Assembly (NCBI GenBank): GCA_016933965.1
Contig: JAFGTS010000027.1
Coordinates: 1-39,034, forward strand
Direction of reading: 5' to 3'
DNA length: 39,034 nt
DNA from: Deltaproteobacteria bacterium
GTDB lineage: Bacteria > Desulfobacterota > Syntrophia > Syntrophales > UBA2210
Of the stretch, positions 1 to 39,034 are shown piece by piece. The position numbers and the translations under genes are program-made. The notes under the pieces are model-generated. The model saw only the letters and a list, made by a program, of their open reading frames with translations. It was not told where the DNA came from and ran no database searches. Numbering within the stretch: position 1 is the first letter of the stretch; every line of letters starts with the position of its first letter.

Positions 1-1
1 G

Positions 2-85
2 CAATCACAAACGGTGGAGGATACCTTCTCACTGAAAGGCTCCACCAATGCCATCACGACGATGCTGAACGGATACGCCGGATAG
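2..85 (+). CDS. C-terminal fragment of an unidentified protein
   Basis: A reading frame open at the left edge of the window gives 27 residues ending in a TAG at 83-85; the last residues read MLNGYAG. A strong intrinsic terminator begins about 20 bases after the stop, which supports this frame as the true end of a gene rather than chance. The fragment is too short to assign a family, and the start lies outside the window. Confidence 0.5.
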   Translation, partial: QSQTVEDTFSLKGSTNAITTMLNGYAG

Positions 86-107
86 CCATCAGGCATCGGA
101 GAAGACG

Positions 108-148
108 AAAAAACTCCCCGTCGGGATGGTCCCGCGGGGAGTTTTTTT
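108..148 (+). terminator. Rho-independent terminator
   Basis: A 13-bp arm AAAAAACTCCCCG (108-120) pairs with CGGGGAGTTTTTT (135-147). An inner stem CGGGA/TCCCG (122-126/130-134) extends it around a TGG loop, and the downstream arm ends in a seven-T run. It probably ends the partial gene at the left edge. The A-run on the other side means it could also act on the opposite strand. Confidence 0.9.
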
Positions 149-206
149 ATTGGCAAACCGGGATTACGGATTACGAGTTACGGATCACGGATTATGATAC
201 CTCAAC

Positions 207-296
207 GTCATTACGAATCCACCGTGGCGGATGACGAAGTAATCTCAGGGTAATGCGATAAGATTGTCGCGCCCGCCTTCGGCGTTCTCCAATGAC
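207..296. repeat. MITE-like palindromic element, about 90 bp
   Basis: The element is bounded by GTCATT (207-212) and AATGAC (291-296), with inner AATCT/AGATT words (241-245/261-265) in inverted orientation. It resembles the widespread deltaproteobacterial GTCATTGCGA...AATGAC dispersed repeat (from memory), in a diverged form. No coding potential. No target-site duplication is obvious. Confidence 0.5.
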
Positions 297-309
297 ATCA
301 AGGTGGCAG

Positions 310-421
310 TAGTGTGCCGATTTATCGGCGTTTTTAAAGAATTACGGATTACGGATTAATGTCCTTTGCCACTGTGTCGCTTTGTCGCTTTGCCCCTTTG
401 TCGCTCTTTGAAATCCCCCTT
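310..421. repeat. Mosaic intergenic repeat block 1
   Basis: In order, this block holds the palindrome GCCGAT-TT-ATCGGC (316-329) followed by GTTTTTA, GATTACG words (341-358), CTTTGTCGC-like words (371-409) and a truncated C-box GAAATCCCCCT (410-420). The same modules recur in the same order in later blocks. A reading frame continuous with the next gene runs through the block from an ATG at 366, but that part is repeat-derived. Together with the terminator and the MITE-like element, this accounts for the gap 86-503. Confidence 0.75.
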
Positions 422-503
422 GTCGCGTCCTGAAACCGGTGATATAGAGACACGACAAACCCCTGAAACGGGGTCATTGATGTATGAGGATCGAGAAAAT
501 TTC

Positions 504-2111
504 ATGAAAAAAGCGTTCCTGATAGTCTGTATCGTTCTTTTCGCAGCGGGCGCGTATGCCGCCCTCGCGAGCGATTCGCCGGACGACCGATACGTGAACC
601 GGGGAAAGATGAGCCGGGCGGACCGGGAGGTCATCGAGGGCATACTCAACGGAATAGACCCCTCACGGCGGTATCCTCCCATCGACATCACCAATCCCCT
701 CGACGGGGCCCTCTTTCCGCGAGATATGGCTTCCCCCGACATTACCTGGCGGGACGAAAATCCCGGCTCGTTGCTCTGGCTGGTGAATGTTACCTTTGAC
801 AAATCGGAAGATACCATTACCTATGTTGCCGACAAACCTGTCTGGACGCCCGACCGGGAAGCCTGGGATACCATCAAGGAGCGCTCACGCAACGGCGGCG
901 CACGCATTACCGTTTTCGGCCTCGATACCCGGGGGGAATACATTATCACCGGCAGAGGTTCCATTTTGATCGCCACATCGGAGGACCCCGCGGGTGCCCC
1001 GCTCATGTACCTTCAGATGCCTCTTCCATTCGCTTACGCCCAAGCACATCCGGAAGAATTCCGCTGGTGCCTGGCCGACCTTTCCTCGTACACAAAACCG
1101 CCCGTGGTCCTGGAAGGAATGCCCGTCTGCGGCAATTGCCATTCCTTTTCAAAAAACGGTACGGTCCTCGGCCTTGACGTGGATTACCGGGGCGACAAGG
1201 GGGGCTATTTCCTGGCGGACGTAGCGGAGAACATGGCAGTGACGCCCGGACGGGTCATCAGCTGGGGCACGGCGACGCAGGAGATCACCGGTTCCCCCAC
1301 CTTCGGATTTTTCCCGAAGGTGTCGCCCGACGGAAGATATGTAGCTGCCACGGTCAGGGAAAAATCATTCTTCGTTCTGAGAAATGAAACGGCCTTTTCG
1401 CAGTTCTTCTTTCTTGCCGCCGGTTCCATCGCCTGGTATTCGCGGTCCGACGGGACCTTTCACCTGTTGCCCGGTGCCGCCGATCCGTCGTACGTCCAGA
1501 CCTGTCCCGACTGGAGCCCGGACGGGCGGTATGTCGTGTATTGTCGCTCTCCCGTTGATACGGACCTGGTGGCGATCGTCGACAGCAAGGTCCTCAGGAA
1601 CGTCGATCCCGAAATATCGCTCGCCGAGCTGAACGCGACCTACCGGATCACCTATGACCTCTACCGGATACCCTTCAACGACGGCAGGGGAGGGGACCCG
1701 GAACCCCTTGCCGGGGCGAGCGGCAACGGCATGAGCAATTACTTTCCCCGGCACTCCCCCGATGGGAAATGGATCGTCTTCTGCAAAGGTGCCAACGGAC
1801 TGGCCCTTGCGCCGGACAGCCGGTTGTGGATCGTGCCCGCCGGCGGGGGAACAGCGAGGGAACTCGGGGCCAACCGGGGGACAATGAACTCCTGGCACAG
1901 CTGGTCGCCCAACGGCCGATGGCTCGTGTTTTCGTCGAAGGACCAGGGGCCCTTCACGGTATTCTACCTCTGCCACATCGACGACGAGGGGCGGGACAGC
2001 GTCCCTGTGCTCCTGAGCCGCCTGAACGGCAGAAACCTCACCAACCTGGTCCCCGAATTCGGCAACGTGGCACCGGACGCCATCAGGCATATCGGGTTTC
2101 GGGATTCGTGA
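504..2111 (+). CDS. Secreted PD40/TolB-like beta-propeller protein with one CxxCH motif
   Basis: This 535-residue protein has an N-terminal signal peptide (MKKAFLIVCIVLFAAGAYA). Several PD40-type propeller signatures follow (SPDGRYVAA, WSPDGRYVVYC, HSPDGKWIVFC, WSPNGRWLVFSS), as in TolB-like propellers. A single CGNCH near residue 210 fits a covalent c-type heme site, so a periplasmic redox or binding role is possible, but no substrate can be named. The start at 504 is chosen because it begins the signal peptide and follows GAGGATCGAG. In-frame codons upstream from 366 translate intergenic repeat. The stop codon lies inside a repeat word (ATTCGTGAATCGGGA, 2104-2118), so the last residues may be repeat-derived. 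The gene appears monocistronic between repeat blocks. Confidence 0.8.
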   Translation: MKKAFLIVCIVLFAAGAYAALASDSPDDRYVNRGKMSRADREVIEGILNGIDPSRRYPPIDITNPLDGALFPRDMASPDITWRDENPGSLLWLVNVTFDKSEDTITYVADKPVWTPDREAWDTIKERSRNGGARITVFGLDTRGEYIITGRGSILIATSEDPAGAPLMYLQMPLPFAYAQAHPEEFRWCLADLSSYTKPPVVLEGMPVCGNCHSFSKNGTVLGLDVDYRGDKGGYFLADVAENMAVTPGRVISWGTATQEITGSPTFGFFPKVSPDGRYVAATVREKSFFVLRNETAFSQFFFLAAGSIAWYSRSDGTFHLLPGAADPSYVQTCPDWSPDGRYVVYCRSPVDTDLVAIVDSKVLRNVDPEISLAELNATYRITYDLYRIPFNDGRGGDPEPLAGASGNGMSNYFPRHSPDGKWIVFCKGANGLALAPDSRLWIVPAGGGTARELGANRGTMNSWHSWSPNGRWLVFSSKDQGPFTVFYLCHIDDEGRDSVPVLLSRLNGRNLTNLVPEFGNVAPDAIRHIGFRDS

Positions 2112-2322
2112 ATCGGGAAGTGACAAAGCGACAGAGCGACAAAGTGACAAAGGACAATAATCCGTAATCCTTTAAAAACGCCGATAAATCGGCAGACTAC
2201 AGTTCACTTACGTTCGATGTATTTGACACTTTGTTGCTTTGCTCCTTTGTCGCTTCCTGAAAATCCCCCTCAATCCCCCTTTGCAAAGGGGGACTTACGT
2301 ATTATCAGGCACCCAGGCACGT
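2099..2322. repeat. Mosaic intergenic repeat block 2
   Basis: In order: a GGGATTCGTGAATCGGG word overlapping the previous stop codon, GCGACAAAG-type words (2119-2153), TAATCCGTAATCC (2159-2171), the palindrome GCCGAT-AA-ATCGGC (2180-2193), CTTTG-type words (2229-2255), the C-box with dyad CCCCCTTTGCAAAGGGGG (2256-2300) and CAGGCAC words (2305-2322). It fills the gap between two convergent genes. The palindrome and the C-box dyad could form terminator-like hairpins. Confidence 0.75.
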
Positions 2323-2355
2323 TCCGTTCAGAGACGCCATGAAATTCGGATCGTT

Positions 2356-3099
2356 TCAGGGCAGCGTGAACCGCCAGGCACAGAACCACTCATCGGGGTG
2401 TGGATCGGGCGGGCAGCCCAGGCATTCCGTTCGGATCCGGGGATCGATCGCCTCGGCGAAACAGGAATATTCCACCAGCCCGGCCGACTTGCAGGGGTAA
2501 TCCTCGAGGCCGCGGCGTTTCCGCGCCGACTGGACCCGGCAGTCGTTCATCTGGAAAATGATGCTCTTCGGACCATCGTCAATGATGGACTGGACATTGA
2601 TCCGCGCGTACATGCGGAACCGGAGCGCCTTCTTCAACCCTTCAAGACCGGCGGCGTCGGGAAGTCCGAGGAGTTCCCTGATGGACCATGCTTCAAAGGG
2701 AGAAAAACGGGTCCAGCAGGAATCGTTGCACCGCTTGGCATCGTTCATGCCGTGGGCCTTCTCGACGGCCTGGAACCAGACACCGTCATTGGCGATCCAG
2801 TTGATGCCGAGATTGTTCGTCAGGTCCAGAAGCTTCTCACGGGGCATATCAAGGAGCGCCTTCGGGACCCCGTCCACCATCTCGAAACCGAACACCTTCG
2901 CCAGGCGGTTCATCTGGACGCCATAGGACTGGTCGCGGGCCGTTTTCATGATCTCCAGGGCCTTCTTCATCCCCATCTGGTGCTCCACTTCCATGAACCA
3001 GAGCGTATAATGGACAATGGTCCGATGAAACATATCGAGAACGTACCGGGCCAGTTCCTCCCGGCCGAGATCTTCCGGCTGTTCGATATTCCCTGTCAT
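2356..3099 (-). CDS. DUF6125-like protein
   Basis: This 247-residue, apparently cytosolic protein has no signal peptide or membrane segment. I recognise the DUF6125-type C-terminal block from memory: NDCRVQSARKRRGL, then DYPCKSAG, EYSCFAEAIDPRI, ECLGCPPDPHPDEWFCAW. It is rich in Cys and His and could bind metal, but no function is established that I know of. The N-terminal half is helical. The start at 3099 is preferred over an in-frame ATG at 3138 because AAGGAG lies seven bases upstream of it. The gene stands alone, convergent with the PD40 gene and divergent from the CoA-ligase-like gene. Confidence 0.75.
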   Translation of the reverse strand: MTGNIEQPEDLGREELARYVLDMFHRTIVHYTLWFMEVEHQMGMKKALEIMKTARDQSYGVQMNRLAKVFGFEMVDGVPKALLDMPREKLLDLTNNLGINWIANDGVWFQAVEKAHGMNDAKRCNDSCWTRFSPFEAWSIRELLGLPDAAGLEGLKKALRFRMYARINVQSIIDDGPKSIIFQMNDCRVQSARKRRGLEDYPCKSAGLVEYSCFAEAIDPRIRTECLGCPPDPHPDEWFCAWRFTLP

Positions 3100-3183
3100 G
3101 AGGTAACTCCTTTTCGTCGTGTTCGGAACATGCGCCACGGACTATATCACACATCGGTGCAGGAGGACAGTGCAAGTGCCTGT

Positions 3184-3446
3184 GTGCCTGATGAGTTCCT
3201 AAGTGCCTGAATGCGTAAAATCGGGATTCGGGAATCGGGAATTATTCGGCGGGTACGTTGTTTGGCCTATGTATGTAGTGTGCCGATTTATCGGCGTTTT
3301 TAAAAAAAGCACCCGATGAATCGGGCAACTACATTTCACTCATGTTCCATGTATTGAGCACTGTGTCGCTCTCTGAAAATCCCCCTCAATCCCCCTTTGC
3401 AAAGGGGGACTTCCGTATTACCAGGAACTCATGTACTCAGGCACTG
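3184..3446. repeat. Mosaic intergenic repeat block 3
   Basis: In order: GTGCCTGA-type words (3184-3217), a TCGGGATTCGGGAATCGGG word (3221-3239), a palindrome GCCGAT-TT-ATCGGC (3282-3295) followed by GTTTTTA, a second diverged palindrome CCCGAT-GA-ATCGGG, CTGTGTCGC, the C-box with dyad (3371-3415) and CAGGCACT-type words (3421-3446). The left part (3221-3302) is closely similar to 24109-24197. The stretch after the second palindrome (ACTACATTTCACT...) matches the equivalent part of block 2. This fills most of the gap 3100-3531. Confidence 0.75.
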
Positions 3447-3464
3447 TGCTTTTCATCGCAATTG

Positions 3465-3493
3465 TTGACTTATCCCGGTGCCTCATGTAACGT
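3465..3493 (+). promoter_or_regulatory. Possible sigma70-type promoter for the CoA-ligase-like gene
   Basis: TTGACT (3465-3470) is separated by 17 bases from TAACGT (3488-3493), which is a weak -10. It lies 39 bases before the chosen start and just after repeat block 3, so this is unique sequence in the right place. The assignment is by pattern only. Confidence 0.3.
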
Positions 3494-3531
3494 TTCTTCG
3501 AATTCATCCATAGGTATCATTGAGGAGGGAT

Positions 3532-4965
3532 ATGGAAACGAACGCCACGCTTGAGGTCTTTCTCAATCCAGCATCGGTAGCGGTTATCGGGGCCAGCGAG
3601 CGGCCCGGTTCATGGGGGTCCTTTATTACCGGCAGCCTGCTGAGCGGGCGTTATCCCGGCAAACTGTACCCCGTCAATCCGCAGGCGGAGCAGGTATTCG
3701 GCATTCCCGCGGTCGGCCGCATAGAGGACATTGAAGGGAACATCGATCTCGCCGTCTGTGCCGTTTCGGAGAGATCCATCGAGGAAATAATCACTTCCTG
3801 CGGGCGCAAGGGGGTCCGGGGCCTTTCCATTATCACCGCCGGGTTCGGCGAGGCCCTCGCGGGGGGGAGAGCGCGGGAAGAGAAGCTCGCGGAGCTTGCC
3901 GGCTCTTTCGGGATGCGGCTTCTGGGGCCCAATATCAGCGGCACCTTTAATCTTCACGAGCAGTTCATCGCCGCCGGGTCTCCCAGCGAGCACCTCTACC
4001 CGACGCCGCTGGCGGGGGTCTGCCAGGGGGGATATGCCTTTTATGACCTGATCGCCGCGGCGAGTTTCCGGCACATGGGGGTGGGAAGCTTTGTTCATAC
4101 GGGCAATGAATGCGACCTGACGGTCACCGATTTTCTCGAGCACTTCGGCGGAAATGAGGCGGTGAAGGGCATTCTCATGTACCTGGAGACCATCCGTGAC
4201 GGGAAACGGTTTTTCGAGGTGGCCCGGACCGTCACGAAGAAAAAACCCATCGTGGTATACAAGGCGGGCCGGACGCCGGCGAGTGCCCGGGCCGCCCGGA
4301 GCCATACGGGAGCACTGGCCGGAAAGGCGGAGATCTACGAAGGCTTTTTCCACCAGGCGGGCATCATTCTTTCGCCGGCGATGGAACTTCTGGTCCCGCT
4401 GGGGCACGCTCTCATTGAACGGCCGCCCATGAAAGGCAGACGGGTCGCGGTTGTTACCGTCGGGGGTTCCTGGGGTGTTGCCCTTTCCGATACCCTTGAG
4501 GAAACGGGACTCTTCGTACCCGAGCTGAGCGGTTCTTTACAGGACTTGTTGCGGTCACTCGGTATGCCGCCCAGGGCGTCGACGAAGAATCCCGTCGATA
4601 TCGGCGCGGCGGGCTTCATATTCTCCGTTGAAAATCTGGTGGAGCTAGGCCGCGTGATCCTGAACTCCGGCGAAGTGGACGCCATGATCCTCCACGGTTT
4701 CGGGCGGCCCGGGATGGTGACGGAAGAAACACCGGAATCGATGAGAATGTACGCGGAAATTGAGAAATCGGTCATCCGGGGCTATGCGGCCCTTCAGGAG
4801 GAGACCGGCTTCCCCGTTCTCATCGGGAGCCATTACGCCCCCTGGGAGAGCCAGGTCATCCATGACCTGAACCATGAAGGCATCAGGATATTCAATCGCC
4901 TGGACGATACGGCGCGCCTTCTTCTGCTCATGCACCGGTGGTGGGAAGTGGGGTGCCGCCGGTAG
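3532..4965 (+). CDS. NDP-forming acyl-CoA synthetase-like protein, alpha-type
   Basis: This 477-residue cytosolic protein starts with a CoA-binding Rossmann-like domain (NPASVAVIGASERPGSWG near residues 13-30). A succinyl-CoA ligase-like region follows, with RSHTGALAGK, whose His matches the phosphorylated His of ADP-forming acetyl-CoA synthetases. The length fits the alpha subunit alone; no ATP-grasp (beta) domain follows, and none is encoded next door. Such enzymes couple acyl-CoA cleavage to ATP formation or the reverse. Whether this protein is active without a partner in the window is unknown. The start at 3532 follows a strong GAGGAGG. The SDR gene follows with an 8-base gap, so the two are likely co-transcribed. 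Confidence 0.8.
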   Translation: METNATLEVFLNPASVAVIGASERPGSWGSFITGSLLSGRYPGKLYPVNPQAEQVFGIPAVGRIEDIEGNIDLAVCAVSERSIEEIITSCGRKGVRGLSIITAGFGEALAGGRAREEKLAELAGSFGMRLLGPNISGTFNLHEQFIAAGSPSEHLYPTPLAGVCQGGYAFYDLIAAASFRHMGVGSFVHTGNECDLTVTDFLEHFGGNEAVKGILMYLETIRDGKRFFEVARTVTKKKPIVVYKAGRTPASARAARSHTGALAGKAEIYEGFFHQAGIILSPAMELLVPLGHALIERPPMKGRRVAVVTVGGSWGVALSDTLEETGLFVPELSGSLQDLLRSLGMPPRASTKNPVDIGAAGFIFSVENLVELGRVILNSGEVDAMILHGFGRPGMVTEETPESMRMYAEIEKSVIRGYAALQEETGFPVLIGSHYAPWESQVIHDLNHEGIRIFNRLDDTARLLLLMHRWWEVGCRR

Positions 4966-4973
4966 GAGCGTTT

Positions 4974-5834
4974 ATGGCTGAAGTCAATTACTCGGATCGC
5001 ACCGTCTTCATAACGGGAGGATCGAGCGGTATCGGCCTCGCGGCGGCGAAGCTGCTCGCGTCGCGGGGAGCCCCCGTCGTGATCTTCGCCCGGGGCGAAG
5101 CGAGGCTCGAAACCGCGGCGGCGGCGATCCGGGAATGTTCCCCGTCACTGGCTCAAACCTGTGCCTGGCGGCAGCTTGACGTAACCCGGGATGATGATGT
5201 CCTCCGGACGATGATCCATGCCGTGGATGATTTCGGTGCCCCCCGGATACTGATAAACAGCGCCGGGTTCAGTTATCCCGATTATTTCGAGAACATAACG
5301 GCGGAAAAGTTCGACGAGACGATCCGAACCAATCTGCATGGGACCAGAAATACGATCCATGCCCTGCTTCCTGCCATGAAGGTTCGGGGCGGAAATATCG
5401 TCAACATATCGTCACTCGCGGGGCTGGTCGGCATTTTCGGCTATACGGCTTACTGTGCGGCGAAGTTCGCCGTTATCGGTTTTTCAGAGTCGCTGCGGAG
5501 CGAAGTGAAGCGCCATCACATCACCGTTTCCGTCCTCTGCCCTCCCGATACCGATACGCCCATGCTGGCAGAGGAAAACAGGACAAAACCGCCGGAAACA
5601 CGTGCCATAGCGGGGAATGCCGGCGTTATGACGCCTGAAGAGGTAGCCCGTGTCATGATCAGGGGAATGGAGAAGGGGACATTCATCATAATACCGGGCC
5701 TCGAGGGGAAGCTGCTGTATTATGCCCGTCGTTTTTTCCCGGCGATCGTCGACTCCGTCATGGATCGCGCCGTCCGCTCGGTATCCCGCGACGAAGGCCG
5801 GAAAGACCGGTCAGGGACGCCATCTGAAAAATGA
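4974..5834 (+). CDS. Short-chain dehydrogenase, 3-ketodihydrosphingosine reductase-like
   Basis: This 286-residue classical SDR has a TGGSSGIG nucleotide-binding loop (14-21), NSAG in the central fold, a catalytic Ser in IVNISSLAG and the YCAAK active-site pair. The segment CPPDTDTPMLAEENRTKP resembles the corresponding stretch of 3-dehydrosphinganine reductases (family knowledge), so the substrate may be a long-chain ketone. The C-terminus carries a hydrophobic or amphipathic stretch (IIIPGLEGKLLYYARRFFPAIV) that could touch the membrane. The start at 4974 has AGGAG five bases upstream, overlapping the stop of the previous gene. Substrate assignment by similarity is tentative, since no other sphingolipid gene is visible. 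Confidence 0.8.
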   Translation: MAEVNYSDRTVFITGGSSGIGLAAAKLLASRGAPVVIFARGEARLETAAAAIRECSPSLAQTCAWRQLDVTRDDDVLRTMIHAVDDFGAPRILINSAGFSYPDYFENITAEKFDETIRTNLHGTRNTIHALLPAMKVRGGNIVNISSLAGLVGIFGYTAYCAAKFAVIGFSESLRSEVKRHHITVSVLCPPDTDTPMLAEENRTKPPETRAIAGNAGVMTPEEVARVMIRGMEKGTFIIIPGLEGKLLYYARRFFPAIVDSVMDRAVRSVSRDEGRKDRSGTPSEK

Positions 5835-5836
5835 CT

Positions 5837-5864
5837 TTGTCTTTTCCGGGAAAGCCTTTATAAT
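5837..5864 (+). promoter_or_regulatory. Sigma70-type promoter of the ferredoxin-AOR operon
   Basis: TTGTCT (5837-5842), a 16-base spacer and a perfect TATAAT (5859-5864). It sits just after the SDR stop codon and about 180 bases before the ferredoxin start, so the transcript would have a leader of about 175 nt containing the dyads annotated next. Confidence 0.6.
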
Positions 5865-5882
5865 ACTTTCTCATATTGCGTG

Positions 5883-5947
5883 TCATGACAATCGGGGGAT
5901 TGAGATGAAACTCTCATTGTCATGATATGTGCGATCTCCATGGAGAT
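5883..5947 (+). promoter_or_regulatory. Leader hairpin and 14-bp palindrome upstream of the ferredoxin-AOR operon
   Basis: TCATGACAA (5883-5891) pairs with TTGTCATGA (5917-5925), enclosing an inner stem TGAGA/TCTCA (5901-5905/5912-5916). Close behind is the perfect palindrome ATCTCCATGGAGAT (5934-5947). Both lie in the predicted 5' leader. They could be an operator pair or part of a cis-regulatory RNA. Because AOR needs a tungsten or molybdenum pterin cofactor, a cofactor riboswitch is one possibility, but I could not match a known consensus by eye. Confidence 0.4.
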
Positions 5948-6046
5948 AAACGATCTCACATCCGTCAGTGTTCCGTACCCCCGGTGCTTGTTTCCCCTTT
6001 CACGCAGGACAGGAAGGACTGAAAAACACGGGAAAGGAATAGCATC

Positions 6047-6466
6047 ATGAGACTGGCCGTACTGGAAACGGAAAAATGTATCGGCTGCCAGAACTGCATG
6101 TTTGCCTGCTCGCGGAGGCAGAACGAAGCGGGACTCGTCAAGTCCTGTATCGGTGTCCGTTCCATCGGCGGTATGGAGCGGGGATTTACCGTCATTGTCT
6201 GCCGGGCCTGCGAGGACCCTCCCTGCGCCAAGGTCTGCCCCACCGACGCCCTCACACCGAGAGAGGGCGGCGGCGTCAATATCGATATGGAAAAGTGTAT
6301 CGGCTGCCGGCGCTGCCAGGATGCCTGTATCATCGGGGCCGTGTTCTGGAACGATGAGATAAACAAGCCGATGATCTGCATACACTGTGGTTTCTGCGTC
6401 AACTTCTGCCCCCACGGCGTACTGGGCCTGGAGAAGAAAAAGGAGATCGAGTATGCTCAAAAATGA
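6047..6466 (+). CDS. 4Fe-4S polyferredoxin, AOR partner
   Basis: This 139-residue iron-sulfur protein resembles the electron-transfer subunits of DMSO-reductase/HycB type. Cysteine clusters occur as CIGCQNCMFAC (11-21), a CxxCxxxxCxxxCP-like group (CRACEDPPCAKVCP), CIGCRRCQDAC and CIHCGFCVNFCP, enough for about four 4Fe-4S centres. No Tat signal is visible, so it is probably cytosolic. The AOR gene starts inside its last 14 bases, so the two are translationally coupled. The protein most likely passes electrons between AOR and a ferredoxin or quinone-linked acceptor. AGGAA lies upstream of the ATG. Confidence 0.88.
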   Translation: MRLAVLETEKCIGCQNCMFACSRRQNEAGLVKSCIGVRSIGGMERGFTVIVCRACEDPPCAKVCPTDALTPREGGGVNIDMEKCIGCRRCQDACIIGAVFWNDEINKPMICIHCGFCVNFCPHGVLGLEKKKEIEYAQK

Positions 6467-8234
6467 TCCCCTGGCCAACGTCCTTTATATCGATCTGACA
6501 AAAAGGACCTTTGAGAGGAAGCGAAGAAAGGGACTCTTCGAGCGACACCTGGGCGGGGCGGGCGTCGCGGCGCAGCTCCTTCATGAGGAGTGTCCCGAGG
6601 GGTGTGATCCCCTGTCCCCGGATAATCCTATCATCTTCGCCGTGGGTCCCCTGACGGCCCTCTTCCCCCTGGCGTCGAAGACGGTTGCCATGTTCAAATC
6701 ACCTCACACGGGCAACCTGGGCGAAAGCCACTGCGGCGGCAGGAGTGCCGTGGCGATACGCATGGCGGGATACGGCGCCATCGTCATAAAGGGTGCCAGC
6801 GATATACCCATCTATCTCTCCATAGACGGAAACCAGGTCCGCTTCCGTGAGGCATCGACACTGTGGGGCATGGGATGCTTTTCCACGGGAAGGGTCATCA
6901 GGGAGAATGAAACCGGTGCGGGGCTCAGGACCATCATGCGTATCGGCAAGGCAGGAGAGAACCTGGTATCATATTCCTGTGTCACCACCGAAACGTACCG
7001 GCATTTTGGCAGGCTGGGCCTTGGCGCCGTTTTCGGCAGCAAGAAGCTGAAGGCCGTCGCCGTTTCCGGCAAATCGTCTCTGCCGCTCGCGGATGTCAAA
7101 CTGTACCGGAAACTTTACAACAATGTGTATAAAACGGCCGTCAGTTCCGAAGTGATGAAAAAGTACCATGACCTGGGGACGGCGGAGAATATTATTCCCC
7201 TGAACAACTACGGCGGGCTCCCCACAAGAAATCTCAAGGAGGCCCGCTTCGAATCGTCGGAAAACATTTCCGGAGAGGCCCTGGCAAAGAAATACCTGGG
7301 AAGGCGCCTGGCGTGCAGTCACTGTCCCGTCGGCTGTATCCATATCGCCGCTCTCAGAGAGCCTTACGAAGACGAGGCCTTTTTCTACCGGACAACCATG
7401 ATCTCCTATGATTATGAGCCCCTCTATTCGCTGGGCACCATGCTGGGCGTTTCGAACCCCGAGGATTACCTGAAGCTGATGGACCGCGTGGAGGCCTTGG
7501 GCATCGATGCCATGAGCGCCGGCGTCGTGCTGGCCTGGGCCACGGAGGCCAGGGAAAAGGGATTGATCTCCGATACGGAGCTTCTCGACGCGGCCCTCGA
7601 GTGGGGAAATGTCGGTGAGTACGCGAAGGCCGTCCGCTACATCATCGAACAGCCCAATGATTTCTATCGTGCCCTCGCGCGGGGGGTGGAACACGCGGCG
7701 ACCATTTACGGGGGACTGGAGTTCGCCCTTTCCTTCGCGGGGAACGAGATGCCCGGCTATCACACGGGACCGGGCGCGCATGTGGGCACGCTGATCGGCG
7801 CGCGCCACAGCCATCTTGACAACGCCGGGTACAGCGCCGATCAGAAGACCCTCTCCAAAACGGAAACAAGCCCGGAGAAACTGGCGGAGATGCTGCTGGA
7901 AGAAGAATGGTGGCGCCAGATCCTTTCGAGCCTCGTGGTCTGCTTCTTCGCCCGGGGCATCTACACACCCGAGCTGACGGCCCAATTGCTGGCGGTGGCG
8001 GGGTTCCCCCTTGAAAAGGAAGACCTTGACCGCATCGGCCGGGAAATATTCGCCGCCAAATACCGGTTCAAGGTGCGGGAAGGCTTTTCACTGGACAACC
8101 TTCGCCTGCCGGGGCGGATCCTGGAAACGAAAACGCCCGTGCCGCAGATGAGCGAAGAATATATGAGGAAGGCCATCGCCCATGTGAAGGAGATCCTCAC
8201 CGGCCAGGGGATCTTTGAGTCGGGGGCTTCATGA
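6453..8234 (+). CDS. aor: Tungsten-type aldehyde:ferredoxin oxidoreductase
   Basis: This 593-residue member of the AOR family would oxidise an aldehyde to a carboxylic acid, or run in reverse, using a bis-pterin tungsten or molybdenum site and one 4Fe-4S cluster. The N-terminal domain shows GGAGVAAQLL, GPLTALFPLASKT and GGRSAVAIRMAGYGAIVIKG. The cluster ligands appear as C288, C291 and C295 (ACSHCPVGC) and C497 (LVVCFF). The length is typical of the family. The start at 6453 follows AAGGAG (6440-6445) and overlaps the ferredoxin gene. Its stop overlaps the next start in ATGA. Substrate range cannot be read from the sequence. Cofactor synthesis genes are not in the window. Confidence 0.93.
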   Translation: MLKNDPLANVLYIDLTKRTFERKRRKGLFERHLGGAGVAAQLLHEECPEGCDPLSPDNPIIFAVGPLTALFPLASKTVAMFKSPHTGNLGESHCGGRSAVAIRMAGYGAIVIKGASDIPIYLSIDGNQVRFREASTLWGMGCFSTGRVIRENETGAGLRTIMRIGKAGENLVSYSCVTTETYRHFGRLGLGAVFGSKKLKAVAVSGKSSLPLADVKLYRKLYNNVYKTAVSSEVMKKYHDLGTAENIIPLNNYGGLPTRNLKEARFESSENISGEALAKKYLGRRLACSHCPVGCIHIAALREPYEDEAFFYRTTMISYDYEPLYSLGTMLGVSNPEDYLKLMDRVEALGIDAMSAGVVLAWATEAREKGLISDTELLDAALEWGNVGEYAKAVRYIIEQPNDFYRALARGVEHAATIYGGLEFALSFAGNEMPGYHTGPGAHVGTLIGARHSHLDNAGYSADQKTLSKTETSPEKLAEMLLEEEWWRQILSSLVVCFFARGIYTPELTAQLLAVAGFPLEKEDLDRIGREIFAAKYRFKVREGFSLDNLRLPGRILETKTPVPQMSEEYMRKAIAHVKEILTGQGIFESGAS

Positions 8235-9361
8235 GAGTGCGCCGCGCCGCGATATTTATCCTGTGCGCGGTTATCATAATCGTGATAGTCCTCGACGTCG
8301 GGCCTGTGCGGGCCGTCGACGGTCTCCCCGAACTGCTCGCGGAACCCTGGCCCGAAGCGGAACAACTGTTCCGTCGTGACGGATTCTGGCTCGGCGGCGA
8401 CGGTGCTTCCACGGTCGCTCTGGGAGCGGAACGGATACTCTGGCTTTTCGGTGACAGCTTCATAGATCCCGCCGGAACGGGTGACCGCCGTGCGGCTTCG
8501 ATCATTCGGAACAGCATCGCCGTTCAGAAGGGGCGCGATCCCGCGGGGGCAACGGTATCCTTTTTCTGGCGGGACGATGACGGGTGCCCCCTGCCGTTTT
8601 TCCCGGGAAACGGCGACCGCTGGTACTGGCCCGGAGCGGGAGTGCGACTTGAGACAGGTCTCCTGATATTTCTCATGGAGATCGAAGAGGCACAGAACGA
8701 ACTGGGATTCGACGCCGCGGGCTGGAAAGCCGTGACGGTGGATAACCCCGATGACGAACCGCCCTGCTGGCGGTTGGAGCGGATCAGTCAACTGCCCGGA
8801 AAGGATTTCGGGATCATCGTTGGTTCCGGGAGCGCCTTTGTTCGCGATGAGCATCTCTATGCCGTCGGCGCGGACCCTGAGCGAAGGAACATATATGTCC
8901 TTCGATGGTCTTTGAAGGACGCGGGACGGGCGGACCTGTCCCGGCCTTGCTGGTGGTCAGGTGAATCGGGGCGATGGGTGCCGGTGGACCGGCTTTCGGG
9001 AGTTCCGTCTCCCCTGTTTACCGAAGGCCAGATGGAATTCACCCTTCATTACAACGAGAGCCTCGGCAAGTACCTGCACATCCAGACCGGGACCTTCATC
9101 GATCCGGCCATCATGCTCCGTGGGGCTAGGAACATAACCGGTCCATGGTCCTCACCCGAAAGGGTCTATGAAGTCCCTGAGTCGCGGGAGAAGGGGCTGT
9201 TCGTTTACGCGGGCAAGGCCCACCCGTCGCTGGCCGGAGCTGATCTCGTCATCACGTACAACGTCAACACCATGGATCGGGAGCGGCTCCTGAGCGACAG
9301 GGGGATCTATTTCCCCCGTTTCGTGAAGGTGTTCCTCGCCCTCTGTTCCGGAACCAAGTGA
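8231..9361 (+). CDS. Exported DUF4185/DUF5005-like propeller protein
   Basis: This 376-residue protein has an N-terminal hydrophobic signal or anchor (AAIFILCAVIIIVIVLDVGPVRA) followed by a beta-rich domain. Motifs such as ILWLFGDSFID, FVRDEHLYAVG, YNESLGKYLHIQ and DLVITYNVN resemble DUF4185/DUF5005 five-bladed propellers related to glycoside hydrolases (recognised from memory, moderate certainty). No catalytic residues can be assigned. It overlaps the AOR stop by four bases and lies 18 bases before the photolyase gene, so it belongs to the same operon, although its exported nature contrasts with its cytosolic neighbours. Confidence 0.65.
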   Translation: MRVRRAAIFILCAVIIIVIVLDVGPVRAVDGLPELLAEPWPEAEQLFRRDGFWLGGDGASTVALGAERILWLFGDSFIDPAGTGDRRAASIIRNSIAVQKGRDPAGATVSFFWRDDDGCPLPFFPGNGDRWYWPGAGVRLETGLLIFLMEIEEAQNELGFDAAGWKAVTVDNPDDEPPCWRLERISQLPGKDFGIIVGSGSAFVRDEHLYAVGADPERRNIYVLRWSLKDAGRADLSRPCWWSGESGRWVPVDRLSGVPSPLFTEGQMEFTLHYNESLGKYLHIQTGTFIDPAIMLRGARNITGPWSSPERVYEVPESREKGLFVYAGKAHPSLAGADLVITYNVNTMDRERLLSDRGIYFPRFVKVFLALCSGTK

Positions 9362-9379
9362 GAAAGGGCGCAGTCGGCA

Positions 9380-10747
9380 GTGTCCAGAAGAGAGAACCGT
9401 GTAAAACCGGAGCGGATAGAGGTCATCGGGAAAAGACCTCCCGGGGAAGGCCCCGTCGTCTACTGGATGAGCAGGGACCAGCGGGTTGCGGACAACTGGG
9501 CCCTTATCCACGCCGGGGAGGAAGCCCTGAAGAGGGGACGGCCCCTGGCGGTCGTTTTCTGCCTGGTAACGGACTTTCTCGGCGCCGGTCCCCGGCATTA
9601 TGATTTCATGCTCCGGGGGCTTCGCGAGGTCGCCGCCGACCTGGAGCGGAAGAATATCCCTTTTTTCATGCTGCAGGGGCCGCCGGAGAAGGAAGTTTCC
9701 ACCTTCGTTAAGCGGGTCCGGGCGGGGCTCCTGGTCACCGATTTCGACCCACTCAAGATAAAGCGGCGCTGGAAGGCCGGTGTTTCCCGTGACATTGCCA
9801 TTCCCTTTCACGAGGTCGATGCCCATAATATCGTGCCCTGCCGGGTGGCTTCGCAGAAGCAGGAATATGCCGCCCGGACCTTCAGGCCGCGGGTTCTGGG
9901 GAGGCTGGAGGAATTTCTCGAGGACTTCCCGGTGATCAAAAAGCATCCCCACCCATGGAAAGGGCCCGCGCCGCGCATTGACTGGGACCTGCTCGGCGCC
10001 CCGAGTGGAACTGTTCCCGACGTGGCTTCGGTCGAAGTACCCATACCCGGCGGTAAAGCGGCCCACCAGGCGCTCCGCCGGTTCATCGAACGGGGACTGT
10101 CAGGTTATGACACACTGCGGAACGACCCCACTCAACCGGGTCAGTCGGGACTGTCCCACTATTTTCATTTCGGCCACCTCTCGGCCCAGCGGGCGGTGAT
10201 CGAGGTCAGGAACTCCCCAACCGGCGGTGAGGATGCAGCCGCCTTTCTCGAGGAATTGATCGTCCGCCGGGAACTGTCGGACAATTTCTGTTATTATTGC
10301 GGAGACTATGATTCCGTGAAGGGATTTCCCGCGTGGGCGCGAAAAACCCTGGACGAGCACGCCGCCGATGAGCGGGAGTACCTGTATTCTGCGGAAGAGT
10401 TCGAGAACGCCGCTACCCACGACAGGCTCTGGAACGCGGCGCAGATGGAAATGGTGAAAATGGGGAAGATGCACGGGTATCTGAGGATGTACTGGGCGAA
10501 AAAAATACTGGAGTGGACTCCTTCCGCCGGAGAAGCCCTCGATATCGCCCTGTCTCTGAATGACCGCTATGAAATCGACGGCCGGGACCCGAACGGGTAC
10601 GCGGGTTGTGCCTGGGCGATCGGCGGCGTTCATGACCGGCCCTGGTCGCGACGCCCCGTTTTCGGCACGATCCGGTACATGAGTTACCGGGGCTGCAGAT
10701 CGAAATTCAACGTCGATGCCTATATAGAGAAGGTAAACCGCTTGTAG
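9380..10747 (+). CDS. phr: Class II CPD photolyase
   Basis: This 455-residue deoxyribodipyrimidine photolyase splits UV-induced cyclobutane dimers using FAD and light. The N-terminal antenna domain contains VVYWMSRDQRVADNWAL, a class II hallmark. The FAD/DNA domain shows GLSHYFHFGHLSAQRA, ELIVRRELSDNFCYY, KMHGYLRMYWAKKILEW, LNDRYEIDGRDPNGY and GVHDRPW. The start is a GTG at 9380, because a later ATG would remove conserved sequence; the ribosome site is weak (AAAGGG, 9364-9369). It is co-transcribed with the genes on both sides. A light-dependent enzyme in a probable anaerobe points to occasional exposure to sunlit surface habitats. Confidence 0.93.
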   Translation: MSRRENRVKPERIEVIGKRPPGEGPVVYWMSRDQRVADNWALIHAGEEALKRGRPLAVVFCLVTDFLGAGPRHYDFMLRGLREVAADLERKNIPFFMLQGPPEKEVSTFVKRVRAGLLVTDFDPLKIKRRWKAGVSRDIAIPFHEVDAHNIVPCRVASQKQEYAARTFRPRVLGRLEEFLEDFPVIKKHPHPWKGPAPRIDWDLLGAPSGTVPDVASVEVPIPGGKAAHQALRRFIERGLSGYDTLRNDPTQPGQSGLSHYFHFGHLSAQRAVIEVRNSPTGGEDAAAFLEELIVRRELSDNFCYYCGDYDSVKGFPAWARKTLDEHAADEREYLYSAEEFENAATHDRLWNAAQMEMVKMGKMHGYLRMYWAKKILEWTPSAGEALDIALSLNDRYEIDGRDPNGYAGCAWAIGGVHDRPWSRRPVFGTIRYMSYRGCRSKFNVDAYIEKVNRL

Positions 10748-10759
10748 GGGAGGTGTATC

Positions 10760-11389
10760 ATGTCAAAGAAGGACAGAAAAATAATATTGATGGCCCAGTG
10801 CCTGGTAAATCCATACTGCCGGGTCCATATCCTGGGACAGAACTTCCCCCTGTCGCACGAGCTGATGGACTACCTGATGCGCAACCGGGTCGGGGTCATC
10901 CAGTATCCCTGTCCGGAAACGACCGCCATGGGGCTCATGAGGAACCCCCAGGGCCGGCAGCAGTATGACAATATTTTCTTTCGCAACCATTGCAAGGAAC
11001 TGCTGCGAGTCCCCATGCTTATGGTGCGGGAGTTCATCAGGAACAAGTACCGTTTAACCTGTTTCGTCGGCTTGGAGAACAGCCCGACCTGCGGCATACA
11101 CTGGGGAAAGCACAAGGTGAACCGCTACCAGACGGAATCACCCGTCCCCGCCGATAACCCCGACCCGGATGATCCCGTTCTCATGGGCATCATGGCCGAG
11201 ATACTGTCGGAAGAGCTCGCGCAGGACAGTGTGATGGTTCCCTTTCTCGAGTTTCCCACCCTCGAACCCGTGGGCTCGCCGAAACGAAACCGGTTCTGGG
11301 AAGACCTGCAGCGGGCGGTGGAACCCCGCATGTTCATGGAGGAAGGCAGCGCGGATGTCCCCGTCATGGAGGACGATAAGAACGAGTAA
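10760..11389 (+). CDS. TudS/DUF523-related putative desulfidase
   Basis: This 209-residue cytosolic protein resembles the group annotated as TudS-related putative desulfidases (CD3072-type, from memory). Three cysteines lie where the TudS iron-sulfur ligands are expected: C14 in MAQCLVNPYC, C51 in QYPCPE and C111 in NSPTCGIHWG. TudS enzymes remove sulfur from thiouracil through a 4Fe-4S cluster, so a role in thio-nucleobase turnover is a fair guess here. A very strong ribosome site (GGGGAGGTG, 10747-10755) precedes the ATG. The stop shares one base with the ATG of the MutY-like gene, so the two are coupled. Confidence 0.75.
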   Translation: MSKKDRKIILMAQCLVNPYCRVHILGQNFPLSHELMDYLMRNRVGVIQYPCPETTAMGLMRNPQGRQQYDNIFFRNHCKELLRVPMLMVREFIRNKYRLTCFVGLENSPTCGIHWGKHKVNRYQTESPVPADNPDPDDPVLMGIMAEILSEELAQDSVMVPFLEFPTLEPVGSPKRNRFWEDLQRAVEPRMFMEEGSADVPVMEDDKNE

Positions 11390-12228
11390 TGCCGCCTCAT
11401 TGTGAAGACAGGGTCCTGAGCGAGAGCGAGAAGGATGCGTTCAGAAGGACCGTGCGCGGGTTTTTCCGCGACCGGGGAAGAAAACTGCCCTGGAGGGAGA
11501 CCCGGGACCCTTACCGTATACTCGTTTCCGAGATCATGCTTCAACAGACGCAGGTCCCGCGGGTCCTGGAAAAATACGAAGCCTTTCTTGCCGAGTTTCC
11601 CGATATCCGGTCCCTTGCCGCGGCGCCGCTCCACGAGGTCTTGGCGGCCTGGCAGGGGCTCGGCTACAATCGCCGGGCAGCCTACCTGAAAAAAGCGGCC
11701 GAAATGATCCTGTCCGATTTCAACGGGACCGTCCCTTCATCGCCGGAGAAGCTGAAAAAACTCCCGGGTATCGGGGAGGCGACAGCGAGCGCCGTCTGCG
11801 CCTTTGCCTTTAATCAACCTGTCGTTTTCGTGGAGACCAACATTCGGGCCGTCTATATTCACCATTTCTTCGGAGATGAACATCCCGTCAGCGATGCACG
11901 GCTCCTGCCACTGGTCGCCAAGACGCTCGACCGGAGGGATCCCCGCGGATGGTACAACGCCCTCATGGATTACGGGGTCTACCTCAAGAAGGAATACGGC
12001 AATCCCGCCAGGCGAAGCGCCCATCACCACAGGCAGGCGCCCTTTGAGGGCTCCAACCGCCAGGTCAGAGGGGCCGTGCTCCGGGTATTGCTGGAGCATG
12101 GCGGGATAACGCAGGGATCGCTTATCCGGTTGCTGCCCTTTGATGCATCACGAGTTCTACAGTGTCTGGAGGAACTTGAACGGGAAGGCCTGATCCGCGG
12201 GAAGAAAGGGCATTTCGAGATAGCCTGA
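11389..12228 (+). CDS. MutY-like HhH-GPD DNA glycosylase
   Basis: This 279-residue protein belongs to the endonuclease III/MutY superfamily. It shows LPWRETRDPY, SEIMLQQTQV with the MutY catalytic Glu at residue 48, and an HhH motif LPGIGEATA (125-133). The position of the usual catalytic Asp reads VETN, with Glu149. The cysteines that bind the 4Fe-4S cluster in MutY are absent after the GPD domain; that region reads NPARRSAHHHRQAPFEGSNRQVRG. There is no NUDIX-type domain, but a small winged-helix-like tail (from about 230) follows. A subfamily with FIETNIR and FEGS motifs is known to me, so this is probably a real lineage rather than decay. It is likely to act on A:G or A:8-oxoG mispairs, though this is unproven. 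TAATG overlap with the previous gene. Confidence 0.8.
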   Translation: MPPHCEDRVLSESEKDAFRRTVRGFFRDRGRKLPWRETRDPYRILVSEIMLQQTQVPRVLEKYEAFLAEFPDIRSLAAAPLHEVLAAWQGLGYNRRAAYLKKAAEMILSDFNGTVPSSPEKLKKLPGIGEATASAVCAFAFNQPVVFVETNIRAVYIHHFFGDEHPVSDARLLPLVAKTLDRRDPRGWYNALMDYGVYLKKEYGNPARRSAHHHRQAPFEGSNRQVRGAVLRVLLEHGGITQGSLIRLLPFDASRVLQCLEELEREGLIRGKKGHFEIA

Positions 12229-12375
12229 AAAAAAAAGAGGTTCTCGACCGGGGATACAACGAGGGGGGGGAGAGGAGGGTACGTGTGAGCGTACACTGTG
12301 GATCGCTGCACCAACCGGTCAAGAACCTGTCTGTCAATGCGACGGGCGGCCGGGGCCGTCCGGCATCGTTGTTTC

Positions 12376-13527
12376 TTACAATCCCAGGTACCGGGATATG
12401 ATCAAGAGCATTATCTCCGATGTGCCCGCGTAAATGGTCTGAACCCGGGCGTCCCTGAAGAGGCGGGCGATGGGATATTCCTCCATGTACCCGTAGCCGC
12501 CGTGAAACTGCACGCACTTTCCTACCACTTCATTAAGCATTTCCGCAATCCAATATTTCGCCATGGAAGCCTTCTTGACCAGTTCCTTGCCCGCCATGTG
12601 GTCCAGAATGAGGCTTTCCATGAAGGTTCGACCCAGTTCCACGTCCGTGGCCATTTTGGCCAGTTCGAAGGAGATGTACTGGAACCGGCTGATGGGACGG
12701 CCGAAGGCCTCGCGGCTTTTCGTGTATTCAATGGTGAGGCGAAGCGCTTCCTCGGCGAAGACCTGGCTCATCATGGCCGAAACGATACGCTCCTGCTGGA
12801 GCTTTTCCATGAGATAGTAGAATCCCCGTCCCTCCTGTCCCAGCAGGTTCTCGGCGGGGACGACGCAATCAACGAAGGACATCTCGGCCGTATCCTGGGA
12901 ATGGAGGCCGACCTTCTCGAGGTTCCTGCCCCGTTCGAATCCCGGCGTACCCCCCTCGACGACGATGAGCGACAATCCCGCATAGGGTGACTCGGGATTC
13001 GGATCCGTCTTTGCCGCCACGATGACGAGGTTGCTCAGGATGCCGTTCGATATGAACGTCTTCTGGCCGTTCAGGATATAGTTGTTCCCGTTCTTGACCG
13101 CCGTTGTCCGGATGGCCGCGAGGTCGGACCCGGTCCCCGGTTCGGTCATGGCGACGGCGGTGATGTATTCACCCGTCACGCAGCCGGGGAGCCAGCGATT
13201 CTTCTGTTCCTCATTTCCGTAAGCGGAAATATAGGGCACGATGATGTCCGAGTGCAGGGGAAAGACGAACCCCCCGCAGTGTGTGCTCGCGGCTTCCTCT
13301 ACCGCGATGAGCGAATAGAGAAAATCGGCCCCGACACCACCGTATTCCTCGGGAAGCCAGGGACAGAGAAACCCCTGTGCGCCGAATTTCGTCCATAACT
13401 CGCGGGGAACGATGCCCGCCTTTTCCCATTCCTCAACGTAGGGGGTCACTTCCTTGTCGAAGAACCGTCGTATTGATTCCCTGAATATCGAGTGTTCCTG
13501 TGTGTAGCAGCTTTCCAGTAACGACAT
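12376..13527 (-). CDS. Acyl-CoA dehydrogenase
   Basis: This 383-residue flavoprotein oxidises an acyl-CoA to the 2-enoyl-CoA and passes electrons to an ETF. It shows the N-terminal helical domain, the FAD-binding segment AVAMTEPGTGSDLAAIRT, GQKTFISNG, the R-E-A-F-G-R-P segment, QFHGGYGYMEEYPIARLFRDAR and the catalytic Glu in IYAGTSEIM (residue 371). Full length for the family. AAGGAGGG precedes the ATG at 13527. Chain-length preference cannot be read. No ETF or CoA-ligase gene is adjacent, so it stands alone, divergent from the FGE-type lipoprotein. Confidence 0.93.
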   Translation of the reverse strand: MSLLESCYTQEHSIFRESIRRFFDKEVTPYVEEWEKAGIVPRELWTKFGAQGFLCPWLPEEYGGVGADFLYSLIAVEEAASTHCGGFVFPLHSDIIVPYISAYGNEEQKNRWLPGCVTGEYITAVAMTEPGTGSDLAAIRTTAVKNGNNYILNGQKTFISNGILSNLVIVAAKTDPNPESPYAGLSLIVVEGGTPGFERGRNLEKVGLHSQDTAEMSFVDCVVPAENLLGQEGRGFYYLMEKLQQERIVSAMMSQVFAEEALRLTIEYTKSREAFGRPISRFQYISFELAKMATDVELGRTFMESLILDHMAGKELVKKASMAKYWIAEMLNEVVGKCVQFHGGYGYMEEYPIARLFRDARVQTIYAGTSEIMLLIISRYLGL

Positions 13528-13614
13528 GAGATCCCTCCTTGAACAGATACCGGATGTACGAAAAACAGAATTTCAGAACCAAAAATCATATATCGGAGCT
13601 TTAAACGGTACCCT

Positions 13615-13643
13615 CTGATACGATAAAAGACCGTTTCATTCAA
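13615..13643 (-). promoter_or_regulatory. Possible promoter of the acyl-CoA dehydrogenase gene
   Basis: On the minus strand, TTGAAT (13638-13643) is followed after 17 bases by TATCAG (13615-13620), about 90 bases before the start codon. Both boxes are imperfect. The nearby palindrome just upstream of the -35 supports a regulated promoter here. Confidence 0.35.
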
Positions 13644-13651
13644 GAGAGAAA

Positions 13652-13667
13652 TTGACCGGCGGGTCAA
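13652..13667. promoter_or_regulatory. Palindromic operator candidate
   Basis: TTGACCGGCGGGTCAA is a 16-bp sequence with perfect six-base arms, and 14 of its 16 positions are symmetric. It sits in the divergent region next to the putative acyl-CoA dehydrogenase promoter. Its form resembles operators of TetR-type fatty-acid-degradation regulators (TGACC..GGTCA type, family knowledge). No regulator gene is in the window. Confidence 0.4.
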
Positions 13668-13742
13668 AAAAATGAGATGGGTCGGCGAAACCTTCGGGCA
13701 TTAGGTGTTCTGCCTCTGAGATCAAGGTTACTGATAACCCTA

Positions 13743-13771
13743 TTGACATGACCGGTGGTATCAGTTACAAA
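13743..13771 (+). promoter_or_regulatory. Sigma70-type promoter of the FGE-type lipoprotein gene
   Basis: A perfect TTGACA (13743-13748), a 17-base spacer and TACAAA (13766-13771). It lies 130 bases before the start at 13901. With the two divergent signals above, it accounts for the gap 13528-13900; the rest of that gap holds nothing I can identify. Confidence 0.5.
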
Positions 13772-13900
13772 TCCTTCATGGATCATGAGGGGCGTCGGGA
13801 ATCACACGCCGAAAACACCCTGTTTTGATAGAAGGGCCTGCCGCTATCGGCCTTTGACGGCGGTCGATGAACAGTGTTTCCGAAAAAAGGAGGTTAAGCC

Positions 13901-14752
13901 ATGCAGCATGGGAAGAACAGGGCTGCTCTACCAGTTACTTCTATAGGTATGTGGGTCTTTATTCTTTCAGCATTGACCGTCATCTCCGGCTGCGGCCTGT
14001 TCCATAAGGCACCCCTGCCGGACATGTCCCAGACTTCCTTTATCAACAGTGTTGGAATGAGCTTCACTCTCATTAAAGCCGGTACGTTCACCATGGGGAG
14101 CTCTTTGAAGGAGCCCGGCAGAACGGCGGCGGAGACATCTCATACGGTGCGGCTTACCAGACCCTTTTACCTGCAGACGACCGAGGTGACCCAGGGGCAG
14201 TGGAAGGCCGTCATGGGTCGGAATCCTTCTTACTTCAAGAGATGCGGGGATGAATGCCCCGTGGAGCAGGTATCATGGAATGATACGATCCTGTTCATAG
14301 AAAAACTCAATGAAATGGAAGATACAGGGCGGTACCGCCTTCCCACGGAAGCCGAGTGGGAATATGCATGCAGGGCACGGGTCCGCAAAACCTTCTATAC
14401 CGGTCCCTGTATCGACACGGGACAGGCGAACTTCAACGGTCTGTACCCCCTTGAAGGCTGCCCCGCCGGGGACTATAGAAACACCTCTATCCCCTGTGGA
14501 AGCTATGAGCCCAATCCCTGGGGGCTGTATGACATGTGCGGGAATGTGTGGGAATGGTGCGAAGACTGGTACGGGGACCATCCCGGTGATGTCCAGTCAG
14601 ACCCTGAGGGTGCCGATGATGGGACACAAAGGGTCGTCAAGGGAGGTGCCTGGAACAGCATGGGTAGGCAGATACGTCCGGCGAGCCGTATGGGGGTCCC
14701 CCCCGCGGGGTTCACCAATTATATCGGCTTCCGGGTGGCGTGCAGTTATTGA
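13901..14752 (+). CDS. Lipoprotein with FGE/SUMF1-type formylglycine-generating-enzyme domain
   Basis: This 283-residue protein has a lipoprotein signal: a hydrophobic stretch then VISGC with Cys31, giving a lipid-anchored protein after cleavage. The rest is an FGE-sulfatase (SUMF1/PvdO-type) domain: AGTFTMGSSLKE, FYLQTTEVTQGQW, YRLPTEAEWEYACRA, NPWGLYDMCGNVWEWCEDWY, VVKGGAWNS and YIGFRVACSY. Known members either modify sulfatases or are non-catalytic C-type-lectin-fold domains. No sulfatase is nearby, so catalysis is uncertain. AAAGGAGG lies eight bases upstream of the ATG. Monocistronic, followed by repeat block 4. Confidence 0.88.
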   Translation: MQHGKNRAALPVTSIGMWVFILSALTVISGCGLFHKAPLPDMSQTSFINSVGMSFTLIKAGTFTMGSSLKEPGRTAAETSHTVRLTRPFYLQTTEVTQGQWKAVMGRNPSYFKRCGDECPVEQVSWNDTILFIEKLNEMEDTGRYRLPTEAEWEYACRARVRKTFYTGPCIDTGQANFNGLYPLEGCPAGDYRNTSIPCGSYEPNPWGLYDMCGNVWEWCEDWYGDHPGDVQSDPEGADDGTQRVVKGGAWNSMGRQIRPASRMGVPPAGFTNYIGFRVACSY

Positions 14753-14756
14753 ATTG

Positions 14757-15028
14757 AGTGCCTAAGTGCCTAAGTGCCTGGTAGTATGGAAGTCCCCCTT
14801 TGAAAAAGGGGGATTGAGGGGGATTTTCAGAGAGCGACAAAGGGGCAGAGCGACAGAGTGGAAGAGTGCAAAATACAAGGGAACATGAATGCCCGTTTTT
14901 GCCCCCCTCTTTGATAAAGAGGGGTTGGGGAGATTTGCTTTTGTATAAATCCCTCCCGGCCTCCCTTTACGAAAGGGAGGTGAAAAACCTAATCCATAAT
15001 CCGTAATCCATAATCCCGATTCACGAAT
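14757..15028. repeat. Mosaic intergenic repeat block 4
   Basis: In order: GTGCCTAA/GTGCCTGG words (14757-14780), the C-box in reverse orientation (14787-14830, dyad CCCCCTTT..AAAGGGGG), GCGACAAAG-type words (14833-14866), a long unit (14879-14990) containing the CTCCCTTT..AAAGGGAGG dyad, and TAATCC-type words up to TCCCGATTCACGAAT (15014-15028). The last word supplies the stop codon of the patatin gene on the minus strand. Confidence 0.75.
14879..14990 (+). repeat. Direct repeat, left copy, flanking the patatin gene
   Basis: This 112-bp copy matches 15897-16009 in the same orientation. By my hand alignment there are four substitutions and one single-base gap. It begins GGGAACATGAATGCCCG and ends with AAAGGGAGGTGAAAAACCT. 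It ends 30 bases from the patatin stop codon. Confidence 0.9.
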
Positions 15029-15863
15029 ACCTAAGAAAGCGCTCGCCGTCCTCGCAGCCCAGGTCGAAGGCGTCCTGGAGACCTTGGGGATTCGTGTAAT
15101 CCCATTTATACACGGTGATCGGCCGGGAGGGCTGAACATATGTCCTTCCCGGAATGCGGGGGATCCTGTCTTCCCGGTACGACCGCGTCAGAAGGACCAG
15201 GGTGTTGCCGCTTCCTTTTCCAAGAATTCGCACCGGCACGTTATCGATCAGCCCGCCGTCGAGGACCGGGCCGCCATTTCTGTACATGACCGGCGTGAAG
15301 GGCGGCGTGCAGGATGATTGCAGCAGGAGGTCGGCGAGGTCGTCGGGTGTCGCGCATTCCCTGACGGAAACGACCTCAGAGCGGAACCCCGCACGGGAAG
15401 CGAAGGTCGGATGAACCGGCGCAAAGAGCTTTTTTTCGACGGCATAACAGAGCATGCCGATGAGCATGGCCATCCGTACCCCTGACCAGCGGGGCGGTCT
15501 GGTCATCAGGACCAGGATATCGGGACCGTTCCGGATACGTTCCAGGGCGGCTTCGTCGATGGCGGACAGGACGCTCTCGCGGTACATGGCAAGGTGGGGA
15601 AAGAGGGGGCGTTCGTTGAAAAGATTCAGGGGGTAGAAATTGCGCCGGTTTTCAGCCGTTGCCTTCTTGAAACGTTCAAAGGAAGCACTCATCCTGCCCG
15701 AGCGAAGCATGCAGGCCATGGCGGCCCCGGCGCTTACGCCGGCTATCCGTGCCGTGGAAAGCCCCAGATGGGGGTCCACCCGGGACCAGAACCCTACCTG
15801 CCACAGGCACCGGCTCCCGCCACCGGCGAAGACCATGGAGTCGAATCGAGCGTTCCTTTCCAT
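15021..15863 (-). CDS. Patatin-like phospholipase
   Basis: This 280-residue patatin-fold acyl hydrolase carries the oxyanion-hole glycines in AGGGSR (13-18), the nucleophile in GVSAG (Ser44) and the DGG motif (Asp202), so the Ser-Asp dyad is intact. No signal peptide is visible, so it would act in the cytosol or at the inner membrane on acyl esters. The start at 15863 begins the conserved domain; longer in-frame codons upstream translate repeat sequence. The ribosome site is weak. The stop codon lies in a shared repeat word. The gene sits alone between two direct repeats, pointing away from gspF, and may be a mobile or recombined cassette. Confidence 0.85.
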   Translation of the reverse strand: MERNARFDSMVFAGGGSRCLWQVGFWSRVDPHLGLSTARIAGVSAGAAMACMLRSGRMSASFERFKKATAENRRNFYPLNLFNERPLFPHLAMYRESVLSAIDEAALERIRNGPDILVLMTRPPRWSGVRMAMLIGMLCYAVEKKLFAPVHPTFASRAGFRSEVVSVRECATPDDLADLLLQSSCTPPFTPVMYRNGGPVLDGGLIDNVPVRILGKGSGNTLVLLTRSYREDRIPRIPGRTYVQPSRPITVYKWDYTNPQGLQDAFDLGCEDGERFLRYS

Positions 15864-15877
15864 ATCTTTAACTCGTA

Positions 15878-16026
15878 TCTTGGGATTATGGATTACGGGA
15901 ACATGAATGCCCGTTTTTGCCCCCCTCTTTGACAAAGAAGGGTTGGGGGAGATTTGCTTTTGTATAAATCCCTCCCGATCTCCCTTTACGAAAGGGAGGT
16001 GAAAAACCTGATCCGTAATCCTTCTA
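15878..16026. repeat. Mosaic intergenic repeat block 5
   Basis: GGATTATGGATTACGGGA (15882-15899) runs into the 113-bp direct repeat (15897-16009) and ends in ATCCGTAATCC (16011-16021). With the gspF promoter region, it accounts for the gap 15864-16225. The remainder, 16027-16154, shows nothing I can identify. Confidence 0.75.
15897..16009 (+). repeat. Direct repeat, right copy, flanking the patatin gene
   Basis: Near-identical to 14879-14990 and in the same orientation. It starts 33 bases upstream of the patatin start codon. The two copies enclose 906 bp that hold essentially only the patatin gene. Confidence 0.9.
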
Positions 16027-16154
16027 ATCCTGCCATTCCATCTTTCCTCGGCCATGGGCGACAGTAACTGAAAAACGAGAAAGGTTCAAGAAAAACATTT
16101 TGTTGCGACGGCATAGGCCTGTCGTCGAAGACCACCCGCCCCCCTTCCTTCCTG

Positions 16155-16183
16155 TTGAAATAGGGGGTTTTCTATGCTACAAA
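16155..16183 (+). promoter_or_regulatory. Sigma70-type promoter of the gspFGH segment
   Basis: TTGAAA (16155-16160), a 17-base spacer and TACAAA (16178-16183), 42 bases before the gspF start. The -10 sequence is the same as that proposed for the lipoprotein gene at 13766. It lies in unique sequence between the repeat block and the gene. Confidence 0.45.
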
Positions 16184-16225
16184 CCAGCGCTACACGTTTC
16201 TTTTAGCTGAGAAAGCATCCACGAC

Positions 16226-17455
16226 ATGCCTGTTTATGAATATAATGCCCTGAATACAAAGGGTAAAAATCTCAAAGGGATCATCGATGCGGATAGCATC
16301 GCCCTTGCCCGGCAGAAACTGAGGGAGCGGGCACTCTATCCCGTTGAACTGCGTGAAACTTCGGCGAAGGTGCGGCCCGGCGGGGCCCTTTCCCGGTCGG
16401 CGGGGAACCTGTTCCGGCGGGTGGGGCTGCGGGAAGTGTCCGTTATGACGCGTCAGCTGGCAACGCTCCTCGATGCGGGGCTCCCTCTCGTTCCCTCGCT
16501 GACGGTGCTCATATCGCAGACCGTCAACCCCCAGTTGAAAAAAACGTTGGCCCAGGTAAAGGAAGAGGTCAACGAGGGAAACAGCCTGGCCCAGAGCATT
16601 TCCCACTATCCCGGTGTTTTTTCCCCCTTTTTCGTTAATATGGTACGTGCCGGCGAGGCGTCGGGGGCGTTGAATGTCGTCCTGAAGCGCCTTGCCGATT
16701 TCAACGAAAGCCGGCAGGCATTGCAGGGAAGGATACGCGCGGCCCTGACCTACCCGATCTTCATGTTCATCATTGGAAGCCTCGTCGTATTTTTCCTGAC
16801 CACCTTCATCGTGCCTCAGATCACGGAGATATTCCGTGACATGAACCAGACCCTTCCGGGAATCACCGTCTTCCTGATAACGGTCAGTGGGATTCTCCGC
16901 TCTTTCTGGCTGCTTATCCTGCTCTTCATGTGCGCGGCGATCTTCTCACTTCATCACCTCTTTACAAAAACGTCGCGGGGGCGATATCTCTGGGACAGGA
17001 TCAAGCTGAGAACGCCCTTTGTGGGTGGTCTCATACACAGAATGGCCATAGCACGCTTCGGCAGGACCCTGGGAACGCTTCTCCAGAGCGGGGTGCCCCT
17101 GCTGAACGCCCTTGCCATCGTAAAGAACGTGGTGAGCAATGAGCTTATCGCCGATGTGATACAGGACGCGGGAAAAGATGTCGAGGAAGGCCAGGGGCTG
17201 GCGGCGACCCTGTCGAAAAGCTCCCTTATCCCCCCCCTGGCGGTCCAGATGATCGCCGTCGGGGAGCAGACCGGAAACCTGGAGGAGATGCTTTTCAGGC
17301 TTTCCGACAGTTATGAACGGGAGGTCGAATCGAACATCATGGTCATCACATCGCTGCTTGAGCCCGTCATGATCCTGGTGATGGGCCTTATGGTCGCTTT
17401 TATCGTCGTATCCATACTGCTGCCGATTTTTGAGATGAACCAACTGGTTCGATAG
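16226..17455 (+). CDS. gspF: Type II secretion inner-membrane platform protein GspF
   Basis: This 409-residue polytopic protein forms the inner-membrane platform that couples the GspE motor to pseudopilus assembly. It begins MPVYEYNALNTKGK, typical of GspF, followed by two T2SSF domains (about 70-195 and 270-395) with matching motifs (RQLATLLDAGLPLVPSL and RTLGTLLQSGVPLLNAL). Three membrane segments are visible: about 175-195, 225-245 and 375-400. Normal length. The usual upstream partner gspE is missing; repeat block 5 and the patatin cassette lie there instead. gspG follows after nine bases. Confidence 0.96.
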   Translation: MPVYEYNALNTKGKNLKGIIDADSIALARQKLRERALYPVELRETSAKVRPGGALSRSAGNLFRRVGLREVSVMTRQLATLLDAGLPLVPSLTVLISQTVNPQLKKTLAQVKEEVNEGNSLAQSISHYPGVFSPFFVNMVRAGEASGALNVVLKRLADFNESRQALQGRIRAALTYPIFMFIIGSLVVFFLTTFIVPQITEIFRDMNQTLPGITVFLITVSGILRSFWLLILLFMCAAIFSLHHLFTKTSRGRYLWDRIKLRTPFVGGLIHRMAIARFGRTLGTLLQSGVPLLNALAIVKNVVSNELIADVIQDAGKDVEEGQGLAATLSKSSLIPPLAVQMIAVGEQTGNLEEMLFRLSDSYEREVESNIMVITSLLEPVMILVMGLMVAFIVVSILLPIFEMNQLVR

Positions 17456-17464
17456 GAGAATATC

Positions 17465-17905
17465 ATGAGAAAGAAACTTGACGACAGGGGATTTACCCTG
17501 ATCGAACTGATGGTGGTGATCGTCATCCTGGGGATACTGGCGGGACTGATCGTGCCCCGTATCATGGGGCGTCCTGAGGAAGCCCGGCAGGCGAAAGCCC
17601 GGATTCAGATAGAGAGCATTGAAACGGCACTCAAGCTCTACAAGCTGGACAACGGGAATTATCCCACAACGGAACAGGGATTGCGGGCCCTGGTGGAGGC
17701 GCCGGAAGTGGGAGCTCTCGCGCGGAACTGGCGTGAGGGAGGCTATCTGGAGAAGGGGAACGTTCCGAAAGACCCCTGGGGCAATGAGTATGTGTACCTC
17801 TCTCCGGGAAGCCACGGTGATTATGACATCATGTCTTACGGTGCCGACGGGGAGCTTGGTGGTGAGGACAAGAACCGCGATATTACAAGCTGGGAGATTG
17901 AATAA
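17465..17905 (+). CDS. gspG: Type II secretion major pseudopilin GspG
   Basis: This 146-residue protein has a prepilin leader cleaved after Gly9 (DDRG/FTLIE) with the conserved Glu5 of the mature protein, then a hydrophobic helix. The C-terminal domain is typical: [45 protein letters not shown], including the calcium-binding-type acidic loop of GspG proteins. It would polymerise into the periplasmic pseudopilus after processing by GspO, which is not in the window. AGGAG precedes the ATG. The end overlaps the gspH start region. Confidence 0.97.
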
Positions 17906-18401
17906 CCGGGGGTTTACCCTCGTTGAACTGACGGTGGTCATCTTTCTCATCGGGCTCATGTTCATCGTGGCCATCCCCCGTATCGGAGACACCCTGCTCA
18001 GTGATGATCTGAAAACGACCGTTAATCATCTGAACCGGACCGCCCGGGAGCTGCGGAACGAAGCCGTCAGGAGCCAGGTCAACCAACTGCTGAACCTGGA
18101 CCTTCATGAAGGCCTCATATATGTGACCAGCGAAGACATGACCCCCGAGGCCCGGTATGAAATGAGAAAACGGGCCTATCTCCTTCCCCAGGGCGTTACC
18201 ATTACCGATGTCTCGAGACCCGGCAAGGAGCGTGTCATCAACGGTGAGACGGCCGTGATCTTCTTCAAGGGCGGATTCGTCCAGCCCACGGTTATTCATA
18301 TCGCCCGCGGCGACGAGCGCTTCACCCTCGTCTTCAGCCCGTTCCTCAAGGATATCAAGGTGTATGACAAGTTGATCGAACTTGATGAGGCATATGAGTG
18401 A
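17862..18401 (+). CDS. gspH: Type II secretion minor pseudopilin GspH
   Basis: About 179 residues with a class III signal: [13 protein letters not shown], with Glu5, then a hydrophobic helix and a GspH-type C-terminal domain ([35 protein letters not shown]). Two starts are possible. The GTG at 17862 has GGGGAG seven bases upstream and a 16-residue leader. The TTG at 17898 gives a five-residue leader and overlaps the gspG stop, but has no properly spaced ribosome site. I use the GTG with moderate certainty. The gene ends the first T2SS segment; repeat block 6 and two opposite-strand genes follow. Confidence 0.85.
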
Positions 18402-18408
18402 AAAAAAA

Positions 18409-18644
18409 GTGCCTGAGTGCCTGAGTATCTGAGTGCGTGAATGCGTGACGAAAACCACCTCCCCCTTTGGAAAAGGGGGATCGAGGGGGATTTTCAGAGA
18501 GCGACAAAGGGGCAAAGGGGCAAAGAATATTAATCCGTAATCCTGCAAAAACGCCGATAAATCGGCGCACTACAAAAAAAGTCCAAACGAAGTACCCGTC
18601 GAATAATCCGTAACCCGTAATCCTTAATCCTTCCGTAATCCCCG
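18409..18644. repeat. Mosaic intergenic repeat block 6
   Basis: In order: five GTGCCTGA-like words (18409-18448), the C-box in reverse (18455-18500), GCGACAAAG/GGCAAAG words (18499-18526), TAATCCGTAATCC (18531-18543), the palindrome GCCGAT-AA-ATCGGC (18553-18566) and more TAATCC words (18605-18640). It separates gspH from the minus-strand CPBP gene. Confidence 0.75.
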
Positions 18645-18653
18645 GCCCCCCCC

Positions 18654-19301
18654 TCACGAAAACAGAAAGGACATCCCGAAGATAGCCAGGTTCCCCAGGA
18701 CATGGATGGTAATGGGGACCGTCAGGTCCTTTTCGATCTCGTAGGCGGCGGCGAAGAGGACCCCGCCGATGACCTGCGTAAGGGGAAACGACGAGCCGTG
18801 GGCGTGGGCGGCGGCGAAGAGACTGGTGCTGATGATGAGGGCCGCCGCCGTCCCCCATCTTCGACAGAACCCGTAGATAATCCCCCGAAAGAAGAGTTCC
18901 TCAACCAGGGGGCCGAGAAAACCTCCCACCGCGATGAAGAGAAAGAGTGTTCCCGTCTTCCGGGGAAGAGTGGTTCTGATGAGGTCCGTGAGAGATGCTC
19001 CCTGAAGATGAAGGACACCGGCAAGAGCGGCGGCGGCGAGGCCGAATCCGACGGACCAGATGATACCGCGACCGATGCCCCGGAAAAAGGTGTTCCCGGA
19101 CAGATTGAGCACCCCGAGACCCGATCCTCCGAAGATCAGAGTGGAAAGGATCAGGGCGGTTTCGATGGCGCGGGCCAGGCCGAGAACACACAGAGGATGC
19201 CGCCAGTCACCGCATGGTGCGCTCCGCACCACCGCTTCAACGGCCATGACCGCCATTACCGACAGTATCAGTGTTTTTCCATCGATTCCTTTTGTGTCCA
19301 T
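18654..19301 (-). CDS. CPBP-family glutamic-type intramembrane protease
   Basis: This 215-residue multi-pass membrane protein carries all CPBP/Abi motifs: EELFFR (Glu134, Glu135, Arg139), FAAAH (Phe162, His166) and HVLGN (His200, Asn204). About six hydrophobic segments are visible. Family members include CAAX-type proteases and the myxosortases, which process C-terminal sorting signals with an invariant Cys. Here the gene lies antisense inside a T2SS locus and overlaps the 3' end of the HEAT membrane protein gene by 34 bases, so these two are coupled. The start at 19301 is preferred to a GTG at 19334; neither has a good ribosome site. Its substrate is unknown. A Cys-motif protein is encoded at 34999-38937. 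Confidence 0.88.
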   Translation of the reverse strand: MDTKGIDGKTLILSVMAVMAVEAVVRSAPCGDWRHPLCVLGLARAIETALILSTLIFGGSGLGVLNLSGNTFFRGIGRGIIWSVGFGLAAAALAGVLHLQGASLTDLIRTTLPRKTGTLFLFIAVGGFLGPLVEELFFRGIIYGFCRRWGTAAALIISTSLFAAAHAHGSSFPLTQVIGGVLFAAAYEIEKDLTVPITIHVLGNLAIFGMSFLFS

Positions 19302-20755
19302 CCCAGGTCCCGCAATGCTCTGTATCCATACCACTGGCAGTACCAGTGATCGGAGGACTTGATCGTATGGATTATCGTTTCCACCGCGCCTTTTCCGTCC
19401 CGAACGCCCAGCCCTTCCAGGGCCTTGCAGACCACGTTGGGATGAGGGTCGTTGAGAAGCCTGAGCAGGTCGGCATATGTCTCCCTTCGGTGGCTGAGCC
19501 CGAGGGCCACGGCGAGCCAGTACCGTTCGGGGACAGAGGGGCTTGTCAGCGATCTTTCATAGGAAGGGAAGGTCCCTATGTCGAGGCGTCGCGACTGTAT
19601 CCGTTTCAAGGCGGCGATGCGTTCGTGGATGTCGTTCGATGTCAGGGCCTGCGCCAGGGTGGCGCTTGAAAGGGTGGTCCGTACTCCGCCGTACACCGGA
19701 AAAAAAACGACGACACCCAGGATGAAGCAAAGGGCGGCTGCGACTATGGATGCTTTTGCATCGCTCAGAAAAAAGGACAGGGGGAACCGGACCAGGACAA
19801 AGACGAATCCGTAGATAAGGATGGGAAGGCCGACGAGCAGAGAGAAAAAGGTGAAGCGGCGAAAGAGCCGGTACCGGTCGTTGAGGGATGAAAACTCCTT
19901 CAGAACAATGCCCGGGCCCTTGAGAAATTCATCGGTGCCTGTTTCAAGAAGCAGCCGCCCACGGTGTTCAAATAGAAGTTTCCCCGTTTTTTCGGTGATG
20001 ACAAGGTCGGCGCCTTCCTCGCCGCCGATATCGAGATAGTCATGGCGGCGCAGGGCCCCGTCTATGGAATCCTTCAAGGTGCCGTCGGGAACGTTTTCCA
20101 GCGAAACCGTCTTCAGGGTTTTCTTTTGAAGCGGTTTGATAACCTCCGCAGGGTACAGCGTGTAGTCGTAATAGAGATCGTTGATCGCGATTCCCGCCGG
20201 ATTCGACAGGAGCATTCCGTCCCGGATATTCAGAAAGAGGGAGCGGTCCAGGAGCGTGAGCCAGATCATCGCCAGCAATATCAGGGGAATAAGAGGTATC
20301 AGTTCCTGTTTCAGCGATGGCTGTTGTGAAGCCAGGCGAAGGGTGGCGAAAAAGACCGCCGGCGGAACGATAACGAAATAGGACGTGGCGATGATGGAAT
20401 ATCCATCGAGGTAGACGGCCACCGAGGCGGCCAGCCAGAGGGCGCCCGTGATACAGTCGCATATCCGGCGATTACGCAGGCAGTGCGAGCGGATGCGTCC
20501 CGCGGCGTATCCCAGCAGGGTCAGTCCCGTACCGAGGGTGAGCGTGAAAAAGAACCCGCCCCAGAAGGCGGGCCCGATGGCATTCAGGTGAGCCGCGATC
20601 CGTTCCGTGGGGATTATGAAATAGCCGAGGTCCCGGAGGATGGTAAGCTTTTCCTGAAGCTTCACGTTCGAAAGATACAACTGAAAAGTGGCGATAACCT
20701 GGCTCAGACCGAGACCGAGGAGAAATATTTTCACCGTTGCAAGGTATTTGTTCAT
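19268..20755 (-). CDS. Multi-pass membrane protein with C-terminal HEAT-like repeats
   Basis: This 495-residue protein has about seven predicted membrane segments (for example KIFLLGLGLSQVIATF, LIPLIPLILLAMIWLTLL, FFSLLVGLPILIYGFVFVLV and AALCFILGVVVFFPVYG). A soluble domain lies between segments five and six, and a C-terminal HEAT/Armadillo-like region spans about 385-490 (YADLLRLLNDPHPNVVCKALEGLGV, then a second helix pair). I do not recognise a named family. HEAT repeats usually bind proteins, so it could be a scaffold or partner of the overlapping CPBP protease. The start at 20755 begins the first membrane segment; upstream in-frame codons look non-coding. It diverges from the PpiC-type gene. 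Confidence 0.75.
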   Translation of the reverse strand: MNKYLATVKIFLLGLGLSQVIATFQLYLSNVKLQEKLTILRDLGYFIIPTERIAAHLNAIGPAFWGGFFFTLTLGTGLTLLGYAAGRIRSHCLRNRRICDCITGALWLAASVAVYLDGYSIIATSYFVIVPPAVFFATLRLASQQPSLKQELIPLIPLILLAMIWLTLLDRSLFLNIRDGMLLSNPAGIAINDLYYDYTLYPAEVIKPLQKKTLKTVSLENVPDGTLKDSIDGALRRHDYLDIGGEEGADLVITEKTGKLLFEHRGRLLLETGTDEFLKGPGIVLKEFSSLNDRYRLFRRFTFFSLLVGLPILIYGFVFVLVRFPLSFFLSDAKASIVAAALCFILGVVVFFPVYGGVRTTLSSATLAQALTSNDIHERIAALKRIQSRRLDIGTFPSYERSLTSPSVPERYWLAVALGLSHRRETYADLLRLLNDPHPNVVCKALEGLGVRDGKGAVETIIHTIKSSDHWYCQWYGYRALRDLGWTQKESMEKH

Positions 20756-21007
20756 GGCACAGTCGTCGATCCTGTCCGGAAGCCGGGGAATACAAATTCG
20801 ACCATTGGGCCTGTTGTCCAAACCCGGGCAACGGCCCGTCAGCATACGACCCTCATTGGCACCTGAAACGGATCGTCTGAAAACAACGATTTTTCGAGGT
20901 ATTACCACGGGTAAGCGAAAAAGCAATAGAGAAATAACGGTACGCGAGGTGATTTTGTGGAAAAAGTCAAAAATCAGCGAGGGAATGCAAGTAGTTATTA
21001 AAATTCT

Positions 21008-21036
21008 TTGAAAATTGCCCCGGAAAGATGTATGAA
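21008..21036 (+). promoter_or_regulatory. Sigma70-type promoter of the ppiC-gspIJK segment
   Basis: TTGAAA (21008-21013), a 17-base spacer and TATGAA (21031-21036), 35 bases before the PpiC-type start. This means the second T2SS segment has its own promoter rather than reading through the antisense gene pair. The rest of 20756-21007 shows nothing I can identify. Confidence 0.45.
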
Positions 21037-21070
21037 TCACGTTTACGAGAAACCGAGGGAGGTTGAATGA

Positions 21071-22024
21071 ATGTCAGGAAAAAGAATTTTGGGTATCGTT
21101 CTCTGTTTTCCGGTTGTTTTCATGCTCTGTGCGCTCCTGCCGGCACCGGCGTCGGCGGCCGATAAGGCGGAGCCGAATGCGCTCGTAAAGATCGGTGATT
21201 CGGTCATAACCGAAGCGGATCTCGAGCAGCGTATCGCTTCGTTCCCGGACAGGGTGAAACAGCGCTATCAGGGAGAGAACGGAAGAAGACAGTTGCTGGA
21301 AAAGCTGGTGGAGTTGAAGATATTCTCCCTTGAAGCGCGGGCGGAAAAACTGGACCAGGATAAGGATGTCAAGGTACGTATGGAAGATGCCGCGGACAGT
21401 GTCCTTGCCCAGGAATACGTTCAGAAAAAAGGGTTGGTTGATCCGCAGATCACCGAAAAAGAGATAGAGGAATATTATGAGAAGAACAAGGCCGAGTTCT
21501 TGCGGCCCGCCCTGGTGAAGGCACGCCAGATATTGATCAAAGCGGGTCCCAAGGTCTCCGCTGAAGAGATATCGGCCGGCGAGAAGAAAGCACGGAAGAT
21601 CGTGGAAGAACTGAAAGCGGGAGGGGATTTCACAGCGCTGGCGAAGCAATATTCCGATGACGAGCGGTCGAGGTCACGGGGGGGCGCCATGGGATATGTG
21701 ACGAAGAACAATATTCCCTCCGAGCTCTGGAACGTGGCCTGGTCCCTGAAGGAAGGAACGGTCAGTGACCCTGTAAAAACGGAAGATGGGTTCCATATCA
21801 TAGCGGTTGAAGAAAAACAGCCTGAGCGCGAACTTTCCCTTCAGGAGGCGGAAAAGAAGATACGGTCCACCCTTGAAACACTGAAAAAGCATTCCATGAT
21901 GGAGCAGGAAAAGGGTCACCTCATGAAAAAATATGCCGTCGAATTCCTCGCGCCCGCATCGATGGGAGCGTCAAAATCAGGCGGAAAAGAATTGAAAAAG
22001 AAGTTCAAGATCAAGACGGACTGA
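21071..22024 (+). CDS. PpiC/SurA-type periplasmic peptidyl-prolyl isomerase
   Basis: This 317-residue protein has a signal peptide ending near ASAADK. An N-terminal SurA-like helical region follows (VITEADLEQRIASFPDRVKQRY..), and then a parvulin domain at about 145-250: VKARQILIKAG, GGDFTALAKQYSDDERSRSRGGAMGYV and VSDPVKTEDGFHIIAVEEK. The tail is basic and helical. It would help exported proteins fold in the periplasm, and its place at the head of gspIJK suggests a role for T2SS parts or substrates. gspI follows after 37 bases. Confidence 0.9.
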   Translation: MSGKRILGIVLCFPVVFMLCALLPAPASAADKAEPNALVKIGDSVITEADLEQRIASFPDRVKQRYQGENGRRQLLEKLVELKIFSLEARAEKLDQDKDVKVRMEDAADSVLAQEYVQKKGLVDPQITEKEIEEYYEKNKAEFLRPALVKARQILIKAGPKVSAEEISAGEKKARKIVEELKAGGDFTALAKQYSDDERSRSRGGAMGYVTKNNIPSELWNVAWSLKEGTVSDPVKTEDGFHIIAVEEKQPERELSLQEAEKKIRSTLETLKKHSMMEQEKGHLMKKYAVEFLAPASMGASKSGGKELKKKFKIKTD

Positions 22025-22061
22025 GGTTCGAAGGGGCCTTTGGAGTGTTTCAGAGGGGAAA

Positions 22062-22451
22062 ATGAAAATCCTTCATCGATTCCCTTTCAATTTCCGGCGG
22101 GGGTTTACCCTGCTTGAAGTAATGCTGGCGATGGCCGTCCTGGCCATCGCCCTCGTCGCTGTTTTTCAGTCCCAGTCGCAGAGCATCTCCATGGCGGGCA
22201 TATCGAGATTTTACACGACAGCGCCCCTTCTCGCCCAGAGCAAGATGGCCGAAACGGAGGCAATGCCGGTTGCCGATATCGTCAGCGAAGACGGTGATTT
22301 TGGAGAAGACTTTCCCCAGTATGCCTGGCAGGTCACCGTTGCCGAGACGGGATTTGAGTTTCTAAAGCGGATAGAGGTGACGGTGACGGGCGCCATGATG
22401 AATTCAAACAATACTTATCAGTTGACCATGTACCGGTTCACGGGCCAGTGA
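22062..22451 (+). CDS. gspI: Type II secretion minor pseudopilin GspI
   Basis: This 129-residue pseudopilin has a 14-residue leader ending FRRG, cleaved before FTLLEVMLAM with Glu5. A short C-terminal domain follows (YAWQVTVAETGFEFLKRIEVTV), as in GspI. GspI nucleates the GspI-J-K tip of the pseudopilus. GAGGGG lies just upstream of the ATG. It is followed by gspJ with overlap or a short gap, depending on the gspJ start. Confidence 0.93.
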   Translation: MKILHRFPFNFRRGFTLLEVMLAMAVLAIALVAVFQSQSQSISMAGISRFYTTAPLLAQSKMAETEAMPVADIVSEDGDFGEDFPQYAWQVTVAETGFEFLKRIEVTVTGAMMNSNNTYQLTMYRFTGQ

Positions 22452-22483
22452 GACCTTTGCTGCCGTCGGAGAGCGTGATCGAT

Positions 22484-23137
22484 ATGAGAGCGGAGGGACA
22501 GAGCGGTTTTACCCTGATGGAGATCATGATCGCCATCCTCATTCTCGGGACGGTGCTCACCACCGTCTATGCCGCCTATACGGGGACGCTCCGGATCGTT
22601 AAGGAAACGCAACATGCCGACGAGACCTATGACATGGCGCGGATGACCCTGAAACTCATGACGGAGGACCTCGCCTCCGTCCAATCCTGCCGGGGTGTTT
22701 TCATCTTCCACTCCCTGTCGAGCGATATAGCCGATGCCGATTTCACGGAACTTGCCTTTCTCTCATCGTCACATCTTGATTTCGACAACGGCACGCAGTC
22801 GGGCAATGCCATGATCCATTACTATGTCAAAGAAATTGAGCCCGGTTCCCATGCGCTTTTTCGAAAGGATACCCTCTTCCGGTGGGAAGAGGAGAAGACC
22901 TTCGAACGTGAAGGAGGGTACATGGTGTGCGACAGGCTCGAGTCCCTGGCGTTCCTGTTCTATGGCAGCGATGGTGAGGAATATGAAACATGGGATTCCG
23001 ACGAGAACCGGGAACAGGAGAAAAACAAGGCGCCGGCGGTCGTGCGGATAGATCTGGCCTTCACGGGGCCGGGAGAGGAAGTCGAACCGTACCGGTTCAG
23101 GACGGGTGTATATATCCCCATGATGGGGGGAAAATGA
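22484..23137 (+). CDS. gspJ: Type II secretion minor pseudopilin GspJ
   Basis: This 217-residue pseudopilin has the class III leader MRAEGQSG cut before FTLMEIMIAI, with Glu5. The C-terminal domain matches the GspJ type (DMARMTLKLMTEDLASV, FLSSSHLDFDNGTQSG, VCDRLESLAFLFYG). The ATG at 22484 with GGAG upstream is chosen. A GTG at 22448, overlapping the gspI stop, would give a longer 20-residue leader. GspJ is part of the tip complex with GspI and GspK. The stop overlaps the gspK start (ATGA). Confidence 0.92.
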   Translation: MRAEGQSGFTLMEIMIAILILGTVLTTVYAAYTGTLRIVKETQHADETYDMARMTLKLMTEDLASVQSCRGVFIFHSLSSDIADADFTELAFLSSSHLDFDNGTQSGNAMIHYYVKEIEPGSHALFRKDTLFRWEEEKTFEREGGYMVCDRLESLAFLFYGSDGEEYETWDSDENREQEKNKAPAVVRIDLAFTGPGEEVEPYRFRTGVYIPMMGGK

Positions 23138-24108
23138 AGGATTTCATTGGAAATGACCGCGGTATAGCGCTGGTCATCGTGATCCTTTTGGTCGCCGTCA
23201 TCGTCGCGGTGACGATACAGCTCAACCGTGCCACCAGGACGGAGGTGACGGACGCCGCGAACCTGCGGGACGGTGTTACTCTCCTGTACATCGCCAAATC
23301 AGGGTATAACGGGGGAACGGCCTTTCTGCGTCAGGACACGAACGAATATGATTCCCTTACCGAGGACTGGGCCAGGTCTTCCCTGCTCTCGGCGTCATCG
23401 AGCGTCCTTTTCGATGAGGGGTACTTTATTCTGCTCATTGAGGATGAATCGAGAAAGATACCGATCAACAGGCTGGTAAGCGCAAATGAGTATAATCCGC
23501 TCATTGAGGACCTGCTGATGCGGTTCCTGATGCTTCCCGAGTTCGAACTGACCCAGCAGGATGCCGGGGATATCATGGATGCCGTAAAGGACTGGATAGA
23601 CGACGATGACGAGGTGACGGGATTCGGGGCGGAGGACCTCTATTACCGGAGCCTTGATGACGCGTATACCTGCAAGAACGGACCCCTCGATTGTGTCGAT
23701 GAGCTTCTCATGGTAAAAGGCGTTTCGCCGGAACTGCTCTATGGAACGACGGAGAAACCCGGTATTGCTCCCTACCTGACCGTCCATGGCAACGGAAAGA
23801 TCAATATCAACACGGCGGAGCCGCGGGTGCTGCAGGTACTGTCGCCGGACATTACGGAAGAAATGGCGTCGGATATGGATGCGTACAGAAAAGATAAAGA
23901 GAATGCACTTTCCCAAACGACATGGTATAAGAACGTGACCGGTATGGACGCGATCGTTATTGAGGGGATGCTGATCTCGACGCAAAGCGATGTCTTCAGG
24001 ATCATATCAACGGGGTATCTGGGTGATATGAGAAAGACCGTAACTGGTGTCGTGGACAGGGACAGGGACAAGAAAACGGTGAAGCTCCTGTCCTGGGCGG
24101 TTGAATGA
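23134..24108 (+). CDS. gspK: Type II secretion minor pseudopilin GspK
   Basis: This 324-residue large pseudopilin has the leader MKDFIGNDRG before IALVIVILLV. As expected for GspK, it lacks Glu5. The body shows GspK motifs: ILLIEDESRKIPINRLV, DAVKDWIDDDDEVTGFGAED, LDCVDELLMVKG and INTAEPRVLQVL. GspK caps the pseudopilus tip. The start overlaps the gspJ stop by four bases. Repeat block 7 begins directly after its stop codon and ends this transcriptional segment. Confidence 0.93.
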   Translation: MKDFIGNDRGIALVIVILLVAVIVAVTIQLNRATRTEVTDAANLRDGVTLLYIAKSGYNGGTAFLRQDTNEYDSLTEDWARSSLLSASSSVLFDEGYFILLIEDESRKIPINRLVSANEYNPLIEDLLMRFLMLPEFELTQQDAGDIMDAVKDWIDDDDEVTGFGAEDLYYRSLDDAYTCKNGPLDCVDELLMVKGVSPELLYGTTEKPGIAPYLTVHGNGKININTAEPRVLQVLSPDITEEMASDMDAYRKDKENALSQTTWYKNVTGMDAIVIEGMLISTQSDVFRIISTGYLGDMRKTVTGVVDRDRDKKTVKLLSWAVE

Positions 24109-24364
24109 TCGGGATTCGGGAAACGAGAATCGGGGATTATTTGACAAGTGTGTTGTTTGGTCTATGTATGTAGTGTGCCGATTTATCGGCGTTTTTACGG
24201 ATTACGGATTATGGATCAGGTTTTTCACCTCCCTTTCGTAAAGGGAGGCCGGGAGGGATTTATGTATTTAAAATCCCCCTCGATCCCCCTTTGCCAAAGG
24301 GGGAGGCGGGCTTTGTCACGCATTCACGCATATACGCACTCAGGCACTTAGGTACTCAGGCACT
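24109..24364. repeat. Mosaic intergenic repeat block 7
   Basis: In order: TCGGGATTCGGGAAACGAG word (24109-24127), TTGTTTGGTCTATGTATG, the palindrome GCCGAT-TT-ATCGGC (24177-24190) with T-run, GATTACGG words (24197-24213), the CTCCCTTT..AAAGGGAGG dyad (24229-24248) within the unit 24216-24262, the C-box (24270-24306) and ACTCAGGCACT-type words (24317-24364). Its left part is closely similar to 3221-3302. It splits gspK from gspL. Confidence 0.75.
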
Positions 24365-24385
24365 TTTTATTAAGGAAAACTGACA

Positions 24386-25909
24386 ATGCCGGAAAAAATT
24401 CTGGGACTCGACATTGGAACGGAAACCATCAAGGCCGTTCAGGTCATGACGGGTTTGAAAGGGTACCGGGTAACCCGTTCCGCGTTGGTGGATATCGAAG
24501 AGGCCGGCGGTCCCGGCGGGGCGCTCAAGTCGCTTCTGCAGGGTGGCGAACTGGCGAGCGGCATCTATATCACGGCGATCCCGATGAGAGATGTTTCTTT
24601 CCGTTCCATAGGGTTTCCGTTCAAGGACAGGCGAAAGATACAACAGGCCCTTCAGTACGAGATGGAGCAACTTATTCCCCGTCCGGCTGACGAGCTTCTT
24701 TTTGATTTTATCGTCAGGGAACAGACCGACCGCACCGATATAATCGTTGCCGCTGCGCCGCGGCAACGGGTGGGGGAACTCGTTCATCTTCTGGCAGAGC
24801 AGGCGGCGGAGGCCGCCCTGATCGATATCGATGCCGTTCCCATAGCCGCGAAAGCAGCCGCCGGCGGCGGAACGTCCATTCTTCTCGATATCGGGTCCCT
24901 CCATACGACGGTGTTCTTTCTCGATAAAGGCGCCGTGCAGCAACTCCGGGTACTGTCCTTCGGCGGTCGGGTTGTAACGGAAACGATCGCGCATGCCCTG
25001 GGAATGGGATCCCGCGAGGCCGAGCAGGTGAAGCGGTCCGGTGACGTGAGCGCAGCCCGGGAAGAACTTGCCGTCCTGTACCGAAAGCTGGTGAGGGACG
25101 TTCAAAATACCCTGGAATATGTCCGTCTCCGAGGGGAATTCACGGGGATACCGTCCGGGATACTTCTCACCGGCGGTGGGGCACATTCTCCGGGCCTTCG
25201 GGAAGAGCTGGAAAAGGCTTTATCCCTGCCCGTTGAGGACGTGGATATAGCCGCTATCGAGAAGGTCGAATTTGACGAGCAGTTCGAGGGCCCCCGGGAC
25301 CCCGTGCTGATGAACCAGGCGCTTGCCCTCGCGACACGGGAATCCCGCAGAGGGGGAGGATTCAATTTCTGTGTCGGTGAATATACGCCGAAGAAGCGCT
25401 ACGAAGGCGCCAAACGGGATATCCGGTGGGTTGCCATCCTTGCCGGGATCGTGCTGGCCTTCTGGGGTGCCGATTATTATGTGGGATATCATACTGAAAA
25501 GGCGTACGTGGATAACCTGAAACGCACGGAGCAGATCATATTCAAGGAGACCTGCCCCGATGTGGCGAAGATCGTCGATCCGGTCCACCAGCTTCAGGTA
25601 AAGATAGATGAGATAAAAAAGGCCTCCGCGGCCGGGGGTGGTCCGGGCATGAAGGTTTCCGTTCTCGACGTGCTGGGAGACATCTCGAAAGCCGTTCCGC
25701 CGGAAGTGGATTTTCTCATTACCAGTTTCACCTATGACGGCAGTTCCATTGAAATAAAGGGAGAAACGGACAATTTCAACAGCGTCGATACGATAAAGAA
25801 CAGCCTCGGTGCCGCTGATTATATCACCGATGTTACGGTCAGCTCGGCGAAGCTCATAAAGAACGACAGCCGGGTCGGATTTGACCTGAAAATGGTCATG
25901 TCCGGCTGA
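24386..25909 (+). CDS. gspL: Type II secretion protein GspL, PilM-like
   Basis: This 507-residue protein has an N-terminal actin-like domain of the PilM/GspL type (ILGLDIGTETIKAVQV, FPFKDRRKIQQALQYEMEQLIP, SILLDIGSLHTTVFFL, GILLTGGGAHSPGLREEL). One membrane span follows at about 348-370 (WVAILAGIVLAFWGADYYVGY), then a periplasmic ferredoxin-like domain of PilN/GspL type. It links the cytoplasmic motor to the periplasmic GspM. A PilM-like GspL is usual for deltaproteobacterial systems. AAGGAAA precedes the ATG. It begins the gspL-M-N-C segment directly after repeat block 7; its promoter, if separate, is not evident. Confidence 0.9.
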   Translation: MPEKILGLDIGTETIKAVQVMTGLKGYRVTRSALVDIEEAGGPGGALKSLLQGGELASGIYITAIPMRDVSFRSIGFPFKDRRKIQQALQYEMEQLIPRPADELLFDFIVREQTDRTDIIVAAAPRQRVGELVHLLAEQAAEAALIDIDAVPIAAKAAAGGGTSILLDIGSLHTTVFFLDKGAVQQLRVLSFGGRVVTETIAHALGMGSREAEQVKRSGDVSAAREELAVLYRKLVRDVQNTLEYVRLRGEFTGIPSGILLTGGGAHSPGLREELEKALSLPVEDVDIAAIEKVEFDEQFEGPRDPVLMNQALALATRESRRGGGFNFCVGEYTPKKRYEGAKRDIRWVAILAGIVLAFWGADYYVGYHTEKAYVDNLKRTEQIIFKETCPDVAKIVDPVHQLQVKIDEIKKASAAGGGPGMKVSVLDVLGDISKAVPPEVDFLITSFTYDGSSIEIKGETDNFNSVDTIKNSLGAADYITDVTVSSAKLIKNDSRVGFDLKMVMSG

Positions 25910-25959
25910 ATGCCGGATGATTACCGTTGCCACGCCGCCGGAGGTATTGAAACAGGAAT

Positions 25960-26490
25960 ATGAATATCGGAAAATATACCTTGTCCAAACGTGAAAAGTT
26001 TTATCTCGCTGGAGGCATCGGATTCGTCGTCCTCTTTTTCGTCGTTCAGTTCGTGTTCTTTCCTCTGGTCGAGGCGCGGGAAAATCTTGCCCGGGCGACG
26101 CGGGTCCATGAAAAGGCCCTCGCGGATATCATGAAACTGAGCGCCGAATGCAAATCCCTTCAGACCGATACGGTGAGCATCGATCGGGCCATTGCCGCGC
26201 GACCGGCTGATTTTACGCTGTTCTCCTTTCTTGAAAGACAGGCCGGTGAGGCCGGGCTGAAGGGCAATATCAAATATATGAAACCCTCGCTCTCCGCTGA
26301 AGGGACACCGTACAAGGAATCTTCCGTGGAGATGCGGCTCGAGGACGTCACCCTTGAACAGCTTGTCGAATACCTCTATCTTGTGGAATCACCGGCCTTC
26401 CTGGTTCACGTCAAGCGTATTTCGATCAAGCAGGGTGTCGGCGGTTCTGAATACCTCACAGCCCTGATCCATCTGGTAACCTACCAATAG
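25960..26490 (+). CDS. gspM: Type II secretion protein GspM
   Basis: This 176-residue bitopic protein has a short cytoplasmic start, one membrane span (about 16-36, FYLAGGIGFVVLFFVVQFVFF), a coiled-coil-prone helix (38-75) and a small ferredoxin-like periplasmic domain. That domain ends in the region LEQLVEYLYLVESPAFLVHVKRISIK, typical of GspM/PilO-type proteins. It pairs with GspL in the assembly platform. Identification rests on topology, motif and gene order. gspN follows after eight bases. Confidence 0.88.
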   Translation: MNIGKYTLSKREKFYLAGGIGFVVLFFVVQFVFFPLVEARENLARATRVHEKALADIMKLSAECKSLQTDTVSIDRAIAARPADFTLFSFLERQAGEAGLKGNIKYMKPSLSAEGTPYKESSVEMRLEDVTLEQLVEYLYLVESPAFLVHVKRISIKQGVGGSEYLTALIHLVTYQ

Positions 26491-26498
26491 GCAATGAT

Positions 26499-27320
26499 AT
26501 GAAAAGAAAATTACTGGTGGGCTATATTGTGTACGGCGTTCTGGTGACGGGACTTTTTCTCTGGTGGCTGTTCCCCGCCGAGATACTCATTGATTCCTTA
26601 CGGTCGGCGGTTTCAGCGCGGGTCCCGGGGCTTGTGTTCAGCGTGGAAAAAGCGGGACTGAGCTTTCCTCCGGGAGTGAAATTACGGGACTGTACCTTCC
26701 AGTCGAAATCAAAACCCTCACTGTCGGTGATCCTTGACATGATAGAAGTGCGGCCGGCCCTGGGGAGCGTCATCTTCGGGGACAAGGCCATTCTGGTCCG
26801 GGCAAAGGCCTATGGCGGCACGATAAAGGCGAGGGTGACGGCCCCCGAGGGTGATGACGGGAATGGCACGGTCCGGGTTGATGCCGCGGCCGACGGCATA
26901 GAGGCGGGGAAATGTACCTGGATCGAAGTCCTGGCAGGACGGAAATTTCAGGGGTCGGTGACAGGGACCCTCGCATACGAGGGAACCGCGGCGAAACCGC
27001 TGGCAGGTTCGGGTGACCTTTCCCTTTCCATTAAGGACGGCGTGATCCCATTGGCGGGTGACCTGTTCGGATTCAGCGAGATACCCTTTGATACCCTGGA
27101 ATCAAAGGCGACCATGAAGAACCGGGTCGTCAAGATCGACACCCTGAACATCAGGGGGCCGGCCGTGGGTGGTGAGTTTAACGGAAGGGTGTCGCTGCGT
27201 GAGCCCCTTGATATGAGTACCATGGCTCTCCAGGGAGATGTGAACGTGCATGCCCTGAACAGAACGATGAAAATTTCACTGACGGGGACAGTAGCAAAAC
27301 CGATTCCAAGGGTGAGATGA
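26499..27320 (+). CDS. gspN: Type II secretion protein GspN
   Basis: This 273-residue protein has an N-terminal membrane anchor (GYIVYGVLVTGLFLWWLFPAEIL) and a beta-rich periplasmic part (DCTFQSKSKPSLSVILDMIEV, LAGSGDLSLSIKDGVIPL). This is the GspN type, with an AsmA-like repeating fold. GspN is an accessory T2SS protein of uncertain role that is common in deltaproteobacteria. It lies between gspM and gspC, and only four bases separate it from gspC. Confidence 0.88.
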   Translation: MKRKLLVGYIVYGVLVTGLFLWWLFPAEILIDSLRSAVSARVPGLVFSVEKAGLSFPPGVKLRDCTFQSKSKPSLSVILDMIEVRPALGSVIFGDKAILVRAKAYGGTIKARVTAPEGDDGNGTVRVDAAADGIEAGKCTWIEVLAGRKFQGSVTGTLAYEGTAAKPLAGSGDLSLSIKDGVIPLAGDLFGFSEIPFDTLESKATMKNRVVKIDTLNIRGPAVGGEFNGRVSLREPLDMSTMALQGDVNVHALNRTMKISLTGTVAKPIPRVR

Positions 27321-27324
27321 GATC

Positions 27325-28176
27325 ATGTTGACACGGTACCGCCCATTCGTCATTCTGCTGGCAATAACACTACTGTCCTACTTCTCCGTGGACATGTTCT
27401 ACAGGATTATCAAGGCCGGCATGGTACGGGCCCTGCCCGGTACAATTGTCACGGAGATAAAACCGGACCGCAAAACGCAACGGCGGCCGACCTTGGATTC
27501 TTACCTGGTTATTTCCGACAGAAACCTCTTCGGTTCCGCCCGGAAGGAAAAGTTCGCCGCCGCCGAGCAGATCAATGTGGAGGAACTGAAGGAAACGGCC
27601 CTGAACCTGGCTCTCCTCGGAACGGTGTACAGCGGTGACGAAGGGGGATTTGCCGTCATTGAGGAAGTGGACAAGAAAAAACAGGGGTTGTATCGGATCG
27701 GCGATACCGTGGGCGAGGCGACCATCAAGAAGATCATGCGGGGCGTTGTTGTTCTCAGGGTCAAGAACAACGACGAGGTCCTGATGATGGAGGAACGGAA
27801 AAAAACGGCCTCCATCGCCGGTGAGGTGCCGGAGCCGGCGGAAATGTCTTCACCGTCATCCGTCACCGTCAGCAAAGCGGAGATCGAGAACGCTTTTCAG
27901 GACATGAATGCCGTCATGACGCAGGTCCGCATCCGGCCTTTTTTTACGGACGGGAAGCCGGATGGTTTCATGATCAGCAGGATCCAGAAGGGAAGCATCT
28001 TTGACCGGATGGGAATACAGAACGGCGACGTCGTGCAGGGTGTCAACAGCCAGGCGCTCAGCAGCGCCGACGACCTGCTCACCCTTTACCAGGAATTGAA
28101 AAGCGGTTCCGAGGTCCTGCTCAACATAAAGAGACGGGGGCAGGAGGAAACGCTGAAGTATGTGTTTGAGGAGTGA
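27325..28176 (+). CDS. gspC: Type II secretion protein GspC with PDZ domain
   Basis: This 283-residue bitopic inner-membrane protein has a membrane span at about 8-25. The HR homology region (SDRNLFGSARK, then LALLGTVYSGDEGGFAVIEE and YRIGDTVGEATIKKIMRGVVVL) contacts the GspD N0 domain. A C-terminal PDZ domain (about 195-280: IRPFFTDGKPDGFMISRIQKGSIFDRMGIQNGDVVQGVN) is often involved in substrate choice. Normal length. It closes the gspLMNC segment and is followed by repeat block 8. Confidence 0.94.
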   Translation: MLTRYRPFVILLAITLLSYFSVDMFYRIIKAGMVRALPGTIVTEIKPDRKTQRRPTLDSYLVISDRNLFGSARKEKFAAAEQINVEELKETALNLALLGTVYSGDEGGFAVIEEVDKKKQGLYRIGDTVGEATIKKIMRGVVVLRVKNNDEVLMMEERKKTASIAGEVPEPAEMSSPSSVTVSKAEIENAFQDMNAVMTQVRIRPFFTDGKPDGFMISRIQKGSIFDRMGIQNGDVVQGVNSQALSSADDLLTLYQELKSGSEVLLNIKRRGQEETLKYVFEE

Positions 28177-28180
28177 GAGA

Positions 28181-28376
28181 CTAAGTGCCTGAGTTCCTGA
28201 GTACCAAAATGCGGGATTACGGATTATGGATTACGGAATAGGATTATGGATTAGGTTTTTCACCTCCCTTTCGTAAAGGGAGGCCGGGAGGGATTTATAT
28301 ACTTGAAAATCCCCCTCAATCCCCCTTTTGCAAAGGGGGACTTCCATAATACCAGGCACTCAGACACTCAGGCACT
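28181..28376. repeat. Mosaic intergenic repeat block 8
   Basis: In order: AGTGCCTGAGTTCCTGAGT words (28184-28202), GGATTACGGATTATGG words (28213-28255), the CTCCCTTT..AAAGGGAGG unit (28254-28300), the C-box (28304-28350) and CAGGCACTCAGACACT words (28354-28376). It lacks the GCCGAT palindrome. It ends 14 bases before the start codon of the ExeA-like gene. Confidence 0.75.
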
Positions 28377-28389
28377 GCATTTTAAACTT

Positions 28390-29322
28390 ATGTACAAATC
28401 ATTTTTCGGTTTATTGGAGAACCCCTTCAACCTGACACCTGATCCCCGGTACCTCTATCTGGCTCCGCAGCATCGGGACGCGCTTAACCACCTGCTCTTC
28501 GGTGTCCATGAAAAGAAGGGATTCATCGTTATCACCGGCGGTGTCGGGACGGGCAAGACGACACTGTGCAGGGCATTTCTCGCCGCCCTTGACGAGAGGG
28601 TGTCGAGCGCCCTTATTTTCAATTCGGCCATATCGGATGTTGAACTGCTGCGGACGATCATGCAGGAGTTCGAGATACGGACGGGGAGAGGGAGGATATC
28701 GAAAAAGCGGTATATCGATGCTCTCAATCAGTTCCTGTTGAAGGAATTTGCCGAGGGAAGGAACGCCGTTCTCCTCATTGACGAAGCCCAGAATCTCTCA
28801 CGAAATGTACTGGAACAGATACGGATGCTCTCGAACCTTGAAACGGACCGGGAAAAACTCCTGCAGATCGTATTGCTCGGCCAGCCCGAACTGGAAGATG
28901 TCCTGCGGTCTCCGTCCCTGCGCCAGCTCAATGAGCGGATCACGGTCCGCTATCACCTCGAGCCCCTGGACAGGCAACAGGTCGAGCAATATGTCGAACA
29001 CCGGCTGTCGGTGGCCGCCGGTGAGAACAGGAACCTGCGGTTCGAGCCGGGCGCGTTCCGGACGATCCACTCCAATTCCCGTGGTATTCCGAGAAGGATC
29101 AATGTCATATGCGACCGCGCGCTGCTCATAGCCTACACGAAGGATACGGCCATTGTGGACAGGGCGATCGTTGAAGAAGCCGTGGCGGACATCGGCGGCG
29201 GATACATGAAGATTCCCGGGTATGAAAAAGGTCCCGCCACGGATCGTGTTGTTTCCCTGCTCGTTCTGCTCGTTTTCGCCATCCTTCTGCTGATCGGTAC
29301 GATATACTCAGGCCTGCTCTGA
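28390..29322 (+). CDS. gspA: ExeA/GspA-like AAA ATPase
   Basis: This 310-residue ATPase of the ExeA type has MYKSFFGLLENPFNLTPDPRYLYL at the start, the hallmark of this group. Walker A is GGVGTGKT (50-57), Walker B is AVLLIDEAQ, and an ELEDVLRSPSLRQLNERI segment follows. A C-terminal membrane span lies at about 283-307. There is no peptidoglycan-binding extension, so the protein is shorter than Aeromonas ExeA. With a GspB-like partner, it would help place the secretin through the cell wall. No ribosome site is visible before the ATG, because repeat block 8 comes almost up to it. Confidence 0.88.
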   Translation: MYKSFFGLLENPFNLTPDPRYLYLAPQHRDALNHLLFGVHEKKGFIVITGGVGTGKTTLCRAFLAALDERVSSALIFNSAISDVELLRTIMQEFEIRTGRGRISKKRYIDALNQFLLKEFAEGRNAVLLIDEAQNLSRNVLEQIRMLSNLETDREKLLQIVLLGQPELEDVLRSPSLRQLNERITVRYHLEPLDRQQVEQYVEHRLSVAAGENRNLRFEPGAFRTIHSNSRGIPRRINVICDRALLIAYTKDTAIVDRAIVEEAVADIGGGYMKIPGYEKGPATDRVVSLLVLLVFAILLLIGTIYSGLL

Positions 29323-29362
29323 GAGCGGTGCCGCGAAACAATAAGGAAGATGACCGATTGAA

Positions 29363-30094
29363 ATGAGCTATATCCACGACGCGCTGAAAAAGGCACAGAA
29401 GGAGAAGGACAGCCTCTACCGGAATTATGCCGGCGTTATAACGGCGGCGGGATCGGAGAAAAAGCGCGGCGGGCCGCTGCGTATCTCAATCGCCGGGATC
29501 CTTTCAATAGTGCTTGCCTTGGCGGCCCTTTCACTGTTAGGATACAGCTTTTCTTTGAAAGGGGAGAAGGTGGCGACGGCCGGTGTAGAACAGAACACGG
29601 CCGTTTCCATGCCGGCCGCCGGAGAAGTGGAGAAGGTCGTTCCGGCGACCCCTGAGGGAGCGGAAGAGAACGCGGCCGGCACGGCAGCGATCGATGATGT
29701 TGTAATGCTTTACGAGGACGGCCTCGAATGGCAGCGCGCCGGTGATCTGCTGAAGGCGGAGGTGACGTACCGGAAAGTGCTGGAGATCGACCCGACCTTC
29801 TCCCGTGCCCTGAATAATCTCGGTGTCATCGCCATGGCCGGCAACCGGAACGCGGAAGCCCTGATGCTTTTTGAACGGGCCCGGGAGGCAGGGAAGGGCT
29901 ATGTCGACCCCGCATACAATATGGCCTGTCTGTATGCACGCATGGGAAGGGTCGGCGACGCCATGGAAAACCTGAAGGAAGCGGTTCGGCTTGACGAGTC
30001 GGTGCTGCAATGGGCACAGACCGATCCCGACCTGGCGAAGCTCCGGTCAACGGTCGATTATCGTGAATATTTTACTCAGAATCGGGGAGGGTAG
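29363..30094 (+). CDS. GspB-like membrane protein with TPR domain
   Basis: This 243-residue protein starts MSYIHDALKKAQKEKD, the short cytoplasmic motif shared with GspB/ExeB-type proteins. One membrane span (about 40-66) and an Ala/Glu-rich linker follow. Instead of the usual GspB C-terminal domain, it has TPR repeats (about 115-225: YEDGLEWQRAGDLLKAEVTYRKVLEIDP, ALNNLGVIAMAGNRNAEALMLFERA). It lies directly between the ExeA-like ATPase and the secretin gene, so it is likely the ATPase's partner in secretin insertion. AAGGAAGA lies 12 bases upstream of the ATG. Confidence 0.8.
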   Translation: MSYIHDALKKAQKEKDSLYRNYAGVITAAGSEKKRGGPLRISIAGILSIVLALAALSLLGYSFSLKGEKVATAGVEQNTAVSMPAAGEVEKVVPATPEGAEENAAGTAAIDDVVMLYEDGLEWQRAGDLLKAEVTYRKVLEIDPTFSRALNNLGVIAMAGNRNAEALMLFERAREAGKGYVDPAYNMACLYARMGRVGDAMENLKEAVRLDESVLQWAQTDPDLAKLRSTVDYREYFTQNRGG

Positions 30095-30106
30095 AACGGG
30101 ATAGAT

Positions 30107-32272
30107 ATGAAGAAATCAGTAAGAACCTTGATGACGATCGCTGTGGCACTGGTCTTAATCGTTGCTTCGATGCCGGCGGGAACCGTCATGGGAGCCCGGG
30201 TGACCGGAAACGACGACGTGGTTCCCACGGTACAGGACCGGGAAGAGACAACGCCGGCGGCGGAAGCGGCGCCTGCCCGTCCCGAGGCAAGAAGACCCGA
30301 TACGAGACGGACCAAAGTCAGGGAAACCCGTCCGATACCGGCGGGGGCGCAGGCCCCGGCAACCCCGGTCGAAGCGGCACCGGCTCCGGAAGCAACAGCC
30401 ACGCAGAAGGTTGAGAAGACCACCGTTGACTCTCAGTATGTCACCATCGACTTCGAAGATGTGGACATCAGGGTGTTCATCAAGTTCATCAGTGAATTGA
30501 CCGGGAAGAACTTCGTCATAGACCGCAATGTGAAGGGAACGGTGACCATCATTTCCCCGCGGAAAATATCGGTTGACGAGGCATACAAGGTCTTTGAATC
30601 GGTCCTCGATGTTCACGACTACACGGCGGTGCCGGCAGGGGATATTATCAAGATAATCCCGGTACGGACGGCAAAGGAAAAGAACGTGGAAACCCTCCTG
30701 CGGGAGCAGGCACGGAGTTCCGAGGACAAGGTGGTGACCCAGCTCATTCCGCTCAAATACGCCGATCCCGAAGAGATGAAGAAGGTCCTGATCCCCCTTG
30801 TTTCGAAAGAGAGCGTCATCTTGTCCTATTCCGCGACGGGGATGCTCATTATCACGGACCTCCTTTCCAACGTGAAACGGCTCCTGACGATCGTGGACGC
30901 GCTGGATGCCGAGGGCATCGAGGAACAGATAGCCGTCATTCCCCTGAAATATGCCGATGCCGTGGAGATTTCGAAATCGCTGACGTCCATATTCCAGCAG
31001 GGACGACAGCCCAAGCGGGGCGCGGCGGAGCCGACCGTCCGCGTTGTGCCCGATGAGCGGACCAACACGATCATCACGCTTGCCAGTGAAAATGATACCA
31101 ACAAAATAAAACAGCTCATCGAGCTTCTCGATCGGGAGGTTCCCCGGGGCGAGGCGAAGATCCGGGTCTATCACCTTGAAAACGCCGATGCCGAGGAACT
31201 GACGAAGGTCCTTATGGATATACCCACCGGCGACGACGCGAAGCGGGCGGCCCAGGGCGGCCAGGCGGCGCCGCTCCTGTCGAAGGAAGTAAAGGTGGTG
31301 CCCGACAAGGCCACGAATACGCTCATCATCACGGCGGGCAGGGATGATTACACGGTGCTGGAAGAGGTCATCAAGGAACTCGATGTTCCCCGGCCGATGG
31401 TGTACATAGAAGCGCTCATAATGGAGGTCAACGTCGACAAGGACATGAGGATCGGCGCGGAGTGGGTCGGCGGTGAGCGTTTTCACAGCGACAGCAACAA
31501 GGTATACGGCGGCGGCTTCACACTGCCATCGGGTTCCAGCATCATGCCCGGGGTCGACTCGACGGGGCTTCTTTCCTATCCCGCGGGTTTTTCAGTGGGT
31601 GTCTTCGGCGAGTCCATCAAGATAGGCGATATCACATTCCCCTCGCTCGGCGCCGTTTTCAACGCCTACCGCGAGGACAGCGACGTCCATATCCTCTCGA
31701 CGCCGCAGGTGCTGACCCTCGATAATCAGGAGGCGGAAATTTACGTGGGGGAGAACGTGCCCTATCAGACGAGACAGGAAACGTCGACGACGGACAGGGA
31801 CTACAGCACATACGAATACAAGGACGTGGGCGTTACGCTGCGCCTGACGCCCCAGATCAGCCAGGAACGCTTTGTGAGGCTGGACATCTATCAGGAAGTG
31901 ACCAAGCTCAAGTCCCAGGTCGAGGACCGTCCCACTACCCTCAAGCGCACGGCGAAGACGGCGGTGACCATCAAGGATAAATATACGGTGGTTGTGGGAG
32001 GGCTCATCGGTGACGATATCAACAACACGGTCTATAAGATCCCGCTCCTGGGGGATATCCCATACCTCGGCTATCTCTTCAAGTATGACAGCTCAACCCG
32101 TGAGAAGCGGAACCTTTTCATATTTATCACCCCCCATATTATCGAAAATCCGGTAGAGGCGAGCGATCTGTATGAGAAGAAACAGGGGATGATCGATTCC
32201 ATGGAGGAAGGGGTCATCAAGAGGCACACGCGGGACAAGTCGTCTGCTGAGGGAATACGAATAGAGGATTAA
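30107..32272 (+). CDS. gspD: Type II secretion outer-membrane secretin GspD
   Basis: This 721-residue secretin has a signal peptide (1-30) and an Ala/Pro-rich linker (about 40-105). The N0 domain (VTIDFEDVDIRVFIKFISELTGKNFVID..) is followed by three N1-N3-type KH-like modules, each with LKYADPEEMKKVL- or LENADAEELTKVL-like sequence. The C-terminal secretin core begins at about 425 (VYIEALIMEVNVDKDMRIGAEW) and includes VPYQTRQETS and YKDVGVTLRLTPQI. It would form the outer-membrane channel. No pilotin gene is seen. gspD usually stands beside gspC and gspE; here it is last in the locus. Confidence 0.96.
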   Translation: MKKSVRTLMTIAVALVLIVASMPAGTVMGARVTGNDDVVPTVQDREETTPAAEAAPARPEARRPDTRRTKVRETRPIPAGAQAPATPVEAAPAPEATATQKVEKTTVDSQYVTIDFEDVDIRVFIKFISELTGKNFVIDRNVKGTVTIISPRKISVDEAYKVFESVLDVHDYTAVPAGDIIKIIPVRTAKEKNVETLLREQARSSEDKVVTQLIPLKYADPEEMKKVLIPLVSKESVILSYSATGMLIITDLLSNVKRLLTIVDALDAEGIEEQIAVIPLKYADAVEISKSLTSIFQQGRQPKRGAAEPTVRVVPDERTNTIITLASENDTNKIKQLIELLDREVPRGEAKIRVYHLENADAEELTKVLMDIPTGDDAKRAAQGGQAAPLLSKEVKVVPDKATNTLIITAGRDDYTVLEEVIKELDVPRPMVYIEALIMEVNVDKDMRIGAEWVGGERFHSDSNKVYGGGFTLPSGSSIMPGVDSTGLLSYPAGFSVGVFGESIKIGDITFPSLGAVFNAYREDSDVHILSTPQVLTLDNQEAEIYVGENVPYQTRQETSTTDRDYSTYEYKDVGVTLRLTPQISQERFVRLDIYQEVTKLKSQVEDRPTTLKRTAKTAVTIKDKYTVVVGGLIGDDINNTVYKIPLLGDIPYLGYLFKYDSSTREKRNLFIFITPHIIENPVEASDLYEKKQGMIDSMEEGVIKRHTRDKSSAEGIRIED

Positions 32273-32285
32273 CGAGACCCCTTGT

Positions 32286-32353
32286 TTTCAATTGATTTTG
32301 CAGTATGCTGAGAATAGACTCGTTGACACAGTGAGATTTACATACAATTGAAA
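32286..32353. promoter_or_regulatory. Inverted repeat and promoter-like boxes before the TPR-barrel gene
   Basis: TTTCAATTG (32286-32294) is inverted as CAATTGAAA (32345-32353). Between them lies a perfect TTGACA (32323-32328), with TACAAT 14 bases later (32343-32348), a spacing that is shorter than usual. The 119-base gap after gspD could thus hold a separate, regulated promoter for the downstream three genes. Confidence 0.3.
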
Positions 32354-32391
32354 CAGTAATGGCATTTATTACCTTACTCGGGAGTTGGCGT

Positions 32392-33876
32392 ATGCGAAAA
32401 CCAGGAAAAATCATCTGCAATGTCTGTATCCTTCTTTTTATTCTTCTGCCGTGTGCCGCAGCTGCCGCGGGAGGGACCTACTATGATCTGGGGGTCTTTT
32501 CCTACGAAGAGGGGAACTACGAAGAGGCGGAACGAAACCTTCAGCAGGCCCTGGCGGCTGACAGCGCTGATCCTCTGGCCAACCATTACTTGGGAAGGAC
32601 CTACACGAAAATGGAGCGCTTTCCCGATGCGATGCGCTGCCTCCTCAAGGCCCGGGAATCGGGGGTCGAGCCCGCGGGGCTTGACTACGATATCGCCTAT
32701 CTGAATTACCGAATGGAAAAGTATGCCGAGGCGGCCCGGCTCTTTACGGATATTGTTGCCAGGGACCCGGAAAACATTCTTGCCCGCTATTATGCCGGAA
32801 TATGCCTTTTCAGGGAACAGCAGTACGGTGCCTCACTCGACTATCTGGTTGGGGCCGCCGACCGGAGTCCAACGCTGAGGGACAACGGCTATTACTATGC
32901 CGGCATTTCATACTTCAAGACGGATGACATGGAACGGGCCGTTGAAAAATTCGAATATGTAAAGGAGTCCTCCGTCGATGCAACCCTGCGGGACTATGCG
33001 TCGCAGTGGCTCGATGCCGTCAGGGCCGAGAAGGAGCGGCGCAAGCCTTACGAGCTCTATGCAAAATTCGGATACCAATATGATGATAATGTTACCCTCG
33101 ATCCTGTGGATAAGGACATTTACGCCGACGAGGAGGACACGGCCTTCGTCCTCTATGCGTCAGGGAAGTATGATGTCATTGAGCGGGAACAATATTCAGT
33201 GGGGGCGGGTTACACCCATTATCAGACCTGGCACAGCGATCTGAGCGAATATGACCTGACAGGAAGCATTTTCCAGTTTTACGGAAATTACCGTATGAAA
33301 TCGCTGACGTTCGGGCTCAGCTACCTTCCCCATTACTACTGGCTGGACAGTGAGAGTTTCCTCATGCGCCACCAGGTGCGGCCCGAGGTGCTCTGGCGTC
33401 TCAGTGACCGCGTCATCGCCCGGTTTTCCTACAGTTATTACCGTAACAATCATTTCGAGGACGAGGACCGTGACAGCGATGCGAACGAGATCGCTCTTGA
33501 CGGTTATTACAGCCTTCCCGACAAACAGGGATTTCTCTTCGGCGGGATCGGCTGTGAGAAGAACAGTGCGGCCCATCAGGACTTCGATTACACACAGATG
33601 AAGCTGCGCCTCGGCGCATTCCTGCGGCTGCCGCATGAGTTCGAGTTCTATGTCACGGGCAAGTATTACGGCCAGAAGTACGACAACCGTGACTCATTCT
33701 ATAATATCGACCGTGATGACGATAAATATTACGCGTCCCTTTCCCTGGAGCGGAAGCTTGTCTATGAGTGGCTTCATGTGGCTGCCGAGTACAACTTCAC
33801 GAAGAACGATTCCAATATTGATGATTATACCTATAAGAGACAGGTAACCTCCCTGTCCCTGGTCGCACGATTTTAA
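32392..33876 (+). CDS. TPR-repeat protein with C-terminal outer-membrane beta-barrel
   Basis: This 494-residue protein has a signal peptide (to about 24). TPR repeats follow at about 28-215 (YYDLGVFSYEEGNYEEAERNLQQALAADSADPLANHYLGRTY and further units), then a beta-barrel (about 225-494) rich in alternating aromatic strands and ending in LSLVARF, a typical outer-membrane C-terminus. The layout matches Slam-like/DUF560 proteins, which move proteins to the surface, but the family match is by architecture only. The start at 32392 has GGGAG seven bases upstream; an ATG at 32359 would spoil the signal peptide. Lies 119 bases after gspD and 12 before the FecR-type gene. Confidence 0.78.
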   Translation: MRKPGKIICNVCILLFILLPCAAAAAGGTYYDLGVFSYEEGNYEEAERNLQQALAADSADPLANHYLGRTYTKMERFPDAMRCLLKARESGVEPAGLDYDIAYLNYRMEKYAEAARLFTDIVARDPENILARYYAGICLFREQQYGASLDYLVGAADRSPTLRDNGYYYAGISYFKTDDMERAVEKFEYVKESSVDATLRDYASQWLDAVRAEKERRKPYELYAKFGYQYDDNVTLDPVDKDIYADEEDTAFVLYASGKYDVIEREQYSVGAGYTHYQTWHSDLSEYDLTGSIFQFYGNYRMKSLTFGLSYLPHYYWLDSESFLMRHQVRPEVLWRLSDRVIARFSYSYYRNNHFEDEDRDSDANEIALDGYYSLPDKQGFLFGGIGCEKNSAAHQDFDYTQMKLRLGAFLRLPHEFEFYVTGKYYGQKYDNRDSFYNIDRDDDKYYASLSLERKLVYEWLHVAAEYNFTKNDSNIDDYTYKRQVTSLSLVARF

Positions 33877-33888
33877 GGAGAGTGAGGC

Positions 33889-34935
33889 ATGAAAACAGCA
33901 CGCGATATTTCACGATATGCCGTATGTGTCCTGGTCGTCCTTTGCGCATGGTTCGGGTGTTCTCCCGCCGTTGCCTCCGGCATTCCCGCGGACCTGGCCA
34001 TTGAAAGCCCGTTCCGTCCGGGCCCCGGGGCTCCCGTGGGATCGGTCCTCCTGGTGCAGGGAACGGCAGTCGTCGTCCATGGTAGTGAGGCAATAGGATA
34101 TCTGTTGAAAAGCGAAGCCCCGCTCTTCAAGGGGGACACGCTCATGACGGACGATGAGGCACGGGTCAGGTTCCGCCTCAATGACGGCAGCGAGCTGACC
34201 CTTTCTTCAGGGACGCGGCTGACCATAAACAAAAGCGTCTATGACCCCGACAGTGCGAGCCGGTCATCCTTCATCGGCATGAGCTTCGGCAAGGCCCGTT
34301 TCCTGGTGACGAATCTCGCCGGCGCCAGGCAATCCGAGTTCAGGGTGAAGACCCAGACGGCCGTCTGCGGTGTCCGCGGGTCCGATTTTGTGTTGAACGC
34401 GAGCCCGGTCAATACGGAAGTGACGGCACTGGAGAACACCCGCCTGGAGGTTGCGAGTCTCTCCTTTCCCGGAGTGGAACCGGTGCTGGTCAGCGATTAC
34501 GAACGAACCCAGGTGCAGAAAGGTGCCCTTCCCTCGGAAGTGGTCCGGGTCTCACCGGAAGAGATAGAACAGTTGCTTGAGGATTTCATGGTAGGTCCCG
34601 GTGAAGTCGAGGCTGGCGCAGTGCTTACGGAAGTGGAAAAAAAGGCTGAAGAAAGAGCGGCGGAAACGGGGGTGGAAACGTTCTTCGCTGAGGAAGAACT
34701 CAAGGGAATTCTCTTCAGCGGTGATGAGGTGGTTGTTCCCGAATACCCCGCAGCGCCAGAGATTGCAGAAGAACCAGGAGTTCCCGAGATTACTGTGGAA
34801 GAGGACATAAGAGAGCAATCGGAGCAGATGCAGCTCCAGCAGGAGGTCATTTTCCAGGAACAGCTCGAGGATGAGGTGATTCAGGAGATACTGAAGGAAG
34901 AACTGCCTCACATACCGGGTACACCGGAGCTTTGA
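33889..34935 (+). CDS. FecR-domain periplasmic protein
   Basis: This 348-residue protein has a signal sequence (hydrophobic 10-30, with a Cys24-Ser context that is not a clear lipobox). The FecR domain spans about 50-175: VGSVLLVQGTAVVV, LFKGDTLMTDDEARVRFRLNDGSELTLSSGTRLTI and KTQTAVCGVRGSDFVL. The last 120 residues are acidic, Glu-rich and helical. In such contexts, FecR domains are thought to bind surface polymers or partner proteins rather than to act as sigma regulators; there is no sigma factor here. AAGGAG precedes the ATG. It is in a likely operon with the TPR-barrel gene. Confidence 0.85.
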   Translation: MKTARDISRYAVCVLVVLCAWFGCSPAVASGIPADLAIESPFRPGPGAPVGSVLLVQGTAVVVHGSEAIGYLLKSEAPLFKGDTLMTDDEARVRFRLNDGSELTLSSGTRLTINKSVYDPDSASRSSFIGMSFGKARFLVTNLAGARQSEFRVKTQTAVCGVRGSDFVLNASPVNTEVTALENTRLEVASLSFPGVEPVLVSDYERTQVQKGALPSEVVRVSPEEIEQLLEDFMVGPGEVEAGAVLTEVEKKAEERAAETGVETFFAEEELKGILFSGDEVVVPEYPAAPEIAEEPGVPEITVEEDIREQSEQMQLQQEVIFQEQLEDEVIQEILKEELPHIPGTPEL

Positions 34936-34998
34936 GACCGGACGATGCAGGATAGGTAGGGTATAACGAATTTTACCAGCATGAAAGAGGTTTGAGCA

Positions 34999-37900
34999 AT
35001 GAACAGAACATCACCCCACGCGAAAAAGATCGGAGTATGCTATGCCGTCATGATACTGTCCGCCCTGCTGTTTAGCGGTATTCTCGGCGCACCCCCGCCG
35101 GCGGCGGCCGATACCATTGTGTATTCAGAAGGCTTTGAAGCCGATAACGGTGGGTATGCGGCCAACGGAGACGCCGAATGGGAATGGGGAACCCCCGTAA
35201 CGGCGGGCCCCGGAATGGCCCACAGCGGTAATTTCTGCTGGGGGACCGATCTTGATGGAACCGTGACGAGGCCTTGCGAAGGTTCCATCGTATCGCCTGC
35301 CATACCCCTGCCCGCGATCACTGAAGACCAGATCATCCGTATCCGGTTCTGGGCCTACATAGCCGTTGACGGCATGTATGACCGGGGGGAATTCTTCGTG
35401 TCGGATGATGAGACCGACTGGGAATCCCTCTGCGAGTTCTTTCAGAGCATGGACCCCGCGGGTCAGACAACCTCGGCCTGGCGGAAATACGAGTTCAGCA
35501 TCAGCAATGGATATGCAGGCGGTAACATTTACCTGAGGTACCGGGCCGCTGTACCATACTCGAGCACCTCTTTTTACTGTGGTGGTTCGAATGATCTTTC
35601 CGGCGTGTATATCGACGACGTGGCTATAACCATCTATGACGTGCCAGGGAACAAAAAGCTTTTCGGACTGGAGGCCTGGGAAGACCCGTCAGCCTATGCC
35701 TCCTGTCCCTGGGTTGCCCCGTGGAACGGCAGCGAGTTCCACGTCGATAACGATATCTATTCCGTGGCACGACGCAAGGTGAATGAGTACACAGATCACT
35801 ATAAGCTGATGCAGCCCCTGGTCGAGGCAGGCGGCGTCTATCCCATAGAAATACAGGAACGGGAGCAGGAGGATTCCTACACGGATTTCGTGGCGCTCAT
35901 CCAGGTCGATCATGCGCCCGATGTGTCCGTCGCTCCCGATGAGGATGGAAATCTCATATCCTTCCGGCCCTCGGGTTTCCTTGCTCCTCAAAGCGCCGTC
36001 TCCGGTGACGGTGAGGATGTTCTGTCCCTTGTCTCCACGGCTGAGGACAACAAGGGATATCCCGCTTACAGTGATGACAGGGTCATTGTCAATTTCGGTT
36101 CCGTCGATGTTTCACAGGGTGCCCAGCTGTACCTGCGGGTTGCCGGGTTCATTCTCGGAGAGGGTGATAACATGCCCTACGTGGGGCCGCCGGCCATCGT
36201 GGTCGAAACGAGAGATGAGGAAGGCCTGTGGCAGGAGCGGGGCAGGCTGCGGCCGCGGTTCGCCTATTCCGTGTCCGCCTTTGAGCTTACTCCCTACCTG
36301 ACGAACGGGGAACCCGTCGAGGTCCGCCTGCGCTCGATATCACACTGGACCAAGTATCATGCCATCGATTACGTGGCGCTCCACGCGGCATCGCAACCGT
36401 CCTTCACCGCGTCCCAGGTCCTGCCGACACGGGCCCTCTTCGGTGAGACCGACATCCTTCCCATACTGATCGCTGCTGATGAAAACTACTTCGAGATGAC
36501 CACGGGAGAAAAGTTCTATCTCGAATTCCCCGTGGAGCCCCCCGTGGAAGGAACCGTCAGGGAATTCATGTTTGTTTCCAAGGGCTACTATATACCCCGG
36601 AGTGCGACATATCTTATCTATACCTGGGACGGGGCGAACTGGGTCATGCGTGACGGGTACTCCTATCCGGGGTCGGACCTTCTGAAGGAATTCGACCTTT
36701 CGTTGTTCCTTCCCGATCCGGACGGGGACTTCAAGGTCCGGGTGTGGCAGGATTACCAGTATGAACCGGCCGGCATCGATTACGTGGACCTCTGGGTGGG
36801 AGAGAACAACATACCGCTTTCCACTGCCTGGGACCACCGGTCAAATACCAGTATCTATAATACGGTCGTCATCTCCGATGATGTCAAGACATACTGGAGC
36901 GGGTGTCCGAGAAACCGCATCACCGATTATGAATTTGTACCCGAGGGGGACATAAACAATCCTCCGACGACGAATCCCGTTTCGGTCGAGGGAATGACGA
37001 TATCATGGACCTATACCGATGCCGACGAGGACCCCCAGGTGTCTTACGAAGTTGAGGTCTGGACAGGTCCGGGTGCGAGCGGAAATATCATGTGGGACCC
37101 CCCGGTGGGCACGGGAACGGCCGGATCGGTTCCTTACGATGGACAGCAGCTCGAGGACGGAGCTACCTATTATGCTCGCGTCAAGGCCTTTGACGGCACC
37201 GACTGGGGCGGATGGTCCGAAGCCGAATGGTTCTATGAGGGGAATCTTCCTCCCGTTGCCGATGCAGGAGTCCCACAGGTGGTGACGGAAAGGCAACAGG
37301 CAACACTTGACGGCACCGGTTCCACCGATCCTGATGACGGCATTGCCGCTTATTTCTGGGAACAGCTCAACGGGATTTCCGCCGTTATCGAGGACCCATC
37401 GGCGGCACAAACCACATTTATCGTGCCGGAGCTTGACGGGACGTCCAACGAGATAACCTTTCAGTTGACCGTTACCGATTTCGGCGGTCTGCAGGACCAG
37501 GATACGGTCACGTATGAAATTATCGAGGCGAACGATCCGCCCGCAGCGGATGCCGGTCCCGATCAGCGCGCCTATGAGTATACCGATGTGGTGCTTGACG
37601 GTTCCGGATCCTACGATCCCGACGGAACGATCGTCTCCTGGCAGTGGGTACAGACGGGCGGCGAAGCGGTCACGCTCTCGGATGCGACGGTGCCGAAGCC
37701 GTCCTTTGAAGCCCCTGCCTTTGCCACGGAGAACATGGATCTTGTTTTCAGATTGACCGTTGCTGATGATACAGGACTTGAATCCTGGGATGAATGCGTT
37801 GTGACGGTTCGGGATAACTTTCCTCCCAACAAGCCCGTTCCCACGGCTCCCGCTGACGGGACGGTTATTGAATCCGGCGTCGACATCGGTCTGAAAGGGG

Positions 37901-38937
37901 GGACCTGTTCCGATCCGGAGGGAGATACTCATACGGACACGCAGTGGCAGGTCAGGCGCTCCGACCTTCCGGTGCTTCTGATTGATGAAACGACGGAAAC
38001 GGACCTGACGGAATTTACCATCCCCGCCGGACTCAACCCCGGGTTGCAGTATTCCTGGCGTGACCGGTACAGGGACGAGGGCAGCAGGTCCTTCTCTCCC
38101 TGGTCCGACGAACTGACCTTTACGGTGGGCAATACTGTCCAGGACACCAGTGTCAAGGTTCCCTCGGGACTTGGTGTGGAGGATTACCGGATGGTTTCCT
38201 TTACCCAGTGGCCCGATGACCCCGCGGCAACGAACGTTTTCGGTGTGAGTCCCGACGCGACGAAATACCGGATCGGCACCTACAATCCACTCTCCGGTGA
38301 TTACATAGAACTGGGAGATCCCGCCCTGATAGTGAAACCGGGTACGTCGTACTGGTTCCTCGTAAAAGGCGGCATCAATCCCACTGTCGAGGGGGTGCCT
38401 GTCAGTCTTGCTCTGGATGTCGCAATTGAAGTGGAGCTTTTATACAATAACGACACCGGCAACGGCTGGAACATGATCGCACCGCCGAACAAGGCCGATT
38501 ATTACTGGAAGGATGTTCAGGTCGTCGTCTATGACGGAAACGGAAATGTTATAAACGGTCCCACTGCTATCGGAGACCTTGCCGAGGACAACGACATCAT
38601 TGATGCGCGGCTCTGGAGATGGGACGACGGCGCCTATTATTCCGACACGGTTCTGATGGTGCATAACAGCGGATACTGGGCACGGGCGAAGAGAGAGAAT
38701 GTATATCTTCGCTATCCGGCAAGCGCCCAGATACTGGTGTCAAATCCGGTGACGATGTTCGCCGGTCTCCTGGATGAGGGGAAACGGGCCTTTGCCAGAG
38801 CGTTGTCGCCGAAACCGGCCGTGGCCTTTTCGAACGACGCACCTCCCATGCCGTTGAGTGGATTCAGCTCTGGCTCCAGTGAAGGGGAGGGCGGTTCGGG
38901 AGGAAGTTGCTTCATCTCCACGACGCTGGGCAGGTGA
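34999..38937 (+). CDS. Large secreted PKD protein with C-terminal Cys-Phe-Ile motif
   Basis: This 1312-residue secreted protein has a signal peptide (to about 37). An N-terminal carbohydrate-binding-like beta-sandwich (VYSEGFEADNGG..YIDDVAITIYD, 40-215) is followed by further beta domains, an Fn3-like domain (about 655-748), two PKD/REJ-type domains (about 750-940, each starting ADAG and with LDGTGS or LDGSGS), and another Fn3-like domain. A GWNMIAPPN..GYWARAKRE domain follows (about 1155-1240). The end is a Gly/Ser linker, GGSGGSC, then FISTTLGR, with Cys1304. The Cys-Phe-Ile core resembles the CFI-box C-terminal signal (CFIATAAYG type). No membrane span or basic tail follows. Probably a T2SS substrate for the cell surface. 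AGAGG lies upstream of the ATG. Confidence 0.85.
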   Translation: MNRTSPHAKKIGVCYAVMILSALLFSGILGAPPPAAADTIVYSEGFEADNGGYAANGDAEWEWGTPVTAGPGMAHSGNFCWGTDLDGTVTRPCEGSIVSPAIPLPAITEDQIIRIRFWAYIAVDGMYDRGEFFVSDDETDWESLCEFFQSMDPAGQTTSAWRKYEFSISNGYAGGNIYLRYRAAVPYSSTSFYCGGSNDLSGVYIDDVAITIYDVPGNKKLFGLEAWEDPSAYASCPWVAPWNGSEFHVDNDIYSVARRKVNEYTDHYKLMQPLVEAGGVYPIEIQEREQEDSYTDFVALIQVDHAPDVSVAPDEDGNLISFRPSGFLAPQSAVSGDGEDVLSLVSTAEDNKGYPAYSDDRVIVNFGSVDVSQGAQLYLRVAGFILGEGDNMPYVGPPAIVVETRDEEGLWQERGRLRPRFAYSVSAFELTPYLTNGEPVEVRLRSISHWTKYHAIDYVALHAASQPSFTASQVLPTRALFGETDILPILIAADENYFEMTTGEKFYLEFPVEPPVEGTVREFMFVSKGYYIPRSATYLIYTWDGANWVMRDGYSYPGSDLLKEFDLSLFLPDPDGDFKVRVWQDYQYEPAGIDYVDLWVGENNIPLSTAWDHRSNTSIYNTVVISDDVKTYWSGCPRNRITDYEFVPEGDINNPPTTNPVSVEGMTISWTYTDADEDPQVSYEVEVWTGPGASGNIMWDPPVGTGTAGSVPYDGQQLEDGATYYARVKAFDGTDWGGWSEAEWFYEGNLPPVADAGVPQVVTERQQATLDGTGSTDPDDGIAAYFWEQLNGISAVIEDPSAAQTTFIVPELDGTSNEITFQLTVTDFGGLQDQDTVTYEIIEANDPPAADAGPDQRAYEYTDVVLDGSGSYDPDGTIVSWQWVQTGGEAVTLSDATVPKPSFEAPAFATENMDLVFRLTVADDTGLESWDECVVTVRDNFPPNKPVPTAPADGTVIESGVDIGLKGGTCSDPEGDTHTDTQWQVRRSDLPVLLIDETTETDLTEFTIPAGLNPGLQYSWRDRYRDEGSRSFSPWSDELTFTVGNTVQDTSVKVPSGLGVEDYRMVSFTQWPDDPAATNVFGVSPDATKYRIGTYNPLSGDYIELGDPALIVKPGTSYWFLVKGGINPTVEGVPVSLALDVAIEVELLYNNDTGNGWNMIAPPNKADYYWKDVQVVVYDGNGNVINGPTAIGDLAEDNDIIDARLWRWDDGAYYSDTVLMVHNSGYWARAKRENVYLRYPASAQILVSNPVTMFAGLLDEGKRAFARALSPKPAVAFSNDAPPMPLSGFSSGSSEGEGGSGGSCFISTTLGR

Positions 38938-38950
38938 GAAATTACACGAG

Positions 38951-39015
38951 TGTCATTCCCGCGGAGGCGGGAATCCAGGGGTAAGACTGGATGCCGGATC
39001 AGGTCCGGCATGACA
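38951..39015. repeat. MITE-like double-hairpin repeat element
   Basis: The ends TGTCAT (38951-38956) and ATGACA (39010-39015) are inverted. ATCCAG (38973-38978) and CTGGAT (38987-38992) are inverted inside. Each arm has its own hairpin (CCCGC..GCGGG; GCCGGA..TCCGGC). This is the cruciform dispersed repeat often seen in deltaproteobacteria (from memory). It starts 13 bases after the stop codon of the PKD protein gene and may also act as its terminator. Confidence 0.75.
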
Positions 39016-39034
39016 GATGGTGTTCTCGTTGATA

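Follow-up and report, generated by a model that had tools for sequence, protein, structure and literature searches.

The window, meaning here the whole stretch of 39,034 nucleotides that was analysed, is a complete contig whose readable sequence stops at position 39034, and it carries a cluster of type II secretion system (T2SS) genes on its plus strand. Inside this cluster two genes lie antisense between gspH and ppiC (Table 1), one encoding a CPBP intramembrane glutamic protease and the other a membrane protein with HEAT repeats, hereafter the HEAT protein; the stop codon of the HEAT gene is found 34 nt inside the CPBP gene, and the CPBP start precedes it. An earlier note on this DNA had described a CPBP protease with intact motifs and an overlapping seven-span HEAT protein nested opposite gspH and ppiC-gspI, as well as a secreted giant ending in a Gly/Ser linker and Cys-Phe-Ile, and both descriptions hold.

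Table 1. Features of the window considered in this study.
Feature	Positions	Strand	Remarks
gspF, gspG, gspH (T2SS cluster)	16226..18401	+	
CPBP (Rce1-like) intramembrane glutamic protease, 215 aa	18654..19301	-	EExxxR, H166 and HxxxN intact
Seven-span HEAT-repeat membrane protein, 495 aa	19268..20755	-	overlaps CPBP gene by 34 nt
CFI-box-like module in HEAT protein, residues about 172-208, SLFLNIRDGMLLSNPAGIAINDLYYDYTLYPAEVIKP	20132..20242	-	directly after TM5
Exported PpiC-type peptidyl-prolyl isomerase	21071..22024	+	
gspI, J, K, L, M, N, C, ExeA-like AAA ATPase, TPR protein, gspD	22062..32272	+	
Secreted 1312-aa giant with PKD-type domains, signal peptide and short tag at its end	34999..38937	+	candidate substrate
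Gly/Ser-rich linker and short tag CFISTTLGR	38863..38934	+	Cys codon 38908-38910

Other features of the window were also observed. Dispersed intergenic repeats translating as 'LKIPLNPPFxKGD' are located at 2239-2300, 14762-15139, 18440-18560 and 28303-28370, one of them just downstream of the CPBP gene. A lipoprotein-like gene of the sulfatase-modifying-factor type (FGE, 13901-14752) lies near the T2SS cluster, and the order FGE, T2SS, acyl-CoA dehydrogenase is retained in locus L109. Past the stop codon of the giant (38947-39034), a short palindrome-like repeat (GTCATTCCCGCGGAGGCGGGAATCCAG) occupies the contig end, which is possibly why the assembly breaks there.

The start of the protease backed by its homologues is the ATG at 19301, the nominal open reading frame opening with a GTG at 19334. 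Its motifs are EELFFRG (E134/E135/R139), H166 and HVLGN (H200/N204), and all six residues are unchanged across the CPBP homologues (n=55); the PF02517 match reaches 61.1 bits against a gathering score of 22.4 (E=1.3e-16). The predicted structure (pLDDT 93) has two outstanding matches among solved structures, namely SpdC of the SagB-SpdC complex (6u0o; Z 13.5, rmsd 4.3, 203 residues aligned) and the archaeal Rce1 CaaX protease (MmRce1, 4cad; Z 11.3, rmsd 4.1, 194 aligned), all others being far lower; both came from a second aligner, Foldseek by itself giving no CPBP match for the model. None of the NCBIfam myxosortase cut-offs was reached by the window protein (MrtJ 37.5 against 75, MrtS 30.3 against 130, Mrt_core 13.5 against 100), further members of the family gave only modest E-values with these models, and the best weak match was MroQ.

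The AlphaFold2 model of the HEAT protein (pLDDT 93, pTM 0.90) shows seven helices of membrane length; helix 5 is followed by an alpha/beta domain, and HEAT repeats form the C-terminal domain. The lysine and arginine counts of the short loops alternate across 64 homologues, from which a periplasmic location is predicted for both the alpha/beta domain and the HEAT domain. HEAT_2 matches were obtained for all 64 family members at E<=0.01, the window protein itself scoring 27.3 bits, slightly below the cut-off of 27.7, and HEAT repeats aside, the Pfam scan of the family gave no consistent family match. Residues 361-495 resemble alpha-Rep structurally (Z about 13), a result that describes the repeat domain, which dominated the fold search, and not the membrane half. 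At least 129 homologous HEAT loci were found in public genomes by profile search, most of them in Desulfobacterota; among the matches listed, one locus each is labelled Nitrospirae and SAR324. Given this number, and a CPBP gene adjacent in nearly all of the 80 loci inspected, the locus is not a product of chance.

In 69 of the 80 sampled loci the profile places CPBP next to HEAT or overlapping it, with an overlap of 19-37 nt in near relatives. The other 11 comprise one in which CPBP is hidden by Ns, three with the order CPBP-HEAT, two at contig edges and five without CPBP, so that hand inspection rescues at least four further pairs (one under Ns, three in the order CPBP-HEAT). T2SS genes were found close by in 17 of the 80 loci, about 13 of these having two or more Gsp genes, and none were seen near the pair in most of the sample. 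The linkage takes several forms: the pair may occupy the opposite strand between gspH and gspI, which is the arrangement of the window (L101, L109, L111, L112, L119), or stand first in a co-directional run before gspG (L155), after gspD (L158, L167), or next to gspF where the gspD operon runs divergently (L142, L147, L163). The gspH-CPBP-HEAT-ppiC order for which a search had been suggested is kept in near relatives but not beyond them; the recurrence of linkage in different layouts favours a functional tie to T2SS over one inherited accident.

The giant ends in GSSEGEGGSGGSCFISTTLGR, and at least seven proteins of the source genome end in a Gly-rich linker followed by CFIx[T/S], with the stop within 7-10 residues of the Cys. 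The other tags in this genome are CFITTTEAP, CFIRTVLP, CFIETLSGGF, CFIGTLCGKR, CFIGSTCE and CFISSISRK, and the preceding linker is clearly Gly-rich in nearly all cases. The 44 candidate tags collected, three of which (L137, L240 and L260) resemble chance frames, follow the motif C-F-I-x-[T/S], in most of them with a hydrophobic residue next, and are 7-11 residues long counting the Cys, so that the consensus can be written C-F-I-x-[T/S]-(hydrophobic)-x(1-5); they have neither a membrane helix nor a basic tail. A very loose tag pattern, tried in five genomes, returned noise only. Signal peptides were recognized by eye in the five tagged proteins with a readable N-terminus (the window giant, L080, L121, L160 and L168). 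The choice-of-anchor-U domain (NF041766) directly precedes the tag in five of ten tagged proteins scanned; judging by its NCBI name, we take it to be a domain that precedes varied C-terminal anchors. No protein of the source genome scored over the 40-bit cut-off of NF041770, the CFI-box-CTERM model, and the CFI tail of the giant thus stands as a Cys tag but not as a known CFI-box-CTERM.

At some loci a tagged gene is also a neighbour of HEAT or CPBP. At L121 a tagged secreted protein is encoded convergently to CPBP, about 40 bp apart. At L160 (9551-11174, SAR324) the HEAT frame opens at the stop of a 1301-aa, CFM-tagged protein ending in GGGGGGGGGCFMSSIQSDD; this HEAT gene has no CPBP neighbour, and its protease partner, if any, would be encoded elsewhere. 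Secreted hydrolase-like proteins are encoded near the pair in L168 (14474-15427) and L169 (4444-5419) and have GGGGGGCAIAVITDF or GGGGGGGGCAIAILSGF as their C-terminus, which could be a CAIA variant of the tag.

The distribution of tags follows that of HEAT. Among 149 near relatives, verified short tags were found in 6 of 14 genomes with HEAT and in 0 of 135 without it, and within the window's own family in 6 of 10 and 0 of 9, respectively. Phylum-wide, verified 8-residue tags occur in 17 of 395 genomes, and all 17 carry the HEAT family, including G509, whose HEAT assignment was made after its tag had been seen. By genome this corresponds to tags in 17 of 38 HEAT-bearing against 0 of 357 HEAT-free genomes (p=1e-19), the pair and the tags being phylogenetically clustered and the genomes in these counts not independent; by family it corresponds to 7 of 15 HEAT-positive against 0 of 93 (p=2e-7). 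With the first HEAT profile alone, 12 of the 17 tagged genomes were HEAT-positive (p=3e-11). The remaining five comprise G509, with a divergent HEAT gene directly upstream of its CPBP gene (L253), and G204, G374, G508 and G526, which have the form belonging to family f52. This family initially gave the impression of having tags without HEAT, which was overturned when a family-specific profile found divergent HEAT genes (matches confined to HEAT-repeat columns were dropped as non-specific). In f52 the HEAT homologue stands alone near pyrH-frr (L221-L224, L239, L240) and the CPBP homologue, unlinked from it, is mostly beside selB (L242-L252), both being kept in all tagged genomes tested. Tag-pattern matches in the HEAT-free genomes G034, G093, G113, G130 and others are due to chance, the frames upstream being very short or lacking a Gly-rich linker.

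The occurrence of the pair in genomes without Cys-motif proteins had been named in the earlier note as a count against its reading; taken at face value this applies to about half of the HEAT-bearing genomes, in which tag-negatives are under-called because the phylum census covers 8-residue tags only and finds about 60% of known tags. CPBP proteins are common and the census was made with the HEAT profile, so the specific association is established for HEAT and not separately for CPBP. The pair and verified tags are also present in a complete isolate genome, that of Desulfonema magnum. The notion of a protease, partner and substrate set with HEAT as a new component, put forward in the same note, is supported by the tagged genomes as well as by the T2SS linkage.

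One feature was missed in the earlier note and is added here: a CFI-box-like module, the most conserved segment of the HEAT protein, in which R178, D179, G188, Y195, Y196, T199 and A203 are invariant. NF041770 is the commonest NCBIfam match in the HEAT family (60 of 64 members, best E 1e-4), covering residues 176-207 of the window protein. Profile-profile comparison of the long CFI-box with HEAT by hhalign gave P 4.8e-8 over 36 columns (RD-x2-LL-x-N-x2-G-x6-YY), the f52 form matching the long-box profile more weakly. Among 70 real HEAT proteins this profile matched 64, at a median of 14.7 bits, against 5 of 420 shuffled or reversed controls, all five at about 10 bits or less. On these sequence comparisons, the segment is homologous to the RD-LL-N-G-YY module of CFI-box-CTERM. 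In HEAT the module is positioned just outside membrane helix 5, predicted to be periplasmic, and in long CFI-box proteins between the Cys and the membrane helix. The long and short forms are nearly complementary, 14 of 15 relatives with verified long boxes having no HEAT. The homology, the placement and this complementarity lead us to propose that HEAT may provide in trans the module which long boxes contain in cis and which is missing from the short-tagged proteins.

Taken as a whole, these results are best explained by a system that sorts exported proteins by their C-termini and has the CPBP-HEAT pair as its processing machinery, a reading which we consider probable. Substrates would enter the periplasm by means of their signal peptides, presumably through Sec, presenting the Gly-rich linker and the 7-11 residue tag as the C-terminal sorting signal. 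The tag would then be received by HEAT, whose CFI-box-like module, alpha/beta and HEAT domains are all on the predicted periplasmic side, and the partner CPBP would cut at or just after the Cys by analogy with MrtX, which cleaves at its invariant Cys in a Cys-dependent manner, with lipidation and T2SS export having been proposed (PMC11980579). The tag Cys would probably be lipidated, and the product would reach the surface through the T2SS encoded around the pair, probably to be anchored there. A more specific version, in which the CFI-box is a divided signal, with a helix-free Cys tag on the substrates and the HEAT module acting in trans to deliver them to a T2SS-coupled CPBP, is quite possible and is advanced tentatively.

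It is unlikely, in our estimation, that the pair is instead a T2SS accessory, helping to assemble, fold or quality-check the secretion machinery or the proteins it carries, with no action on the tag and with tagged proteins being merely cargo. Repeated linkage in several layouts and the PpiC gene adjoining the pair would agree with such a role, but it sits poorly with the majority of sampled loci, where no T2SS gene was seen nearby, with the tagged gene adjoining a CPBP-less HEAT gene in L160, with the CFI-box module inside HEAT and with the lack of verified tags in the 357 HEAT-free genomes. Another reading, to which we give rather little weight, makes HEAT the tag-specific enzyme or receptor, with another protease or transferase acting on the tag and CPBP having a separate membrane role. 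The tags do track the HEAT component, which lacks an adjacent CPBP in five loci and is unlinked from it in f52; the overlap with CPBP is nevertheless conserved at almost every locus, all f52 tagged genomes tested have a CPBP of the same subfamily, and Cys-containing C-terminal signals are processed by known CPBP enzymes (PMC11980579).

A coincidence of lineage, in which the same Desulfobacterota clades possess HEAT, CPBP and short tags independently of one another, appears improbable: all three are concentrated in related families and the genomes are not independent, yet all seven tagged families are HEAT-positive, the contrast persists within the window's own family, a tag gene lies beside HEAT in SAR324, and HEAT and the CFI-box are homologous in sequence. 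Very improbable, finally, is that CPBP has nothing to do with sorting and is just a protein of the usual CaaX type or one resembling bacteriocin-immunity proteins. This could be argued from its scores below all myxosortase cut-offs and its weak resemblance to MroQ, but its near-constant pairing with HEAT and the T2SS linkage speak against it, and none of the neighbouring genes was recognized as a bacteriocin gene.

The sorting system proposed here resembles several known ones. The targets of CaaX processing are prenylated cytosolic proteins in which three residues follow the Cys; the Rce1 CaaX protease shares the fold, the catalytic residues and a short C-terminal tail after the Cys with the present system, in which the proteins are instead exported and 6-10 residues follow. 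SpdC is regarded as non-proteolytic and, although it is the best structural match and likewise a CPBP-fold membrane protein with a partner, it differs from our CPBP, in which the catalytic residues are invariant. CFI-box-CTERM shares the CFIxT start after a Gly-rich linker, which is present in the tagged proteins, and the RD-LL-N-G-YY module, common to HEAT. In relatives, however, it is a long domain of about 100 residues with the module, a membrane helix and a basic end, whereas the short tag comes to its end 7-11 residues from the Cys, and NF041770 gives it no score.

A further likeness is to MrtX and MYXO-CTERM, with a CPBP protease, an invariant Cys near the C-terminus, signal-peptide proteins and a proposed T2SS route (PMC11980579); MrtC, MrtP, MrtJ/JDVT-CTERM and MrtS/Synerg-CTERM were grouped with MrtX in this comparison. 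The myxosortase analogy drawn in the earlier note is retained for the set of parts. The myxosortase-type substrate signal, made up of a Cys motif, a transmembrane helix and a basic tail, was not found, the tags ending 6-10 residues after the Cys with neither the helix nor an Arg-rich tail, and a conserved overlapping HEAT partner is found here, none being seen for MrtX in the passages of that paper that were consulted. With CPBP below every myxosortase cut-off and the tag failing NF041770, we regard the system as an analogue of myxosortase systems and not a member, and it is best called CPBP-dependent Cys-tag sorting with a new partner. Our literature search returned no description of it and no mention of 'CFI-box', most subscription papers being outside its scope, and a prior description is possible.

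To our knowledge, the lipidating factor of CPBP-dependent Cys-tag systems is still unidentified. The system described here would add to them a C-terminal sorting signal without a membrane anchor, together with a partner protein, and would assign a function to a large membrane family that matches Pfam by HEAT repeats only. It would also offer a clue to the reading of the common CFI-box domain and, should the divided-signal proposal be true, the tag would be the exported counterpart of the CaaX box. With the short tag, surface proteins could be predicted in many bacteria that reduce sulfate or live syntrophically.
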